This document shows, piece after piece, positions 1 to 64,000 of a DNA stretch of 64,000 nt; positions within the stretch are counted from its first letter, which is position 1, and every line of letters starts with the position of its first letter. The stretch comes from Ereboglobus sp. Lineage in GTDB: Bacteria; Verrucomicrobiota; Verrucomicrobiia; Opitutales; Opitutaceae. The notes beneath the pieces were generated by a model. It had not been told where the DNA came from, made no database searches, and was given only the letters and a program-made list of their open reading frames with translations. The stretch covers positions 248,001-312,000 of the forward strand of contig JARKRC010000056.1 in assembly GCA_029974595.1 (NCBI GenBank). Reading direction: 5' to 3'. A program made the position numbers and the translations under genes.

Positions 1-1971
1 ACGGGAGGATTCGATGCGCCTGACCATGACGCGCCCATAACTATCAGAGGCAGATACGACGGCGCGAACGCCGCCGCGGCGAGGGGCGGCGAAAAATTGA
101 TCTTGGGCGGCGCCTATCACATCAACGGCCCGACGACGTTTGCGAATCTTTCGATTGTTTCCGAAGGCAAGGGCAGTGTGTATATATATTGCAACGGCCA
201 TGCGGTTGTCTTCGACAGGGGCATCGTCTGCGAGCCTCCGCGCAATGGCAGTTTTCCATCCATAGCGGGCGTGAATCATGCGAATGGCCCCGAAAAACCG
301 GGCGCAAACGTGACGATCAACAGCGGTCAGTGGCACACGGTCGTCGCGGGGACGTTTAATGATGCGCGGCCTTCGTCGGGCACGCTCAAGCTGGTGATCA
401 ACGGCGGCCAGTATTACGGCGCAGTGTGCGCCGCCGGCACGGGACGCCACAACGGCGATGCGGAGCTGACGTTGAATGGCGGCGTTTTTCAGGGCGGTGT
501 CGCGGGAATCGGCGACAGCGCCGATGCTGTTTTCCGGGGGAATCTTCGGATCATCGTCAACGGCGGGCGTTTTTATAATAGAATCGATGCCGCAAGAAAT
601 GCGAAGTCGGAACTGGCGGGATCGTATTCGCTCGTGATCAACGGAGGGGAGTTCGGATCGCTCACCGACATCACCGGCACGCGCGAAGTGCGCGGCGGCG
701 CGAGGTCCTCCATCGAGGCGGGCCGGGCGGCGTTGCTGGATGAGCCGGTCACGGGCACGGTGACATTTGCGAATCCAATCGTCAAGGGCGCTGATCCGTG
801 GGTGTTCATGCACGATGGTTATTATTATTGCACCATGACGGGCGGGACGAGGCTTTCGGCATACAAGGCGGCCAATCTTCCCGATCTGCATTACGCCTCG
901 CCCGTGACGATCTGGCAGCCTCCGAGAGGCCGCGAGTATTCGAGGAATCTTTGGTCCCCCAAAATATATCATCTCAACGCGGACGACGTCGGTGAAAAGC
1001 TGGCCGGCTGGTATCTCTATGTCTCGGCGAATGACGGCAAGGACAATCCCTCCGCCGACCAGCGCATGTATGTGTTGCGCAGCCTCACGGGTGATCCGCT
1101 CGGCCCCTACGGCTCGCCGACGAACGGACGGCTGAACGTGCCTGTAAAAATGACCGGCGCGAAAGGAAAAACCTTCAACAGCGAATGGACCGTCGGCCCG
1201 AAAGTGCTGCAATACGGCGGCAAACTTTATTTCATCTGGGTCGGGCGCATCGGGGACAGATACTCGGAAAAGAAAGGCGACCACTGGCAATGTCTTTACA
1301 TGGATGAACTCGTCAATCCGTGGACCGTGTCGGGAAATCCGGTGATGATATGCCGCCCGACGCTCGAGTGGGAAAAACACGGGGCGGGTCGCGCGCGCGA
1401 CGGGCGCATGCTGCCGGAGGTCGTCGAGGGCGGCACTCCGGTTTACAGCGACGACGGCACGCTTTATCTTCTCTATGCGGCGAGCGGTTACTGGACCAAG
1501 CATTACGCGATCGGCTTGTTGAAACTGGTCGGAGACGACCCCCTGAATCCGGCTTCCTGGCAGAAGGCGGTGCAGCCGATTTTCAAGGCATCGGAAACCG
1601 TGAGCGGACCGGGCAACGCCTGTTATGTGTCCTCGCCCGAGGGCCGTTCGCGCTGGACGGTTTATCATGCGTATGTCGGCTCAAAGACGACGGGTGTGCC
1701 GCGCCAGTTGTTTGCCGAGCCCTATCTTGTAAACGACAAGACGATGATCATCGGCGCGGGCCAGCCGCTGCCGCTTGGCTCGCCATTGAGAATGGAAGCC
1801 AATCCGATGCCATTGCGAAAAAAGATCGGCGGTTTCACCGAACCGCTTCCCGCGCCCGATCCCGCGTTCGCGGCCTCCGCCGAAACGCCCACGCCGGCTC
1901 CTTCGTGGCGGCAGCCGGCAAATGTGCGGAAGCCGTATGTGGGATCACGGAAACACGGAAGCTCGGAATAG
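1..1971 (+). CDS. GH43-family glycoside hydrolase with beta-solenoid-like N-terminal region (5' partial)
   Basis: The ORF track starts this at TTG 97, but the frame is open back to base 1 with no stop, so the real start lies upstream of the window. About 656 residues are visible. The first ~230 carry repeated (L/I)xxNGGx(F/Y) units such as VINGGQYYG, TLNGGVFQGG and IVNGGRFY, as expected for a parallel beta-helix. A five-bladed GH43 domain follows (about 255-600): NPIVKGADPWVF supplies the probable catalytic Asp, LWSPKIY is a blade motif, LPEVVEGGTPVY the probable general-acid Glu, and WTVYHAY the late His motif. GH43 enzymes are mostly arabinofuranosidases, xylosidases or arabinanases; the substrate cannot be fixed here. 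The tail is Pro/Ala-rich. It probably acts outside the cytoplasm, but the signal peptide is not in view. The AraC gene and TonB receptor nearby support glycan use. Confidence 0.85.
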   Translation, partial: TGGFDAPDHDAPITIRGRYDGANAAAARGGEKLILGGAYHINGPTTFANLSIVSEGKGSVYIYCNGHAVVFDRGIVCEPPRNGSFPSIAGVNHANGPEKPGANVTINSGQWHTVVAGTFNDARPSSGTLKLVINGGQYYGAVCAAGTGRHNGDAELTLNGGVFQGGVAGIGDSADAVFRGNLRIIVNGGRFYNRIDAARNAKSELAGSYSLVINGGEFGSLTDITGTREVRGGARSSIEAGRAALLDEPVTGTVTFANPIVKGADPWVFMHDGYYYCTMTGGTRLSAYKAANLPDLHYASPVTIWQPPRGREYSRNLWSPKIYHLNADDVGEKLAGWYLYVSANDGKDNPSADQRMYVLRSLTGDPLGPYGSPTNGRLNVPVKMTGAKGKTFNSEWTVGPKVLQYGGKLYFIWVGRIGDRYSEKKGDHWQCLYMDELVNPWTVSGNPVMICRPTLEWEKHGAGRARDGRMLPEVVEGGTPVYSDDGTLYLLYAASGYWTKHYAIGLLKLVGDDPLNPASWQKAVQPIFKASETVSGPGNACYVSSPEGRSRWTVYHAYVGSKTTGVPRQLFAEPYLVNDKTMIIGAGQPLPLGSPLRMEANPMPLRKKIGGFTEPLPAPDPAFAASAETPTPAPSWRQPANVRKPYVGSRKHGSSE

Positions 1972-2033
1972 TTCATAGCCAAGGCACGAAGGGCGGAAAA
2001 GGCAGAGATCAGGGAGAGGTCGGAGCGGATCGG

Positions 2034-2116
2034 GTGGCACGGGCATCTTGCCCGTGTTCAGAAATACACGGGCTGGAAGCCCCACACGACCCACACGGGC
2101 GAGTCGCCCGTGCCAC
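2034..2116. repeat. Palindromic intergenic element of three CACGGGC hairpins
   Basis: The element begins GTGGCACGGGC and ends GCCCGTGCCAC. It contains three CACGGGC-N5-GCCCGTG-like hairpins (2038-2056 and 2094-2112 perfect; 2067-2085 with a degenerate right arm). It lies between the convergent ends of the GH43 and AraC genes, so it could act as a bidirectional transcription end or be a REP/MITE-like dispersed repeat. No second copy is in the window. Confidence 0.7.
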
Positions 2117-2135
2117 TCAACCCGTCCGCGTTGTG

Positions 2136-3071
2136 TTAGGTTTTCACTTCATTGGGGACGGCGCGATCAATGAAATTCTGGCGGTAGTCGCGCGGTGAAA
2201 TATCCCGGTGTCTTCTAAACCAGGTTGAGAATTGCGGCAGATGCGCGAAGCCCAAGTCGTAGGCGATTTCCTTGATGCTCGCGTCGGTGTTTTCCAGCCT
2301 GTCGCACGCTGTGCGCAAACGGCGGTTGTTCCAATATTGAAACGGCGTTTGTCCGCGCGCCTCGCGCCAGATCCGGTCGAGCTGGCTCGGGCTGACACCC
2401 GCGGCGCACCCGATTTGTTCGCGATTCCACGGCAGGTTGGCCGGCCAGCTGTCGATGACCGCCATGCTTGCGCTGACACGCGGATCGCATTGTTCGGGCT
2501 CGCGAATATAGATGCCGGCATCCTGCAGGCGCGGATAGAGCGCGCCCATGAACGACCAGACGAGTGTTTGCAGATGAATGCGCTCCTCGAAGTCGCGGGT
2601 CGCGTAAACGCGGCCGCCGGGAGTCAGGCCGGACGGATACCGGGCTGTGACGTAACGTCCGACACTGGCGATGGCGGCATAAAGTTCCTTGCTTCCGCGC
2701 ATGACGCGCACCGACGGACCCGCCCACTCGGCAGGGCTGGTTTCCACGCTCAGGTGGAGCGATTCGAGTTGCGAACCGTGCGTGAACGCCTGATGCCGGC
2801 GCCCCAGCGTGGGCACCAGCACCACCCAGTCGCCCGCGCCGGCTTGGAGGGAGTGTCCGGGGTATTCCATTTTCATCGTGCCGCGCAGCATATGCCAGAT
2901 GATGAAATTGACCGTTTCAAATGTGCCGGACTGCGTGTTGGGCTCGCCCTTGTAATACCAAAGCAAGCGGCAGCGTATGGTATTCCAGTCGAAAGAACGC
3001 GCTGGAATGGGATGCGCGGGAACGGGTGTCGATGGAGGTTTCTGCAATTCAGGCTTTGCTTGAATGCGCAT
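2136..3071 (-). CDS. AraC-family transcriptional regulator
   Basis: A 311-aa protein with a cupin-like N-terminal sensing half (YPGHSLQAGAGDWVVLVP resembles an AraC cupin strand) and a C-terminal double helix-turn-helix (about residues 210-305, including IKEIAYDLGFAHLPQFSTWF and ISPRDYRQNF). AraC proteins with this layout usually sense sugars or sugar acids and activate catabolic genes. It is divergent from the secreted glycosidase gene at 3262 and convergent with GH43, so it is the obvious local regulator. Its start codon overlaps an ATGCGCAT motif (3064-3071), which may mean autoregulation. The TonB receptor, autotransporter and catabolic operon are inferred, not demonstrated, targets. Confidence 0.92.
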   Translation of the reverse strand: MRIQAKPELQKPPSTPVPAHPIPARSFDWNTIRCRLLWYYKGEPNTQSGTFETVNFIIWHMLRGTMKMEYPGHSLQAGAGDWVVLVPTLGRRHQAFTHGSQLESLHLSVETSPAEWAGPSVRVMRGSKELYAAIASVGRYVTARYPSGLTPGGRVYATRDFEERIHLQTLVWSFMGALYPRLQDAGIYIREPEQCDPRVSASMAVIDSWPANLPWNREQIGCAAGVSPSQLDRIWREARGQTPFQYWNNRRLRTACDRLENTDASIKEIAYDLGFAHLPQFSTWFRRHRDISPRDYRQNFIDRAVPNEVKT

Positions 3072-3162
3072 AAAAACAAAGTTCGCTATTAAATCGGAAA
3101 GTCAAATCGGAAAAGAAACCGCAAAGGCGCATCTTATCGCATGGAGATTCTGTAAGGAGCCG

Positions 3163-3185
3163 ATGCGCACGAGAATTAATATTTT
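3163..3185 (+). promoter_or_regulatory. Candidate operator shared with the catabolic operon (copy 1)
   Basis: ATGCGCACGAGAATTAATA followed by TTTT lies about 75 nt upstream of the glycosidase start. It matches the sequence at 17848-17871 at about 21 of 23 positions with one gap. An ATGCGCATAAA motif at 3064 also recurs at 17930. This is a candidate binding site for the adjacent AraC regulator or a shared promoter element. Binding itself is inference. Confidence 0.45.
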
Positions 3186-3261
3186 GAGAGCAGACATTAA
3201 CCCAAAAGAAATGAAATTTCAGCGCGTTGCGGGTAACTTGTCCGGGTAAGTTAAAAACCCT

Positions 3262-5505
3262 ATGAAACCCGTGTCTTTCAAAGTTGCCTTGCTTGCATGT
3301 GCATTGTTTTTCGTCCCCGGCATTTTTATGAATGCCGCCGATGCGGATGCCGTGCTGCAATTCTCCGCGATAAAAAATGCCGACGGCACCCACGGCCTTG
3401 CGGTGTCGATGCCCGGCGCGGCGTCCGCAGGACAAACCGCGCCGTTGCGTGTGGCGCTTTGGAATGGCCGGACGGATGCGGGCCCTTCCACGTTGCAGGG
3501 CGGTTATGCGTCGTTACGCGGCGCCGGTGACGAATGGGTCGGCACGGGCGTTTTGAAGGCGGCGGGCGGCGTCGAACTCGAATTCACCGACCGCTGGACA
3601 GTCATGAAAAACACGCTGCGCTTGCGCCGCGAAGTGCGCGTGAGCGGCGATGCGTCCGGCGGCTTCACCAGTGTCGCCGCATTGCAGCTCAAGAATGCGA
3701 AACCGTGGCCGCAGATGGAGTGGTTCGCGCCCGGCATGATTTACGGCAATTTCGACCACATGCGGGACAACTCCTTTGGTTCGGGCAATTATTACAAGCC
3801 CGGCGATTACACGGTGTGGATTCGCGAGGATCGCATGCCCGCGCCCCTGCTCGCGACGCGCCTGCCCGACTGCGGCACGTTTGCAGTGCTCAATTCCGCG
3901 CCCGACAGCCGCACCACGGAGACGGAAGGGCAAAGCTTTTCGCTCGAACCGATGGCGGACGAGCGTTTCCGCTTCGGCGCGATTCTTGCCGAGGAGCGTC
4001 CCGACGGCGCCACACTCGGATACGCGATGCCCGGCTCGGAGGGCACGTTGAGCTACGGACGGAAAACCGGAAAGGGGCCCGAGAACAAACAGCAGTGGCG
4101 CCATCGCTATAATCCGCTCAAGGACGGGTTCACGCAACGCTATGAAGTGTCGTTTCACTTTGGTCGCGCCGATGGCACGAGCGATCTCGTCAGGCGTTCG
4201 TGGCGCTGGGCGTGGCAGCGGCTCGATCCCCGGCCCAATCCGCAGGACATCGAGACACTGCGCTCGGCCATGACGGATGTGCTCGCCGAGAATTTTATCG
4301 AGATCGAGGATCGGGCCGGCGTGCAATTTCTCGCCTCCGCGGTGCCCGGAGGGAAACCGCATCCGAATCCGAAAGTCATCCTCGGCTTCACCGGATATGC
4401 GCTGGGCTCGGCGGAGATGATGCTCGTCGAGGCCGCGCGCGATCCCGGCTCGAAACGCGGGCGGATGCTTCGCGAGGCCGCCGAGAAATCCATCGCCTCC
4501 TTTCTACGGATGCCGGTAAACCCGCCGCTCATCGAAGGTTTTTTGCTGAAATCGGGGGAGCCGCAGGTCTCGACCTGGCCATCGGGCCGGACGGTCACCG
4601 AGAACCAGTCGATTTACCTGCGCAGTTTTTGCGACGACATGAAATCGCTCATGCGTGCCTACGAGCGCGAGCAAAAGGCCGGGCGCAACCGTTCCGAATG
4701 GCTCGCCTGGGTGCGGAGATTCGGGGACTGGCTGCTCACGCAGGAGCAGCCCGGCGGCGGCTTTCCCCGCTCGTGGCGCGCCCTTTCGGGCAAGCTCTTC
4801 TCCGCGTCCACCACCGGCACCTTCAATGTCGTGCCGTTCTATGCGCAGCTGTATCGCATCACCGGCCACAAGCCGTATCTCGACGCGGCCCTGCGCTCGG
4901 GGGAATTTGCGTGGAACACCGGCCACGCCCGCGCCCGCTTCACCGGCGGCACGATCGACAATCCCGATGTGATCGACAAGGAGGCCGCCACGATCTCGCT
5001 GGAAGGCTACCTCGCCCTGCACGACATCACCAAGGACGCAAAATGGCTCGATCGCGCCCGCATCGCCGCCGACATCGCCGAGACATGGATGTATATCTGG
5101 AACGTCCCCATGCCCGAGGATGCCGACAACGCAAAGCTCCACTGGAAACGCGGCGTTCCCACCACCGGCATCCAGCTCATCGCCACGGGGCACTCGCTCA
5201 ACGACGCCTACATGAGCTGGGACGTGGAGAGCTACGCGAGGCTCGCGCGTAAAACCGGCGACCCGCATTACATGGACGTTGCGCGCATCCTTTTGCACAA
5301 CACCAAGGCCATGGTCGGCATGCCCGGCGACCTGAGAGGAACGCGCGGCCCGGGATGGCAGCAGGAGCATTATTGCTTCACGCTTCCGCGCGGCCTCGGA
5401 CGCCACCGCGAGTGGCTCCCGTGGGTGACCGTCAGCCACCTGCGAGGCATCAACGACCTCGAGGATTACGACCGGGAGTTGTTCAAGCAACTGGCCGGCC
5501 AGTAA
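3262..5505 (+). CDS. Secreted glycosidase-like protein with (alpha/alpha)-barrel region
   Basis: A 747-aa protein starting with a signal peptide (about 1-25, ending near FMNAADADA). Residues ~30-330 are beta-rich. The C-terminal half (about 340-740) looks like an alpha/alpha toroid, with repeated helical hairpins rich in Trp, Tyr and His (WVRRFGDWLLTQEQPGGGFPRSW, ISLEGYLALHDITKDAKWLDRAR). Such barrels occur in glycoside hydrolases, polysaccharide lyases and epimerases acting on uronic or neutral sugars. No family could be assigned with certainty. It starts the locus that continues with the TonB receptor (63-nt gap), and it is divergent from the AraC gene, which probably controls it. Confidence 0.75.
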   Translation: MKPVSFKVALLACALFFVPGIFMNAADADAVLQFSAIKNADGTHGLAVSMPGAASAGQTAPLRVALWNGRTDAGPSTLQGGYASLRGAGDEWVGTGVLKAAGGVELEFTDRWTVMKNTLRLRREVRVSGDASGGFTSVAALQLKNAKPWPQMEWFAPGMIYGNFDHMRDNSFGSGNYYKPGDYTVWIREDRMPAPLLATRLPDCGTFAVLNSAPDSRTTETEGQSFSLEPMADERFRFGAILAEERPDGATLGYAMPGSEGTLSYGRKTGKGPENKQQWRHRYNPLKDGFTQRYEVSFHFGRADGTSDLVRRSWRWAWQRLDPRPNPQDIETLRSAMTDVLAENFIEIEDRAGVQFLASAVPGGKPHPNPKVILGFTGYALGSAEMMLVEAARDPGSKRGRMLREAAEKSIASFLRMPVNPPLIEGFLLKSGEPQVSTWPSGRTVTENQSIYLRSFCDDMKSLMRAYEREQKAGRNRSEWLAWVRRFGDWLLTQEQPGGGFPRSWRALSGKLFSASTTGTFNVVPFYAQLYRITGHKPYLDAALRSGEFAWNTGHARARFTGGTIDNPDVIDKEAATISLEGYLALHDITKDAKWLDRARIAADIAETWMYIWNVPMPEDADNAKLHWKRGVPTTGIQLIATGHSLNDAYMSWDVESYARLARKTGDPHYMDVARILLHNTKAMVGMPGDLRGTRGPGWQQEHYCFTLPRGLGRHREWLPWVTVSHLRGINDLEDYDRELFKQLAGQ

Positions 5506-5568
5506 GACCGGACGAATAGATTAACCCCAGCCATTATTTCCACGAAAACCCTTTCTCCTACTCCCGTC

Positions 5569-8500
5569 ATGAAACCAAAACTGTATCCATTGCTTTGCCT
5601 TCTCGCCTTGTTCGCGGCGCTGCCGCCCACTTGGGCGCAATCAGCCAAAACCGGCTCGGTCTCGGGCCGCGTCTTCAACCCCGTGACCGAAGAATATGTT
5701 CGCAACGCCCAGGTGCGCGTTGTGCAAACCGGCGAAGCCGCCATTTCCGAAACGGGCGGCTTCTACTACCTCAGCGGACTGCCTGCCGGCGAGGTGACCC
5801 TTGAGCTCAGATACATCGGTTATCCCGTTATCACCACCAAGGCCACAATCACCTCCGGGGCGACGACGACAGTGGATTTCGAGCTGCTTGCGCCCGCAAC
5901 CGGCGGCGCGAGTCAGGAGGAGATTGTGCAGTTGGAAAAATTCGTCGTCTCAAGCGAGCGCGAAGGCCAGGCCAAGGCCATCATGGACCAGCGCGCCTCC
6001 TTAAATCTTACTCACGTCGTATCGTCCGATGCGTTTGGCAGCGACCCCGAGGGCAACATCGGCGAGTTTCTTCGCAACATCCCCGGTGTGTTTCTCGACA
6101 CTGACCAAGGGGAAGTGACCAGCGTGAGCTTTGGCGGCCTCAGCGCCGAATACGTCAATGTCACGGTGGACGGCATTTCCCTTGCCGCGGCGGACGCGAA
6201 TGCCACCAGTCGGGCCTCCAGCTTTGCGTCGATTTCACTCAGCAGCATGGATTCGATGGAAATCTCCCGCACCATAAGCGCCGACGTGGACGCCAGCGCG
6301 CCTGCCGGCACTATCAACATGCGCAGCAAAAGCGCCTTTGACCGCCGGGGCACCCATATCAAGGCGCAGGCCACCATGTCCATGTCCTCGGCCGGTACGA
6401 CTCTTAATAAAACTTTTGGCCCCGACGACAATGGCGGCGTGCTCAAAATCCGCCCCGGGTATATCTTCGAGTTCTCCCATGCGGTAAAAAACCGATACGG
6501 TATCATTATCAATGTGAGCGAATCCAATATCTATTCGGAGGCCGACCGTGTGGTTCTCAATATTAACTATACTCCCAACGCCAGCGACGCGCGCCCCTAC
6601 GTGCCGACATCCATATCGCTCATGCAGTCGCCACGCGTCAATCGCCGCTTTGCCACCACGATACGCGGAGACTGGCGCGTGACCCCGCGTCTTATGGTGG
6701 GCCTCGGGTTGATATACAACTACACGCGCTTGTGGAATCTCCAGCGCACCGCTACATTTAACACAGGCTATACTCGCGGCACCCCGGGCTCGGTCCTCGG
6801 CAGCGATCCCCTGTTCCGCTTCGAAACCACCGGCACCTCAAGTGTGGGTGTCAACCCCGTGACCGTATCAAAGATGGCCCAAGGCATCACGATCACTCCG
6901 CGATTTGAATATCGTTTCAGTGATTTGATTCTCGACGGGCTGGTCTCGCGCTCCGAGTCCCTAAGTTGGTACGAATCCATGGAACGCACGGGGGGCGTTT
7001 ACACGCTTAATACTCCCACTGCGGCGAACGTCCGCTACCAGGTTGAACGATCATACAAAGCCGATGCCACTGATTTCAGAATCACCCAGATTTCCGGCCC
7101 CGACATCTCGACCGGCGCCTCATTTACAAAGCCAAGCTTGTTTCCTGAGGACGACCGCGACTCCACCTCGATCTTTCTCACCGGTCAACTCAACGCCACA
7201 TTGATGACCCGCTGGCTCCTGCCCATACAATGGAAAGCCGGCCTGAAAATCCGCCAGGAAAAACGCACGTATGACCGGCATTATTACATGAATCGCGTCA
7301 CTTGGACCGGCGATACAACCTGGGCCAACTTCAAATCTCCCTACGAATTCGACATGGGCGGGCATGGTGTGAGCATCGAACCACTTGGTGGCGGCACACT
7401 CTTCATGCCCAATGTCCAGGCCATCGGCGACTACTATCGCGCGCACCCCGAGGAGTTCACCTCCTTCGCGCCCAACTCCTCGCAATACCGCACCGATTAC
7501 TATTACAGCAGTGTGGAATATCATCGGGATTTCAGCGAACGCGTCGATGCCGGCTACCTCATGGCCACGGGCATGCTCTTCGACAAACGCCTCAATCTCC
7601 GCGCCGGTTTGCGCTACGAAAAAACCTCGACCGATGTGCTTGACCCCGATCCACGCTCAACCGCCGAACTCGCCGACATGGGCTTCTCGTGGACCGCCAG
7701 CTCCGGCATAGCCTCGACCACCGAGGGCATCGACTACCAGTTTTTCTCCCGGCCGTGGAAACACCGTAAGAATGACTATTGGAATTTTTTCCCCAGCGCC
7801 TCGATCAAGTACGACCTCACGGCAAACCTCGCGCTCAAGCTCGGCATGAGCACAACCATCAAGCGCCCCACCTATACCGACCTTACGGGCATCGTGATGG
7901 TCAACGACCAGAGCCATAACATCTCGATGCCCAACATCTACCTGAAACCAGAAAACGGACGCAATTACGGTGTGTCGCTGTCCTATTATTTCAAAGGCGT
8001 CGGCGATCTGAGCGTGGGCGTGTATCAAAACGATCTGAGAAACAGGATCGGGACCGTGGTCCAAGCCGGAGATGAATTCGCCCCTGGCGATATCGGCGGT
8101 ATGGGGGTGCTGTACCCCGACTATACGTTCACGACAAGTCACAACAGGCCGGGAACCACCCGCGTGCGCAGCCTTGAAATAGGCTGGACGCAGAACCTCG
8201 GCTTCATCGCCCCTATGCTCAAACGTCTTGTCATTCGCGCCAATTATACCCGCGCCTACGCCAACTACATCAGCACCCGGGTCATTCCCCACTCGGTCAA
8301 CGGCGGTTTCTCATTCACCTATGGCAAATTCAGCGTCTACTCGAATTGCAATTGGACGGATGACTACCCCATCAGCGACACGGGCATTAGCTATCGCCGG
8401 CACCGCACGCAAATTGATGTCGGCGGCAGTTACAGGTTCAACCACACCTACTCGCTGAATTTCACCGCTCGCAATCTCTTTGATGCGAAATACGTCCACA

Positions 8501-8598
8501 TGCGACAGTTCCCGGAGTTTCCCGGCACCGGACCGCTGCTCTATCAAAGCCTGCAAACAGGCGCGATCTACAGCTTCTCAATCAAGGGAGAATGGTAA
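5569..8598 (+). CDS. TonB-dependent outer-membrane receptor with carboxypeptidase-regulatory-like N-domain
   Basis: A 1009-aa protein. The signal peptide (1-23) ends LPPTWAQ. A carboxypeptidase-D regulatory-like beta-sandwich follows (about 28-110; GSVSGRVFNPVTEEYVRNAQV), then a TonB-box-like QLEKFVVSSE, a plug domain (about 145-260; NIGEFLRNIPGV, VTVDGISLAAADANATSR) and a 22-strand-type barrel ending with aromatic-rich strands and C-terminal FSIKGEW. Proteins of this design import oligosaccharides or other large ligands using TonB energy. No SusD partner is present, so this is not a classical Bacteroidetes PUL. It sits between the secreted glycosidase and the autotransporter. Confidence 0.93.
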   Translation: MKPKLYPLLCLLALFAALPPTWAQSAKTGSVSGRVFNPVTEEYVRNAQVRVVQTGEAAISETGGFYYLSGLPAGEVTLELRYIGYPVITTKATITSGATTTVDFELLAPATGGASQEEIVQLEKFVVSSEREGQAKAIMDQRASLNLTHVVSSDAFGSDPEGNIGEFLRNIPGVFLDTDQGEVTSVSFGGLSAEYVNVTVDGISLAAADANATSRASSFASISLSSMDSMEISRTISADVDASAPAGTINMRSKSAFDRRGTHIKAQATMSMSSAGTTLNKTFGPDDNGGVLKIRPGYIFEFSHAVKNRYGIIINVSESNIYSEADRVVLNINYTPNASDARPYVPTSISLMQSPRVNRRFATTIRGDWRVTPRLMVGLGLIYNYTRLWNLQRTATFNTGYTRGTPGSVLGSDPLFRFETTGTSSVGVNPVTVSKMAQGITITPRFEYRFSDLILDGLVSRSESLSWYESMERTGGVYTLNTPTAANVRYQVERSYKADATDFRITQISGPDISTGASFTKPSLFPEDDRDSTSIFLTGQLNATLMTRWLLPIQWKAGLKIRQEKRTYDRHYYMNRVTWTGDTTWANFKSPYEFDMGGHGVSIEPLGGGTLFMPNVQAIGDYYRAHPEEFTSFAPNSSQYRTDYYYSSVEYHRDFSERVDAGYLMATGMLFDKRLNLRAGLRYEKTSTDVLDPDPRSTAELADMGFSWTASSGIASTTEGIDYQFFSRPWKHRKNDYWNFFPSASIKYDLTANLALKLGMSTTIKRPTYTDLTGIVMVNDQSHNISMPNIYLKPENGRNYGVSLSYYFKGVGDLSVGVYQNDLRNRIGTVVQAGDEFAPGDIGGMGVLYPDYTFTTSHNRPGTTRVRSLEIGWTQNLGFIAPMLKRLVIRANYTRAYANYISTRVIPHSVNGGFSFTYGKFSVYSNCNWTDDYPISDTGISYRRHRTQIDVGGSYRFNHTYSLNFTARNLFDAKYVHMRQFPEFPGTGPLLYQSLQTGAIYSFSIKGEW

Positions 8599-8638
8599 GC
8601 GAAACTCCTGATTTTCAAACTCTCATCCCCTATACATT

Positions 8639-11600
8639 ATGAAAACATTCACGCTCCTCCCCGCACTGTTTGCATTATCACTGGCGCTGTTGCACACCCT
8701 TGCGCCTAGTCGCCTCGGAGCCGCGGTCACCACCGTCACCATCACCAGCGACTCCACCGCCACGGCTCGCTACACTGTCGCCGCGAGCAACACACTCATC
8801 TTCGACGTATCCGCCGATACCGTTTACACGATCGACAACCTCGCCGCTGCCGCGAACAGCGCAGTAACCCTTGCTGCGAACTCCGTGTTCAAGATCCAAG
8901 GAGGCGGAACCACCGTGTTTACCTCCAACACGGCCACCATTCGCGGTGCCGCCATCAATGCCGTTGCTACTGGCGTCACGATGGATTTCACCAACGTGAT
9001 CTTTGGGGACAAGGCCAACCTCGATCTCGGCAATGCTGGCATAGGCGGCGGTGCATTTATCATCAATCAAGGCGTCCTCACTCTTACCAACGGCGGTTTT
9101 TATGGCAATAAAGGCACTACTTCGGCGCAAAACGGCGGCGCGTTATATCTCGCCAGCTCCAGATGCACCTTAACCGACGTCGTTTTTGAGGGCAACTCCC
9201 ACACGCTATTGGTCGGCGGGGGGATATTTTTCTCCTCGGGCACGCTTCAACTCATCAATGCCCGTTTTGGTGTCCTTGGCGACGCAACACGCGCCAATAA
9301 AGCCGTCCGAGGTGGCGCCATTTATGCCAACGGTGGAATGCTGGACGTCACGAACGGCGAATTTTACGGCAACATCGCAAGCAGCAGTACTGGCGGAGCA
9401 ATCTATGCTGTCGCGAGCGTCACAGGCTCCCTGACAAATGTTGTTTTTGCGGAAAATAGCGCCGGACAGGATGGCGGCGCGCTGGCGTTGCATTCGACTG
9501 CCGGCATCCCGATCACCAGTGCCACCTTCGGTGTCCTGAACGACCCTTCGCGCGGCAACACAGCCGGCGCAAACGGCGGCGCGATTTATCTTGGCTCCGG
9601 ACAGCTGCTGCTCACCAACGCGGAATTTTATGGCAACCGCTCCGGCACCTCGGGCAACGGCTCCGGCGGCGCGATTTTTAGCGGAGCCACATCCACCTCC
9701 GGCACTCTGAGCAACGTGATATTCAAGCAAAACAGCGCCGCGGGCCAGGGTGGCGCGATTTATTGGGGCGGCGGTGGAATGATAATCGACAACGCCCTTT
9801 TCTCCAGCAACACCGCCACCAACGGTGGCGCAATGTCGGTGAACGGCGCCCAAGCCAGCGTCTCACTCATCAACGCAAACTTCACCGACAACGTCGCGAC
9901 CGGTGCCGGCGGTGCGCTCTCCGTGCGGGCAGGCACCGTCCATTTGACCGCCACCGCCAACACAAACTACACCGGCAACACCGCCGCAAGCGAAGGCGGG
10001 TTCCTCCACATCACCGACGGCGGCGTGGTCGACATCCAAGCAACCGTCGGCTCCACACTAACCATCGGCGGGACCAACAGCACCGAAGACACAATCAGCA
10101 GCGGCACACATACCAACACCGTGATCGGCATCAACACCCTTGGCGCCCACGGCAGCGTCATCTTCAAGTCCGACAACTCTGCATATCGTGGCCGAGTTGA
10201 CGTCAATAGCGGCAGCCTTTTGCTCGGCGGCGCCGATGCGAAGCTCGGCGGCCTCATCTCCGTGAAAAACGGCGGCGTTTTCGGCGGATGGGGAACCGTT
10301 GACGTGAACGACGGCGTGAACCGCCACGTCTCCGTCGCCGATGGCGGCACGCTGCAAATCGGCCTCAATGGCGCCACCGGCGGCGCACAAACACTCACCC
10401 TCACCGGCGCACTCGCGATGGCATCCGGCGCAGCCATCACCGGCGACGGCACTCTCGATGTCTCCGGGCCCTCCTCAGGCCTTGTGCTCGGCACAACGGC
10501 GGCCGACAGGATCACCGCCAACATCGCCGCAGGAAAAACCATGGACGTGCGCGGCGCAATTTCCGGCCCCGGCGGACTCGTAAAGTCCGGCGCAGGCCAC
10601 CTCACCCTGGCCAACCCGCTCACAAGCGTGTCTTCGGTTCTCATCACTGGCGGCACCCTTGTAGGAAACCTCGATTCCGTCGCTGCGGTTGGCATCGCCG
10701 GTGCGTCGGTTTATGACGGCAGCCTCGTGCGCACCGCCGGCCAATCCTTCTCGGCCGTCGTCGGCACGATCACCGGCACGCTCTCGCTCACCCAAGGCGC
10801 CGCGCTCAACTTCGATCTCTCCACCCACGCCGCCGCGCAACTCACCACTGGCGCGCTAAACGCCACCGGTGTGACGACAATCGATTTTACCAACATCAAA
10901 AACGGCGCCTACACCATCATCGCAGCCGACAGCCTCCTGGCCGGCAGCTCCAACTTCACGTACACGGTCAACGGTGCATCGCTTTCCGGACGCAACAGCC
11001 TCGATCTCATCTTCGGTGCAAACGACATCTCCATCTACGTAACCATTCTAAACATGCGCGCAACGTGGACCGCCACGAACGGCGGCGTTTGGGACGCCGT
11101 CACGTCAAACTGGAGCACCGCCAGCGACAACTGTTTCAGCAACGGCGACAGCGTCCGCTTCGGCGCCACCGCATCAGGCACCATCGCCATCATCCCCTCA
11201 GGTGTCACCGCGGGTGATATCGAAGTGGCCACGACCGGCACGCTCATCTTTGCCGGAGGCGCGCTCACCACCGACGCCGACTCCGCCTCGGTGGACGGCG
11301 TCGCCGGACTCGTTTCACTCGGCGGCACCACGACCGATGTCACCACCGGCAAACTCGTCAAAAAAGGGGAGGGCACACTCATCCTCGCCAACGCCTCCGG
11401 CACCTTCACGGGCGGTGTCGAAATCAATCAAGGCATCCTCTCATTCAACAACGCCGCGCAACTCGACACCACCGGCACCGACATCCGCTTCACCGGCGCA
11501 GCCGAACTCCGTGCCGACGCCGACATCACCGGCACCTCCGGCGCGCTCGCCAGCGACATCACCATCGCCAACACAAACGCCACCCTCAACACCCAATGGC

Positions 11601-14425
11601 ACATCGTCAACTACACCGGACGCCTTTCCTCGGAAGGCGCCGCCGCCGCGCTCGTCAAAACAGGCGCCGGTTCGCTCGTGCTGCGCGCTACCGACAACTC
11701 CGCATTTGCCGCTCCGCTCACCGTGGCCGCAGGCAGCCTGTTTCTCGCCGACAGCGCGCAACTCGGCGGTGCGCTCACCGTTTCCGCCGGTGCCACGGCG
11801 GGCGGCGACGGCGCCTTCACCGGCAACGTCACAATCGACAACAGCGCGCTTTTCGTCGGCACGCCGCTTGACGTGCCAGCTCCCGGCTCACTCACCATCG
11901 GCGGTGATCTCACGCTCATCGGCGCCGCACGCGTTGATTTTGGCATCCACGACGGCGGGCTTGCCGACACCCTCAACGTCTCCGGCACCATCACCACCGA
12001 CACAGCCGCCAACGTCGTCGGCCTGTCCTTCGGCGTCATTTCCTCCGGCACCTACATGCTCGGCAATGCCGCCAAACTCGCCGACATCGCCAACCTCGAA
12101 CTCAACGGTGTGCGGGCCGAGCCGGATCTCCGCATGAAAGGCGAACTCGCCGCCGCTGCCGACGGCTCCCTGCTCTTCATCTACGAACTGGACGCCTCGC
12201 GCTACATGGAATGGACTGGCGCCAGCGGTATCGCGCGTTGGGATATCGCGCAAAACAACTGGAGCGGCTACAACGGCGATACCAGCGGCCATCTGAAATT
12301 CCAGGATGGCGACACCGTGCGCTTTGCCACCGCCACCGACACCACGATCGACATCGCGGCCGCCGTCACCGTGTCCGACATGCTTGTGAACAACACCGGC
12401 ACGCTCACGTTCACCGGCAAGTCCATCGACACCGGCACGACGGTGAGCGGCTCAATCGTGCAAAACGCCGCTGGCAAGCTCGTGAAAACCGGCGAAGGCG
12501 CGCTCGTGTTTGCCAACACAGCCAACACCTTCATCGGCGGCGTCGAGCTCAATGCCGGCCTGCTCGCCTTCAGCAACACCGCGCAACTCAACACCGCGGG
12601 CGTCGGCATCCGCTTCACCGGCAGCGGCACGTTGCGCACCTTCGCCTCCATGACGCTCGCCGACACCGTCACGCTCGCGGGCACAGGCACAGGCGCCGTG
12701 GCCGCGTTCGATACTGGCGCGAACACCGTCACGGTTGCTGGCAAGATGGCCGGCACTGGCACCCTCGCCAAATTCGGCGCCGGAACCCTCGTGCTCACCA
12801 ACACCGCCAATGTCGCCACCATTGGCTACCACATCGCCGACGGCGCGCTGCAAACCAACGCCGCAGCCCTGAAAACCTCCCGCGTCACCACCACAGCCGT
12901 CGGCACGCTCATCCTCGACCAAAGTGCGGACATCACCTACACTCTTAACATCTCTGGCGCGGGTGCCTTCGAGAAACACGGCGAAGGCGTTCTCACACTC
13001 ACTGGTTCGCTCGGCAACACCGGCGCGACGCGCATTCTCGGCGGCACGCTCAAGGTTGGTGCGAACAACCGGATCAACGCGGCCTCCGCCCTCACCGTTG
13101 GCCCCGGCGCCACGCTCGACATGCGCGGCACCCGCCAGAGCGTCGCCTCGCTCAACCTCGGCGGCGCCCTCCTCATGTCCGCCACCGTCAACTCCACCGC
13201 CGGCGTCATTCTCGGCTCCGATTATTTCAAGGCATCGCAATCCATCACCGGCAACGGCGCCGTTAACATCGCCGTCACCGAAACAGAAGACACTGGATAC
13301 ACGTTTCTCAACGGCTCGGCCCCTACGTCGGTCGTGCTCCTTGAGTCCGTCGACAACACCGCCAATCTCACCTTCAACGTGACCGGCAGCCCTGCCGACG
13401 CCATTTACGGATGGGACGTCACCAAGGACGGCGGCAACTACATCCTCGGCCAGTCACGCATTGTGCCGGTGATTCCCGCGGTCGCCGGCATCAACGCCGC
13501 CTTTCTCATCAACTCCGAATCCGCATTCGACTCGCTTACGCGCCAAATCGCGGCGCTGCGCCGCAGTGAAGGCGGCTACCGCCCCGGCCAGGACTGGTGG
13601 GTGAACGGCTCCTACCGCCACGACACCATTAATGAAACCCTCTACGCCGGCGCGAATGCCAGCACCCGCGGACTGCAAGCCGGTGTGAACCTCGCCAACA
13701 ATGTCAAACTCCGCGGCAGCAAATCCTCCTCCGCTTCCTCATGGGTGGGCGGCGTCTTCTTTGATTACATGGAATCGACCATGGACATGCGCGACGCCGA
13801 CGCCACCACCACGACGCACGGCGGTGGCCTATACCTGGGCTATAGCCACAACAACGCCTTCCACTTCGACGCCATCGTGCGCGTCATCGCAGGCAACTAC
13901 ATGATCCAAGTCCCCGGAGTCCCCGATCTCAAATTGGGAATCACCGGCGTGGGCGCGTCGGTGAAGATGGGATACACGCTCAAGACCAAGTCCGGCTGGA
14001 TTGTCGAACCGCACGCCCAGTTTGCCTGGAGCACCATGAGCGCGGAAAAACTCACAGACCAAGCCCATCGCACCTTCGAAGTCGGCAACCTCAATTCCTT
14101 CCGTGAACGCATGGGCTTCGAATTCTCGAAACATATTATGTTTGGCAAAAAGACGATGTTCAGCCCCAGCCTGCGCATCGCCTACGATTACGAATTCAAG
14201 GGCACGAACAGCGTAAGCGTTGCCCGCTACTACGCGGCTGACCGCACCAAGCTCCGCGACCGCTATGATTACACCGACGACTTCACCGGCGGATCGCTCG
14301 CTCTCGGCGGCGGCGCGGTGTTGCGCATCGGCAACCATCTCTCCCTCTGGGCCGACGCTTCCGCCAAGCTCGGCGGCAAGCTCGAAGACTACACTATCAA
14401 CCTCGGCGTGGCCTTGCACTGGTAA
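8639..14425 (+). CDS. Giant autotransporter with Chlamydia-Pmp-like passenger repeats
   Basis: A 1928-aa protein with a signal peptide (1 to about 29), a long beta-solenoid passenger and a C-terminal autotransporter barrel (about 1655-1928) ending in an aromatic residue (NLGVALHW). The first ~450 residues repeat GGA(I/L/M) and FxxN motifs (FYGNIASSSTGGAIY, FAENSAGQDGGAL, FKQNSAAGQGGAIY), the hallmark of chlamydial polymorphic membrane proteins. The middle has passenger-associated transport repeats (KLVKKGEGTLILAN, KLVKTGEGALVFAN). A module of about 160 residues starting near 806 (RATWTATNGG) is repeated near 1189 (MEWTGASG), which suggests internal duplication. It probably displays a surface adhesin, a substrate-binding filament or a scaffold for the adjacent glycan locus. 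The gap to the TonB receptor is 40 nt. Confidence 0.9.
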   Translation: MKTFTLLPALFALSLALLHTLAPSRLGAAVTTVTITSDSTATARYTVAASNTLIFDVSADTVYTIDNLAAAANSAVTLAANSVFKIQGGGTTVFTSNTATIRGAAINAVATGVTMDFTNVIFGDKANLDLGNAGIGGGAFIINQGVLTLTNGGFYGNKGTTSAQNGGALYLASSRCTLTDVVFEGNSHTLLVGGGIFFSSGTLQLINARFGVLGDATRANKAVRGGAIYANGGMLDVTNGEFYGNIASSSTGGAIYAVASVTGSLTNVVFAENSAGQDGGALALHSTAGIPITSATFGVLNDPSRGNTAGANGGAIYLGSGQLLLTNAEFYGNRSGTSGNGSGGAIFSGATSTSGTLSNVIFKQNSAAGQGGAIYWGGGGMIIDNALFSSNTATNGGAMSVNGAQASVSLINANFTDNVATGAGGALSVRAGTVHLTATANTNYTGNTAASEGGFLHITDGGVVDIQATVGSTLTIGGTNSTEDTISSGTHTNTVIGINTLGAHGSVIFKSDNSAYRGRVDVNSGSLLLGGADAKLGGLISVKNGGVFGGWGTVDVNDGVNRHVSVADGGTLQIGLNGATGGAQTLTLTGALAMASGAAITGDGTLDVSGPSSGLVLGTTAADRITANIAAGKTMDVRGAISGPGGLVKSGAGHLTLANPLTSVSSVLITGGTLVGNLDSVAAVGIAGASVYDGSLVRTAGQSFSAVVGTITGTLSLTQGAALNFDLSTHAAAQLTTGALNATGVTTIDFTNIKNGAYTIIAADSLLAGSSNFTYTVNGASLSGRNSLDLIFGANDISIYVTILNMRATWTATNGGVWDAVTSNWSTASDNCFSNGDSVRFGATASGTIAIIPSGVTAGDIEVATTGTLIFAGGALTTDADSASVDGVAGLVSLGGTTTDVTTGKLVKKGEGTLILANASGTFTGGVEINQGILSFNNAAQLDTTGTDIRFTGAAELRADADITGTSGALASDITIANTNATLNTQWHIVNYTGRLSSEGAAAALVKTGAGSLVLRATDNSAFAAPLTVAAGSLFLADSAQLGGALTVSAGATAGGDGAFTGNVTIDNSALFVGTPLDVPAPGSLTIGGDLTLIGAARVDFGIHDGGLADTLNVSGTITTDTAANVVGLSFGVISSGTYMLGNAAKLADIANLELNGVRAEPDLRMKGELAAAADGSLLFIYELDASRYMEWTGASGIARWDIAQNNWSGYNGDTSGHLKFQDGDTVRFATATDTTIDIAAAVTVSDMLVNNTGTLTFTGKSIDTGTTVSGSIVQNAAGKLVKTGEGALVFANTANTFIGGVELNAGLLAFSNTAQLNTAGVGIRFTGSGTLRTFASMTLADTVTLAGTGTGAVAAFDTGANTVTVAGKMAGTGTLAKFGAGTLVLTNTANVATIGYHIADGALQTNAAALKTSRVTTTAVGTLILDQSADITYTLNISGAGAFEKHGEGVLTLTGSLGNTGATRILGGTLKVGANNRINAASALTVGPGATLDMRGTRQSVASLNLGGALLMSATVNSTAGVILGSDYFKASQSITGNGAVNIAVTETEDTGYTFLNGSAPTSVVLLESVDNTANLTFNVTGSPADAIYGWDVTKDGGNYILGQSRIVPVIPAVAGINAAFLINSESAFDSLTRQIAALRRSEGGYRPGQDWWVNGSYRHDTINETLYAGANASTRGLQAGVNLANNVKLRGSKSSSASSWVGGVFFDYMESTMDMRDADATTTTHGGGLYLGYSHNNAFHFDAIVRVIAGNYMIQVPGVPDLKLGITGVGASVKMGYTLKTKSGWIVEPHAQFAWSTMSAEKLTDQAHRTFEVGNLNSFRERMGFEFSKHIMFGKKTMFSPSLRIAYDYEFKGTNSVSVARYYAADRTKLRDRYDYTDDFTGGSLALGGGAVLRIGNHLSLWADASAKLGGKLEDYTINLGVALHW

Positions 14426-14460
14426 GGGCAAATTATTGCGCGGACACATTCTGATTCCCT

Positions 14461-15804
14461 ATGAGCCCAAGAATCGTCCTCATTGGCGTATTCGCCATCC
14501 TTGCGACGACCGCCGGCCTGTCCGCGCCAAGTTTGCCGCCGGTGTCGCTCGATCCGGTTGTCCTGCCGCAAGTCGCCCCGGAGGAAGTCGGACTGTCCCG
14601 CGCCGTGTTGGAAAAAATCAACGTCGAATGCCAAAAGGCAATCGACGAGGGCCTCATTCCAGGCTCCGTGGTTTGTGTTGGTCGTCATGGGAAAATCGCA
14701 TGGTTTAAGGCCTATGGCAACCGGTGGGTGGCCGCTAGGAATCGCGACGCAATCCCGATGACTGCCGACACCGTGTTTGATCTCGCATCCATCACCAAGC
14801 CTGTGGCCGTGGCTACCTCCATCATGGTGCTGGTTGATCAGGGAAAACTCAACGTGGACGACAAGGCCGCCCAATACCTTGATGAATACAAGACCCCGGC
14901 AAAAGAGGACATCACCATCCGCCAGATGCTGACGCATACAGCAGGACTGGGCGGCCTGCATATCCTTAGCGATTCCCCTCTGACGGCTCAAACTGCCACG
15001 GCGGACGCAGCTTCTTCCGCCGAACAAGCCGCGGCCCGCCTGTCTCCTCCCTCGGAACTTCCGACCGCCCCGCGCGACGAGGTGGTGCGGCTCCTGTCAT
15101 CCCGGCTCATTGCAAAGCCGGGGGAAAAATATTTCTATTCCGGGGCAAATATGGACACGCTCGCCGTTTTGCTTGAACGCGTCTCGGGAAGGGACGTGAC
15201 CGCTTTTGCGCGCGAAAATATTTTTCAGCCCCTTGGAATGCTGGACACGGGTTATCTGCCCGGCGTGGAATTGCGCCGTCGCGCAGCGCCGACCCGGATG
15301 GATGGGCTCAACACCGGCAGGGTTCGCGACCCCTATACTATCGCGAAAGGCGGCGTCAGCGGCGGCGCGGGCCTGTTCTCCACGGCAAACGATCTCGCCG
15401 TCTTTGCCGCCACGATGCTGAACCGCGGCCAGTTGCCGGCGCACACCGGGCGAGCCACCCGCATTTTCACTCCGAAAACCGCGGCGCTCATGACCACGCG
15501 CGGCACCGGCGCCGCCGCGGAGCGCGCCCTTGGTTGGGGAATGGGGCCGGCTCACACCGAAAAAATGTCCGATGTTTCCTACTACCACGGCGGTTTCGAC
15601 GGCACTTACATGCAAATTGACCCTGCTCATGATGTTTTCGTCATATTTCTAAGCAATCGCATGCATGTGAAAAAAGGGGCGGAGCGCGCATCGCTAATCC
15701 CCGTCTATCAAATTGCCGGACGCATTGGCAGCATCGCCGTGGACGCGATCATCGACTCCACCTCCGAGTCCGCTACCGGTCGTAAAACAGGAGGAGGCCT
15801 TTGA
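14461..15804 (+). CDS. Secreted beta-lactamase-fold serine hydrolase (class C/esterase-like)
   Basis: A 447-aa protein with a signal peptide (about 1-22) and the serine beta-lactamase/D-alanyl-D-alanine-carboxypeptidase fold. Motifs are SITK (110-113, nucleophile Ser and Lys), a YSGAN segment in the place of the YxN motif, and YHGGFDG in the place of the KTG/HxG motif. Short starts with this signature are more often esterases or peptidases than antibiotic-degrading enzymes. A deacylase or esterase role on decorated glycans would suit the location, but that is inference. It is only 35 nt after the autotransporter and probably co-transcribed. Confidence 0.88.
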   Translation: MSPRIVLIGVFAILATTAGLSAPSLPPVSLDPVVLPQVAPEEVGLSRAVLEKINVECQKAIDEGLIPGSVVCVGRHGKIAWFKAYGNRWVAARNRDAIPMTADTVFDLASITKPVAVATSIMVLVDQGKLNVDDKAAQYLDEYKTPAKEDITIRQMLTHTAGLGGLHILSDSPLTAQTATADAASSAEQAAARLSPPSELPTAPRDEVVRLLSSRLIAKPGEKYFYSGANMDTLAVLLERVSGRDVTAFARENIFQPLGMLDTGYLPGVELRRRAAPTRMDGLNTGRVRDPYTIAKGGVSGGAGLFSTANDLAVFAATMLNRGQLPAHTGRATRIFTPKTAALMTTRGTGAAAERALGWGMGPAHTEKMSDVSYYHGGFDGTYMQIDPAHDVFVIFLSNRMHVKKGAERASLIPVYQIAGRIGSIAVDAIIDSTSESATGRKTGGGL

Positions 15805-15904
15805 TTTCCCGGCGCATTTGAAGCACGACAGAAAAACAGTGCGTCATCAGCGCAAGTTGGCGGCTCAATCCAAAACTCATTCCGCAATCCAAAATCCCAA
15901 CTCC

Positions 15905-16564
15905 ATGTTCCCACAACCGCTCGCCCAATCCATCCAAACCGCCGGGGTCATCGCCGTGCTCGTCATCGATGATCCTGCCGACGCCGCGCCAGCCGCCGCC
16001 GCTCTTTCCGCCGGCGGCATCAATGCCATCGAGCTGACGCTGCGCACGCCCTCCGCCCTGGAGTCGCTTGCCGCCATCAAAAAGCACGCGCCGCAAATGC
16101 TCATCGGCGCGGGCACCGTGCTCACGCCCGCGCAGCTCATGCAGGCGCGCGATGCCGGCGCGGATTTCGCCGTCGCGCCCGGTTGCAATGCCCGCGTGCT
16201 CGCCGCCGCTGCCGAAGCCGGGGTGCCTTTCGCCCCCGGCATCGCCACGCCCAGCGACATCGAGGTCGCGCTCGAATTCGGATGCCGCCTCCTGAAGTTT
16301 TTCCCCGCCGAGCCCTCCGGCGGGCTCGCCTACCTGAAAAACATGAGCGCGCCCTACGCGCATCTGGGTCTGCGGTATATCCCGCTTGGCGGCATCAACA
16401 ATGACACTGCCGGCGCATGGCTCGCGGATCCGTTGATTGCCGCGCTCGGCGGTTCGTGGATTGCGCCGCGCAATCTTATCCAGGCCCGCGATTGGGCTGC
16501 CATCAAACAACGCGCCGCTGAAGTCGCGACGATCATCCGCGCCACAAGGAAAATTGAGAATTAA
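15905..16564 (+). CDS. eda: 2-keto-3-deoxy-6-phosphogluconate (KDPG) aldolase
   Basis: The ORF track extends to 15713, which overlaps the previous gene. ATG 15905 (MFPQPLAQ) gives 219 aa, the usual family length, and is preferred. It matches the class I aldolase pattern of Eda: ELTLRTP, VGAGTV-like GAGTVLTPAQL, APGCNARVL, FAPGIATPSDIE, then LKFFPAEPSGG with the Schiff-base Lys, and PLGGI and GGSWIA in the phosphate-binding loops. It splits KDPG into pyruvate and glyceraldehyde 3-phosphate in the cytoplasm. The KDG kinase follows after a palindromic spacer, so the two make the lower end of an acid-sugar pathway. Confidence 0.93.
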   Translation: MFPQPLAQSIQTAGVIAVLVIDDPADAAPAAAALSAGGINAIELTLRTPSALESLAAIKKHAPQMLIGAGTVLTPAQLMQARDAGADFAVAPGCNARVLAAAAEAGVPFAPGIATPSDIEVALEFGCRLLKFFPAEPSGGLAYLKNMSAPYAHLGLRYIPLGGINNDTAGAWLADPLIAALGGSWIAPRNLIQARDWAAIKQRAAEVATIIRATRKIEN

Positions 16565-16735
16565 GATTTAAGAATTAAGAAGCGGGGCCTTCGGCCCGAC
16601 ACTGCTCGCTCCGCTCGCAAAATACAATGAACCACTCATTCGCCATCTTCCCTCTTTCTTATACCGCGCGCGGAGCGCGCCCTGTCACCGCCGCAGGCGG
16701 TCACTTCTTAATTCATAATTTTTAATTCTTAATTT
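16557..16735. repeat. Palindromic element with AT-rich terminal inverted repeats
   Basis: It starts AATTAAG/ATTTAAG/AATTAAGAAG and ends with the inverted form CTTCTTAATT...AATTCTTAATT. The interior holds short GC hairpins (GGGCCTTCGGCCC, GCGCGCGGAGCGCGC, ACCGCCGCAGGCGGT). It lies between eda and the KDG kinase gene and overlaps the eda stop codon. This looks like a MITE/REP-type insertion and could alter read-through between the two genes. Confidence 0.65.
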
Positions 16736-16742
16736 CTTTCAC

Positions 16743-17834
16743 ATGAACACCATCGTAACTTTCGGAGAAATCATGGGCCGCCTGTGCCCGCCCGGCTATC
16801 TGCGCTTCATTCAAAGCATGCCCGGCACGCTTGAACTCACCTTTGCGGGAGCCGAGGCAAATGTCGCCGCCTCGCTCGCGATCTTCGGCGCGCCCGCCCG
16901 CTTCGTCACCGCGATTCCCGACAATGTGATCGGCGACGCCTGCGTGCAAAACCTGCGCGGCCTCGGCGTGGACACATCGCGCATACTGCGCACAAAGACC
17001 GGACGCCTCGGCCTCTACTTTGTCGAAAAGGGCGCGAACCAGCGGCCGAGCAATGTTATTTACGACCGCTCCCACAGCGCCATCGCGGAGACGCCCGCCG
17101 GCAAATTCGACTGGCCCGCGATCTTCTCCGGAGCCGGCTGGCTGCATCTCACCGGCATCACGCCCGCGCTCTCGCGCATCGCGTTTGAATCCGCGCTCGC
17201 CGCCGCCCGCGCAGCGAAGGCCGCGGGAATCCCGGTGTCCTGCGACCTCAACTTTCGCAAGAAACTCTGGCAATGGGAACCCGGCACGACCGCCGCCGCG
17301 CTCGCGCGCCGCTGCATGGGCGAACTGCTTCCCTATGTCGATGTGGCAATCGCCAACGAAGAGGACGCGTCCGATGTGCTCGGCATTCACGCCGAGGGCA
17401 ATGACATCGAGGGCGGCAGGCTGGCGATTGAACGCTACCCGCAGGTCGCGCGCGAGATCACGCGCCTGTTTCCCAATATCAAAAAAGTCGCCATCACCCT
17501 GCGTGAAAGCATTTCGGCGACGCACAACAACTGGGGCGCCATGCTCTACGACGCCGGCAGCGACAGCGCCAGTTTTGCGCCGTTGCACGACGACGCCTAT
17601 CGCGCCTACGAAATCCGAAACATCGTGGATCGCGTCGGCGGGGGCGACAGCTTCGCGGCGGGCCTCGTCTTTGCGCTCAACACGCCGGAGCTCGCCGCGC
17701 CGCAGAGCGCGATTGCCTTCGCCGTCGCGGCCTCGTGCCTCGCGCATTCCATCGAGGGCGACTTCAATTTTAGCACCCGCGCCGAGGTCGAGTCGCTCAT
17801 GCGCGGCAGCGCGTCGGGAAGGGTCGTGCGTTGA
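16743..17834 (+). CDS. kdgK: 2-keto-3-deoxygluconate kinase, PfkB family
   Basis: A 363-aa ribokinase/PfkB-fold sugar kinase. It has the N-terminal FGEIMGRLCPPG, a substrate-side motif FAGAEANVAASLAIFG, and the C-terminal PfkB signature DRVGGGDSFAAGLV (about 298-311) with the catalytic Asp and anion-hole glycines. KdgK members phosphorylate KDG to KDPG, the substrate of the aldolase just upstream. At 363 aa it is longer than E. coli KdgK, as many family members are. The neighbourhood supports KDG, but 2-keto-3-deoxygalactonate or a related acid is possible. Confidence 0.88.
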   Translation: MNTIVTFGEIMGRLCPPGYLRFIQSMPGTLELTFAGAEANVAASLAIFGAPARFVTAIPDNVIGDACVQNLRGLGVDTSRILRTKTGRLGLYFVEKGANQRPSNVIYDRSHSAIAETPAGKFDWPAIFSGAGWLHLTGITPALSRIAFESALAAARAAKAAGIPVSCDLNFRKKLWQWEPGTTAAALARRCMGELLPYVDVAIANEEDASDVLGIHAEGNDIEGGRLAIERYPQVAREITRLFPNIKKVAITLRESISATHNNWGAMLYDAGSDSASFAPLHDDAYRAYEIRNIVDRVGGGDSFAAGLVFALNTPELAAPQSAIAFAVAASCLAHSIEGDFNFSTRAEVESLMRGSASGRVVR

Positions 17835-17847
17835 GACCCTGCCAATT

Positions 17848-17871
17848 ATGCGCACCAGAGATAAATATTTT
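17848..17871 (+). promoter_or_regulatory. Candidate operator shared with the glycosidase promoter (copy 2)
   Basis: ATGCGCACCAGAGATAAATA plus TTTT lies in the 135-nt gap before the flavoprotein gene and matches 3163-3185 closely. Two further TGCGCA sites follow at 17915 and 17931; the last reads ATGCGCATAAA, as at 3064. Clustering of the same core in two promoter regions suggests common control, probably by the AraC regulator. Function is inferred only. Confidence 0.45.
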
Positions 17872-17969
17872 ATTGCGTAGGGTAAGTCATTCGCCGTGAA
17901 GCGGAGCGGCTCCCTGCGCATTCTGGAAGATGCGCATAAAGCAAAAACTGTGAAAACGTCCTTCCAACC

Positions 17970-19604
17970 ATGATACCGCTGCAAGAAATACAAACCGACG
18001 TGCTGGTGATTGGCGCCGGCATCGCCGGCTTGCGAGCCGGGCTGGCTGCACGGCGCGCCGGCGCGTCGGTGTTGATCGTCTCGAAAGGTCCCGCTGCATC
18101 ACCGGGTGTCATCGGATTCAACGCCCCCGTGGGGCCGGACGATTCGGCGCAGTCGTTTTTTGACGACACTTATAAAGGCGGGTTTGAAATCGCGAATCCT
18201 GGGCTTGTGCGGCTGCTCGTGGAAAACGCGGCGGCGGCGGCGGGTGGCATGGAGGCGCTCGGCGTCCGGTTCGACCGCGCGCCCGGCGGCGCGTTTCATT
18301 TGCAACGGGCGTTGGGCTGCACGCACCCGAGATTGTTGCATCAGGAAAACCGCACCGCTCGCGTCGGCATGGCCGTGCTGGGCCGCGCCCTCGCAAAAGG
18401 CGGCGCAGTCATGCGGCGCGGAGTGGCGGTGTCCGAGCTGCTCATCACGCCAAACGGCCCGGTCTGCGGCGCGATGGCGGTGGATTTGCGCGCGCGGGCA
18501 TTGTTGCTCATCCGCGCCGGGGCTGTCGTCCTCGCGAGCGGCGGCGGAGGAGGCATCTACGCAGGGGGCACTTACCCGGCGAGCCTGACGGGCGACGGTT
18601 ATGCGCTGGCGTTGCGCGCGGGCGCGGAGCTGGCGGACATGGAGTTTGTGCAGTTCGAGCCGTGCCATTGCATTTTTCCGAAACGCATCGGCCTGACCAC
18701 GACCTTGTTTGCCCACGGCGGGCAGTTGCGAAACGCGATGGACGAGCGCTTCGTGCTGAAAAAATATCCCGCGGGCGAAAGCGCGGCGCCAAAGGATGCG
18801 CTCGCGCGGCTGGTGGCCTTGGAAATCAGGGAAGGGCGGGGCACTCCGCACGGCGGCGTGTGGTGCGATCTCACCGACATCCCGGAAAAATTCATCAAGA
18901 AGGAGCACTCCGCTTATTACCGTCTGTTTTTGAAACACGGGATTGACCTGACGAAACAACGTTTCGAAGTCGGCCCGGCGCCGCACACATTCCTCGGCGG
19001 CGTGGCAATCGACACGCGTTGTGAAAGCACGGTGCCGGGGCTGTTTGCCGCGGGGGAAGTGACGGGCGGCATCCACGGCGCAAACCGTGTCGGCGGCAAT
19101 GCGGGCACGGAAATCCATGTGTTCGGCGCGATAGCAGGCGCAAGCGCCGCCGCGCACGCCAAAAAACGCCGGGCGCGCGCGCTGTCCGGCGCAGCGCGGG
19201 CCGCCAAAAAACAGGCCTCGATGCTCTCGGCGGACGCCCGCTCCCGGCATTGGGCGGCGCTCGCAAAAACCATTCGCGAACTGATGACGGACAAGGTCGG
19301 GGTGATCCGCGAGGAATCCGGGCTGCGCGAAGCCGTCACGAAATTGAGACAAATCAGCGACGAGGCCTTGGCGTTCGAGCCGCGATCGTTGGGGGATTTT
19401 TGCGGCCGGATCGAAATCCGCAACATGGCGCTGACCGGCATTTGTGTGGCTGAATCCGCGCTGCGCCGCCAGGAAAGCCGCGGCGTGCATTATCGCATTG
19501 ATTTTCCGGAGCAGGATGACGCGCGCTGGAAAAAAACAATCCGCCTGAGGCAGAAGCCCGGAGGGGCGCAGCTTTCGATGCGCGTGAAAGGAGCGAAGGC
19601 GTGA
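17970..19604 (+). CDS. FAD-dependent oxidoreductase, fumarate reductase/succinate dehydrogenase flavoprotein type
   Basis: A 544-aa protein with an N-terminal FAD Rossmann motif (VIGAGIAGLRAGLAARRAG, about 11-29). The capping and C-terminal FAD regions carry PHTFLGGVAIDTRC, VPGLFAAGEVTGGIHGANRVGGNAGTEI and VFGAIAGASA (about 345-395), the pattern of the SdhA/FrdA/NadB flavoprotein superfamily. No iron-sulfur or membrane subunit is encoded next to it, so it is probably a soluble two-electron dehydrogenase/reductase for a small acid. Its stop overlaps the GTG start of the AllH-like gene by 4 nt (GTGA), so the two are translationally coupled. Substrate unknown. Confidence 0.85.
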   Translation: MIPLQEIQTDVLVIGAGIAGLRAGLAARRAGASVLIVSKGPAASPGVIGFNAPVGPDDSAQSFFDDTYKGGFEIANPGLVRLLVENAAAAAGGMEALGVRFDRAPGGAFHLQRALGCTHPRLLHQENRTARVGMAVLGRALAKGGAVMRRGVAVSELLITPNGPVCGAMAVDLRARALLLIRAGAVVLASGGGGGIYAGGTYPASLTGDGYALALRAGAELADMEFVQFEPCHCIFPKRIGLTTTLFAHGGQLRNAMDERFVLKKYPAGESAAPKDALARLVALEIREGRGTPHGGVWCDLTDIPEKFIKKEHSAYYRLFLKHGIDLTKQRFEVGPAPHTFLGGVAIDTRCESTVPGLFAAGEVTGGIHGANRVGGNAGTEIHVFGAIAGASAAAHAKKRRARALSGAARAAKKQASMLSADARSRHWAALAKTIRELMTDKVGVIREESGLREAVTKLRQISDEALAFEPRSLGDFCGRIEIRNMALTGICVAESALRRQESRGVHYRIDFPEQDDARWKKTIRLRQKPGGAQLSMRVKGAKA

Positions 19605-20524
19605 CAGCGACGAGCGGACTTCATCTCGTCGTCCATGCAGGCGCCATGTCGCGGCTTGCCTCCGCCTCGGTCGCGCGGTCGGGCGCGGGCCGGGTGCACA
19701 GCGTTTTCCGGCGTTGCTTCAACCTGACAACGCCAGCCGGCGACTGGCTCACCGTGGCCATCGCGCCCTTTCCTCAAACGCCGGACGCCGTCATCGTGAA
19801 CGCGCGGGAGTTCGCGTCTTTTCCCTCGCCCCGCGTGGAGCCGGGCATGCAGGTCGTGATTGCGCGGGATGCCATTTGGATTCCTGACGCGGGTTTTGCC
19901 GTCGCGCTCGCGGGAGCGGTTGTTTTCGACACGCGGCGCGAACCGGTGGCGCGCATTCGCGGCGCGGAAGCTGCGGCGCGTGTCGCGCGCAATCTCGCGC
20001 TGGCGCAAGAGATCATCCGTCGCGAAGGGCGTGTGTGCGATGCGCCGGAGTTTTTGCGACGCGCCGAACCCGCCGTGAGCGCGCTGTGCGACGCCATCCG
20101 GTTCAATGACGCCGCCGTCATGCGCGAGCAATGCGCGCGCCTCCTCGGGCTTGGCATCGGGCTGACGCCGTCCGGCGACGATATTTTGTGCGGCATCGCA
20201 GCGGGTTTGTTTCTCGGCGGCGCGGCTGGCGGCGGAAATCATTTCCTGCCCGTGTTGCGGGAGTTGTTGCGCGACGGCGCGCGCACGACCGATGTGAGCG
20301 CCCGCTCGCTCCGCCTCTGCGCGGACGGGGAAATCAACGACATCGTTTGCGAGACGGCGCGGGCGATTCTGCTCGAAGGAGGCGCCGCGGCAAGGCGCGC
20401 GCTATCCGTTTTGCTCGCGCAGGGCGGCACATCGGGAGCCGAGACGGCGCAAGGATTGTGCGCCGGCCTGCAAATCGCGGAGAGACTTTTCGAAAATCCA
20501 AAACGCGTGGGTATTTTATGCTGA
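19601..20524 (+). CDS. DUF2877 / AllH (YlbF)-family protein, carbamoyltransferase-like subunit
   Basis: A 307-aa protein starting at GTG 19601, with a good ribosome-binding site (AAAGGAG) 7-13 nt upstream. The signature is LLGLGIGLTPSGDDILCGIAAGLFLGG (about 180-207), diagnostic of DUF2877. In E. coli the family member YlbF/AllH works with FdrA/AllF and YlbE/AllG, a trio assigned oxamate carbamoyltransferase activity. All three are adjacent here. The stop overlaps the AllF-like start by 7 nt. What the complex acts on in this operon is unknown. Confidence 0.85.
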   Translation: MTATSGLHLVVHAGAMSRLASASVARSGAGRVHSVFRRCFNLTTPAGDWLTVAIAPFPQTPDAVIVNAREFASFPSPRVEPGMQVVIARDAIWIPDAGFAVALAGAVVFDTRREPVARIRGAEAAARVARNLALAQEIIRREGRVCDAPEFLRRAEPAVSALCDAIRFNDAAVMREQCARLLGLGIGLTPSGDDILCGIAAGLFLGGAAGGGNHFLPVLRELLRDGARTTDVSARSLRLCADGEINDIVCETARAILLEGGAAARRALSVLLAQGGTSGAETAQGLCAGLQIAERLFENPKRVGILC

Positions 20525-22089
20525 TTAAATGTATCATCCGAACAAACGAGTATCATGACTCTGTCTTCCTGATGGGCGTCGCCCGTCAGGCCGGACAGAT
20601 TCCGGGGGTGCGGCGCGCAGCGCTTGGCATGGGGACGGCCATGAACAAAGGCCTGCTCAAGGACATGGAGCTGTTCGAGGAGTCCGCGGATGCCGCGAGT
20701 CCGAACGACCTGATAATCGCGCTGCGTGTCGCCGATGAAAACACGCTCGCCGCCGCGCAAGCCGAGGTCGAGCGTCTGCTGAAGGAAAAATACGCCGCGA
20801 AATCGGGCGGAGGCGGCTTTCAATGCGGCGCGCCCGCGCACCGCACCATCGCGGCGGCCTGCGCAAAGGAGCCGGGATTGAACCTGGCCTTGATTTCGCT
20901 GCCGGGCGAATACGCCGTCGCCGAGGCCGCCAAGGCGCTCTCCCAAGGGCTGAATGTTTACATGTTCAGCGACGATATTTCATACGCCGACGAGGTCATG
21001 CTCAAGCAGCTCGCGCGCGAAAAAAATCTGCTGATGATGGGACCAGGTTGCGGCGTCGCGTTTGTGCAGCAAGTCGCCATCGGCCTCGCGAGCAAAGTGA
21101 ACCCCGGAGCGATTGGATTGATCGCGGCGTCCGGCAGCGGCTTGCAGGAAACAATGGTGCAAATCGACCGTCTCGGCGAAGGCGTTTCGCACGCGATCGG
21201 GACCGGCGGACGCGATTTGCGCGACGAGGTCGGCGGGCTTGCGACATTGCAGGCGCTGGATTTGCTCGAAGCTGATGCGCAGACGAAGGTGATCGTGCTG
21301 ATTTCCAAGCCGCCCGGCGCAAAAACCGCCGCCGCCGTGCTGGAGCGCGTGCGCGTTTGCAGGAAGCCGGTTGTTGTCAATTTCATCGGAGGCACCCCGG
21401 AATCCGTCACCGCGGCGGGCGCTCATTTTGCGGCGACATTCGGCGAGACGGCGGAGCGCGCCGTGTGCCTCGCGCGGGGTGAGGCGTTCAAACCGCGCGA
21501 CACGGACGCGGACCTTCGCGAAATCGTGGAGCGCGAGACCGCCGCCCACGCCGCCGGACAGCGTTATTTGCGCGGCATTTTTTGCGGCGGCACGCTGGCG
21601 GAAGAGGCGATGATGGTCATGCGTCCGCTGCTGTCTGAAATCCATTCGAACACGGGGCTTCTGCCCGAGTTCACGCTCAAGGATGTTCGCGTCAGCGAAA
21701 AGCACACCATCATCGACATCGGCACCGAGGATTTCACGCGCGGACGCCCGCACGCGGCGATTGATCCCGCGCCGCGCATCGAGCGTTTTGCCGCCGAGGC
21801 GGCTGACCCTTCGGTGGCCGTCATCCTCCTGGATTTTCTGCTCGGGTATGGCTGCCACGATGATCCCTGCGGCATCATGGCCGGGCCGATCGCCGGGGCC
21901 ATTGCGAATGCGAAAAAGAGCGGCCGCCGGCTGAGCGTGGTCGCGTCGATTTGCGGCACCGAACTGGATCCGCAGCGCGCCTCCGCGCAGCTCCGAAAAC
22001 TGCTCGATGCGGGCGTGATTGTGATGCCCGGAAACGCGCAGGCCGCGCAACTCGCGGGCATGATCGCCGCAGCCGCCCAAGCCGGATGA
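20518..22089 (+). CDS. FdrA/AllF-family protein (acyl-CoA-synthetase-like carbamoyltransferase subunit)
   Basis: The track's 652-aa ORF begins inside the preceding gene. ATG 20518 (MLIKCIIRTNEYHDSVFLMG) gives 523 aa and matches the FdrA N-terminus. The middle has succinyl-CoA-synthetase-alpha-like motifs: MMGPGCGVAF (about 170), GAIGLIAASGSGLQETM and SHAIGTGGRDL. The C-terminal half has CGGTLAEEAM and LLDFLLGYGCHDDPCG. In the E. coli trio FdrA is the large core subunit. It overlaps the previous gene by 7 nt and is 19 nt before the AllG-like gene, so stoichiometric expression is likely. No carbamate kinase gene, the usual partner in allantoin clusters, is nearby. Confidence 0.88.
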   Translation: MLIKCIIRTNEYHDSVFLMGVARQAGQIPGVRRAALGMGTAMNKGLLKDMELFEESADAASPNDLIIALRVADENTLAAAQAEVERLLKEKYAAKSGGGGFQCGAPAHRTIAAACAKEPGLNLALISLPGEYAVAEAAKALSQGLNVYMFSDDISYADEVMLKQLAREKNLLMMGPGCGVAFVQQVAIGLASKVNPGAIGLIAASGSGLQETMVQIDRLGEGVSHAIGTGGRDLRDEVGGLATLQALDLLEADAQTKVIVLISKPPGAKTAAAVLERVRVCRKPVVVNFIGGTPESVTAAGAHFAATFGETAERAVCLARGEAFKPRDTDADLREIVERETAAHAAGQRYLRGIFCGGTLAEEAMMVMRPLLSEIHSNTGLLPEFTLKDVRVSEKHTIIDIGTEDFTRGRPHAAIDPAPRIERFAAEAADPSVAVILLDFLLGYGCHDDPCGIMAGPIAGAIANAKKSGRRLSVVASICGTELDPQRASAQLRKLLDAGVIVMPGNAQAAQLAGMIAAAAQAG

Positions 22090-22108
22090 AAACGAAAGCA
22101 ATTCTGAA

Positions 22109-23548
22109 ATGACCACGAATCCAACCATTCCCCTGACCACGCCGGTAAAGGCGGTGAACATAGGCGCGGAATTGTTTGCCGACGCGCTGAGGACGCAAGG
22201 TGTCGAGGCGATCCAGTTGCAATGGCAGCCGCCGCCAGCCGCACTGGCCGAATTCCAAGGCTCACTCGCAAAAATGCGCGCCGGAAAATCCGCGCAACGC
22301 ATCGCCGCCGCCAACGGGCGCGCCATCGCCGCGTTGAACGCCGCCGATCCCTGGTGGATCGACATGAAGCCGGCCATCGAGGTCGTGCCCGGCTTGAAAA
22401 GGAACATGATCCTGAAATCCGGCCCGCCGCTGCCTTGGGAGAAATCATGTCCCACGCAGCAAAACGGCGTCATCAACGGCATTTTGCATGAGGGACTGGC
22501 GGACACGCCCGAAGCCGCCGTTGAGTTGATTCGCCAGGGCAAGGTCGAGGTCGCGTCGGCCAATGACTATGCGATTGTCGGCCCCGGCGCGGGCATTCTC
22601 ACGCCGTCGATGATCGTGAATGTCGTCGAAGACCGGGCCACCGGCAAACGCGGGTTCTGCGCGCCGTTTGAAGGCCCGAATCAGGGCGGCCTTTGCGGCT
22701 GGGGAACCTACAGCCCGGAAATCCGCCGCTTCCTGCTTGAACTGAACGACACCATCGGCCCGTTGCTCTCGCGCATCCTGCGCGCCGAGGGCGGCATCGC
22801 CGTGCGCCAGATCATCACGCGCGGCGTCGAGATGGGCGACGAAACACACACGCGCCAGGACGCCGAGGGGCTCATTCTCATCAACCGACTTTTGTTCCTG
22901 CTCATGAAACACGAGCCGTCGCCAAGCGCGGCGCGGGATGCCTGCGTCGATTTTTTGGAAAAGACAGAGCGCTTTTTCCATCCCATCGGCATGGCGTCCG
23001 CCATGTCCGTGACGCAGTCGCTGAAGAACATCGAGGATTCCACGATCGTGACAACCCTGTGCGGCAACGGCGTGGAATACGGGATAAAAGTCAGCGCGCT
23101 GGGAGACCAATGGTTCACCGCGCCCTCGCCGCAACTGACGGGGATGTATCTCGCATCGGACGCGAAGGCCGGCGACACGCTGCCTTGGATAGGCGACAGC
23201 TCGGTGCTGGAGGCCGTCGGCTTGGGCGGTTTCGCCGCCGCCGCCTCGCCCGCCGTCGCGCGACTCCTCGGGCGCACTTTCGGCGATGCCGTCGCGCAAT
23301 CGCGCGAACTTGCCGAAATCTGCCTGACGGCAAATCGAAACTTCCTCGTGCCCGCGCTCGATTACAACGGTTCCCCGACCGGCATCGACATTCTGAAAGT
23401 GCTCGAAACGGGCATCCTCCCCGCGATTCACGGCGGAATGATTTCCAAGACGGGGCTGCGCGTGGGCGCCGGCGTGGCGCGCGTGCCGCTGGCCTGCTTC
23501 AGCGGCGCCTTCAAAACGTATCTCAACCAACTGTTCAAAATCCAATGA
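22109..23548 (+). CDS. DUF1116 / AllG (YlbE)-family protein, carbamoyltransferase-like subunit
   Basis: A 479-aa protein of the DUF1116 family: VKAVNIGAELFADALRTQGVEAIQLQWQPP at the start, then NGVINGILHEGLADTPEAA, APFEGPNQGGLCGWGTY, and MASAMSVTQSLKNIEDSTIVTTLCGNG. In E. coli YlbE/AllG is the third component of oxamate carbamoyltransferase. The last bases overlap the SDR start by 4 nt (ATGA), so the complex genes and the sugar-acid enzymes form one transcription unit. The substrate in this organism cannot be read from sequence. Confidence 0.88.
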   Translation: MTTNPTIPLTTPVKAVNIGAELFADALRTQGVEAIQLQWQPPPAALAEFQGSLAKMRAGKSAQRIAAANGRAIAALNAADPWWIDMKPAIEVVPGLKRNMILKSGPPLPWEKSCPTQQNGVINGILHEGLADTPEAAVELIRQGKVEVASANDYAIVGPGAGILTPSMIVNVVEDRATGKRGFCAPFEGPNQGGLCGWGTYSPEIRRFLLELNDTIGPLLSRILRAEGGIAVRQIITRGVEMGDETHTRQDAEGLILINRLLFLLMKHEPSPSAARDACVDFLEKTERFFHPIGMASAMSVTQSLKNIEDSTIVTTLCGNGVEYGIKVSALGDQWFTAPSPQLTGMYLASDAKAGDTLPWIGDSSVLEAVGLGGFAAAASPAVARLLGRTFGDAVAQSRELAEICLTANRNFLVPALDYNGSPTGIDILKVLETGILPAIHGGMISKTGLRVGAGVARVPLACFSGAFKTYLNQLFKIQ

Positions 23549-24375
23549 AACCCATCAAAACAAACGCTTCAAAAACTCCTCGCAAACACGACAGCCTTGA
23601 CGGGCAAGTCGCCGTAATCACCGGCGGCGCGCAAGGCATCGGCGAAGGCATCGTGCTCGCGCTCGCCGCCGCCGGGGCGGACATCGCCTTCACCTACATG
23701 GGGGCCTCGTCGAAGAGCCGCGCAAAAGCGCGCCGCACCGCGGAGGCCGTCCGCCGCATCGGGCGCAAGGTTGTATTCGACATCGTGGACGCGACAAACG
23801 AAGAAGCCACGGAGATCTTCATGACGCGCGTCGTTTCCGAGCTCGGGCGCGTTGACGTGCTTGTCAACAACGTCGGCGGCGCGGGCACCGTGCCGGAGGG
23901 CGGCTTTGCGGCGCTGCCCCTCGATTACTGGCGGCAGCAATTCGACAAGAACTTTTTCAGCGCCGTCATGTATTCGCGGCTCGCGGTTCGCGACATGCTG
24001 CGGCGTCACGGCGGCTCGATCATCAACATCGGCTCCATTCACACCGCGAAGGTTTTTAATACGAAGTTCGTTCCCTACTCGTGCGCGAAGCAGGCGATGA
24101 ACCAGCTCACGCGCGACCTCGCCGTCGAGCTTGCCCCGCACAACATCCGCGTGAACTGCATCGCGCCGGGCCTCATCAAGACCGCGCTCACGAAGTGGCG
24201 TTATGACGCCGCGTGGTGGGCCGACGTCAACAAGCGCATTCCCATGAACCGCCCCGGATCGCCCGCTGAAATCGGGCAGGTCGCGCTTTTCCTTTCAACA
24301 CAAGAGTCGAGCTACCTCACCGGGCAAATCATCTATGTCGATGGCGGCGGCGCCGACGGCGGCTGGAAACTATAA
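23545..24375 (+). CDS. Short-chain dehydrogenase/reductase (SDR)
   Basis: The track's ORF runs back into the previous gene; ATG 23545 gives 276 aa. The NAD(P)-binding motif is TGGAQGIGEG (about 30-39). The NNVGG segment is in place of NNAG. The catalytic Ser sits in INIGSIHTAK and the YxxxK pair in VPYSCAKQAMNQ. C-terminal YLTGQIIYVDGGG is typical of classical SDRs. Next to a lactonase-like hydrolase and a sugar-acid dehydratase, oxidation of an aldose or a hydroxy-acid is the likely reaction. The exact sugar is unknown. It overlaps the AllG-like gene by 4 nt. Confidence 0.88.
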   Translation: MKPIKTNASKTPRKHDSLDGQVAVITGGAQGIGEGIVLALAAAGADIAFTYMGASSKSRAKARRTAEAVRRIGRKVVFDIVDATNEEATEIFMTRVVSELGRVDVLVNNVGGAGTVPEGGFAALPLDYWRQQFDKNFFSAVMYSRLAVRDMLRRHGGSIINIGSIHTAKVFNTKFVPYSCAKQAMNQLTRDLAVELAPHNIRVNCIAPGLIKTALTKWRYDAAWWADVNKRIPMNRPGSPAEIGQVALFLSTQESSYLTGQIIYVDGGGADGGWKL

Positions 24376-24390
24376 TAATTAAAAACGGGA

Positions 24391-25317
24391 ATGGCTTATA
24401 ATATGGAAATAGCCCGGGGCATACATTTGATAAAGTGTCCGTTGGATTCGCTGTGGACGGGCGTCTTCGTGCTCGCGAGGGAAAAACTCGTGATAATAGA
24501 CACGGCGTTCGACTGCTCGATAACGGACTTGGTGTATCCTTATATAAAGAAGCTGGGCCGCGATCCCGCCGATATCGACCTGGTCATAAACACGCATATC
24601 CATGGCGACCACATAGGCGGTAACGCGCGCTTGAAACGGGAGACGCGCGCCCGCTTTGCCGCCCACCGCCTTGCGCGCGAAAGGCTCGCGAATCCCTATT
24701 TCCATTTGAATAAAATCCGCAGCCGTTTCTCTCCGCTCGTTCCATTTCAGGAGATCAAATCGGGCCTGACACCACAGGAAATTGACGTGGATCTGGAGCA
24801 CGGCCAGGAGATCGACCTCGGCGATTCGAAGCTGCGCGTGCTGCACACGCCGGGCCATGCCGCCGAGGGAATCTGCTTGCACGACAGCGCGTCGGGCGTG
24901 CTGTTCACGGGCGACGCCCTGCAAGGGCGCGGCACGATGAGCACCGGCGTCGCGCTCTATTTCGATTACGACGATTACCTCCTTGCATTGAAACGCGCGG
25001 AGGCGGCGCTGGCGCAGGGCGGCGTCGGCATGATCGCCGCCTCGCATCCGTTTGATCCGATTTCCGGCCTCTTGCCGGCAAAGGAATGCGCCGGATATAT
25101 CGAACTCTGCCGGGACACGGTGGCCCGCTACGATCAAATCCTTCGCGAATACATGGCGGAGCATGAAGACACCCCCGACTTGCGCGAAGCCGTCCGGCGG
25201 TTGTTGCAACAGGCGGGAATAACCCGGACCCCGGGAGTTCCCGTGCTCGCATATCATACCGCCGCCGCCCACCTGGGCAAAATCGCCCCGTCAATAAAAT
25301 GGGGGGAACCCCTGTAA
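24391..25317 (+). CDS. Metallo-beta-lactamase-fold hydrolase
   Basis: A 308-aa protein with the dinuclear-metal motif NTHIHGDHIGG (about 69-79), then HTPGHAAEGICLH and LFTGDAL, and a late AASHPFDP His. These residues make a complete metal site, so the enzyme should be active. The fold covers lactonases, glyoxalase II and others. Sitting 15 nt after the SDR and 34 nt before the dehydratase, a sugar-lactonase step is the natural reading, but this is inference from context. No signal peptide, so cytoplasmic. Confidence 0.86.
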   Translation: MAYNMEIARGIHLIKCPLDSLWTGVFVLAREKLVIIDTAFDCSITDLVYPYIKKLGRDPADIDLVINTHIHGDHIGGNARLKRETRARFAAHRLARERLANPYFHLNKIRSRFSPLVPFQEIKSGLTPQEIDVDLEHGQEIDLGDSKLRVLHTPGHAAEGICLHDSASGVLFTGDALQGRGTMSTGVALYFDYDDYLLALKRAEAALAQGGVGMIAASHPFDPISGLLPAKECAGYIELCRDTVARYDQILREYMAEHEDTPDLREAVRRLLQQAGITRTPGVPVLAYHTAAAHLGKIAPSIKWGEPL

Positions 25318-25351
25318 ACCACAGCATTATATAAATTGGATCCGAAAGCAT

Positions 25352-27028
25352 ATGAATACGAAAAACACGAAAAAACTGCGCAGCAAATGGGAATTCGGGG
25401 TCGCCACGGTCAAGCGTGACGGCATTTTATACGGACTTGGTTATACCAAGGACGAGATTGACCGGCCGTATATCGCCGTCGTCAATTCCTGGAATGAATA
25501 TAATCCGGGGCATGTTCACCTGCGCGAAGTCGCCGAGCGCGTGAAACAGGGTATTCGCGAGGCAGGCGGGCTGCCTTTCGAGGTCGTGACCACGGGCTTG
25601 TGCGACGGCCTTGTATTGAAAGACCCGCGTTATATAGAATTGCCCAGCCGCAATCTCATCGCAGACGAGGTCGAGCTGAACATCGAGGCCAATTTGTTCG
25701 ACGGCATGGTGCTGTTGAGCACATGCGATTCGATTGTCCCCGGCCACCTCATGGCCGCCGCGCGCATCGGCATCCCGGCCGTGCTCGTGACGGGCGGCTA
25801 CATGCCCAATTGCATTTTCCGCGGGCGCGACATAGGCGTGACCGAGGTGTCAGACGCCATTGGAAAAGTCATGGAAGGCCGCATGCTGCGCTCCTGTTTC
25901 GACGAAATGGTGGGATGCGGCCACGCGGGGCAGGGCGCGTGCGGCGAGATGACAACCGCGAACAGCATGTGCTGCGCCGCCGAGGCCATGGGCATGACGC
26001 TGCCTGGAAACTCCACCACCGACGCCACCAGCAAGCGCCGCCTCTGGTCCATTGCGCACCAAGCGGGCCATCATATCATGCGCATGGTCAACGAGGGCAT
26101 CACAACGCGGGATCTCATCACCGAAAAATCCATCGAAAATGCCATCATCACGGACTTGGCGATCGGCGGCTCGACCAATCTCCTGCTGCACATCCCCGCC
26201 ATTGCCGCCGAGGCCGGATTGGATCGCGATTGGTGGAAGTTCTTCGATGAAGCCTCGCACCGCGTCCCGCTCCTCACGGGCATTTCGCCGAGCGGACCTT
26301 ATTATTTCAAGGACTTCGACGCGGCCGGCGGCATGCCCGGCTTGCTGCGGAAGTTGCTGCCGCTGATGCACGGGGATATTCCGACGGTGAACGGCAAGAC
26401 GCTTGCGGAAAACGTGTCCAGGGCCGCCGTGTATGACAAGGACGTGATCCGCGACCTGGATAATCCGGTGACCAAGGGCGCAGGCATCGCCGTGCTCTAT
26501 GGCAACATCGCGCCGGAAGGGGCGATTCTCAAAGCCGCGGCGGTCGCGCCCGAGCAGTATCACTTCGAAGGCGTCGCCAAGGTGTTTCACGACGTCGACG
26601 ACGCCGTTGTCGCGTTGCGCAAAAAGAAAATCGTTCCCGGCATGGCGGTCGTCATCCGGTATCTCGGCCCCAAAGGCCGCTTCGGCACGACGGCGTTTGC
26701 CTTCCAGAAGGAACTGGCGGGAATGACCATTGCCAAGCAGGTCGCGATTATAACCGACGGACGTTTCTCCGGCGGCACATCCGGCCTGAGCATCGGATAC
26801 GTCGCGCCCGAGGCCGCGATCGGCGGGCCGCTGAACGCAGTGCAGGATGGCGACCGGGTCATCATAGACATAGACAAACGCGCCATAAACATCGACGTGA
26901 GCGACGAGGAAATAAAACGCAGGCAGGCCGCCGTGACTTGGAAATTCGATGAAACCAAATACAGCCGTTTCCTGCGCCTTTTCACCCGCAACGTCACCTC
27001 CACCGCCAAGGGCGCCACTTGGATTTGA
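25352..27028 (+). CDS. IlvD/Edd-family dehydratase, probably a sugar-acid dehydratase
   Basis: A 558-aa protein of the Fe-S dehydratase family. Cluster and metal ligands are visible in TCDSIVPGHLMAA and GCGHAGQGACGEMTTANSM, and the C-terminal ITDGRFSGGTSGLSIGYVAPEA is the classic family motif. IlvD makes branched-chain 2-keto acids, while relatives dehydrate gluconate, arabinonate, xylonate or galactonate to 2-keto-3-deoxy acids. The linked KDG kinase and KDPG aldolase favour the sugar-acid role here. A true IlvD role is possible because ilvBN lie 11 kb away on the other strand, but the operon context argues against it. It is the last gene of the operon. Confidence 0.88.
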   Translation: MNTKNTKKLRSKWEFGVATVKRDGILYGLGYTKDEIDRPYIAVVNSWNEYNPGHVHLREVAERVKQGIREAGGLPFEVVTTGLCDGLVLKDPRYIELPSRNLIADEVELNIEANLFDGMVLLSTCDSIVPGHLMAAARIGIPAVLVTGGYMPNCIFRGRDIGVTEVSDAIGKVMEGRMLRSCFDEMVGCGHAGQGACGEMTTANSMCCAAEAMGMTLPGNSTTDATSKRRLWSIAHQAGHHIMRMVNEGITTRDLITEKSIENAIITDLAIGGSTNLLLHIPAIAAEAGLDRDWWKFFDEASHRVPLLTGISPSGPYYFKDFDAAGGMPGLLRKLLPLMHGDIPTVNGKTLAENVSRAAVYDKDVIRDLDNPVTKGAGIAVLYGNIAPEGAILKAAAVAPEQYHFEGVAKVFHDVDDAVVALRKKKIVPGMAVVIRYLGPKGRFGTTAFAFQKELAGMTIAKQVAIITDGRFSGGTSGLSIGYVAPEAAIGGPLNAVQDGDRVIIDIDKRAINIDVSDEEIKRRQAAVTWKFDETKYSRFLRLFTRNVTSTAKGATWI

Positions 27029-27078
27029 GCTCCAAGCCGCGGGCATGCAGACGCGGCAACCCGGTGGCAATCAGCCTG

Positions 27079-27148
27079 AAAGCGGCGATTGTTGGATTGA
27101 GCGGCGTCGACGAATTTCGCCGACGCCGTTCGACGCAATCGCCGCTTT
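27079..27148 (+). terminator. Long hairpin after the catabolic operon, probable terminator
   Basis: AAAGCGGCGATTG (27079-27091) pairs perfectly with CAATCGCCGCTTT (27136-27148), and an inner CGGCGTCG/CGACGCCG stem lies in the loop. The right arm runs into TTTTGCGTT. It is 50 nt after the dehydratase stop. It could be a rho-independent terminator or a palindromic repeat doing that job. The remaining ~310 nt before the sigma gene show no gene. Confidence 0.5.
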
Positions 27149-27419
27149 TGCGTTAAATCCTGCATTTCCTTGACTTGGGAAGGACTGTTCGACTGTTGCG
27201 CCATTTCTCCCGAACGAGGAAGGGGAGGGGAAGGTTTTCAGTGGATTTCTGCCGGAGGTTTTCAGGCAGGACAAAAAAGCGTGGCATTTTTCTGGCGTGC
27301 GCCGAAAAACGCGGAATCATCCGCCCAATCGCACATGCCAAACCGCGGCCTGCGCGCAACATAACGAAACCATATCCTGAAAACCGTGTCACGGCGTCCG
27401 CCAAGACCTTAAGAAAGTG

Positions 27420-27447
27420 GGAACAATCGAAAAATACACGCATCAAA
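27420..27447 (+). promoter_or_regulatory. Possible ECF-type autoregulatory promoter
   Basis: GGAACAA followed 16 nt later by TCAAA resembles the GGAACTT/TCTGA pattern used by SigE-like ECF factors. The site is only about 15 nt from the ATG at 27462, which would give a nearly leaderless mRNA. It overlaps the GTG start used by the ORF track, which is a reason to doubt that start. A weak candidate. Confidence 0.25.
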
Positions 27448-27461
27448 CATCCGCTGAACGT

Positions 27462-28064
27462 ATGTCGACGAAAGCCCAGGATGTTGCCCTCGACCAGATG
27501 CTGGTCAGCCGTTTCAAAAATGGAGACCACTCCGCATTTGATGAAATGGTGAGCCGGTATTGGGATCGCATTTATGCGATGGTGCACCAGCTTCTTCGCA
27601 ATCCGCAGGATGCCGAGGAAGTCACCCAGGACGCCTTTATTCGCGCCCACCGGGGCCTGGAAAACTTTCGGGGCGAATCCGCCTTCTCGACATGGCTCTA
27701 TCAAATCGCCACCAACCTCGCCCGCAACCGCTACTGGTATTGGTGGCGTCGCAAACGCGACAAGACGGTCTCCTTCGACCAGCCGGTCGGCGACGACAAC
27801 GACACGCCTCTGGCCGACATTTTTGTCGCGGAAGTGGACACTCCGGACGACATTGCCGTCAACCAGGAGTTTGTTGACCAGATCGCCGTCGCGATGGAGC
27901 GCCTCAACACAAAACACCGCGAAATACTCATACTCCGAAACATCAAAAACCTCTCCTACGAAGAAATCGCCGAGGTGCTCGGCATCTCCGTGGGCACCGT
28001 GAAAAGCCGCATCGCCCGCGCGCGTGAAAACCTCAAAGCCAAAATGGGAGCCGAATTCAAATGA
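27462..28064 (+). CDS. ECF-type RNA polymerase sigma factor
   Basis: ATG 27462 (MSTKAQDVALDQ) gives 200 aa; the track uses GTG 27417. Region 2 is clear (FDEMVSRYWDRIYAMVHQLL, EEVTQDAFIRAHRGLENF, AFSTWLYQIATNLARNRYW). Region 4 is LNTKHREILILRNIKNLSYEEIAEVLGISVGTVKSRIARARENL, which reads the -35 element. Sigma-E/RpoE-like ECF factors respond to envelope stress. The next gene overlaps by 4 nt (ATGA) and looks like the anti-sigma factor. A target regulon cannot be derived from this window. Confidence 0.93.
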   Translation: MSTKAQDVALDQMLVSRFKNGDHSAFDEMVSRYWDRIYAMVHQLLRNPQDAEEVTQDAFIRAHRGLENFRGESAFSTWLYQIATNLARNRYWYWWRRKRDKTVSFDQPVGDDNDTPLADIFVAEVDTPDDIAVNQEFVDQIAVAMERLNTKHREILILRNIKNLSYEEIAEVLGISVGTVKSRIARARENLKAKMGAEFK

Positions 28065-28804
28065 AAGACACACGCTTTATCGAACTGCTCAACCTCCACG
28101 TTGACCATCAACTCACGCCCGCCGAAGCCCGCGAACTCGATGCAGAGATTCGCGCCAACCCTTCGCGGCATCGCACCTATCTGCAATACTGTCGCATGCA
28201 GAAAGCCTGCGCGATGCTCTTCGAGGCCGAGCGCGCCAACGCGCCCGCCAGCCCCCGGCTCGCACGCGCCCTTGCCGACGCCAACCGCAAAATCACCGCC
28301 GCGCCTTTCCGCGCGCCCGCGCGCCGCTGGTGGCGCGGCTCCTTCGTATTCGGCGGGTTCGTCGCCGCCGCGGCATGCGCCGCCGTTGTTTTTGTTTTTT
28401 TGAAAACACCCCGGCAACCCGCATCCGAGCCCGCCGTGGTCGCCGCCGTCCAAATGGAACCGCCCGCACCCGTTTCCCTCGCGGTCGCGACGCAGCAAAC
28501 ACCCGGGCCGGACGCCAGCGCCCTCCAGACAACGTCTCCGCAAAAATATTTCCGCCTTCCCACGATAACCGGTTTTGCACCGGAACAGACCGCTGTTTCT
28601 GCGACACTTGTGGATGAATCGCTGCTCGTCTGGACAAAGGACTTCCAAATCCGCCCCCTGCGCAAAGTCACCATCGAGGACGCCATTTCGGGTCTCCGTC
28701 GCTTTGAGAAGCCGCAGATCGGGGCATCGCTCTTCCGCATCCCTGCCGCCGGAACGAGTGACATGCCGGCTGAGGAAATGACAGCCATCGAGTTCAAGAA
28801 ATAA
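28061..28804 (+). CDS. Putative anti-sigma factor, single-pass membrane protein
   Basis: A 247-aa protein overlapping the sigma factor by 4 nt. The N-terminal 60 residues form a small helical domain (FIELLNLHVDHQLTPAEARELDAEI) followed by H37, C44 and C50, which resembles but does not match the HX3CX2C zinc motif of ZAS anti-sigma factors. One membrane helix (about 94-114) separates it from an Ala/Pro-rich extracytoplasmic part of about 130 residues. Topology and position fit an anti-sigma factor that holds the ECF sigma at the membrane. Direct binding is inferred. Confidence 0.75.
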   Translation: MKDTRFIELLNLHVDHQLTPAEARELDAEIRANPSRHRTYLQYCRMQKACAMLFEAERANAPASPRLARALADANRKITAAPFRAPARRWWRGSFVFGGFVAAAACAAVVFVFLKTPRQPASEPAVVAAVQMEPPAPVSLAVATQQTPGPDASALQTTSPQKYFRLPTITGFAPEQTAVSATLVDESLLVWTKDFQIRPLRKVTIEDAISGLRRFEKPQIGASLFRIPAAGTSDMPAEEMTAIEFKK

Positions 28805-28977
28805 CGCCACGCAAACCGCCGCGCTTTTCCCAACGGCGGGGTGCTTCGCGTCACCACAGGCCGGTTTGGCGCGATCAACGTTTCGTTTTGCGCTGCGCCC
28901 TAATGTCAAAGAACGGCGGCTTTGGAAAACAAAAAACATAATTCCACGGCCAAATTTTGCGAAGCCCCGCCGCTGGG

Positions 28978-29007
28978 TTGACACACATGCTTCTGTTGCG
29001 CTTTACT
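28978..29007 (+). promoter_or_regulatory. Sigma-70-like promoter of the long greA gene
   Basis: A perfect -35 TTGACA (28978-28983) and a -10-like TTTACT (29002-29007) are separated by 18 nt. They lie about 30 nt upstream of the ATG at 29038, as expected for a housekeeping promoter. Confidence 0.55.
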
Positions 29008-29037
29008 CTCGGATTCTAAAAACTGAACTGCACCATC

Positions 29038-30885
29038 ATGAATTCGGAAGCTGTCAACGCGCTCATCGCAAAGAATCCGACGCTCAAAGCGTCCAAAGCC
29101 AAGCTGGAGGCCATGAAGCCCGGCAGCTACGTCATCCACAACAGCTGGGGCTTTGGCCAGATCAAGTCCTACAACGAAGGCACGCAACGCCTCATCATCG
29201 ATTTCCTCGACAAAAAAGGCCACTCCATGGATCCCGCCTTCTGCGTTAACACCATGGAAGTCCTCTCCGCGAAACACCTTCTCGTCCGCAAGCAGACCGA
29301 AGCCGCCAAGATCAACAAGCTCATCGCCGAGCAGCCCGCCGAACTCATCGTCGAAGCCCTGCAGTCCTATCCCAACCACGCGACCACCGCGATAGACCTC
29401 GAACTCACGCTCGCCCAAGTCGTCGGAGGATCCAATTTCAAAAAATGGTGGACCGCCGCGAAAAAAGCCATCGCGCGCGACCCCCGCATCGTCATCCCCG
29501 CCAAGAAAACCGAATGCTACATCCTCCGCGACATCCCCATTGCCGCCGAGGACGAAATCGAGGACGATTTCAATGCCACCCGCTCCGCCCGCCGCCGCAT
29601 CGCGCTCGCCGAGGAGCTCCTGAGCACCCTTTCCGCCGCCAAGAACACCAAAAAAGACGTCAGCAAAGTGCTCAGTGCGATCACCGACGTCGTGCAGAAC
29701 AGCAACCAGCTCGATACCGCGCAAAAACTCTACGGCGCCTACATCCGCGACGCGCTCGCACGCCACACCGGGATCGACGTCGCCACGCTCGAACCCTCGC
29801 AAGGCTCCCTCGTCTCCAACCAGCGCGAACTCGGCTCCATCGCCGAAAAAATCCCCGTCCAGTTCCAGGGCAAGTTCCTCGAACTCATCAAGGAAACGCA
29901 TCCTGCCGACTACGTGGACATCACATTCGGCCTCCTCAAGAACAGCCAGGGCAAGTTCACCACCGAGTGTATTAACTTCCTCGTTGAAAACGAGCAATCC
30001 GAACGCCTGGCCGCCTCCCTCAAGCGCTGGCAGACCGAGCAAAATCTCCGCGCCCCGGTGCTCCTCTGGATCATCAAAAATCGCAATTCCAAGAAGTTCG
30101 CGAAACTCCTCCACGATCTCATCGCCCCGCGCCTCCTGAGCTCCATTTTCTACGCGATTGACTATGAGGCGCTCCAAGCCGCCTCGGCCCGCCGGATCCC
30201 GCTCGCCGAGATGCTCAGCGACGACACCGAGCTCATCGGCGACCTCCTTCGCGAAGCCGATCCTGAAACGGCTCGTGACCTCGCCAGCGCGCTCCTCCTC
30301 AACCAAGGCTTCGAAGAGCTCACCAAAAAATCGCTCCTCGCCCGCTTCATCAAAATCTTCCCCGCCATCCAGACGCTTGTCGCCAGCGACGCCGAAGGAA
30401 AGGAAGAGCAGCTCCTCGTTTCCCGCGAGAGCTACGAGCGCAAGCGCGAGGAATACGAAACGATCAAGTCGAAGAAAATTCCGGAAAATTCCCGTGCCAT
30501 CGCCGCCGCCCGCGAGCATGGCGATCTCAAGGAAAACTCCGAATACAAAATGGCCAAGCAGGACCAGCAGGTCCTCATGGCCCAGAAAGCGCAGCTCGAA
30601 CGGGAAATCGGACGCGCCCGCATCACCGACTTCACCGAGGCCACCAACGACCAGGTCGGCGTCGGCAGCGTTGTCGATGTCAGAACCTCCGGCGGCAAAT
30701 CCGCCCGCTACACGATCCTTGGCGCATGGGACAGCGTCCCCGAGCAAAACATCATCGCCTACAAAACCCCGCTTGGCCTCGCCCTTCTCTCGAAAAAAGT
30801 AGGCGACACCGTCACGGTCAAAATCGGCGCCGCCGAGGAGACCTACACCGTCACAGCCATCTCGCGCCACATGGATGCCAAATAA
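29038..30885 (+). CDS. greA: GreA-family transcription elongation factor with long N-terminal extension
   Basis: A 615-aa protein. The last ~155 residues are a canonical Gre factor: coiled-coil with the acidic tip motif HGDLKENSEYK (about 500), then the FKBP-like C-domain (VGVGSVVDVRTSG to YTVTAIS). Gre factors stimulate RNA cleavage in backtracked RNA polymerase. The 460-residue N-terminal part starts with a beta-rich segment (SYVIHNSWGFGQIKSYN) and continues as helical repeats. Long GreA proteins of this kind are known from Chlamydiae and Verrucomicrobia, so this is a lineage marker rather than a fusion unique to this strain. What the extension binds is not known. Confidence 0.92.
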   Translation: MNSEAVNALIAKNPTLKASKAKLEAMKPGSYVIHNSWGFGQIKSYNEGTQRLIIDFLDKKGHSMDPAFCVNTMEVLSAKHLLVRKQTEAAKINKLIAEQPAELIVEALQSYPNHATTAIDLELTLAQVVGGSNFKKWWTAAKKAIARDPRIVIPAKKTECYILRDIPIAAEDEIEDDFNATRSARRRIALAEELLSTLSAAKNTKKDVSKVLSAITDVVQNSNQLDTAQKLYGAYIRDALARHTGIDVATLEPSQGSLVSNQRELGSIAEKIPVQFQGKFLELIKETHPADYVDITFGLLKNSQGKFTTECINFLVENEQSERLAASLKRWQTEQNLRAPVLLWIIKNRNSKKFAKLLHDLIAPRLLSSIFYAIDYEALQAASARRIPLAEMLSDDTELIGDLLREADPETARDLASALLLNQGFEELTKKSLLARFIKIFPAIQTLVASDAEGKEEQLLVSRESYERKREEYETIKSKKIPENSRAIAAAREHGDLKENSEYKMAKQDQQVLMAQKAQLEREIGRARITDFTEATNDQVGVGSVVDVRTSGGKSARYTILGAWDSVPEQNIIAYKTPLGLALLSKKVGDTVTVKIGAAEETYTVTAISRHMDAK

Positions 30886-30956
30886 CGCGAGCAAGCGTCC
30901 CCTGCGGAGTGCGGCGGGCAGACACCGCGCTCCCAAATTTGCAATCTCCCCCGCCC

Positions 30957-31646
30957 ATGCTTGACCTGACACCTTTCTTAAAAGGCTTGGGCGCCGGTTT
31001 TGCGGTCTGTGTGGCCATCGGCCCCATAGCCATATTGATACTGCGCCGCACGATTGCCGATGGACGTCTGGCGGGCCTCGTTTCCGGCCTCGGCGCCGCC
31101 GCGGCGGACTCGCTTATCGGCGCGCTCGGCGCGCTCTTCCTTTCGTGGATTCTTCCCATTCTCGATGCCCACAACACGGCCGTCCAGTTTGTCGGCGGCG
31201 GCGTCGTGATTTCAATGGGCATCTTTCTGCTCTGCACGCCGCCGCGCATCAAGGAAGTCAACCGCCCCGTGCACGAGCGCAATTTGCTTGTCGCGTTTTT
31301 TTCGACGGCCGCGCTTACGATGTCGAATCCCATCACGCTCCTGAGCATGACGACGATCATCGCGGCGACGGGCATGGGCGGCCCCGACACGAATTACACG
31401 CACGCGGCGCTGCTTGTGGCGGGAATTTTTTCCGCGTCGATGATGTGGTGGATTTTTCTCTGCACATGCGCGCACGGCATGGCGCGGGCGCTGGGGCATG
31501 GATTCCTGAAAACCATCAACATGGTCGCCGCGATCATCGTGATCATTTTCGGCGTGTGGATGGTTGTGAACCAAGCCCGGAAAAAAATCTCCGAGCACCA
31601 GCACCGGCCAGCGCAGGCGCATGTCGCGCCGGCTGAAATGCAGTAG
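30957..31646 (+). CDS. LysE-family amino-acid exporter
   Basis: The track's start (30726) lies inside greA in another frame; ATG 30957 gives 229 aa. Six hydrophobic segments are visible, with the family signature GPIAILILRRTIADGRLAGLVSGLGAAAAD in the first loop and ALTMSNPITLLSM in the middle. LysE/RhtB proteins export amino acids or small metabolites across the inner membrane. The basic C-terminal tail is cytoplasmic. It converges with hisD with a 13-nt gap and no clear terminator between. Confidence 0.85.
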   Translation: MLDLTPFLKGLGAGFAVCVAIGPIAILILRRTIADGRLAGLVSGLGAAAADSLIGALGALFLSWILPILDAHNTAVQFVGGGVVISMGIFLLCTPPRIKEVNRPVHERNLLVAFFSTAALTMSNPITLLSMTTIIAATGMGGPDTNYTHAALLVAGIFSASMMWWIFLCTCAHGMARALGHGFLKTINMVAAIIVIIFGVWMVVNQARKKISEHQHRPAQAHVAPAEMQ

Positions 31647-31659
31647 CGCGGGCGCGGAA

Positions 31660-32952
31660 TCAGGCGCGGATTTTCACGGAGCGTCCGTGGGCGTCGAGTT
31701 TTTCCATCGCGGCAAAAACGCCGGTGACATCGTTGCCCTTTTTCACGCCCGACGGAGAATAACGGACGATGCTCGTGCGGCGCATGAAATCGGCGGTGCG
31801 CAGGCCGCTCAAAAAGCGGGAGGTGCGCGCGGTGGGCAAAACGTGGCTCGGGCCGGCTGTGAAATCGCCGAGGGCCGTCGGGGTGTGGTTGCCGAGGAAA
31901 ATCGCGCCGGCAGTCGTGATTTCGCGGAGGAGTTTTTTCTCCGATGTGTTTTTCACGATGATTTCGAGGTGTTCGGGCGCGACGTAGTTGGCGATGCCGG
32001 CGATTTGCGCGAGCGAGGGCGCTTCGATGGCAAGGAAACCGCCGGCGAGGACGGCCTGTATTTTCCCGAGGCGGGCCAGGAGCGTGAGCTGGTTTTGAAT
32101 TTCGGCGGATACGCGGTCGATGATTTCTTGCGAGGTGGCGACGAGATAGACTTTTTCGCGGCCTGAACCGTGTTCCGCCTGGGCGAGGATGTCGGCGGCG
32201 ACGAAGTCGGGGCGTGCGGTATCGTCGGCGATGACCATGACTTCGCTGGGACCCGGGAGCGAATCGACCCCGACGGTGCCGAAAACCTGGCGCTTGGCCT
32301 CGCAGACATAGGCATTGCCGGGGCCGAAGATTTTATCGACCGCGGGGATGGTTGCGGTGCCGTAAGCCATGGCCCCGACGGCTTGCACGCCGCCGATGCG
32401 ATAGACCTCGCTCACACCGACGACATGCAGGGCGGCGAGAAGCTCGGGGGCGACTTTGCCGGACGGATCGGAAGGCGTGAAGGCGGCGATTTGCGGGCAG
32501 CCCGCGATTTTGGCGAGCGTGGCCGTCATGAGGACGGTGGAAACGAGGGGAACTTGTCCGCCGGGGATGTAGAGGCCGACGCGGTGGATGGGATCGAATT
32601 TTTCGCCGACATCGGCGCCGTGTTTGTTTTTCGCCATCCAGTCTTTGGGGACGCCCTTGCGATTGTAGGTGAGGACGTTTTCGTGCGCGGTCTCGATGGC
32701 TTTGCGACTGGCCGTCGGAAGTTTTTTTGCGGCGTCGGCGAGGTGTTCGGGATTGATGCGGAATTCGCGGGCGCGGAGTTTTGCGCCGTCGAATTTTGCG
32801 GCGTAATAGGCGATGGCTTCGTCACCGCGCGCGCGGATGTCGGCGAGGATGGCGGTGACGCTGGAGGCGATTTCGGCGGAGGGTTCGGCGGCGCGGCAAA
32901 AAGCGGCGAGATCGTCGGAGAAGGTTTTGCTGGTGGCGGAGAGCGTGCGCAT
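31660..32952 (-). CDS. hisD: Histidinol dehydrogenase
   Basis: A 430-aa protein of full family length. HisD motifs are clear: VGLYIPGGQVPLVSTVLM, DKIFGPGNAYV, GVDSLPGPSEVMVIAD, DILAQAEHGSG (zinc and catalytic region), and NHTPTALGDFTAGPSHVLPT with the late His residues. It oxidises L-histidinol to L-histidine with NAD, using zinc, in the last step of histidine synthesis. No other his gene is in the window, so the pathway is scattered. It shares the strand with the four-helix gene and guaA upstream. Confidence 0.96.
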   Translation of the reverse strand: MRTLSATSKTFSDDLAAFCRAAEPSAEIASSVTAILADIRARGDEAIAYYAAKFDGAKLRAREFRINPEHLADAAKKLPTASRKAIETAHENVLTYNRKGVPKDWMAKNKHGADVGEKFDPIHRVGLYIPGGQVPLVSTVLMTATLAKIAGCPQIAAFTPSDPSGKVAPELLAALHVVGVSEVYRIGGVQAVGAMAYGTATIPAVDKIFGPGNAYVCEAKRQVFGTVGVDSLPGPSEVMVIADDTARPDFVAADILAQAEHGSGREKVYLVATSQEIIDRVSAEIQNQLTLLARLGKIQAVLAGGFLAIEAPSLAQIAGIANYVAPEHLEIIVKNTSEKKLLREITTAGAIFLGNHTPTALGDFTAGPSHVLPTARTSRFLSGLRTADFMRRTSIVRYSPSGVKKGNDVTGVFAAMEKLDAHGRSVKIRA

Positions 32953-32968
32953 GGTTGTTTTTTTGTTT

Positions 32969-32991
32969 CGATTTAAATCGATTTAAGCCGG
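32969..32991. repeat. Direct repeat copy A flanking the four-helix gene
   Basis: CGATTTAAATCGATTTAAGC plus CGG. It is 21/23 identical to copy B at 33766-33788, in the same orientation, 797 bp away, and overlaps the stop codon of the four-helix gene. Confidence 0.7.
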
Positions 32992-33735
32992 ATCAGGCTG
33001 GGCGGAAATGTGCTGGATGGCTTTGCAGTCGGGGTAGTCGGTGCAACCCCAGAATTCTTTGCCGGCGTTGGGGCCGGTTTTGGCTTTGCGGCGTTTCATG
33101 GGTTTGCCACATTCGGGACAGGCGGGGGCATTTTCTTGCTGGGCGCGAGCCTCGACGCGGATGGCGGTCAGTTTTTCGCGAAAACCGCCGCGGAGGGCGA
33201 AAGTGTCGCCTTGTTTTTCCATCTGGCGCATCGTGGTGCGAATGGCGCGGGTCAGGATGATAAGGAGCGCGTTGGCGACGATTGTGGAGTCGGTGGAATC
33301 GAGCCACTTCGCGAACTTCTTTTGCTGGACAAGGACGTGCGCGCAGGAGTCGTGGACAAAGTCATTGCCGTAGCTTGGCCGGTCGAGCCGCACGGCATAG
33401 ACTTCCCTGGCTTCGGCGGAATCTCGATGCCAAGGGGGCTGGCGGTGGTTCATGAGCCAGTCTTCGTAGTCGCTTTGGAGTTCGGCAAGGCTGGCGCGGG
33501 CGACGTCGGTGAGTTTGATCTCGGTCTCCTTGGATGTGTTGGAACGCGCGGAGCCTTCGACAATGTTCGCTTTGCCAGAGCGGGCGGATTGGGTCATCTG
33601 GTCGTATTGGCGTCCAGTGGGGTCGATGTCGCGCGTGAGAAACTTTTTGCAGAAGCGCCGGGTTGCAAGCTGGGCGATGCACGCGAGCGTCCACGAATCG
33701 AGGATGCGGTGGCCGCCTGATGGATCGAGTTGCAT
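32983..33735 (-). CDS. Four-helix-bundle suffix protein with C-terminal topoisomerase-type zinc finger
   Basis: The track starts at 33846, but that runs through guaA's end and the repeat; ATG 33735 (MQLDPSGGHRILDSW) gives 250 aa. The N-terminal ~190 residues are a four-helix bundle (WTLACIAQLATRRFCKKFL, TQSARSGKANIVEGSARS, LADVARASLAELQSDYEDWL-like pattern). The NIVEG segment is typical of the S23/four-helix superfamily encoded in rRNA intervening sequences. The C-terminus is a C4 zinc ribbon (CPECGKPM ... GCTDYPDC) like topoisomerase I zinc fingers. It presumably binds nucleic acid. Flanking 23-bp direct repeats suggest a mobile cassette. Function unknown. Confidence 0.82.
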   Translation of the reverse strand: MQLDPSGGHRILDSWTLACIAQLATRRFCKKFLTRDIDPTGRQYDQMTQSARSGKANIVEGSARSNTSKETEIKLTDVARASLAELQSDYEDWLMNHRQPPWHRDSAEAREVYAVRLDRPSYGNDFVHDSCAHVLVQQKKFAKWLDSTDSTIVANALLIILTRAIRTTMRQMEKQGDTFALRGGFREKLTAIRVEARAQQENAPACPECGKPMKRRKAKTGPNAGKEFWGCTDYPDCKAIQHISAQPDPA

Positions 33736-33745
33736 GGTGGAAGGG

Positions 33746-33788
33746 CGACTTAAATCGATGTGATTCGATTTAAGTCGATTTAAGTCGG
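33746..33788. repeat. Inverted/direct repeat block B upstream of the four-helix gene
   Basis: CGACTTAAATCGA (33746-33758) pairs perfectly with TCGATTTAAGTCG (33765-33777) across 6 nt. The right arm continues as a tandem CGATTTAAGT unit, giving direct repeat copy B (33766-33788). It lies between guaA and the four-helix gene and could be an operator, a terminator or an insertion end. Confidence 0.7.
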
Positions 33789-33793
33789 GCAGC

Positions 33794-35341
33794 TCACTCC
33801 CACTCGATGGTCGCGGGGGGTTTGCTGCTGATGTCGAGGACGACACGGCTCACGCCACGGACTTCGTTGGTGATGCGGTTCGAGATTTTCTGGAGGAGCG
33901 GATTCGGGAGCTTGGCCCAGTCGGCGGTCATGGCGTCGATGGATTCCACGAGGCGGAGCGCGATCACGTCGGCGTAGTTGCGTTCGTCGCCGATCACGCC
34001 GACGGATTTCACAGGCAGATAAACGCAGAAGCTCTGCCAGATTTTGTAATAGAGCCCGGCGGCCATCATTTCCTCGTGGAGAATGGCGTCGGCTTCGCGG
34101 AGCACGTCGAGGCGTTCCTTCGTGATGTCGCCGACGACGCGCACGCCGAGGCCCGGGCCGGGGAAGGGCTGGCGCCAGACGACCTCACGGGGGAGGCCGA
34201 GTTTGGTGCCGACTTGGCGGACTTCGTCCTTGAAGAGCTGGCGGAGGGGTTCGACGAGCTTGAACTTCATGCGCTCGGGGAGGCCGCCGACGTTGTGGTG
34301 CGACTTGATCATGGCGGCGGGGTTGTTGCCGATGGCCATGCTTTCGATGACATCGGGGTAGATCGTGCCCTGGCCGAGGTATTCGATACCTTCCTTTGTT
34401 TTCAGTTCGCGGACTTTTTTCTCGAAGACTTCGATGAAGGTGGCGCCGATAATTTTGCGTTTGCGCTCGGGGTCGGTGACGCCTTTGAGGCGCTTGAGGA
34501 AGATGGCGGAGGCGTCGACGATGCGCAGGTCGATGTGGAAATGTTTCGCGTAGAGTTTTTCGACGTTTTGCGTCTCGTTTTTGCGCATGAGTCCGGTGTC
34601 GACGTAAACGCAGGTGAGCTGTTTGCCGATGGCCTTGTGGAGGAGGGCGGCGCACACGGAGGAATCGACCCCGCCGGAGAGGGCGAGGAGGACGCGGCCT
34701 TTGCCGACCTGGGCGCGGATGTCGGTGACGGATTGTTTGATGAAGTCGGCGGTGGTCCAGTTTTTCTTCACGGCGCAGATGCCAAAGAGGTAGTTGCGGA
34801 TGATGTCCATGCCGTGCTCGGTGTGCGAGACCTCGGGGTGGAACTGGATGCCGTAGAAGCGGCGTTCGGCGTTTTGGATGACGGCGAGCTCAGAGTTTTC
34901 GGTGCGGGCGACGGCGACGAAGCCTTTGGGAAGCGCGGTGAGTTTGTCGCCGTGGGAGTTCCAGACGCGGAGTTTGCGGGGCAGGGCGTCGAGGAGCGGG
35001 GATTTCTTGCGGATGGAGAGCGTGCCGTGGCCGTATTCGCGGTGCTTGCTCTTGGCGACTTTGCCGCCGAGGAGTTTTCCCATGAGTTGCACGCCGTAGC
35101 AGATGCCGAGGACGGGGACACCGAGATCGAAGATGGCCTTGTCGGGAAGCGGGGCGTTGGGGGCGAAGACGGAACTAGGGCCGCCGGAGAGGATGATGCC
35201 GGTGACGCCGTCGGCGCGGAGGGTCTCGGCGGGCGTCGCGAAGTGGTAAATCTTGGAGTAAACCTGGCACTCGCGGATGCGGCGGGCGATGACTTGCGTG
35301 TATTGGGAGCCGAAATCGAGGACGGCGATGGTTTGTGTCAT
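33794..35341 (-). CDS. guaA: GMP synthase (glutamine-hydrolysing)
   Basis: The track ORF is 587 aa, but [17 protein letters not shown] at 35341 is the family start and gives 515 aa. Class I amidotransferase half: nucleophile Cys in [15 protein letters not shown] and His-Glu in [14 protein letters not shown]-pyrophosphatase half: [16 protein letters not shown]. Dimerisation domain with C-terminal PPATIEWE. It converts XMP, ATP and glutamine to GMP. Monocistronic or upstream of the four-helix gene on the same strand; the promoter should lie in 35342-35583, divergent from the symporter gene. Confidence 0.96.
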
Positions 35342-35583
35342 GGGACGTGTTGGCGTGTGTTGGCGTTCGGTGAATGTGGGAAAGCGCGGCAGCAAATCAG
35401 CAGGAGAGGCGCTGGGCAAGGGTGGAGTTTTGGAGTTGTCCGGAAGTCGCGAGGCTGGTCGGAGCATCGCGCATTTTTTGCATATCACCGGATCAATCAT
35501 ATCATGGCTTGCCAAGGAAGCCGCGAAGGTATCCATTTCCGACTTTTCCTTCAGCACGTGTATAACCTCTTCGTTTTAATATC

Positions 35584-37341
35584 GTGAATATCCCGAATCT
35601 GACGCTACTAGCCGCTACCGGACCTGTTCATCTGGAACTCGCTTGGGTCGATAAAGTGATCCTGGCCGTTTACTTCGCCTTTGTGCTCGGCATCGGCTGG
35701 GTATTACGGAGGCAGGTCTCAGGAACCAAGGACTATCTTGAATCGGGCCGCTCGCTGCCGGCGTGGATTTGCGCGCTGGGTTTCATCGGGGCGAACCTTG
35801 GCGCGCAGGAAGTCATGGGCATGGCGGCGTCGGGCGCCAAATACGGCATCATGACGAGCCATTTTTACTGGGTTGGCGCGATTCCGGCGATGATCTTCGT
35901 GGCGATTTTCATGATGCCGTTCTACTACGGTTCGAAGGCGCGCTCGGTGCCGGAATACTTGAAACTGCGCTTCGACGAGAAAACGCGCGGGTTCAACGCG
36001 ATCACTTTCGCGGGGATGACGGTGATGTCGTCGGGCATTTCGATGTATGCGCTCGCGAAGCTGCTCAATCTGGTTCTCGACTGGAATTTCCACGCGTGCA
36101 TCATCATCTCGGGCGTGATCGTGCTCGCTTATATTTTGATGGGAGGGCTGACATCGGCGATCTACAACGAAGTGCTGCAGTTCTTCCTGATCGTGTTCGG
36201 TTTTCTGCCGCTTGTGTTGCTCGGCCTGAAAAACGTCGGCGGCTGGGAGGGCCTCAAGGCCAAGCTGATGCCGGTGGCAAGCGGGGCGGGTTTTGATTCG
36301 TCGGCATGGACGCATTCGTGGCAGTTCACCGGATCGGCGTCGGCCAATCCGATGGGCGTCGAGTGGTTCGGCCTTGCGATGGGCCTGGGCTTCGTGCTCT
36401 CGTTCGGCTACTGGTGCACGGACTTTCTCGTGATCCAGCGCGCGATGGCCGCGAAGGATATGGGCGCCGCGCGCCGGACGCCGATTCTCGCCGCGATTCC
36501 CAAGATGCTTTTTCCCGCGCTCGTGATTCTGCCGGGCATGATCGCAATCGCGCTGCACTCGATGGGAGACGCATCGTTCCATCTGCCTGCGAAGGGCAAC
36601 AGCCTCGACTACGACCTGGTCGTGCCCACCATGCTCCAGTATTATTTCCCGACCGGCATGCTCGGCATCGGCCTGACCGCGCTCATGGCGTCGTTCATGA
36701 GCGGCATGGCGGGCAACGTGACCGCGTTCAACACGGTCTTCACCTACGATATTTATCAGAGCTACATCAAGAAGGACGGCAGCGACCGGCACTACCTCGG
36801 CGTCAGCCGCTGGACAACCGTCATCGGCATCGCGCTGAGCATGGGAGCCGCGTATTTCGCGGCGGCGTTCAACAACATCATGGACGTGCTCCAGCTCGTG
36901 TTCGCGTTCGTGAATGCGCCGCTGTTTGCGACGTTCCTCCTCGGCATGTTCTGGCGCCGCACGACCGGGCACGCGGCGTTCACCGGCCTTGTGGTCGGCA
37001 CGCTCGCCGCGGCGATTCACCACGGGCTCTCGCTGCCCGGCGACCCATCGGTCATGGCCACCGGCGTCAAGGGCGGCTGGCTCAGCGTCGCGCACGTTTA
37101 TCCGAGCGAAATGGCGCAGAACTTCTGGACTGCGATCTGGGCGTGGTCGGCCTGCTTTGTCGTCACGATCGTCGTTTCGCTCGCGACCAAGCGGATCAAG
37201 ACCGACGATGATCTGCGCGGCCTCGTTTACTCGCTCACCCCGAAGATCAAGGACGAAGGCACCGTGTGGTGGAAACGTCCCGCGGTGTTCGGCACCGTGG
37301 TGCTGGCCTGCGCGGTCGTTCTCAACATCCTCTTCTGGTAA
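35584..37341 (+). CDS. Sodium:solute symporter (SSS family)
   Basis: A 585-aa protein starting at GTG 35584, with about 13-14 hydrophobic segments. SSS features include GWVLRRQVSGTKDYLESGRSLP after the first helix, FIGANLGAQEVMGMAASGAKYG, and the late YWCTDFLVIQRAMAAKDMGAARR and LGIGLTALMASFMSGMAGNVTAFNTVFTYDIY motifs. SSS carriers take up sugars, organic acids, amino acids or vitamins with sodium. The sequence resembles the SglT-like branch, so a sugar is likely but not certain. A possible promoter (TTGCAT, 16 nt, TATCAT) is at 35478-35505. The next small membrane gene is 31 nt downstream. Confidence 0.9.
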   Translation: MNIPNLTLLAATGPVHLELAWVDKVILAVYFAFVLGIGWVLRRQVSGTKDYLESGRSLPAWICALGFIGANLGAQEVMGMAASGAKYGIMTSHFYWVGAIPAMIFVAIFMMPFYYGSKARSVPEYLKLRFDEKTRGFNAITFAGMTVMSSGISMYALAKLLNLVLDWNFHACIIISGVIVLAYILMGGLTSAIYNEVLQFFLIVFGFLPLVLLGLKNVGGWEGLKAKLMPVASGAGFDSSAWTHSWQFTGSASANPMGVEWFGLAMGLGFVLSFGYWCTDFLVIQRAMAAKDMGAARRTPILAAIPKMLFPALVILPGMIAIALHSMGDASFHLPAKGNSLDYDLVVPTMLQYYFPTGMLGIGLTALMASFMSGMAGNVTAFNTVFTYDIYQSYIKKDGSDRHYLGVSRWTTVIGIALSMGAAYFAAAFNNIMDVLQLVFAFVNAPLFATFLLGMFWRRTTGHAAFTGLVVGTLAAAIHHGLSLPGDPSVMATGVKGGWLSVAHVYPSEMAQNFWTAIWAWSACFVVTIVVSLATKRIKTDDDLRGLVYSLTPKIKDEGTVWWKRPAVFGTVVLACAVVLNILFW

Positions 37342-37372
37342 TCAACAATAATCTCCAACTTTTCCAAATATC

Positions 37373-37579
37373 ATGAATCTCGATGTTCGTTTGCCGATGG
37401 GCCTGCTCTTTTTGATCCTTGGCGTTCTGCTGCTCATTTACGGAGCCGTGTCGGACCCGGCGATCTATGCGGCGCACCATAACCTCGGCCTCAATATCAA
37501 CCTGATTTGCGGTGTCATGTTCTCGGCGTTCGGCCTGCTGATGCTTTTCCTGGCAAGACGCGGGAAGAAAAAGGAGTGA
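37373..37579 (+). CDS. Small two-helix membrane protein following the symporter
   Basis: A 68-aa protein with two hydrophobic segments (about 8-27 and 42-61), a short polar loop (SDPAIYAAHHNLGLN) and a basic tail RRGKKKE. Not recognised. It is 31 nt after the symporter stop on the same strand, so it is probably co-transcribed. Size, topology and position suggest a small accessory subunit of the transporter, as seen for several SSS and TRAP systems, but nothing in the sequence proves that. Confidence 0.7.
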   Translation: MNLDVRLPMGLLFLILGVLLLIYGAVSDPAIYAAHHNLGLNINLICGVMFSAFGLLMLFLARRGKKKE

Positions 37580-37586
37580 GACGGGA

Positions 37587-37669
37587 AAGCGCGGAGCTTC
37601 GATTCCGCGCTTCCGGACGCTTGTATCCAAACTTCAAATACCCGGGGCTTGCGCAACGCCCAGCCCCGG
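37587..37669. terminator. Two GC hairpins between convergent transcription units
   Basis: AAGCGCGGA/TCCGCGCTT (37587-37612) and CCGGGGCT/AGCCCCGG (37642-37669) lie between the small membrane gene and ilvN. Neither is followed by a clear U-tract, so termination is plausible but not classic. Confidence 0.35.
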
Positions 37670-37704
37670 TGCTTCCGAAGGGTACGCCGAAGGGTGTGCC
37701 TTTC

Positions 37705-38001
37705 TTATTTCTCGGTTCCGCCGAGACGCTCGAAATAATCCGGCGGCAAGTCGGGGCGCTGGCGGACGGAAAGCACGTCGTGGAGCTTCGCGAGCTGGCG
37801 TTCGATTTGTTCGAGCTTTGGAGTGCCGTGCACGAGCAGGAGCATGCGGCTCTCGTCGCCGCCCGCGATGGGCACGCAGAGGATGGCCTCGAGATTGAAG
37901 GCGCGCCGGGCGAAGAGGCCCGTGACATGGGACATGACTCCCGGGTGATTGCGCACGCGAAGATCGAGAATGTGAGCTTGTGAAATGGCGGTTGTGGTCA
38001 T
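37705..38001 (-). CDS. ilvN: Acetolactate synthase small (regulatory) subunit
   Basis: A 98-aa ACT-domain protein: ILDLRVRNHPGVMSHVTGLFARRAFNLEAILCVPIAGGDESRM is the classic IlvN/IlvH pattern, with the valine-binding loop NHPGVMSHV. Short members like E. coli IlvN are about this length. It gives valine feedback control to the IlvB catalytic subunit encoded just upstream (15-nt gap, same strand). The pair therefore forms one operon, ilvBN. Confidence 0.93.
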   Translation of the reverse strand: MTTTAISQAHILDLRVRNHPGVMSHVTGLFARRAFNLEAILCVPIAGGDESRMLLLVHGTPKLEQIERQLAKLHDVLSVRQRPDLPPDYFERLGGTEK

Positions 38002-38016
38002 TGTGGATGGAATTAT

Positions 38017-39717
38017 TCAGGCGGCTGCGGGTGTTGCTTGTTCGATGCTCTGGCGGTTCGCCGCGCCGGGCGGAACCATCGGAAACACCTTTTCGTCGGA
38101 GGTGATCGGAATATTGATTACGCACGGGCCGGGCAGGGCGAGCGCGCCGGCAATCTCGGCGAGAGGATCGGCGGAGTCCGCGGCGATGCTGTGTCCGCGG
38201 ATGCCGAAGGCGCGCGCGAGCGCGGCGAAATCGGGCGTGGTTTCGAAGATCGAGGCTTCATAACGGCGCCCGTAGAAAAGCTCCTGCTGCTGCCGCACGA
38301 GGCCGAGGTTGGCATTGTTGAAAATGATGATGGCGACGGGCAGGTTGAAATCGGCCAGCACGGCGAGTTCCTGGATGTTCATCAAAAGCGAACCGTCGCC
38401 GGTGACACACGCGATGCGGCGATCCGGCGCGGCGAACGCGGCGCCGATGGCCGCGGGCAGGCCGAAGCCCATCGTGCCGAGTCCGCCGGAGGTCAGCAGC
38501 GTGCGCGGCGCGCGGAAGGGATACGCTTGCGCAACCCACATTTGGTGCTGGCCGACGTCGGTCGTCATGATGGTGTCGGATGGGAGCGTCTCGGCGAGGA
38601 AGCGGCAGAGGTTGACGGGATGAAGCGGAGCGGCTTCGCGCGGCGGGTGACGGAGCGGGTGCGCATCGCGGAGCGCGGTGGCGCGGTCGAGCCAGGCGCG
38701 GCTGGTGTTTTGTTGCAGGCGCGGGAGCAGACGGCCGAGCACATCGGCGGCGTCGGCTTCGATGGAGAGGCTCGGACGTTTGATTTTCCCAAATTCGGCG
38801 CGGTCGATGTCGATGTGCGCGATAGCGGCGTGCGGGCAGAACTCGTCAGCCTTGCCGGTGGCGCGGTCGTCGAAGCGCGCGCCGATGGCGAGGAGCAGGT
38901 CGCACTCGTCCAGAAGCGTGTGCGTGGCGCGCGTGCCATGCATGCCGAGCATGCCCATGAGATGCGGTGAGCCGGCGGGAATGGCGCCGAGGGCGTTGAG
39001 CGTGCTGACGGCGGGCGCGGCGATGCGGCGCGCGAGTTCGTGCGCGAGCTCGGAAGCGCCGGAAGTGATGATCCCTCCACCGAGGTAGATCAGGGGACGC
39101 TGCGCGGAGGCGATCATGCGGGCGAGCGCGTCGATGTCGGCATCGGGCGCGGGAGGAACGGGGCGGCATCCGCCGGGCGCGGGCAGCTCGTCGTCGTCGA
39201 TTTCGATGGCGGCGTTTTGCACGTCTTTCGGGATGTCGATGAGGACGGGGCCGGGGCGTCCGGACTCGGCGATGGTGAACGCCTCGGGGATGACCGTGAG
39301 AAGATCGCGCACATCGCGAACGAGATAGTTGTGTTTTGTTATCGGAACGCTGAGGCCGTAGGTATCGACTTCCTGGAAGGCGTCGGTGCCGATGAGGGAT
39401 TGCGGAACCTGTCCGGTGATGGCGACGAGCGGAATGGAATCGAGGCGCGCGTCGGCGATGGCGGTGAGGAGATTCGTCGCGCCGGGGCCGGAGGTGGCAA
39501 CGCAGGCGGCGGCGCGGCCCGTGACGCGGGCCATGCCATGCGCGATGAAGCCGGCGCCCTGTTCGTGGCGGGCGAGGATGTGGCGGATCGGGCTTGTGTG
39601 CAGCGCGTCGTAGAACGGCAGGATTGCGCCGCCGGGAATGCCCGGGAGATCGCGGATGCCCTGGCGTTCGAGCAGCGTGGTGAGGAGCGTGGCTCCGGTG
39701 TATGTTTTTTTGGCCAT
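38017..39717 (-). CDS. ilvB: Acetolactate synthase large (catalytic) subunit
   Basis: The track ORF starts at 39951, but that extension covers the attenuator; ATG 39717 (MAKKTYTGATLLTTLLERQG) gives 566 aa. IlvB hallmarks: PGGAILPFYDAL, RHEQGAGFIAHGMARVTGRA with the catalytic Glu, ATSGPGATNLLTAIADA, and the TPP motif GDGSLLMNIQELAVLADFNLPVAIIIFNN. It condenses two pyruvates, or pyruvate and 2-ketobutyrate, for valine, leucine and isoleucine synthesis. Controlled by a valine-rich leader and terminator 70-215 nt upstream. Confidence 0.95.
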   Translation of the reverse strand: MAKKTYTGATLLTTLLERQGIRDLPGIPGGAILPFYDALHTSPIRHILARHEQGAGFIAHGMARVTGRAAACVATSGPGATNLLTAIADARLDSIPLVAITGQVPQSLIGTDAFQEVDTYGLSVPITKHNYLVRDVRDLLTVIPEAFTIAESGRPGPVLIDIPKDVQNAAIEIDDDELPAPGGCRPVPPAPDADIDALARMIASAQRPLIYLGGGIITSGASELAHELARRIAAPAVSTLNALGAIPAGSPHLMGMLGMHGTRATHTLLDECDLLLAIGARFDDRATGKADEFCPHAAIAHIDIDRAEFGKIKRPSLSIEADAADVLGRLLPRLQQNTSRAWLDRATALRDAHPLRHPPREAAPLHPVNLCRFLAETLPSDTIMTTDVGQHQMWVAQAYPFRAPRTLLTSGGLGTMGFGLPAAIGAAFAAPDRRIACVTGDGSLLMNIQELAVLADFNLPVAIIIFNNANLGLVRQQQELFYGRRYEASIFETTPDFAALARAFGIRGHSIAADSADPLAEIAGALALPGPCVINIPITSDEKVFPMVPPGAANRQSIEQATPAAA

Positions 39718-39785
39718 GTGTATGTTGTGTGTTGTGGTTTCCGGTGAAGAAGAAACCCCTTCGGACGATCCGCCGTCGCAGGGCC

Positions 39786-39822
39786 AAAAAAAGCCCCCTC
39801 CGGCGAACACGCCAGAGGGGGC
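39786..39822 (-). terminator. Attenuator terminator of the ilvBN leader
   Basis: On the minus strand the RNA reads GCCCCCTC, a short GC-rich upper stem and loop, then GAGGGGGC, followed by seven U residues. The stem spans 39793-39822 and the U-tract 39792-39786. It lies after the leader peptide stop and about 70 nt before the ilvB ATG, exactly where a transcription attenuator should be. Confidence 0.85.
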
Positions 39823-39839
39823 GAAATTGATGTTGTTTA

Positions 39840-39932
39840 TCAACAGCCCTCTTGGCGTGCGCAATGCACGACTACGACGACGACCACGAGGGCGACGAGG
39901 CTGGCGAGAGCGTTGTTGGCGGAGAGAGTCAT
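39840..39932 (-). CDS. Valine-rich ilvB leader peptide (IvbL-like)
   Basis: Too short for the ORF track. On the minus strand ATG 39932 opens a 30-aa frame, MTLSANNALASLVALVVVVV, then VVHCARQEGC and a TGA stop. It has seven Val codons in a row preceded by Leu/Val codons. This is the design of amino-acid attenuator leaders; E. coli ivbL, before ilvBN, also carries a Val/Leu run. Low charged tRNA-Val or tRNA-Leu would stall the ribosome in the Val run and prevent the terminator at 39786-39822 from forming. A TTGACA -35-like box is about 40 nt upstream (39976-39971); no good -10 was seen. Confidence 0.85.
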   Translation of the reverse strand: MTLSANNALASLVALVVVVVVVHCARQEGC

Positions 39933-40081
39933 TGATGAACGGGCGAAACAAATGCGCTCGCTTGAGGCGGTGTCAAGCGGGGATTTTTACAAATTTCGTT
40001 TTTTCGTCGCGCCGGACGCGGCGACGCAACGCTTGCGGAAAGAAAATCGGGCGGGCATGTTCGCGCGGTTTTCGATCATCA

Positions 40082-41941
40082 ATGTCCGCGCCCGCACAGC
40101 ACTCGCACCACAACCAGAAACGGCCTCAATACCTGCAATCGCATTTGAAGCCGGATGCATGGTTGCCGACTTCGCGCAAGGAAATGGAGGCGCGGGGGTG
40201 GGATTGCGCGGATGTGATTTTGTTCACGGGCGACGCGTATGTGGATCATCCGTCGTTTGGCGCGGCGGTGATCGGGCGGCTGCTCGAATCGCGCGGATAT
40301 CGGGTGGCGATCGTGCCGCAGCCAAACTGGCGCGACGATTTGCGCGACTTCAAAAAACTCGGGAGGCCGCGCCTGTTTTTCGGGATCACGGGCGGCTGCA
40401 TGGACAGCATGGTGAATCGCTACACGGCGAACCGGCGGCTGCGCAGCGAGGACGCCTACACGGCGGACGCGCTCGCGGGGCAGCGGCCCGATTACGCGGT
40501 GTCGGTTTACACAAAAATCGTGAAGGAGCTCTGGCCGGATGTGCCGGTGGTGTTGGGCGGGATCGAAGCGTCGCTGCGGCGGTTTGCGCATTACGATTAC
40601 TGGTCCGATTCGCTCAAGCCGGGCATTCTGGCGGAGTGCGGGGCCGATGTCCTCGTGTATGGGCTCGGAGAAAAACCGATCTTGGAAATCGCGGAGCGGC
40701 TTGCGAACGGCGGCGGCGCGCAGGATTTGCGCGGACTGCGGCAGACCGCGAGACTCGGCACGGCGGCGGAGGCGGGCGCGCTGGCCGCGCAGGAAAATGT
40801 TTTTAAGCTGCATTCGTTCGAGGAGTGCCTAGCGGACAAAAGAAAATTTGCGCAGAACTTCCGCATCATCGAGCAGGAGTCGAACCGCATGGCGGCGGCG
40901 ACGCTCGTGGAGCCTGTGCGTGTCGGCGGCGTGGAGCGCGCGGTGATCGTGACGCCGCCGTGGCCCGCGATGACGCAGGCGGAGACCGACGTGTCGTTCG
41001 ATCTGCCTTACACGCGGATGCCGCATTCGCGTTACCGCGGAAAACGCATTCCGGCCTACGACATGATACGGCATTCGATCACGATGCATCGCGGGTGTTT
41101 TGGCGGGTGCAGCTTTTGCACAATCTCGGCGCATCAGGGAAAATTCGTGGCGTCGCGCTCGGAGGAGTCGATTTTGCGCGAGGTGGAAAAGGTCACGCAG
41201 ATGCCGGATTTCGCGGGCAATCTGAGCGACATCGGCGGGCCGTCGGCCAACATGTATGGATTGAAGGGCAAGGATGAGACGATTTGCGGGCGCTGCCGCA
41301 GGCCATCGTGCCTGCATCCGGTGGTGTGCCGCAATCTCGACACGGATTTGTCCCGGCTGACCGCGCTCTACAAAAAGGTGCTCGATCATCCGAAGGTGAA
41401 GCGGGCATTTGTCGGAAGCGGAATCCGCTATGACATTTTTCTCAATGAAAACGGCTTTCGCTCGAAGGACGGCGAGGCGTATTTCGGGCAGCTCGTGCGG
41501 CATCATGTGTCGGGCCGCCTGAAGGTCGCGCCGGAGCACAGCTCGGAGGAGGTGCTGAAGCATATCCGCAAGCCGTCGTTCAAACAGTTCGAGGTTTTCA
41601 AGGAGGCGTTCGACGAGATCAACGAGCGCGAGGGGCTGAAGCAGCAGGTGATTCCGTATTTCATTTCGAGCCTGCCCTATTGCGAGGAAAAGGACATGGG
41701 CGCGCTGCAAAAGGACTTGAAGCGGCTCGGCTACAAATATCTCGAACAGGTGCAGGATTTCACGCCGACGCCGATGACGCTCGACTCGACGATTTATTAC
41801 AGCGGGATCGACCCTTACACGGGAAAAGCGGCCTACGTGGCGCGCGATCCGCAGGAGAAGCTGAAGCAGCGCGCGTATTTCTTCGACGCGCGCACGCACG
41901 GGCCGGCGTGGAAGAGACCGTGCGCGGCGAAGCGGCGGTGA
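40082..41941 (+). CDS. ygiQ: YgiQ-family radical SAM protein
   Basis: The track starts at 39638 inside ilvB; ATG 40082 (MSAPAQHSHHNQKRPQYLQ) gives 619 aa. An N-terminal B12-binding-like region (DVILFTGDAYVDHPSFGAAVIGRLLESRGYRVAIV) precedes the radical SAM cluster motif HRGCFGGCSFCTISAHQGK (about residue 345) and a TIM-barrel with GLKGKDETICGRCRRPSC, which may hold a further metal site. YgiQ proteins are widespread but their substrate is not established. It is divergent from the ilvBN leader and converges with the TonB receptor (10-nt gap). Confidence 0.88.
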   Translation: MSAPAQHSHHNQKRPQYLQSHLKPDAWLPTSRKEMEARGWDCADVILFTGDAYVDHPSFGAAVIGRLLESRGYRVAIVPQPNWRDDLRDFKKLGRPRLFFGITGGCMDSMVNRYTANRRLRSEDAYTADALAGQRPDYAVSVYTKIVKELWPDVPVVLGGIEASLRRFAHYDYWSDSLKPGILAECGADVLVYGLGEKPILEIAERLANGGGAQDLRGLRQTARLGTAAEAGALAAQENVFKLHSFEECLADKRKFAQNFRIIEQESNRMAAATLVEPVRVGGVERAVIVTPPWPAMTQAETDVSFDLPYTRMPHSRYRGKRIPAYDMIRHSITMHRGCFGGCSFCTISAHQGKFVASRSEESILREVEKVTQMPDFAGNLSDIGGPSANMYGLKGKDETICGRCRRPSCLHPVVCRNLDTDLSRLTALYKKVLDHPKVKRAFVGSGIRYDIFLNENGFRSKDGEAYFGQLVRHHVSGRLKVAPEHSSEEVLKHIRKPSFKQFEVFKEAFDEINEREGLKQQVIPYFISSLPYCEEKDMGALQKDLKRLGYKYLEQVQDFTPTPMTLDSTIYYSGIDPYTGKAAYVARDPQEKLKQRAYFFDARTHGPAWKRPCAAKRR

Positions 41942-41951
41942 GCGGAGTTTC

Positions 41952-44126
41952 TTAAAACTCGTAGCGCATGGTCACATAAAACGACCGGGCGTAACGCGGG
42001 CCATAGACATAGGTGCTGTCGCGGTTCGCGCCGGTTTCGAGATCCTTCTGACGCTGGTCGAGCAGGTTTTTCACGCCGATGGAAACGTCGAAATGCCGCG
42101 AGCCTCCGACACTGAAGTGGCGTGTGAGGCCAAGATCGAGGACCCAGAAATCGCGAGTTCGGCGGAGTTCGGCGTCGCTGTTGTTGAGCGCGCGCATCGG
42201 GCCGGTGTATTTGAGCCCGGCGATGACATCGAGGGTTTTGACGGGCGTCCAGACCGCCTGCGCGACGGCAGTCCAGTCGGGCGTTTTCAGGTAGCGCCGC
42301 GTGGCGATGACGATCGTGCCGCCGTCGCTGGTGTCGTCAAAGACGGTTCTCTCATCGTTGTATTCGGAATGATAATACGCCGCGCCTGCGATGAGCACGA
42401 GTTGCGAAACGGGGCGGCCGCTGACATTCAGCTCCAAGCCTGCGATGCGGGAGCCGGATGCGTTGAATCGTTCCTGATAGAGCGTGCCGCCGGGATCGGT
42501 TTGGATTTCGCCAAGGGCGAAGGTGTCGCGAATGTCGGTGTAGGATGCCGTGAGATCGACCGCCCATTGGCGGCTGCTCACGGGGCGCCATTCCAAGCCG
42601 GTCATATAGGTGGCGGCGCGCTCTTTCCGGAGTCCCGTAGCGTTGCGGATGCGAATCTGGTCGGAGCCGAGTGTTTCAACGTGGAGGTCTTCGCTGAAAA
42701 CCTCCGGCGCGCGGAATCCGGTGGAGATGGCGGCGCGGAGTTTGAGCGCGGGGGTGAGATCGGCGGCGACGGCGATGCGCGGCGAAAAGGCGATGCTGTC
42801 GAGAGAGGAGCTTTTGTCGGCACGCGCGCCGAGGACGAGGTTGATGCGGCTGGAGACCGTCCATTCATCCTGCACAAAAATGCCGGTATTTGAAAACACG
42901 TCGTCGCTCGCGACATGGAGGATATTCCCCGTGTAGTCACGGTTTTCGTCGCGGACGGCTTCGTGCTTATATTGCGCGCCGAAGGCGATGGCGTGCGCGC
43001 CGTAAAGGAGGTTGGTCTGGAGGTCGATATAGTGGAGCGGATTTTTGGTCGCGCCGTATTGGTTGTATGAAGCCGATGCGGCGCTGCCGGGCACGGAGGG
43101 ATCGAGTTGCGCGGGATCGAAGCCGGGGGCATTTGGATCGGTGACAATGTCGCCGAGGCCTCCATAAAAACTTTTGCGGTCGATGTGCACGAAAGAATAA
43201 TTCGCGCGGAAATTGAAGCCGGAGGAAATTTCCTGCGCCCAGGTAAACATGCCCCGGTGGTAGCCGGTGCGAAGTGATTCCGCGATGTTGGCGAGGTATT
43301 CGGGCTGCTCGAGCCGGTTGCCGCCTCGCCGGGTTTCGTGGATGTATTGATAGTAGGTGTGGAGAGTGGTGAGCGGAGAGGGGCGGAATATCGCCATAAA
43401 GCCGCCGATCGCGAGGCGCTTTTCGGTGATTTCGCTATAGCCGTCGTTGTTGAAATCGATGCCGTTGTTACGCGCATACTGCCCCACGAAGGAAATGGCC
43501 AGTTTGCCGCTGGCGGCGATGACGTCGGCCCGGGCATCCGTGATGTAGAGGGGGGTGTTTTTTTGGATTTCGACGCCGCTTTGGATGAATCCGCCCGGCG
43601 CGATGGGGATGGCCGGTATCAAATTGATGACGCCCGCGACCGCATCGGGTCCGTACAGGGCGGAGCCGCCGCCCTTCACGATTTCGAGCCGGTCTATGAA
43701 CGCCGCGGGGATTTGTTCGAGCCCGTAGACGCCGCCGAGGGCGGAAAGCAGCGGAGTGCCGTCGAAGAGCAGCTGATTGTAGGCGCCGCCGAGCCCGAGG
43801 AGCTGCACCTCGGTGGTGTTGCAGTTCTGGCAGTTGCTTTCGATCCGGATGCCGTTCACCAGCTCGATGGCCTGCGACAGGTTTGCCGCCCCCCTCATGT
43901 TGATGTTGTCGGAGAGCAGAACCTCGGTTCTCACCGGCGTCTCGGCCAGGAGGCGCTGCGTGCGTGTGGCGGTGCTCACGACGAGGCGGTCGAGCATGAC
44001 GACATCGGATTCGGCGGCAAACGCGGGGAGGCACACGAGGGGCAAAATCGAAATGCGGAGGGCCCGGCGGACGCGGTGCGATAGTGTTGAAGCCAAGGCA
44101 ACATTGCGTATAAAATAAGACAACAT
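41952..44126 (-). CDS. TonB-dependent receptor, possibly for manganese or another metal chelate
   Basis: A 724-aa protein with a basic N-terminus and signal peptide (to about AFAAE, residue 38), TonB-box-like MLDRLVVSTATRTQR, a plug (NINMRGAANLSQAIELVNGIRIESN) and a barrel ending YVTMRYEF. The plug has a Cys pair in SNCQNCNTTEV, also seen in Bacteroidetes receptors with the NCQNC signature. It is divergent from an mntR gene; TonB receptors under manganese regulators (MnoT type) take up Mn2+. Context suggests, but does not prove, that it imports manganese or a related metal complex. Confidence 0.9.
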   Translation of the reverse strand: MLSYFIRNVALASTLSHRVRRALRISILPLVCLPAFAAESDVVMLDRLVVSTATRTQRLLAETPVRTEVLLSDNINMRGAANLSQAIELVNGIRIESNCQNCNTTEVQLLGLGGAYNQLLFDGTPLLSALGGVYGLEQIPAAFIDRLEIVKGGGSALYGPDAVAGVINLIPAIPIAPGGFIQSGVEIQKNTPLYITDARADVIAASGKLAISFVGQYARNNGIDFNNDGYSEITEKRLAIGGFMAIFRPSPLTTLHTYYQYIHETRRGGNRLEQPEYLANIAESLRTGYHRGMFTWAQEISSGFNFRANYSFVHIDRKSFYGGLGDIVTDPNAPGFDPAQLDPSVPGSAASASYNQYGATKNPLHYIDLQTNLLYGAHAIAFGAQYKHEAVRDENRDYTGNILHVASDDVFSNTGIFVQDEWTVSSRINLVLGARADKSSSLDSIAFSPRIAVAADLTPALKLRAAISTGFRAPEVFSEDLHVETLGSDQIRIRNATGLRKERAATYMTGLEWRPVSSRQWAVDLTASYTDIRDTFALGEIQTDPGGTLYQERFNASGSRIAGLELNVSGRPVSQLVLIAGAAYYHSEYNDERTVFDDTSDGGTIVIATRRYLKTPDWTAVAQAVWTPVKTLDVIAGLKYTGPMRALNNSDAELRRTRDFWVLDLGLTRHFSVGGSRHFDVSIGVKNLLDQRQKDLETGANRDSTYVYGPRYARSFYVTMRYEF

Positions 44127-44215
44127 GTATCATTGGCTACAATAGTTTGTTCTTGGAATGCAAGGCCGTTTTTTGCAGTGTCTCCGGAGGCCCGACAAAT
44201 AACCCAGGCATCCAC

Positions 44216-44680
44216 ATGGCTCGATTGAAAAACACCACACCGGCGGGACGACAGGCCCGCAGCGGAGCGACCAAGGCCCGCGCAAAGGCTTTTCGCGCGA
44301 CACGCGAGGCACACTCGCGGGAGCTGGCGGAGGATTACGTCGAGGCAATCTCGGACCTGATCGGGGAGGCGGGGGAGGCGCGCGTGACGGACCTGGCTCG
44401 CAGGCTCGGCGTCACGCATGTGACCGTGAACAAGACGGTGGCCCGTTTGCAGCAGGGCGGGTTTGTGACCTCGCAGCCGTACCGGTCGATTTTTTTGACG
44501 GAAAAGGGCAGGCGCATCGCAGCCGAGTCAAAACGCCGGCATGAGACTGTGGTGCGGTTTTTGCGGATGCTGGGTGTGCCGGAGGCCGATGCCTGCAGTG
44601 ATGCCGAGGGGATCGAACACCATGTGAGCCCAGCCACGTTGCAGGCATTCGAGCGATTGCTTGAGAAGAATGCCGCATGA
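44216..44680 (+). CDS. mntR: Manganese-responsive regulator MntR (DtxR family)
   Basis: The track uses TTG 44147; ATG 44216 (MARLKNTTPAGRQ) gives 154 aa, the length of E. coli MntR, and is preferred. The winged helix is VTDLARRLGVTHVTVNKTVARLQQGGFVTSQPYRSIFLTEKG. The metal-binding dimerisation half contains RRHETVVRFLRMLGVPEADACSDAEGIEHHVSPATLQAF, with the E..H and HH residues used as Mn ligands. It would repress Mn uptake genes in Mn excess. The only divergent neighbour is the TonB receptor, and the 89-nt gap should hold its operator; only a weak dyad was seen there. Confidence 0.9.
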   Translation: MARLKNTTPAGRQARSGATKARAKAFRATREAHSRELAEDYVEAISDLIGEAGEARVTDLARRLGVTHVTVNKTVARLQQGGFVTSQPYRSIFLTEKGRRIAAESKRRHETVVRFLRMLGVPEADACSDAEGIEHHVSPATLQAFERLLEKNAA

Positions 44681-44728
44681 TCCGGCGGGAAAACTGAAGC
44701 GGCGCGTGCGCATGACGCGGCGGTTCGC

Positions 44729-46531
44729 TCACTTCGCATCCTGGCGCTTGGCGGCGTAGGTGTATTGGCCGAGTTTTACGCTGGCGGAGATGAATTTGTA
44801 GGGAATGTCCGCCTTGTAAGTGATGGCGGCCTGTCGGGTTTCAATCGTGACGCAGGCGGGCGTGGTTTGTTTGTAGGTGTCCTTGATGCTCGCGAAGGCG
44901 GCCTGACGGTCGGGATCGGAGAGGTCGATCCTGGAGGTTTTGCAGACGAAATCGACCAGCGCGCCGCCATTGAGCGTCATGCTCATGATGTCGTAGGGGG
45001 CGAGCGGATTGGCCTCGGTCACATTCCCCGGGAGCGTTTTTTGGGCAAGGAGCGCGGGAAGGCGTTTTTGAATCGTCGCTTCGCTGCTGGCCGTGATGAG
45101 ATTGCCGCCAGCGGCACCGTAATACGTTTTTTGCGGGGGGATCTCTATTTCGCCACCGGTGACACCGAGCGTCATCGCATCGAAGGTATTGCCGTCGATG
45201 GTTGCGGCGTTGGATTCGCTCGATAGCGTAATCCTTGGGATTTTTTTGTCGGAACTTTGAGCGGCGATCGCCGAGATTTGGTTTATGAATTTTTCCGCAA
45301 GATCGATGCTGGCTTTCATGTATGACATGCTGCGGCGGTCGAACTTGCCCGAATAGGCGACAAAGGTGTCGGCTTTGCTCTTGGGGGCTTCCAGATTTTC
45401 CAAATCCATTTCCATATCGATGGTCATCGCGCCGCAGCCGTCCATCTGCTTCCAATAGTCGGCGTAGTCTTTTTTGAATTGGGCAAGCGGGGTGGAGAAG
45501 GGCGGATAATCCACTTTAAGGAAAAGGCCGGTCAGGTAATCGAAGACATCCTGCGCGGCCTTGGGAACGTATCGGACGGAGGCGGAGAGAAGCGAATCGT
45601 TGGCGATGTATTGGCCGACGACGGGCGTGGCGTCGGAACGATAACGGGCAAAAGTGCCGAGGGGGGAGTCGGGCTTGAATTGCGCGCCATAGTTGATGCG
45701 CAGTCCGGTGTCGGCGAAATGGAGCGAGGCGCGGGCGGAGTGCGTGCTCGCGAAAAGCTCCGGGAGAATGATGCCGGCGTAGGCGTTGAAAGCGGTTTTC
45801 TCGGTGTCGGGGATCGCGCTTTTGTCGATGGCTTTCGTAATAATTTCGCTGATAAGTGATTGATAGGTGTCACGCATTGCGCCGTTCAGACCCGCCCACA
45901 TGCGGACGTTTTCGGCCTGAGGCGCGCTGAGCCTGGCTATGACGGCATCGGGATTCGCCACGGCCTCAAATATGTCGTCGCTCGGACTGCGCGCGAAGAG
46001 CGTCCATTCGCCGCGTTTTTGCGCGCGCATGCCGAATTGATTGACAAGGGCGTTCCAGATTTTCCCGCCTTCCTTGACTTTCATGAAGATGACCGGGGAT
46101 TGTCCCCCGCGTTTGAGTTGTTCCAATGATTGCGCAGGCTGGTAGATGCCGATGCTGGCGTCGGCTGCGAGTTCGCTAAACTCGGGGTATCCGTATTGGG
46201 CGCCGTAGGTTTCGAGAAGGACGCGGGCGTAGGATGCCTCGGGGATTTCGGCGATGAGTTTGTTGAGCCCCTGGCTGATGAGCTTGGGGTGCTGCAAGCT
46301 GTAGAAGATCATCGCGCCTTGCACCTCATCGAGCTGCGCGGTGAAAGGCTCGGGCTCCGGACTTTTGGCGGGTTGGGAAACGGCGGCAGCCTTTGCGGAG
46401 GGATCGGAGGGCGAAGCCGTGTCAATGGACGTTTTTTTCGAGCAGGAGGTGGTGAAAAAGGCGGCGGCAATGACGATGGCGCTTGCGGCAGCCTTGAGGG
46501 TGAGGTTGATGGCGGGGAGGCTGGGTTTCAT
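44729..46531 (-). CDS. Uncharacterised 600-aa lipoprotein
   Basis: Signal peptide with lipobox FTTSC (Cys about residue 30), so it is lipid-anchored after processing. A Ser/Ala/Pro-rich linker follows (to ~65), then a ~530-residue region with two related-looking halves (ASYARVLLETYGAQYGYPEF; later FDRRSMSYMKASIDLAEKFINQIS). No catalytic motif was recognised. It is on the same strand as glmS, separated by a 15-bp inverted repeat that probably ends glmS transcription. Function unknown. Confidence 0.8.
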   Translation of the reverse strand: MKPSLPAINLTLKAAASAIVIAAAFFTTSCSKKTSIDTASPSDPSAKAAAVSQPAKSPEPEPFTAQLDEVQGAMIFYSLQHPKLISQGLNKLIAEIPEASYARVLLETYGAQYGYPEFSELAADASIGIYQPAQSLEQLKRGGQSPVIFMKVKEGGKIWNALVNQFGMRAQKRGEWTLFARSPSDDIFEAVANPDAVIARLSAPQAENVRMWAGLNGAMRDTYQSLISEIITKAIDKSAIPDTEKTAFNAYAGIILPELFASTHSARASLHFADTGLRINYGAQFKPDSPLGTFARYRSDATPVVGQYIANDSLLSASVRYVPKAAQDVFDYLTGLFLKVDYPPFSTPLAQFKKDYADYWKQMDGCGAMTIDMEMDLENLEAPKSKADTFVAYSGKFDRRSMSYMKASIDLAEKFINQISAIAAQSSDKKIPRITLSSESNAATIDGNTFDAMTLGVTGGEIEIPPQKTYYGAAGGNLITASSEATIQKRLPALLAQKTLPGNVTEANPLAPYDIMSMTLNGGALVDFVCKTSRIDLSDPDRQAAFASIKDTYKQTTPACVTIETRQAAITYKADIPYKFISASVKLGQYTYAAKRQDAK

Positions 46532-46622
46532 GGTGTTGTTCTTTCAATGAGAAAACCGCAGACCTCACGGCGGACGCAAGCGTTTAACAACAAACGGCGC
46601 CGGTTCGAAACGTCGCGCCGTG

Positions 46623-46662
46623 GCGGCGTTGCGTGAGTTTGTTTTGGCTCACGCAACGCCGC
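46623..46662. terminator. 15-bp hairpin between glmS and the lipoprotein gene
   Basis: GCGGCGTTGCGTGAG (46623-46637) is a perfect inverted repeat of CTCACGCAACGCCGC (46648-46662) around a 10-nt loop. It sits just after the glmS stop on the minus strand. No U-tract follows on either strand, so it may be a factor-dependent end or RNA-protecting hairpin. Confidence 0.45.
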
Positions 46663-46698
46663 AGCGACGCAACGGGCGCGGCGTCCCCCGGCGAATCC

Positions 46699-48561
46699 TC
46701 ACTCCACGGTGACGGATTTCGCGAGGTTGCGGGGTTTGTCCACGTCGCAGCCGCGTTCGAGGGCGATGTGGTAGCTGAGGAGCTGCACGGGGATGGTCGC
46801 AATGATCGGGAGAATGGCTTCGTGGCAGTCGGGAAGATAGATGATGTCGTCGGCGACGCCGGGCGGGAACTCGCAGCCTTCGGTCGTGATGACGATGGTT
46901 TTCCCTTTGCGCGCCTTGATTTCCTGGATCGAGGAGACGAGCTTGTTGAAGATTTCCCCCTTGGGTGCGAAAAAGACGGCGGGGCATTTTTCACTCACGA
47001 GCGCGATGGGGCCGTGCTTCATCTCGGCGGCGGGATAACCCTCGGCGTGGATGTAGGAGATTTCCTTGAGCTTGAGCGCGCCTTCGAGCGCGATGGGGAA
47101 GAGCGAGAGGCGCCCCAGGAAGAGCATGTCCTGATGGTGCGCGTAACGTCTGGCGATGTCGCGGATGTGCGCGGCTTGTGTGTCGAGGACGCGGCGGACG
47201 AGCGCGGGGGCGGACTTGATCGCCTGCACGTAGGCCAGGCCGTCGTTGTAGCTCATGTCGCGCATTCGCGCGATGTAGAGCGCGAGCATGGCGCAGATGA
47301 GGACTTGCGAGGTGAAGGCTTTTGTGGAGGCGACGCCGATTTCGGGACCGACGTGCTGGTAGATGCCGCCGTCGGATTCGCGGGCGATGCTTGAGCCGAC
47401 GGCATTGTTGATCGCGAGAACCTTGTATCCCTTGCGCCTGGCCTCGCGGAGCGCACCGAGCGTGTCGATGGTTTCGCCGGACTGGCTGAGCACGAAGAAG
47501 AGCGTGTCGGGATCGAGCGGGGTGTTGCGGTAGCGGAACTCGGATGCGTATTCGACCTCGACCGGGACGCGCGCAAAGCGTTCGATGAGCTGCTCGGCGA
47601 CGAGACAGGCGTGCCACGCGCTGCCGCAGCCGAGGAAGACGATGCGGTCAACCTGCCGCAACTCGGCGGCGGTGAGATTGAGTCCGCCGAAGTTGGCGGT
47701 GGAGCCGTCCTCGGAAAAGCGTCCGCGCATGGAGTTTTCGAGCGCCGCGGGTTGCTCGAAAATTTCCTTTTCCATGTAGTGTTTGCAATCGCCGAGCGAG
47801 GCGGCCTCGACGTTCCAGCTCACGGTGTCGACAACGGGGTCAACGTCCTCCTCGTTTTGCGTGATGATGGAGAATCCGGAGGGCGTGACATGGAGGAGCT
47901 CGCCGTCCTTCAGGTAAACGACCTTTTGCGTGCGGCTGACGATTGCGGAGACATCGCTGGCGAGGAGGTATTCGTGGTCGCCCACGCCGACGACGAGCGG
48001 GGAGGCCTTGCGTGCGGCGACGATCTCGTCCGGGCAATCGGCGCAGAGCACGGCGATGCCGTAGGTGCCTTCGACGTGCATGAGGGCGCGGCGCACGCTT
48101 TCGAGGAAGCGGCTTTTGCCAGAGTCGGGCACGGGTTCGGGCTCCTTGGCGTGGTGATAGGCGATGAGATTGCAGAGCGCCTCGGTGTCGGTTTCGGAGG
48201 AAAACTGGTAGCCTTTCCCGATGAGAAATTGTCTCATTCCGGCGTAGTTTTCGATGACGCCGTTGTGTATCAGGGCGAACCTGCCATCGGAGCTCAGATG
48301 CGGGTGGGCGTTGGCATCGGTAACGCCGCCGTGCGTGGCCCAGCGGGTGTGGCCGATGCCGGTGGACCCGGTGAAGCGGTGGCGTGCAGCCTCCTTGACG
48401 AGGTTCTCAACCCGCCCGGTTTTTTTGGCGACATCGATGCGCCCGCCCTGGAGCACGGCGATGCCAGCCGAATCGTAGCCGCGATATTCGAGGCGCTTGA
48501 GCCCCTCGATGAGAATCGCCGCCGCTTTTTGCCTGCCCACGTAGCCGACTATGCCGCACAT
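46699..48561 (-). CDS. glmS: Glutamine-fructose-6-phosphate aminotransferase (isomerising)
   Basis: A 620-aa protein. Cys2 (MCGIVGYVG) is the N-terminal glutaminase nucleophile, with the GHTRWATHG and NGVIENY motifs. Two SIS domains follow (FLGCGSAWHACLVAEQLIERFA, LSQSGETIDTLGALREARRKGYK, LGRLSLFPIALEGALKLKEISYIHAEGYPAAEMKHGPIALVSE), ending KPRNLAKSVTVE. It makes glucosamine 6-phosphate, the first step to UDP-GlcNAc for peptidoglycan and LPS. The 127 nt upstream are too short for, and do not look like, a glmS ribozyme. Divergent from glgC. Confidence 0.96.
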   Translation of the reverse strand: MCGIVGYVGRQKAAAILIEGLKRLEYRGYDSAGIAVLQGGRIDVAKKTGRVENLVKEAARHRFTGSTGIGHTRWATHGGVTDANAHPHLSSDGRFALIHNGVIENYAGMRQFLIGKGYQFSSETDTEALCNLIAYHHAKEPEPVPDSGKSRFLESVRRALMHVEGTYGIAVLCADCPDEIVAARKASPLVVGVGDHEYLLASDVSAIVSRTQKVVYLKDGELLHVTPSGFSIITQNEEDVDPVVDTVSWNVEAASLGDCKHYMEKEIFEQPAALENSMRGRFSEDGSTANFGGLNLTAAELRQVDRIVFLGCGSAWHACLVAEQLIERFARVPVEVEYASEFRYRNTPLDPDTLFFVLSQSGETIDTLGALREARRKGYKVLAINNAVGSSIARESDGGIYQHVGPEIGVASTKAFTSQVLICAMLALYIARMRDMSYNDGLAYVQAIKSAPALVRRVLDTQAAHIRDIARRYAHHQDMLFLGRLSLFPIALEGALKLKEISYIHAEGYPAAEMKHGPIALVSEKCPAVFFAPKGEIFNKLVSSIQEIKARKGKTIVITTEGCEFPPGVADDIIYLPDCHEAILPIIATIPVQLLSYHIALERGCDVDKPRNLAKSVTVE

Positions 48562-48645
48562 ATTCTATTGGAAAACAAATTTGATGATTTTTATGCTCTT
48601 TTGTCTCGCGAAATTAACGGTGGGTGCAAACAATCTTCAACGTTT

Positions 48646-48673
48646 TTGACCCCTCGTGTTGAAAATATATCTT
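48646..48673 (+). promoter_or_regulatory. Sigma-70-like promoter of glgC
   Basis: TTGACC (48646-48651), 16 nt, TATCTT (48668-48673). Transcription from here would start near 48680, downstream of the track's GTG start at 48656 and just before ATG 48689, so it supports the ATG start. Confidence 0.5.
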
Positions 48674-48688
48674 ACAAACCCACAAATC

Positions 48689-49975
48689 ATGGCGACACAA
48701 AATGTTATATCGGTAATCATGGGTGGCGGACGCGGAACACGCCTTTATCCCCTGACAATGGAGCGTTGCAAACCGGCCGTTCCTCTTGCCGGCAAATATC
48801 GGCTGGTCGATATTCCCATAAGCAACTGCCTCAACTCCGGCCTGAACCGAATATTCCTGCTCACGCAATTTCATACGGCCTCGCTCCACAGGCACATCCA
48901 GACGACTTATCGCTTCGATCCGTTTGGCGGCGGCTTTGTTGACCTCCTTTCCGCCGAGCAGACCGAAAAGAGCGCCGACTGGTATCAAGGCACGGCGGAC
49001 GCCGTTCGCCGCAATCTCCAGCACTTCCGCAAATTCCAGCACGAACTGGTGCTCATCCTTTCGGGTGACCAGCTCTACCGGATGGATTTCAACAAGATCA
49101 TCAAGCAGCATCTTGCGACCAAGGCCGATGTGACGATCGCTGCGATTCCTGTTCCCCTTTCGAAAGTCGAGGGGCTCGGTCTGATGCGAGTGGATGACGA
49201 TCTGGCTATCAGCGAGTTTGCCGAAAAGCCGAAGGACCCCGCGATCATCAACAATCTGGCCATCAGCGATGCGCTCCAATCGAGGCTCGAACAAACGAGC
49301 AAGGGCGAAAAGCACTGCCTGGCGTCGATGGGCATCTACGTGTTCAACCGCTCCGTGCTCGCCGAGGCGCTCAACAACACGATGACTGACTTCGGCAAGG
49401 AAGTGATCCCAAGCCTGCTCGGACGCCGCCGCCTGTTCTCGCACATTTTCGAGGGCTACTGGGAGGACATCGGAACGGTGAAGGCGTTTTTCGACGCAAA
49501 CCTCGCGCTCGCCCAGCCGCTTCCGCCGTTCAACTTCTTCGATGAACAATCGCCCATTTACACGCAGGAAAATTACCTGCCCGCGTCGAAGATCAACAAA
49601 TGCGACATCGATTACATCGTCATCGGCGACGGATCGATCGTCGAGGATTCCTACGTGAAGCACAGCGTGCTCGGCATACGCTCGTTTGTGCGCAAGGGCT
49701 GCCGGCTGCAGGACGTCGTGATGATGGGCGCGGATTATTATGAAACACCCGATCAATCGGCGATGAATTCGCGTCAGGGCATCCCGCTGCTCGGCCTCGG
49801 ACATGGCTGCAACATCCAAGGCTCGATCATCGACAAAAACGCCCGCATCGGCGACAACGTGAAACTCTCCCCCGCAGGCAAACCGGACGGCACCTACGCG
49901 CATGGCGTGATGATTCGCGACGGCGTGCTGCTCGTGCCGAAAGGCTGCGTGGTGCCCAGCAACACCGTGCTCTGA
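48689..49975 (+). CDS. glgC: Glucose-1-phosphate adenylyltransferase (ADP-glucose pyrophosphorylase)
   Basis: ATG 48689 (MATQNVISVIMGGGRG) gives 428 aa. Nucleotidyl-transferase motifs: GGGRGTRLYPLTMERCKPAVPLAGKYRLVDIPISNC at the N-terminus, WYQGTADAVRRNL, LSGDQLYRMDF, FAEKPKDP and GYWEDIGTVKAFFDANLAL. The C-terminal beta-helix (IVIGDGSIVEDSYVKHSVLG) carries allosteric sites. It makes ADP-glucose for glycogen synthesis. Its GRG start and cyano/plant-like HRHIQTTYRFDPFGGGFVDLLSAEQT segment are normal for Verrucomicrobia. A rho-independent terminator follows. Confidence 0.94.
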   Translation: MATQNVISVIMGGGRGTRLYPLTMERCKPAVPLAGKYRLVDIPISNCLNSGLNRIFLLTQFHTASLHRHIQTTYRFDPFGGGFVDLLSAEQTEKSADWYQGTADAVRRNLQHFRKFQHELVLILSGDQLYRMDFNKIIKQHLATKADVTIAAIPVPLSKVEGLGLMRVDDDLAISEFAEKPKDPAIINNLAISDALQSRLEQTSKGEKHCLASMGIYVFNRSVLAEALNNTMTDFGKEVIPSLLGRRRLFSHIFEGYWEDIGTVKAFFDANLALAQPLPPFNFFDEQSPIYTQENYLPASKINKCDIDYIVIGDGSIVEDSYVKHSVLGIRSFVRKGCRLQDVVMMGADYYETPDQSAMNSRQGIPLLGLGHGCNIQGSIIDKNARIGDNVKLSPAGKPDGTYAHGVMIRDGVLLVPKGCVVPSNTVL

Positions 49976-50000
49976 CCCGGGAACAAAGCGTTATTTTGCG

Positions 50001-50030
50001 AGCGGCGATGAAATCCATTGCCGCTTTTTT
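50001..50030 (+). terminator. Rho-independent terminator of glgC
   Basis: AGCGGCGATG-AAATC-CATTGCCGCT forms a 10-bp stem (one G-T pair) with a run of six T residues. It ends glgC before the convergent hemH. Confidence 0.85.
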
Positions 50031-50057
50031 ATTCCCGCGGCCGGCGATTGGCGCCGA

Positions 50058-51098
50058 TCATGCCGCCGCCAGCCAGCGCCGCGCGCGCCCGGCGAGAAAA
50101 TCGATATACACCTGCTGGTCGTTCAGGCACGGGATTTGTTGAAAAAACTCACCGCCCGCGTCGAGAAACGTTTTCCTGCCCGCGACCGAAAGCTCTTCGA
50201 GCGTTTCCAGGCAATCCGTCACGAACGCCGGTGAAAGCACGAGCAACCGCTTCACCCCGCGCCCGGGCAGCTGCGCCAGCGTTTCATCCGTGTAAGGCGA
50301 AAGCCACGGCTCGCCGACAAGGCGCGATTGAAACGTCACGGAATAGGCGTCCGCCGCGATCCCCGCGCGCGCCGCAAACTCGCGCGCCGTTTTGAGAACC
50401 TGCGCCCGATAGCACATCGCATGGACGGGCGACTCGGTTTCGCAGCAGTTGCCGACACACAGGCAATGCGCATGGGAGCTGTCCGCCTCGCGCAAATGCC
50501 GCTCCGGAATCCCGTGAAAACTGATCAGCACATGATCGTGCGGTTGCGCGAGGTAGGGCCGCGCCGACTCAACAAGCGCCGACAAATAATCGTCGTCCTT
50601 GTAAAACGGCTGCACGCACTCCACGCGCATTTTTGGCGCGAGTTTCGCCGCCTGCTCGTAAACCTCCACAACCACCGTCTCCCATGACGACATCGCGTAA
50701 TGCGGATACTGCGGAAACAGCAAGACCCGCTCCACGCCATCCGCCGCCATTTGCGCGATCACAGATGCGATGGAAGGCTTGCGGTAGCGCATCGCAAGAT
50801 ACACGCCCGCATCGGAACGGCCGCCAAGGGTCGCCGCCAATTTCTCCCGCACCGACTCCGACGTCACGATCAACGGCGAGCCTTGCTCCGTCCAGATCGA
50901 CGCATACGCGTGCGCCGAGTTTTCAACCCGCTTCCGGATGATCACATGATTGACCAGCAGCGACCTCAGCCACGCCGCCCGCGGGAGGTCGATGACCCGC
51001 GGGTCTCCCAGAAACTCCGACAAATACTGCCGGACATCCGGCACACTTGCCGAATCAGGGGAGCCGAGGTTTACCAGGAGAACTGCGCGCTTGGACAT
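50058..51098 (-). CDS. hemH: Ferrochelatase
   Basis: A 346-aa protein beginning MSKRAVLLVNLGSPDSASVPDVRQYLSEFLGDPRVIDLP, the standard HemH opening. The metal-binding His and proximal acid are in LISFHGIPERHLREADSSH (about 185). Three Cys residues (HCLCVGNCC) near 205-212 resemble those of [2Fe-2S]-type or Cys-rich ferrochelatases. YSVTFQSRLVGEPWLSPYTDE and LSPAFVTDCLETLEE complete the family pattern. It inserts Fe2+ into protoporphyrin IX in the last step of heme synthesis. Divergent from gpmI. Confidence 0.94.
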   Translation of the reverse strand: MSKRAVLLVNLGSPDSASVPDVRQYLSEFLGDPRVIDLPRAAWLRSLLVNHVIIRKRVENSAHAYASIWTEQGSPLIVTSESVREKLAATLGGRSDAGVYLAMRYRKPSIASVIAQMAADGVERVLLFPQYPHYAMSSWETVVVEVYEQAAKLAPKMRVECVQPFYKDDDYLSALVESARPYLAQPHDHVLISFHGIPERHLREADSSHAHCLCVGNCCETESPVHAMCYRAQVLKTAREFAARAGIAADAYSVTFQSRLVGEPWLSPYTDETLAQLPGRGVKRLLVLSPAFVTDCLETLEELSVAGRKTFLDAGGEFFQQIPCLNDQQVYIDFLAGRARRWLAAA

Positions 51099-51225
51099 GA
51101 TGGTTTGATGGACAGGATTGGCCGCTGAATTACAAAAATTGTCAATGGAAGGGGACGAAAAGAATCGGAATTTTGCCTTTTGTTACAGCCAAAGCATTGT
51201 CTTACTGCTCGTTTCTTAATTTTTT

Positions 51226-52836
51226 ATGAGTAAAACACAGAAGCCCGTTGTTCTCATCATCCGCGACGGCTGGGGCAAAAACCCCCGCGCCGAGCAGCAC
51301 GCCTATAACGCCGTCGAGCTCGGCAACTGCCCGACCGACGCCATGCTCCACGCAAAGTATCCGTTCACGCTCGTCAAGGCCAGCGGCCTCGACGTCGGCC
51401 TCCCCGACGGCGTGATGGGCAACAGTGAAGTCGGCCACGAAAACATCGGCGCCGGTCGCATCGTCGATCAGGAACTCGTCCGCATCAACAAGCTCTTCTC
51501 GGAAAAACGCCTCGCGGACAACGCCGTCTGGAAGGAAGCCGTCGCCTGCGTCAAAACCAAGGGCTCCAAGCTCCACTTCATGGGCATCGTTTCGGACGCC
51601 GGCGTGCACGGCATGCTCGAACACCTCTACGGCCTGATCGCCCAAGCCAAGGCCGACGGCGTTGCGCCCGATCGAATCTTCATTCACGCGTTCACCGACG
51701 GACGCGACACGCCGCCCAACAGCGGCATCGGCTTCGTGCAACAGGTCGAGGACAAATGCCGCGAAATCGGCGCAGGTCGCATCGCCAGCGTTTGCGGACG
51801 CTTCTGGGCCATGGATCGCGACAACCGCTGGGAGCGCGTCAGCAAAGCCTACGACCTCCTTACCGGACGCGCCGCCGTCTCCACCGCGCCCAACGCCGTC
51901 GCCGCCGTCCAGCAATATTACGACAAGCCCCTCAGCGACACGCAAAAGGGCGACGAGTTTGTCTCGCCCACCGCCATTGTCGGTGCCGACGGCAAGCCGG
52001 TCGCCACGATTGCCGATGGAGACGCCGTCGTTTTCTACAACTACCGCGGCGACCGCCCCCGCGAAATCACCAAGGCCTTCGTCATCGACGGCTTCAAGGA
52101 CTTCGATCGCGGCCCGAAACTCGACCTCTATTTCGCGACGATGGCAGAATACGAAACCGGCCTCCCCGTGCACGTCATTCTCCCGAAGCCGCCCAAGTTG
52201 AAAAACATCCTCGGCGAAGTCGTCAGCAACGCGAACCTCGCGCAATTCCGCTGCGCCGAGACGGAGAAAAATCCGCACGTCACCTTTTTCTTCAACAACT
52301 ATCGCAAGGACCCGTTCCCCGGCGAAGAGCGCGCATGTCCCGCCAGCCCGAAGGTGCCCACCTACGACATGCAGCCCGAAATGTCCGCCGCCGAGGTCAC
52401 GCGCCTTTCCAAGGAGGCGATTCTCTCCGGCAAGTTTTCGCTCGTTGTCGTGAACTACGCCAACCCCGACATGGTCGGCCACACCGGCTCGCTCCCCGCT
52501 GCGATCAAGGCCGTTGAGGCGACCGACAAGGGCGTCGGCGAGCTTCTCGAAGCCGTCCGCCAGATGCACGGCAGCGCCGTCGTCTGCGCTGATCACGGCA
52601 ACTGCGAGCAAATGTATGACCCCGAGGTCAAGGGCCCGCACACCGCGCACACGCTCAACCTCGTCGAGGTCTTTGTCGTCGGCGAAAAATACGCCGCGGG
52701 CAAAACCAAGATGCGCACCGGCGGACGTCTTGGCGACATCGCCCCGACGCTCCTCGCGCTGATGGGACTTCCCAAGCCCGACGAAATGTCCGGCGTGAGC
52801 CTGCTCGTGGACGAATCCACGCGCCCGCCGTATTGA
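51226..52836 (+). CDS. gpmI: 2,3-bisphosphoglycerate-independent phosphoglycerate mutase
   Basis: A 536-aa alkaline-phosphatase-superfamily protein. The metal site and phosphoserine are in VLIIRDGWG and GVMGNSEVGHENIGAGRIVDQELVRI, with Ser in GNSEVGH. Later motifs are GRDTPPNSG, GRFWAMDRDNRWERV, NYRGDRPREI, NYANPDMVGHTG and CADHGNCEQM. It interconverts 3- and 2-phosphoglycerate using two Mn2+ or similar ions. Manganese use ties in loosely with the mntR locus at 44 kb, but no direct link is shown. Confidence 0.95.
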   Translation: MSKTQKPVVLIIRDGWGKNPRAEQHAYNAVELGNCPTDAMLHAKYPFTLVKASGLDVGLPDGVMGNSEVGHENIGAGRIVDQELVRINKLFSEKRLADNAVWKEAVACVKTKGSKLHFMGIVSDAGVHGMLEHLYGLIAQAKADGVAPDRIFIHAFTDGRDTPPNSGIGFVQQVEDKCREIGAGRIASVCGRFWAMDRDNRWERVSKAYDLLTGRAAVSTAPNAVAAVQQYYDKPLSDTQKGDEFVSPTAIVGADGKPVATIADGDAVVFYNYRGDRPREITKAFVIDGFKDFDRGPKLDLYFATMAEYETGLPVHVILPKPPKLKNILGEVVSNANLAQFRCAETEKNPHVTFFFNNYRKDPFPGEERACPASPKVPTYDMQPEMSAAEVTRLSKEAILSGKFSLVVVNYANPDMVGHTGSLPAAIKAVEATDKGVGELLEAVRQMHGSAVVCADHGNCEQMYDPEVKGPHTAHTLNLVEVFVVGEKYAAGKTKMRTGGRLGDIAPTLLALMGLPKPDEMSGVSLLVDESTRPPY

Positions 52837-52893
52837 GTCACGCGGCGGCGCCCGGCTGTCCGCCCGCGTCGCCATGCCTCCGGCACAAACGAC

Positions 52894-53919
52894 ATGGCCA
52901 GATCGAAAACCCGTCCTTCCGCCGCGGGCCGCCGTTCGCGCATGGCGCCGCGCCGCCTGCTGCTCTGCGGCGTGTTTGTCATCGCCTTGCTGGGCGGTGT
53001 CTCGCTCTGGCACCGTTTCGCGCCGCCCGCCACGCAGGAGCGCATCGAAGCCGTCACGCTCGATGTGATCGACCTGCTGCGCGAAAACCGCGCGACACCG
53101 AAGGAGGTTGTTTTCTGGCTCGATTTGCTGTCGGACAAAATCCCCTTGGCCCGCGGAAAAACGATCGCGTCCGGCGTGACGATTGAAAGCAACACGATGG
53201 TTCTGGGCGGCACGCCCGCATCGTCGCAAAACCTGGATTTCCTGAAAAACAAAGGCTACCTCGCCGGCTACGATGAGAACCGCCGCAATCCCGCATGGGT
53301 CGCGTATCGCGTGTTCGAGCCGAAATACCCGGGGGGAAAACGCCCCGAGAAATTCGAACCCGATCCGCGCACGCGCGCCAAGGTGACGTCGTCCGCCTAC
53401 ACCAATTCCGGTTATGATCGCGGCCACATGGCCCCGAATCGGGCGATAGCGGTGTGCTACGGCCCGGAGGCGCAGCTCGAAACCTTTCTCATGTCGAACG
53501 TGGTGCCGCAACGCCACGGCCTGAACGCGGCCTTTTGGGAATCGATGGAAGCCCGCGTGATCGAGCGCCACACACGCCGCTTCGGGCAGGTCTGGATCCT
53601 TTGCGGGCCAGTTTACGATGCGGGAAAAAGCCATGCGAAAATCGGCTCCGGCGTGACGGTGCCGGACGCCTTTTTCCTGATCATCTCGACCTATAAAAAC
53701 ACGTCCTCGGACCCCGCCGCCGGCGCGCCGTCCCAAGGCCTCATGCGCGCGCAAGCGTTCCTCGTGCCGCATCGCGACATTTCCGCAAAGGAAGACCCCT
53801 CGAAATATCTCGTGAGCATCCGCGAAATCGAACGGCGCACGGGTCTCGATTTTTTCCCGCTGCTTTCGAGCCAAGTGCAGGAGGCGCTGGAAGCCCAGCC
53901 CGCGAAACGGGCGTGGTAA
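52894..53919 (+). CDS. Membrane-anchored DNA/RNA non-specific endonuclease
   Basis: A 341-aa protein with a basic N-terminus and one hydrophobic anchor (about 24-40, LLLCGVFVIALLGGVSLWH). A linker to ~100 precedes a beta-beta-alpha-metal nuclease domain (about 105-325). The catalytic motif is GYDRGHMAPN with the general-base His; SNVVPQRHGLNAAFWESME and VWILCGPVYD follow. This is the NucA/EndoG family, which degrades DNA and RNA outside the cytoplasm. It could scavenge nucleotides or act in defence. It is 57 nt after gpmI on the same strand, and a palindromic repeat follows it. Confidence 0.9.
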   Translation: MARSKTRPSAAGRRSRMAPRRLLLCGVFVIALLGGVSLWHRFAPPATQERIEAVTLDVIDLLRENRATPKEVVFWLDLLSDKIPLARGKTIASGVTIESNTMVLGGTPASSQNLDFLKNKGYLAGYDENRRNPAWVAYRVFEPKYPGGKRPEKFEPDPRTRAKVTSSAYTNSGYDRGHMAPNRAIAVCYGPEAQLETFLMSNVVPQRHGLNAAFWESMEARVIERHTRRFGQVWILCGPVYDAGKSHAKIGSGVTVPDAFFLIISTYKNTSSDPAAGAPSQGLMRAQAFLVPHRDISAKEDPSKYLVSIREIERRTGLDFFPLLSSQVQEALEAQPAKRAW

Positions 53920-53922
53920 ACA

Positions 53923-54065
53923 AATAACGCGTGCGACAAGGAGGGGCGGCGTCCCGCCGCCCGACACGACGAAGTCGTGCACGGTTTGGGAAATCTATGA
54001 ATCAATTTTGGGCGAGGCTTGCGCCTCGTCGGGCGGCGAGACGCCGCCCCTCCTTGCCGCACGCG
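53923..54065. repeat. Structured palindromic element, copy 1
   Basis: Outer 38-bp inverted repeats (53928-53965 and 54028-54065, CGCGTGCGACAAGGAGGGGC on the left) enclose two small hairpins, ACGAC-GAA-GTCGT and CGAGGC-TTGC-GCCTCG. It is a direct repeat of copy 2 at 56048. It lies between the convergent nuclease and LptA-type genes. Probably a MITE/REP-like mobile element; it may also act as a terminator. Confidence 0.85.
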
Positions 54066-54088
54066 GTTTCCCTCCGCCGCTTGTTCTT

Positions 54089-56242
54089 TCATTCCGTTGA
54101 TGGCGCGCGGATGATTTTGGGTTTTTCTATCGAGATGTCCTCCTGCCCGCGAATGAGGGTCATTTTTTCGCCGGTTATCATGACCGGCTCGGCGGGATTG
54201 GAGCGGTTAATGATGAGCGGTTTTCCAGTGAGCGTGATGCGGTCCTCCGGCGGGACGATTTCGGCGCGTTCGCAACTGGCCTCGCGCGCGAGCTGCTTGA
54301 AACGCACAACGCCGGTCGCAACCATCGACAGGATTTTCGATGCGGCGCTTTGCAGCTTGGGATCAAGCGGCAGCGCAGAGGCGGACGTTTCCGACGACTG
54401 CGGCGCGGGAGTGTCCGGTTTGTTTGGATCGGCATCGATGGCGAGGTGATCGCATGTGAGGTCGAGATTCGTGGCGGCGAGGCGCACGTCATGGTCGAGG
54501 ATGGCGTGCGCAATCTCGTCGGGCGTCGTCCACAGGGTGAGCGTTTTGCCGGTGATGACGGTTTTGACATCGGGTGTCGGGGACGCGGGAGCAGATGGCC
54601 GCGCCGCCGTGGCGCTGAGGTCTTTTAACGGCGGGAATGTGAGCGTAACATTGTTCCCGGCGGTCAGCCGGCGCTCCTGCTGATGGAGCGTAAAAATATC
54701 GGCGGTGGCGGTCGAGCCGGTGCCGTGGTCGGTGAGAACGGGATTTTGGGTGAGAATGATCCTGTCCTCGTGCGGGAGAACCTCGGCCTGTCCGCCGCGG
54801 ATTTCGCGTCCGGCCTGCGCCAAGTGGACGTTGCCGGTGGCGAGCAGACGGTGGAGCGGGGCGAGTTTGGGATTGGGAATCGCCGGAGCGGGCGCGGCGG
54901 GTTTTTCAGGCGTGACGGTGAGTTCGAGGTGATCGCTGGTGAGGCGTGTGTCCGTGGCGGTCACGGTCACATTGCCGTCGAGTTTCGCGTGCGTGAGTCC
55001 GTGCGGCGTTTCCCACATCACGTAGTCGGCGGCGGTGATGACGGTGTCCTTGGGTTCGGTTTTTGGCCCGGCTTTTTTGTCCTTCGATTTCGCATCGGCG
55101 GCCTGCCAGGGCGGGAGCGTGAAGCGGCCGTTCCGGCCTTCGACGCGACGGTTTGCACGATACAGCGTTATCGGGTCGCCGGCGGCGGTGATCTTGAGTT
55201 CGGCATCGGTGAGGACGGGGCTTTGCGTGAGTGTCACGCGATCTTCGCGCGGAAACATGTCGGCGCGTCCGCAGACGACGGTGCGCGCGCCTTGCGTAAG
55301 GCGGACATTGCCGGTGGCGACGAGAAGCTGGAAGCGGTCGAGCGTGGTGAGCGCGGGGTCTTTGTCCCGCAAGCGCTCGGCGGTGACGACGAGGCGGTCG
55401 CAGGTCAGGCGAAGGTTGTCGGTTGTGGCGACGCTGACATTGCCGGTGAGCACGGCGATCGTGGTGTTGGCGGCTTCGTTTTGGACGAGTTCGAGCGCGT
55501 CGGCGGTGATGAGGGTTTCGTCGGGGGGCCGGGCTTCGGGCTGTGGCGCGGCGTCGCGCGCCGGGACGGGCGCGGGAGCGTCGGAGCGTCCGAGGATGTT
55601 TTTGAGCGGCGCCTTGTAGATGATGCGGGCGTTTTTGTTGATGTTGAGTTTCTGGCGCGCGTGGTCGTAGCTCCAATCCTCGCCGGTCGCGTCGATTTCG
55701 TTTTCGCGGATAAGGCGGACGCTGTCCCTGCCTGTTATGCGCGGAGATTGCCGGATTTCGTCGAAAAAGACGCTGGCGGAGGGCGCGTCGATGCTGGCTT
55801 GCACGATGGCGGTGCCGTCCCCGGGGTATTGCGTAAAACGCAGGCCGCGGATGTCGGTTTGCAGCGGGCTGAGGCTGACGATTATCGCCTGGTCGCCCGC
55901 GATAAGATAGGTGCGGCGTCCGGCATCATTGAAGCCGGGGTAGCTGGGATTCTTGATCGGGTTGTTCGCCAGAATGTTTTTCCCCGGAGCCGCCGCGAGT
56001 GGAAGCGCGAGCAGGAACAGAAGCGCGAGGAAAACGCGTGCGGCAGGAATAACGCGTGCGACAAGGAGCGGCGGCGTCCCGCCGCCGGACACGACGAAGT
56101 CGTGCACGGTTTGGGAAATGTATGAATCAATTTTGGCGAGGCTTCGCCTCGTCCGGCGGCGGGACGCCGCCGCTCCTTGTTTTGCTCCTTCCCGCACGCG
56201 CGTGTTTTGTGAAAAGCGCTCTTCTGTGCGTTTATTTCGCAT
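54089..56242 (-). CDS. LPS transport-type protein with three LptA/OstA-like domains and possible LptC-like N-domain
   Basis: A frame of up to 717 aa. The longest start (ATG 56242) overlaps kdsC by 11 nt. The signal sequence VFLALLFLLALPLAAA follows a stretch encoded by repeat copy 2, and a GTG inside that repeat (MHDFVVSGGG) is another possible start; the true start is uncertain. The mature part begins with an LptC-like segment (RRTYLIAGDQAIIV to YDHARQKLNINKNARIIY). Three OstA/LptA-type repeats follow, marked by LLVATGNVRLTQ, LLATGNVHLAQ and MVATGVVRFKQ, each with EDR(V/I)xLT. LptA bridges carry LPS across the periplasm; KdsC next door supports this. Substrate binding was not tested. Confidence 0.75.
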   Translation of the reverse strand: MRNKRTEERFSQNTRVREGAKQGAAASRRRTRRSLAKIDSYISQTVHDFVVSGGGTPPLLVARVIPAARVFLALLFLLALPLAAAPGKNILANNPIKNPSYPGFNDAGRRTYLIAGDQAIIVSLSPLQTDIRGLRFTQYPGDGTAIVQASIDAPSASVFFDEIRQSPRITGRDSVRLIRENEIDATGEDWSYDHARQKLNINKNARIIYKAPLKNILGRSDAPAPVPARDAAPQPEARPPDETLITADALELVQNEAANTTIAVLTGNVSVATTDNLRLTCDRLVVTAERLRDKDPALTTLDRFQLLVATGNVRLTQGARTVVCGRADMFPREDRVTLTQSPVLTDAELKITAAGDPITLYRANRRVEGRNGRFTLPPWQAADAKSKDKKAGPKTEPKDTVITAADYVMWETPHGLTHAKLDGNVTVTATDTRLTSDHLELTVTPEKPAAPAPAIPNPKLAPLHRLLATGNVHLAQAGREIRGGQAEVLPHEDRIILTQNPVLTDHGTGSTATADIFTLHQQERRLTAGNNVTLTFPPLKDLSATAARPSAPASPTPDVKTVITGKTLTLWTTPDEIAHAILDHDVRLAATNLDLTCDHLAIDADPNKPDTPAPQSSETSASALPLDPKLQSAASKILSMVATGVVRFKQLAREASCERAEIVPPEDRITLTGKPLIINRSNPAEPVMITGEKMTLIRGQEDISIEKPKIIRAPSTE
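56048..56179. repeat. Structured palindromic element, copy 2
   Basis: A direct copy of the element at 53923. Left arm 56053-56090, inner right arm 56151-56179, and the same inner hairpins (ACGACGAAGTCGT, CGAGGC-TTC-GCCTCG). Stem differences from copy 1 are compensatory (GGAGGGGC vs GGAGCGGC with matching changes on the other arm). The outermost right arm is displaced by an 11-nt insertion, with CGCACGCG at 56193-56200. It overlaps the 5' part of the LptA-type gene. Confidence 0.85.
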
Positions 56243-56741
56243 GGGCTGCGAGAATGAAATCGCATATCTCGCGAACGGCGCCGCGTCCGGCGGGAGATTT
56301 TGTGACGAGGTCGGCGGCGGCGAGGGCGGGGGGCATCGCCGTGGGAACGGTCGCGCCGATGGCGGCCCATTTCATCGCGGGGGCGTCGATGTCGTCGTCG
56401 CCCATGTAAACGATTTGGTCGGGAGTGAGGTCGAGCACGGCGGCGATCGCCTGGAGTTCGCCGAGCTTGTCGTTGCTGCCTTGGATGAGGTAGGGGATTT
56501 TCAGCTCGTCCGCGCGGATGGAGGTCGAGCCGGATTTGCGTCCGGAAATCCATGCGGTGTCGATGCCCGCCATGCGGAGATAATAGAGCCCGGCGCCGTC
56601 AATGATACTGAAGGTTTTTGTCTCCGTGCCATCGCTGGCGACCTGAAGCGAGCCATCGGTGAGGATGCCATCGACATCCATCGCGAAGAGCTTGATTTTG
56701 CGCCAGGCGGCGCGCGTGGGTTTGGATTTTTTTATGGGCAT
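56232..56741 (-). CDS. kdsC: 3-deoxy-D-manno-octulosonate 8-phosphate (KDO-8-P) phosphatase
   Basis: A 169-aa HAD-superfamily C0 phosphatase of family length. Motif I is FAMDVDGILTDGSL (nucleophile Asp and acid Asp), motif II ISGRKS, Lys in GSNDKLGEL and motif III YMGDDDIDAPAM. It releases phosphate from KDO-8-P to give KDO for the LPS inner core. It overlaps the LptA-type gene by up to 11 nt and is 48 nt downstream of the E1 dehydrogenase on the same strand. In E. coli kdsC is likewise followed by lptC-lptA. Confidence 0.92.
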   Translation of the reverse strand: MPIKKSKPTRAAWRKIKLFAMDVDGILTDGSLQVASDGTETKTFSIIDGAGLYYLRMAGIDTAWISGRKSGSTSIRADELKIPYLIQGSNDKLGELQAIAAVLDLTPDQIVYMGDDDIDAPAMKWAAIGATVPTAMPPALAAADLVTKSPAGRGAVREICDFILAAHAK

Positions 56742-56789
56742 GGAAACGGAACGGGGATGAGCAATACGACAGATGATGCAGGGAAATGT

Positions 56790-58850
56790 TTAGCCCATCC
56801 AATCGGCGATTTTTTCGATGATGCTGCCCTTGGTCGGGCGGTAAACGTGCTCGAGTTCGGGGGCGAAGGGCACGGGCGCGTCGAGCGAGGCGATGCGGAG
56901 GGGGGCGGCTTCGAGCGAGAAGAAATTTTCCTCGGTGAGACGCGAGACGAGCTCGGCGCCGAAGCCGTGCGTGCGGTGGCCTTCGTGCAGGACGATCAGG
57001 CGGTGCGTGCGTTCGAGCGAGGCGCGGATGGCATCGAGATTGAGCGGGGCGAGGCAGCGCAGGTCGAAGAGATCGAAGAAGCGCTCGTATTCATTCGCGA
57101 AATAATCGGCGGCCTCGGCGGCGGGATGTACCATTTCGCCGTAAGTAATGAGCGTCGCATAGTCGCCGGCGCGGAGATGCGCGGGCTGCCAGACATCGCG
57201 GTAATTCGGGTCCCACACGACAGCGTGTTTGCCGCGGCGGTAGAGCGCCTTGTGCTCGAAAATGAGGACGGGATTGTTGTCCTCATAGGCGGCGAGGGTG
57301 GCGTTGAAGGCATCCTGCGGGTTGGACGGATAGATGGCCTTGAGGCCGGGGAAGGCGAGGAACAACGATTCGAGTTCCTGCGAATGAAAGGAACCCATCG
57401 TGATGCCGCCGCCGCAGGGAAGGCGGAGGACGAGGGGAACTTGCGCGCCGGAGCGGTAGCGATAAGTGGCAGCATTTTGCGTGATTTGTGTGACGGCCTC
57501 GGTGGAAAAATCGGCGAACTGGAATTCCTCGATGGGACGCATGCCGCCGAGCGCCAGACCGATGGCATAGCCGGTGCAGGCGCTTTCCGCGAGGGGGACG
57601 TTCATGACGCGGGGGCGTCCGAAATCGCGCAAGAGGTGCTCGGTGACTTTGAACGCGCCGCCGTAGGTGCCGATGTCCTGCCCGAGGATGAGCGATTCCG
57701 GACGCTCGGCCAGGATTTTGCGGAGGGCGGCGTTGATGGCTTGCGCCATGGTCAAATGCTGCGGCGAAGCGGGCTCGGCTTTCCACGGCATGGCGGGCGC
57801 GTCGGGCGCATACACGTCGCGCTGAAGAGCGGCGGCGTCAGGCGCGGGACGGGGAACGGCAAGCGAGACTTTTATGCAAGCCTCGACGTAAGCGGAGAGT
57901 TCGGCGTCGAGGGCGTCGAGTTGTTTGACGAGGCCGGCGGCGGCGAGGCGGGCGCGGAGTTTGGGGAGCGGGTCGGCAGCGGCGATGCGCCCGGCTTCAC
58001 CGGGTTGATAGTAGTCGCAAGTGTCGTAGGCGGCATGTCCGCGGAGGCGCACGACGCTGGCCTCGATGAGCATGGGGCGCGAGGTGGAGCGCACTTTTTC
58101 AATGGCTGCGGCGAGAGTGTCTGCGGCTTGCTCCGCGTCGGTGCCGTCGAGCGCGAGGCCTTCGATGCCGTAGCCGGCGGCGCGCTGCCAAAGGGCGGCG
58201 CCGGGGGCGCATTGCTCGTCGTAAGGCGTCGAGTAGGCGTAGCGGTTGTTCTCAATGATGAAGAGGACGGGGAGATTGAGGAGCGAGGCGAGATTGAGAG
58301 TCTCGTGAATGTCGCCCGTGGAGGAAGCCCCTTCGCCGAAAATGGAGATGCCGATGGCTTTTTTTCCGGCGCGGCGTTGTGCGTCGGCACAACCGGCGAC
58401 ATTGGAAAGCATCGCGCCGAGGTGGCTTATCATGGGGAGCGAACGGTTCGCGGGATCGCCGCGATGGATGTTGCCCTCGCGGGCCAGCGTGGGGCTGCCG
58501 GCGTTGGCAAAATATTGGTTGAGGTGCTCGCAGAGATGTTTGCTCCAGATGAGATGTCCGGCGAGGCAGCGATGGGTGAATGAAACGACGTCGGTGGTTT
58601 TGTCCGCGAGAAGGGCGAGGGGCGCGATGAGGGCTTCGTGGCCCTGGCCGCCGGTGACGGTGCCCTTGATGAGGCCCTGCCGGAAAAGATCGAGGATTCG
58701 GTTGTCGGCGATGCGGGAAAGTTGCATCCACGCGTAAATGCGCAAGCGGGCTTCGGGGGTGAGGGCGTTGCTGGCGAAGTCAGCGGCGCTGAGATCGCGC
58801 TGTTCAAGAATGGCGGGCGGCGTGGGAAAAGATTCGGTCGTGGATGCCAT
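56790..58850 (-). CDS. Fused E1 alpha/beta component of a 2-oxo-acid dehydrogenase
   Basis: A 686-aa protein joining both E1 halves. E1-alpha (about 25-345) has the TPP motif GEGASSTGDIHETLNLASLLNLPVLFIIENN and VTGGQGHEA. A linker of about 25 residues leads to E1-beta (about 375-686): LTMAQAINAALRKILAERPE, GQDIGTYGGAFKVTEHLL, VPLAESACTGYAIGLALGGMRPIEEFQFADF, LRLPCGGGITMGSFHSQELE. Branched-chain keto-acid and pyruvate dehydrogenases usually have separate chains; fused forms are known. No E2/E3 gene is adjacent. Substrate is likely a branched-chain 2-oxo acid or pyruvate. Confidence 0.9.
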   Translation of the reverse strand: MASTTESFPTPPAILEQRDLSAADFASNALTPEARLRIYAWMQLSRIADNRILDLFRQGLIKGTVTGGQGHEALIAPLALLADKTTDVVSFTHRCLAGHLIWSKHLCEHLNQYFANAGSPTLAREGNIHRGDPANRSLPMISHLGAMLSNVAGCADAQRRAGKKAIGISIFGEGASSTGDIHETLNLASLLNLPVLFIIENNRYAYSTPYDEQCAPGAALWQRAAGYGIEGLALDGTDAEQAADTLAAAIEKVRSTSRPMLIEASVVRLRGHAAYDTCDYYQPGEAGRIAAADPLPKLRARLAAAGLVKQLDALDAELSAYVEACIKVSLAVPRPAPDAAALQRDVYAPDAPAMPWKAEPASPQHLTMAQAINAALRKILAERPESLILGQDIGTYGGAFKVTEHLLRDFGRPRVMNVPLAESACTGYAIGLALGGMRPIEEFQFADFSTEAVTQITQNAATYRYRSGAQVPLVLRLPCGGGITMGSFHSQELESLFLAFPGLKAIYPSNPQDAFNATLAAYEDNNPVLIFEHKALYRRGKHAVVWDPNYRDVWQPAHLRAGDYATLITYGEMVHPAAEAADYFANEYERFFDLFDLRCLAPLNLDAIRASLERTHRLIVLHEGHRTHGFGAELVSRLTEENFFSLEAAPLRIASLDAPVPFAPELEHVYRPTKGSIIEKIADWMG

Positions 58851-58975
58851 GAGAAAATGTAAAATGCCACGGTGACGGCGCGAAGCGGGACGGGCAAGGG
58901 AAAGAATCGCGAGCCGGAACGCATGGAATTGTCACTTTCTCATTAATAAAACTCGGCCAGACGCGTTTAGGAGGT

Positions 58976-59008
58976 ATGATGAAGCCGCTTCAAAACTCCT
59001 TTTTATGA
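58976..59008 (+). other. Candidate 10-codon leader minicistron with strong Shine-Dalgarno
   Basis: AGGAGGT (58969-58975) is followed at once by ATGATGAAG, a frame for MMKPLQNSFL that stops at TGA 59006-59008. That stop overlaps the ATG of the next gene (ATGA at 59005). The downstream gene has no Shine-Dalgarno of its own, so translation may be coupled. CTCCT at 58996-59000 could also pair with the AGGAG. Confidence 0.35.
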
Positions 59009-59925
59009 CACGTCTTTCCGCCTTATTCCGATTGGTAACGTGCAGCATCCTTCCCGTGGCGCTGGCATCACTGGCGCTTGGCGCTTCCGACAAACCCGAG
59101 ACACGGCGCAAATGGGCAACCCCAAATGAGATTCGTGCGCTTTCTTATGCGATCGACCTCGCAGAAATGCCAATGTCTCGCTTAAAGGTTAATTCCGATC
59201 TGTGCGGAGAGCTGACTCCTATATCCCTTTACGTGGGAGGAAGTTTAGACGGATTATATCACTATCTTGCGATAACAAACCTCGAAGTCGACAAGCCTTA
59301 TTACGGAATCGAGCTAAAATACGATGAGCATAAAAAAGGGAGTTATGACACCGTTCAAGTTCTCTCCGCGAAACTGTTTTATCAGAATGAATATGGCATG
59401 AGATTTTACGATTCGGGGCCGATCCCTAATAGCCTCAAAGACAATTTCCGGGAAACTATGAAGAGAATAGGAAAAACTCCCTGGCAAATGGGCGTATTTT
59501 TGGCTGAATCAATGTCCGATCCCTCTCCGATATCTTACAGCACAAAAAGTGATCCTGATAAAAAAGGACTGCTTGATAGAAAATATCCGATTCCGCTTGT
59601 CGATGCGGAAGCTGACAGTGTTCTTTACTCGGAAAACGCAAAGGTGCCTGAACCCAAAAAAGTCGCCGAGCACGAGGTGCTTTATCCACTCGAATTAAAA
59701 CGCTCCGCAATCAGTGGCAAAGTGACGCTTTATGTGAAAGTAAATGAAGCCGGATGCCCCGTCAGAATTGCGGTCAAAGAATCGACTCAGGAAGTTTTTG
59801 AGCGATACGCCATCGCGCATGTGTTGCAGACGATATGGGAACCCGCTTCCAAGAACGATGGCCTGCAAGAACCTTGGTTCGAAACGAACGTAGTTTTTGG
59901 CCCTGGCAAAGAGGCGGGCTCGTGA
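59005..59925 (+). CDS. Secreted protein with TonB C-terminal-like domain
   Basis: A 306-aa protein with a signal peptide (about 1-27, ending LASLALGAS). The last ~85 residues match the TonB C-terminal pattern: PLELKRSAISGKVTLYVKVNEAGCPVRIAVKES, FERYAIAHVLQTIWEPA and a final beta-strand. No N-terminal membrane anchor or Pro-rich spacer is present, so it is not an energy transducer; it may be a periplasmic relative. The middle (about 60-220) is unrecognised. Its A+T content looks higher than that of its neighbours, and the upstream leader arrangement is unusual, so recent acquisition is possible. Ends 12 nt from the convergent UbiA-like gene. Confidence 0.72.
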   Translation: MTRLSALFRLVTCSILPVALASLALGASDKPETRRKWATPNEIRALSYAIDLAEMPMSRLKVNSDLCGELTPISLYVGGSLDGLYHYLAITNLEVDKPYYGIELKYDEHKKGSYDTVQVLSAKLFYQNEYGMRFYDSGPIPNSLKDNFRETMKRIGKTPWQMGVFLAESMSDPSPISYSTKSDPDKKGLLDRKYPIPLVDAEADSVLYSENAKVPEPKKVAEHEVLYPLELKRSAISGKVTLYVKVNEAGCPVRIAVKESTQEVFERYAIAHVLQTIWEPASKNDGLQEPWFETNVVFGPGKEAGS

Positions 59926-59937
59926 ATCCGTTTGGTC

Positions 59938-60795
59938 TCAATACATCAGCGTGAGCGCGGCGTAAAAGAGCATGGTGCCGTCAACGAGGCCGAGGTAGGC
60001 GCGGTCGCTCGGGTGGCGTCGCGTGCAGGTGATGGCGAGCTTGGCGGCGAGCGCGGCGAGGAGCGATGTTGTCAGGCGCTCCGGCGACGGGTGGCGGAGA
60101 TATTGTCCGACGCTCAACGCGCCAAATAGGAGCAGGGTGGCGTTCATCAGGCGGTAGCTGTTTTCGACCCCGATGAGATTGGGCAGGGTGTGGATGCCGT
60201 GGTCGAGATCGGTTTGCGCGTCGCGGATGTCGAACGCGATGCAGAGCGTGAGCATGAAGCTGAAGCGCAGCAGAATCTCGTAGGGATAATCGGCGGGGTT
60301 CAGACGCCACGCGAGAAACGGGAGGATGCCCGTCACGATTGTCCAGACCGTCGTGAGGATGATGATTTTCAGCCAGCCGAAATCCTTGAGGCGTTTTTTC
60401 CGGGCAAAGGGCAGCAGCGGGAGCGAATAGGCAAAGGAAAGGATGCCGAGCGGAGCGAACGCGTAGAGAACCGGCGCGGGGAGGCGGGGAAAACTCAGCG
60501 CGCAGAGAAGCACGCCGATGAGAAGGAAAACGTAATGGATGGGTTTGTGCGTGGCGCTCCAGCGGAAGCGGTCGGATGTCGCGGGCGCGGATTTTTTGAC
60601 GAGGTAATGGGCGTTGTAAACGAGGAGCGTCGCGCCGAACACGAAGGCGTTCAAGGCGGTCAGCACGGGCGGACGCGCGCTGATAAAAAGGTGTTCGGTG
60701 ACGACGCAGAGCCCGACGGCGCAGCACGCGGCAAAGAGGCTCGTGTAGAGCACGAAATCGAGAAGACGCGCCAGGATGATGCGGGATGCATTCAT
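59938..60795 (-). CDS. UbiA-like integral membrane protein
   Basis: The track starts at 60837; ATG 60795 (MNASRIILARLLDFVLYTS) gives 285 aa. About eight hydrophobic segments. FDIRDAQTDLDHGIHTLPNLIG resembles the second Asp-rich motif of UbiA prenyltransferases. The first motif is weak (NAHYLVKK in place of NDxxD), so it may be a divergent or non-enzymatic member. UbiA enzymes attach prenyl chains to quinone or heme precursors in the inner membrane. It follows cimA by 51 nt on the same strand. Function is tentative. Confidence 0.65.
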   Translation of the reverse strand: MNASRIILARLLDFVLYTSLFAACCAVGLCVVTEHLFISARPPVLTALNAFVFGATLLVYNAHYLVKKSAPATSDRFRWSATHKPIHYVFLLIGVLLCALSFPRLPAPVLYAFAPLGILSFAYSLPLLPFARKKRLKDFGWLKIIILTTVWTIVTGILPFLAWRLNPADYPYEILLRFSFMLTLCIAFDIRDAQTDLDHGIHTLPNLIGVENSYRLMNATLLLFGALSVGQYLRHPSPERLTTSLLAALAAKLAITCTRRHPSDRAYLGLVDGTMLFYAALTLMY

Positions 60796-60846
60796 TGCGG
60801 AATGCGGATTGCCTCGCGCCGCGATGCCACGGCGCAAGCGACACGC

Positions 60847-62418
60847 TCAGCCTTGCATCAGCTTGTATTCGACGGAATCGCGGAGGGCTTCCCAGCTCGC
60901 GTCGATGAGATTGTCGCTCACGCCGACGGTGCCCCAGATGGATTGCCCGTCGGTGGTTTCGATGAGGACGCGGGTGCGGGCGTTGGCGTGCAGCCTGCTG
61001 TCGAGAATGCGCACCTTGTAATCGGCGAGGGCCACGGCTTTGAGCGCGGGATAAACGGGTTCGAGCGCGTTGCGGAGGGCGCGGTCGAGCGCGCCGATCG
61101 GCCCGGTTCCCTCGGCGACGGTGTGGTGGATTCTGCCTCCGGCCTTGAGTTTCACGGTGGCCTCGGCGATGGGGTTGGGGCCGCGGCGCTCGACGATGAC
61201 GCGGTAGCTTTCGAGTTCGAAGAAGGCCTTGCGTTTGCCGAGGTGCTTGGCGAGGAGAAGTTTTAAGGAGGCGCTGGCGGCCTCGAATTCGTAGCCGCGA
61301 AATTCAAGCTCCTTGAGTTCCTCCATGAGTTGCCTGATCGCGGGGGATTTTTCGTCGAATTCGTAGCCGAGCTCGCGCGCTTTCATGGCGATGGAACTGC
61401 GCCCGGCCATGTCGGAAACGAGGACGCGCGTGCGGTTGCCGACGAGCGCGGGGTCGATGTGCTCATAGCTGGATTTGACTTTTTGCGCGGCGTTGGCGTG
61501 AAGGCCGCCCTTGTGCGCGAAGGCGGACGCGCCGACGTAGGGCGCCTTGCCGTCGGGGATGACGTTGGCGAGTTCGTCGATGTAGTGCGAGAGGGTGCGG
61601 AGTTCCTTGAGGCGGGGCGCGCAATGCGCGGAGCATCCCATTTTCAGGAAGAGGGAAGGGAGGATGGTGACGAGGTTGGCGTTGCCGGTGCGTTCGCCGT
61701 AGCCGTTGACGGTGCCCTGCACGAGGGTTGCGCCGGCGGAGATGCCGGCGAGGGAGAGCGCGGCGGCGAGGCCGGAGTCGTTGTGGCAATGCACGCCGAC
61801 TTTGTCCGCTCCGAATTCGGCGACGACACGGGCGACGGTTTTTTCGAAGTCGGGCAGCATGGTGCCGCCGTTGGTGTCGCAGAGAGTAATGTTGGCGGCG
61901 CCGTTCTTGAGCGCGGCGGCGAGGGTGCGGAGGGCGTAGTCGGGGTTGGCCTTGTAGCCGTCGAAAAAGTGCTCGGCGTCATAGACGACCTCTCGGCCTT
62001 GCGCGGTGAGCCAGGCGACGGAGTCGGCGATCATCGCAACGTTTTCTTCGAGCGTGGTGTTCAGGATTTCGGTGACGTGGAGCGTCCATGTTTTGCCGAC
62101 GACGGCCATGACGGGCATGTCGCTGTCGAGAAGCGTGCGCAGTTGCGTGTCCTCGGGGGCCTTGACGCCGGCGCGGCGGGTGGAACCGAAGGCGGCGAGG
62201 CGCGCGTGCGTGAGCTTCAGTTTTTGCGCCTCCTGGAAAAAAGTGATGTCGCGGGGGTTGGAGCCGGGGAATCCGCCCTCGATGTAATCCACTCCGAATT
62301 CGTCGAGCCGCTGCGCGATGAGGAGTTTGTCGGTCACGGAGAAGCTGATGCCTTCGCCCTGGGTGCCGTCGCGGAGGGTGGTGTCGTATATTCTGACTTG
62401 GGTGGGTGTGGCGCTCAT
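60847..62418 (-). CDS. cimA: (R)-citramalate synthase
   Basis: The track starts at 62436; ATG 62418 (MSATPTQVRIYDTTLRDGTQGEG) gives 523 aa. HMGL-like TIM barrel: YDTTLRDGTQ, VDYIEGGFPGSNPRD, DTNGGTMLP, VGVHCHNDSGLAAA, VQGTVNGYGERTGNANL. A C-terminal LeuA-type allosteric domain follows (about 395-523). The YDTTLRDGTQGEGISFSVTDK start is typical of citramalate synthase rather than 2-isopropylmalate synthase. It condenses pyruvate and acetyl-CoA toward isoleucine without threonine. It thus works with the IlvBN enzyme encoded at 38 kb. Usually feedback-inhibited by isoleucine. Confidence 0.92.
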   Translation of the reverse strand: MSATPTQVRIYDTTLRDGTQGEGISFSVTDKLLIAQRLDEFGVDYIEGGFPGSNPRDITFFQEAQKLKLTHARLAAFGSTRRAGVKAPEDTQLRTLLDSDMPVMAVVGKTWTLHVTEILNTTLEENVAMIADSVAWLTAQGREVVYDAEHFFDGYKANPDYALRTLAAALKNGAANITLCDTNGGTMLPDFEKTVARVVAEFGADKVGVHCHNDSGLAAALSLAGISAGATLVQGTVNGYGERTGNANLVTILPSLFLKMGCSAHCAPRLKELRTLSHYIDELANVIPDGKAPYVGASAFAHKGGLHANAAQKVKSSYEHIDPALVGNRTRVLVSDMAGRSSIAMKARELGYEFDEKSPAIRQLMEELKELEFRGYEFEAASASLKLLLAKHLGKRKAFFELESYRVIVERRGPNPIAEATVKLKAGGRIHHTVAEGTGPIGALDRALRNALEPVYPALKAVALADYKVRILDSRLHANARTRVLIETTDGQSIWGTVGVSDNLIDASWEALRDSVEYKLMQG

Positions 62419-62451
62419 GATTGAATTTTCTATCAAAGGGAATGGAGAAAC

Positions 62452-62481
62452 AAAAAGCCCGCGGGAGGTTCCGCGGGCTTT
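62452..62481 (-). terminator. Rho-independent terminator after rpmB
   Basis: AAAGCCCGCGG / CCGCGGGCTTT is an 11-bp perfect stem with a 6-nt loop. On the minus strand the right arm runs into TTTTTG. It lies between rpmB and cimA, both on the minus strand, and is nearly symmetric so could work in both directions. Confidence 0.85.
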
Positions 62482-62515
62482 GGCAAATGGATGCGTAAGG
62501 CGACTGGCTCGCGGC

Positions 62516-62746
62516 TTAGACTTTTTCGACGAGACCGGCCTTGATCGCCTTTACGGAGACGAGGACGCGCTTGGTGCCGCCGTTGGCGGTCTTAATTCGA
62601 ATGCGCTGCAGATTCGGGCGGAATTTGCGGGGCGTGATGCTCGTCACGTGCGTGCCGATGCCTCCGCTCTTTTTCGACTGACCCTTGCGGTTGATGCGGC
62701 TGCCCTTGACGGGACGTTTGCCTGTAATTGCACAAATTCTTGCCAT
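62516..62746 (-). CDS. rpmB: 50S ribosomal protein L28
   Basis: A 76-aa basic protein: MARICAITGKRPVKGSRINRKGQ at the start and NLQRIRIKTANGGTKRVLVSVKAIKAGLVEKV at the end, the usual L28 pattern. The single Cys does not form a zinc site, so this is the zinc-free form. Terminator at 62452. Standing alone rather than with rpmG. Confidence 0.94.
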   Translation of the reverse strand: MARICAITGKRPVKGSRINRKGQSKKSGGIGTHVTSITPRKFRPNLQRIRIKTANGGTKRVLVSVKAIKAGLVEKV

Positions 62747-62925
62747 GGTTCGATGTGATTAAAGGGGGCGAAGTAAAGGGGCTGTTGAGCGGCTAGCAAG
62801 GGAAATCTTGTGAATTTCACATGACGGCGCGGGGCGCAAAATCAACGCCGCGGCCTCCAGTGCTTCAGCGTTTCGGGATTTTTCTGCCTCTGTCCATGCC
62901 AATCACTGTGCTTGCGCCTGCGGCC

Positions 62926-63717
62926 ATGTCTCTTAAAACCGCCCGCATGAAACGCCGCCAGTTGCGCGGCTACGATCTCAAGCAAATCAACGGTTACGAC
63001 AGCCTCATCGGAGTCGATGAAGCGGGTCGCGGCGCGCTCGCCGGCCCCGTGGTGGCCGCCGCCGTGCTTGTGACGCGCGAGTTCCTGACGAGCCACTGGG
63101 CCATGCGCCGCGCGGGCCGCATCAACGACTCCAAGCAGCTCTCCGCCGCCGAACGCGACTCGGTCTGGACGGACCTCGAAAAACTTTCCCGCGACGGACT
63201 CATCCACGCGAACCACGGCGCCGCCTCGGTCGAGGAGATCGAGCATCTCAACATCCTCGGCGCAACCAAGCTTGCCATGCGCCGCGCGCTCGAGGGCATT
63301 TATCCGCCGCTTGCATTTCGCCGGAACCGCCCGGGCGAGCCCGAGCTGTTCGCGCCGGCGGGCGGCGGCGCGCTCGCGTTCGAGCCGCAGGTGTCGTGCC
63401 GCATTCTGGTGGACGGACTGCCGCTGAAAAATTTCCCCTATCCGCACGCCGGCGTCGTCGAGGGCGATGCACGTTCGCTCTGCATCGCGATGGCATCGAT
63501 CATCGCGAAGGTCACCCGCGACCGCATGATGATCGCTCTCGACACGGAGCACCCCGGCTACGGTTTCACCAACCACAAGGGCTACGGCACCGAGGAACAC
63601 CGCGGCGCGGTGCTCGAAAAGGGACGATGCCCGCAGCACCGAACGCTGTTTTTGCGCAAACTCCTCGACCGCCGCGAAGATCCGGCGCAGTTGTCGTTTT
63701 TTGAAAATGGCGGCTAA
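62926..63717 (+). CDS. rnhB: Ribonuclease HII
   Basis: The track starts at 62821; ATG 62926 (MSLKTARMKRRQLRG) gives 263 aa, and ATG 62947 is also possible. Catalytic residues: the DEAGRGALAGPVVAAAV motif carries the first Asp-Glu pair, NDSKQLSAAER the next conserved segment, VDGLPL the second Asp region and ASIIAKVTRDRMM the late Asp. It removes ribonucleotides and RNA primers from DNA with Mn2+/Mg2+. A ~25-residue insert (FRRNRPGEPELFAPAGGGALAF) before the VDG motif is longer than usual. The stop overlaps the next start by 11 nt. Confidence 0.93.
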   Translation: MSLKTARMKRRQLRGYDLKQINGYDSLIGVDEAGRGALAGPVVAAAVLVTREFLTSHWAMRRAGRINDSKQLSAAERDSVWTDLEKLSRDGLIHANHGAASVEEIEHLNILGATKLAMRRALEGIYPPLAFRRNRPGEPELFAPAGGGALAFEPQVSCRILVDGLPLKNFPYPHAGVVEGDARSLCIAMASIIAKVTRDRMMIALDTEHPGYGFTNHKGYGTEEHRGAVLEKGRCPQHRTLFLRKLLDRREDPAQLSFFENGG

Positions 63718-64000
63718 AAAACACACATCACTGGATCGCGTGCTCGGCAGGTTCGACAGCCTCGACCCGGCCAGCCGCGCCAATCTCGTGCAGCGGCTTG
63801 CGCGCGAACGCCGCCTGCTCGAAAACATTTTCAACGTCCTCAAGGAGGGCGTGCTTCTCGCCGATGCCGACGGGCGCATCGAATACGCAAACCAGACCGC
63901 CGAAAAACTGCTCGGCGTGCGCGACGACGAGCTGGACAACGTCATCCTCTGGCGGCTCGTGCCGGGCCTGCGTCTTCCGACCATCGCAGCAGACGCCGAT
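63707..64000 (+). CDS. PAS-domain signalling protein, probable sensor histidine kinase (3' partial)
   Basis: ATG 63707 overlaps the rnhB stop by 11 nt; 98 codons are in the window and the frame is open at the end. A basic start (MAAKKHTSLDRVLGRF) leads to a helix RLARERRLLENIFNVLKEGVLLADADGRIEYANQTAEKLLGV, the opening of a PAS domain. Such an arrangement is common in NtrB/AtoS-type histidine kinases, but a kinase domain is not in view. Whether it pairs with a response regulator downstream cannot be judged. Confidence 0.75.
   Translation, partial: MAAKKHTSLDRVLGRFDSLDPASRANLVQRLARERRLLENIFNVLKEGVLLADADGRIEYANQTAEKLLGVRDDELDNVILWRLVPGLRLPTIAADAD

Follow-up and report, generated by a model that had tools for sequence, protein, structure and literature searches.

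The window, a 64,000-nt stretch of an Ereboglobus sp. contig, contains an operon (positions 17970-27028) of seven tightly packed genes encoding a flavoprotein (Fp), AllH, FdrA, AllG, an SDR dehydrogenase, an MBL-fold hydrolase, and an IlvD-family dehydratase. Our analysis raises the possibility, which we hold with about equal belief and doubt, that the operon encodes a non-phosphorylative sugar-acid pathway conserving energy at C-C cleavage; the genes, the conservation of the cluster, the residue signatures, and the co-occurrence patterns are shown here, and all of the reactions, as well as the sugar, are inferred. More tentatively, we propose that the FdrA-AllG-AllH paralogues are acylpyruvate phosphorylases, which would let the cell derive an acyl phosphate and ATP from sugar acids with no need for CoA, and that the AllG-only version would do the same with water. 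As judged from conserved residues, the active sites of Fp and AllG have been reshaped in comparison with those of fumarate reductase and oxamate carbamoyltransferase, respectively. The gene set appears to be widespread in anaerobes and previously undescribed, as far as our literature search showed; that search returned no description of the cluster or of such a role for FdrA/DUF1116 proteins.

Table 1. Genes of the operon and the two genes preceding it, with supporting domain matches.
Feature	Position	Strand	Evidence
KDPG/KHG aldolase (Eda family)	15905..16564	+	Pfam PF01081 4.3e-60; ATG at 15905
PfkB sugar kinase, KDG-kinase-like	16743..17834	+	Pfam PF00294 2.5e-27
Fp, SdhA/FrdA-type flavoprotein	17970..19604	+	FAD_binding_2 E=2.7e-56; Succ_DH_flav_C 2.2e-19
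AllH-like subunit (DUF2877)	19601..20524	+	Pfam PF11392 6.9e-18; GTG start
FdrA/AllF-like subunit	20518..22089	+	Ligase_CoA 1.1e-33
AllG-like subunit (DUF1116)	22109..23548	+	Pfam PF06545 1.8e-58
SDR dehydrogenase	23545..24375	+	Pfam PF13561 1.9e-57
MBL-fold hydrolase	24391..25317	+	Pfam PF00753 1.1e-28
IlvD/Edd-family sugar-acid dehydratase	25352..27028	+	Pfam PF00920 1.6e-106

Pfam searches bore out each gene in the window that the first-pass annotation had named, and the junction coordinates agreed with its description of the gene order and of overlapping or near-touching genes. Fp and AllH overlap by 4 nt, AllH and FdrA by 7 nt, and AllG and the SDR gene at ATGA; spacers of 19, 15, and 34 nt lie between FdrA and AllG, SDR and MBL, and MBL and IlvD, respectively. 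FdrA scored 447.7 bits against NCBIfam NF004760 (cut-off 433) and matched the FdrA structure PDB 3dmy (1.1e-72). In NCBIfam, the PfkB kinase matched an aldolase/kinase fusion family over the kinase half of that family with 454.8 bits, short of the cut-off set for the whole protein. Since a 135-nt gap precedes Fp, the aldolase and PfkB kinase may form a separate transcription unit, and the aldolase may possibly belong to a separate ED branch.

AllFGH of Escherichia coli have been shown to interconvert oxalurate and carbamoyl phosphate plus oxamate. The window genome, which is 96.4% complete and has one AllG copy, contains no carbamate kinase (best model score, 18.9 bits; cut-off, 358) and no allantoinase above the cut-off (231.7 versus 357.9 bits, the best match being a protein that resembles dihydroorotase by sequence). 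A ureide role of the trio was rejected because both enzymes are missing genome-wide; the earlier observation that the window lacks allantoin and carbamate kinase genes thus extends to the whole genome. None of the 80 AllG-related loci collected by AllG-centred searches yielded a homologue of AllK or YahI, the carbamate kinases of E. coli, and the only relatives of allantoin genes were distant AllD/AllC paralogues in a few loci. SDR, MBL, and IlvD accompany the trio in these loci, in agreement with its earlier assignment to sugar-acid rather than ureide catabolism. For this AllG type, we saw neither carbamate kinase or ureide genes nearby nor AllHFG genes accompanied by allantoin genes in relatives lacking SDR, MBL, and IlvD.

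Six AllG positions (M160, K194, R197, N250, R319, and D360) were invariant in all 16 E. coli-type sequences and were occupied by other residues in 72-77 of the 77 cluster-type sequences, the subfamily residues being G160, G194, G197, Q250, G319, and W360. A trio that acts on a cryptic ureide, or that performs carbamoyl chemistry with a carbohydrate acid, would fit its homology to the oxamate carbamoyltransferase subunits (PMC11326118); however, the missing carbamate kinase in the genome and the 80 loci, the loss of K194, R197, R319, and D360, and the different type of kinase partner described below make this highly improbable. The first-pass annotation had proposed an acyl or carbamoyl chemistry; our data support the acyl part, specifically a 2-hydroxyacyl chemistry, and speak against the carbamoyl part. 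AllG proteins from loci without FdrA were rejected as a distinct subfamily, as no fixed residue differences separated them from FdrA-linked AllG. Nor did the AllG fold point to a mechanism, since its model (pLDDT 81.5) matched only the uncharacterised structure 3clq.

Fp belongs to a distinct subfamily of SdhA/FrdA-type flavoproteins. Compared with E. coli FrdA, it carries H232E, R287K, and R248F and has lost E245, whereas H355 and R390 are kept; E, K, H, and R occupy positions 232, 287, 355, and 390 in all 63 cluster Fps. Both the catalytic Arg287 and the second-carboxylate His232 are thus replaced, and one carboxylate site is retained while the other is lost.

The cluster is conserved across deep phylogenetic distances, recurring in dozens of Clostridia, Lentisphaeria, and Opitutales from gut and rumen and in one planctomycete; Oligosphaera ethanolica DSM 24202 carries it and is in culture. 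The check for conservation elsewhere that had been suggested recovered the same gene set, and a gene order recurring in this many genomes is not due to chance. The 80 loci contained AllG (77), FdrA (65), Fp (63), IlvD (55), SDR (53), an acetate-kinase homologue (AckL, 47), and MBL (46), with KDPG aldolase homologues in 37 neighbourhoods and the PfkB kinase in 32. SDR tracked IlvD and MBL across loci, and the dehydratase interchanged between IlvD and the UxaA/altronate-dehydratase type, Fp being kept in three of four UxaA loci; the UxaA loci and the TRAP-transporter loci lacked both SDR and MBL. At loci without SDR, MBL, or IlvD (L065, L067, L076, L106, and L115), Fp, FdrA, AllG, and the kinase were retained, which indicates that these form the core of the system rather than an accessory. 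SDR, MBL, IlvD, KDG kinase, and KDPG aldolase would suffice for a complete semi-phosphorylative pathway, so that the operon could encode ordinary Entner-Doudoroff-type sugar-acid catabolism with the trio as a regulatory or detoxifying accessory complex; the persistence of the core at these five loci makes this very unlikely. The neighbouring genes (GH43-type, aldose epimerase, ROK regulators, and ABC and TRAP transporters) did not pin down the sugar. The L084 operon runs on into genes for a lactate racemase (604.7 bits, cut-off 460), EtfB, EtfA, and GlcD; EtfBA-GlcD, an Etf-type glycolate/lactate dehydrogenase, is also present in L100 and nearby in L068.

The kinase gene adjoining FdrA-AllG in related clusters encodes a PF00871 acetate-kinase homologue. 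In all 47 full-length cluster kinases, the canonical residues R91, D148, and N211 (Methanosarcina numbering) are replaced by K, E, and G, and L122 is altered, mostly to A. Within the bacterial family of the window genome, the same signature was found in kinases that adjoin PduL/aldehyde dehydrogenase genes, and in the only such kinase of the window genome, a microcompartment copy on another contig; the 14 kinases from this family of bacteria without these neighbours retain R91, D148, and N211 (S in two). The microcompartment kinases are nested within the cluster kinases in a 61-member clade (support 1.0), and lactyl-CoA/lactyl-phosphate has been proposed as the substrate of the microcompartment system (PMC4784909, PMC8857213). 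Genome context and these proposed pathways point to the K91-E148-G211 signature as that of a putative 2-hydroxyacyl phosphate kinase. The counts for linked FdrA/AckL in long loci were 45, 15, 0, and 8 (p=7e-5). In a test of prediction, 13 of the 14 genomes with FdrA but no linked kinase encoded the signature kinase at another site, as against none of the seven AllG-only genomes, which lack FdrA (p=7e-5); in an order-wide control of 147 genomes, it was present in all four with cluster-type AllG and in none of the 26 next-best others. A housekeeping acetate kinase as the partner was rejected on the basis of the signature and the whole-genome co-occurrence.

We propose that SDR, as an aldose 1-dehydrogenase, would oxidise an aldose to its lactone, that MBL would open the lactone as an aldonolactonase, and that IlvD would dehydrate the aldonate to a 2-keto-3-deoxyaldonate. 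Fp would then act as a 2-keto-3-deoxyaldonate C3-C4 dehydrogenase, abstracting hydride at C4 and a proton at C3 to give the enol of a 2,4-diketo-3-deoxyaldonate (R-CO-CH2-CO-COO-); the formation of enol-oxaloacetate from malate by succinate dehydrogenase is a precedent (PMC10825186). This diketo acid, which is isosteric with oxalurate (H2N-CO-NH-CO-COO-), would be split by AllG, FdrA, and AllH through phosphorolysis to pyruvate and a hydroxyacyl phosphate, with AllG as the acylpyruvate-cleaving subunit and FdrA passing the acyl group to phosphate. A lactyl-phosphate-type acetate-kinase homologue would finally give ATP and lactate, glycolate, or glycerate, a step that the microcompartment kinase copy would serve in the window genome. 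Clusters without FdrA and the kinase would use water instead and gain no ATP. The earlier placement of the flavoprotein in the pathway of the trio is supported.

Fp or SDR might fill the 4-dehydrogenase role, and the pattern across the related loci favours Fp downstream of the dehydratase. Several observations count against the proposed phosphorolytic pathway: SDR could itself be the KDX 4-dehydrogenase, in which case Fp would have no explanation; an electron acceptor for Fp did not emerge; AllH is absent from many FdrA-bearing loci; MBL-AllG fusions in L047 and L048 hint at a role of MBL closer to AllG than that of a lactonase; and KDG kinase and KDPG aldolase, found in many clusters, would compete for the same intermediate. 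That these two enzymes are often present, and that the Fp residues indicate merely a monocarboxylate substrate, would also suit a scheme in which Fp oxidises the aldonate (e.g., at C3) and AllG cleaves the β-keto acid hydrolytically or phosphorolytically, with IlvD and the ED enzymes as a parallel branch. We consider this quite unlikely, given that a 2-keto-3-deoxy-acid-forming dehydratase recurs despite the change of family. An unlikely, somewhat better-placed alternative is that pyruvate and an aldehyde arise from the 2-keto-3-deoxy acid by aldolase cleavage, that the aldehyde becomes a hydroxyacyl thioester, and that the succinyl-CoA-synthetase-like FdrA, with AllG, transfers the acyl moiety to phosphate to feed the same kinase. 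The kinase evidence given above fits this scheme too, KDPG or DapA-family aldolases are frequent in the cluster, FdrA has CoA-ligase-like domains, and PduL fills this phosphotransacylase role in the microcompartment pathway (PMC4784909); however, the recurrent neighbours include no conserved CoA-acylating aldehyde dehydrogenase, the conserved flavoprotein would be left without a role, and the assayed substrates of E. coli AllFGH are carbamoyl phosphate and oxamate.

If correct, the phosphorolytic pathway would account for some ten genes that recur together in uncultured anaerobes of gut and rumen, extend the AllFGH family to a second type of chemistry, based on carbon, and add substrate-level ATP to sugar-acid fermentation. 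We know of no earlier enzyme that splits a β-diketone C-C bond directly with phosphate, and the enzyme relative of the trio is known to us only from urea-like nitrogen compounds. We offer the kinase residue signature as a predictor of acetate-kinase homologues that handle hydroxyacyl phosphates.

Among the closest known systems is E. coli AllFGH (FdrA-YlbE-YlbF) with AllK, which shares the three protein families in adjacent genes and the delivery of an acyl phosphate to a dedicated kinase, as proposed for the window operon. In contrast, the window-type AllG has replaced the six E. coli-type residues, FdrA carries D404E, and the operon lies among sugar-acid genes without carbamate kinase or ureide genes and with an acetate-kinase-type partner. 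E. coli carries the trio once more in the yahEFG-yahI cluster, next to a carbamate-kinase-like gene; unlike the window type, this copy groups by its residues with E. coli AllG, its partner is of the carbamate-kinase type, and an amidohydrolase lies alongside. Route III of pentose and deoxyhexose catabolism, an already known diketo route to pyruvate and glycolate or lactate, likewise proceeds from a dehydratase to a 2-keto-3-deoxy acid and then through the oxidation and cleavage proposed here; however, Route III relies on an NAD-dependent SDR for the oxidation at C4 and on a hydrolase of the FAH family for the cleavage (PMC6336799), whereas we propose a flavoprotein and a phosphorolytic trio. 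A dehydratase forming a 2-keto-3-deoxy acid, as used in Route III, is encoded in the window operon, and a single query with E. coli YcgM, which could miss a distant FAH member, found no relative in the 80 loci or the window. The planctomycete and verrucomicrobial fucose-rhamnose microcompartment (PduL plus acetate-kinase homologue) shares the K91-A122-E148-G211 kinase and the proposed lactyl-phosphate substrate, but its acyl phosphate arises from an aldehyde via acyl-CoA and PduL, not FdrA-AllG-AllH. Fp has the fold family, FAD domain, R390, and H355 of SdhA, FrdA, and NadB, and differs from them in H232E, R287K, the loss of E245, the lack of a covalent-FAD histidine, and the lack of an iron-sulphur partner gene in the operon.

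The seven genes for the SdhA/FrdA-type flavoprotein (Fp), the DUF2877 subunit AllH, FdrA, the DUF1116 subunit AllG, SDR, MBL and IlvD follow one another head to tail, each either overlapping the next or no more than 34 nt away from it. Upstream of Fp, beyond a 135-nt gap, are genes for KDPG aldolase and a PfkB protein resembling KDG kinase. The window genome has one AllG copy; model searches of it found no carbamate kinase reaching the cut-off and no allantoinase above it. Since AllG was found in no same-genus or same-family relative among those listed, its presence here is sporadic, and it was probably acquired by transfer. Upstream of the operon, a GH43-type protein and a TonB-dependent receptor precede an autotransporter-like protein of 1928 aa. 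The window also encodes a protein of 747 aa that matches GH76 weakly; homologues of it occur near the cluster at ten loci (L047, L048, L062, L072, L103, L107, L120, L123, L126 and L128), and it is possibly an unclassified glycan enzyme tied to the pathway.

Coordinates of the features discussed, in the window or at loci in the window genome (L174) and other genomes
Feature	Location	Coordinates
GH43-type protein	window	97-1971
GH76-like protein	window	3262-5505
TonB-dependent receptor	window	5569-8598
Autotransporter-like protein	window	8639-14425
Operon, Fp to IlvD	window	17970-27028
Microcompartment-type locus with the sole acetate-kinase homologue	L174	C70:24000-40000
SIS-domain protein	L042	6447-8213
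MBL-AllG fusion	L047	8213-10543
MBL-AllG fusion	L048	788-3634
AllG of non-cluster type and neighbours	L050	7930-14366
E. coli-type AllH-FdrA-AllG	L052	5583-10981
Racemase, Etf and GlcD-type genes	L084	15124-19774

An AllG alignment used as query against 85,000 species genomes yielded 80 loci, carried mostly by gut or rumen Clostridia and also by Lentisphaeria, Opitutales and one planctomycete. The families around AllG (77 loci) were FdrA (65), Fp (63), IlvD (55), SDR (53), the acetate-kinase homologue AckL (47), MBL (46), KDPG aldolase (37), KDG kinase (32) and AllH (30); because the neighbourhoods were built from ORF calls on metagenome-assembled contigs, a missing gene can be an assembly gap. 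Locus counts are not independent events, as the sequences share ancestry; nonetheless, the carriers come from at least three phyla. The nearest relatives of the window cluster are from Lentisphaeria (L053 and L054; AllG 64-65%, IlvD 74-75%). The conserved cluster and the residue signatures described below are almost certainly real. Beside the cluster at L042, a SIS-domain protein matching the N-terminal domain of glucokinase regulatory protein adjoins a fucosidase-like protein.

AckL, the protein adjoining FdrA-AllG, belongs to PF00871. In all 48 aligned copies R91K and D148E were present and L122 was replaced, mostly by A; N211G was present in all 47 copies reaching that position, the remaining copy being truncated. 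Within the window's family, acetate-kinase homologues were split into two sets by microcompartment neighbours: the 14 without them kept R91 and D148, with N (12) or S (two) at 211, and all 16 with PduL and/or acylating aldehyde dehydrogenase next to them had K91, A122 and G211, 15 of these also having E148. The sole acetate-kinase homologue of the window genome bears the full hydroxyacyl signature, and its neighbours, assigned by reading the sequences rather than by Pfam scan, are PduL, an acylating aldehyde dehydrogenase and an aldolase of class II. The microcompartment system is proposed to run through lactyl-CoA and lactyl-phosphate (PMC4784909, PMC8857213), and the kinase tree placed the microcompartment kinases inside the cluster kinases. 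AckL is likely to be a kinase of the hydroxyacyl-phosphate type.

If FdrA makes the hydroxyacyl phosphate, genomes with FdrA lacking a linked kinase are expected to carry a signature kinase at another site, and those with AllG alone are not expected to need one. Such a kinase was found in 13 of 14 of the former; FdrA and a signature kinase were both absent from the seven AllG-only genomes (0/7 each), two of their seven canonical kinase copies being partial (Fisher p=7e-5, relatedness ignored). The genome of locus L122 was excluded because FdrA is present elsewhere in it. Among 147 background genomes of one clostridial order, four had cluster-type AllG, all with a signature kinase (one read by eye), and the next 26 by kinase score, including two with E. 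coli-type AllG, had canonical kinases. On balance, these results favour the trio of FdrA, AllG and AllH as the maker of the hydroxyacyl phosphate used by the kinase.

Compared with 16 E. coli-type sequences, cluster-type AllG showed M160G, K194G, R197G, N250Q, R319G and D360W, fixed or nearly so. The E. coli AllFGH complex has been shown to convert oxalurate to carbamoyl phosphate plus oxamate and back. Exchanging both urea-part nitrogens of oxalurate for carbon gives a 2,4-diketo acid, and we therefore propose a phosphorolytic cleavage in which the trio would convert this acid and phosphate into pyruvate and acyl phosphate; this origin of the acyl phosphate is put forward tentatively. The AllG structure model matched 3clq only, which is of unknown function, so the mechanism is not readable from the fold. 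MBL and AllG are fused in one ORF in two genomes (L047 and L048) and are neighbouring overlapping frames at L049, with no FdrA near any of the three, which suggests that MBL and AllG act together. At L050, AllG of the non-cluster type is accompanied by proteins that were identified by reading their sequences: a MeaB-like GTPase, a methylmalonyl-CoA-mutase-like protein, a uracil/xanthine-permease-like protein and a duplicated cyclase-like protein. At L052, no ureide genes precede the E. coli-type genes; what stands before them is a thiolase-like protein and a small ORF of 113 aa.

IlvD was present in 50 of 51 SDR loci, and SDR tracks both IlvD and MBL. Three loci (L065, L067 and L076) combine Fp, FdrA, AllG and AckL with a dehydratase of the UxaA type and have neither SDR nor MBL. 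Both are also missing from four loci with a TRAP acid transporter, two of which retain Fp. From this pattern, SDR and MBL look to act upstream, where they would convert aldose to aldonate, and Fp looks to act downstream of dehydration; KDG kinase and KDPG aldolase would be accommodated solely as a parallel branch. At L084 (Erysipelotrichaceae), the order MBL-SDR-Fp-IlvD-FdrA-AllG-aldolase-kinase-AckL-AllH is extended by nickel lactate racemase, EtfB, EtfA and a GlcD-type dehydrogenase; EtfB-EtfA-GlcD also lies downstream of AckL at L100 and nearby at L068. These genes suggest that a product of the pathway is lactate or another 2-hydroxy acid like it.

All 63 aligned cluster Fps, including that of the window, have H232 replaced by E, R287 by K and E245 gapped, and keep H355 and R390, relative to an E. 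coli FrdA reference taken in part from an alignment. One carboxylate-binding side of Fp is thereby retained and the other altered, which fits a sugar acid with a single carboxylate as substrate. The cluster Fps lack the covalent-FAD histidine. Succinate dehydrogenase converts malate to enol-oxaloacetate in a side reaction (PMC10825186), the same chemistry as that proposed for Fp.
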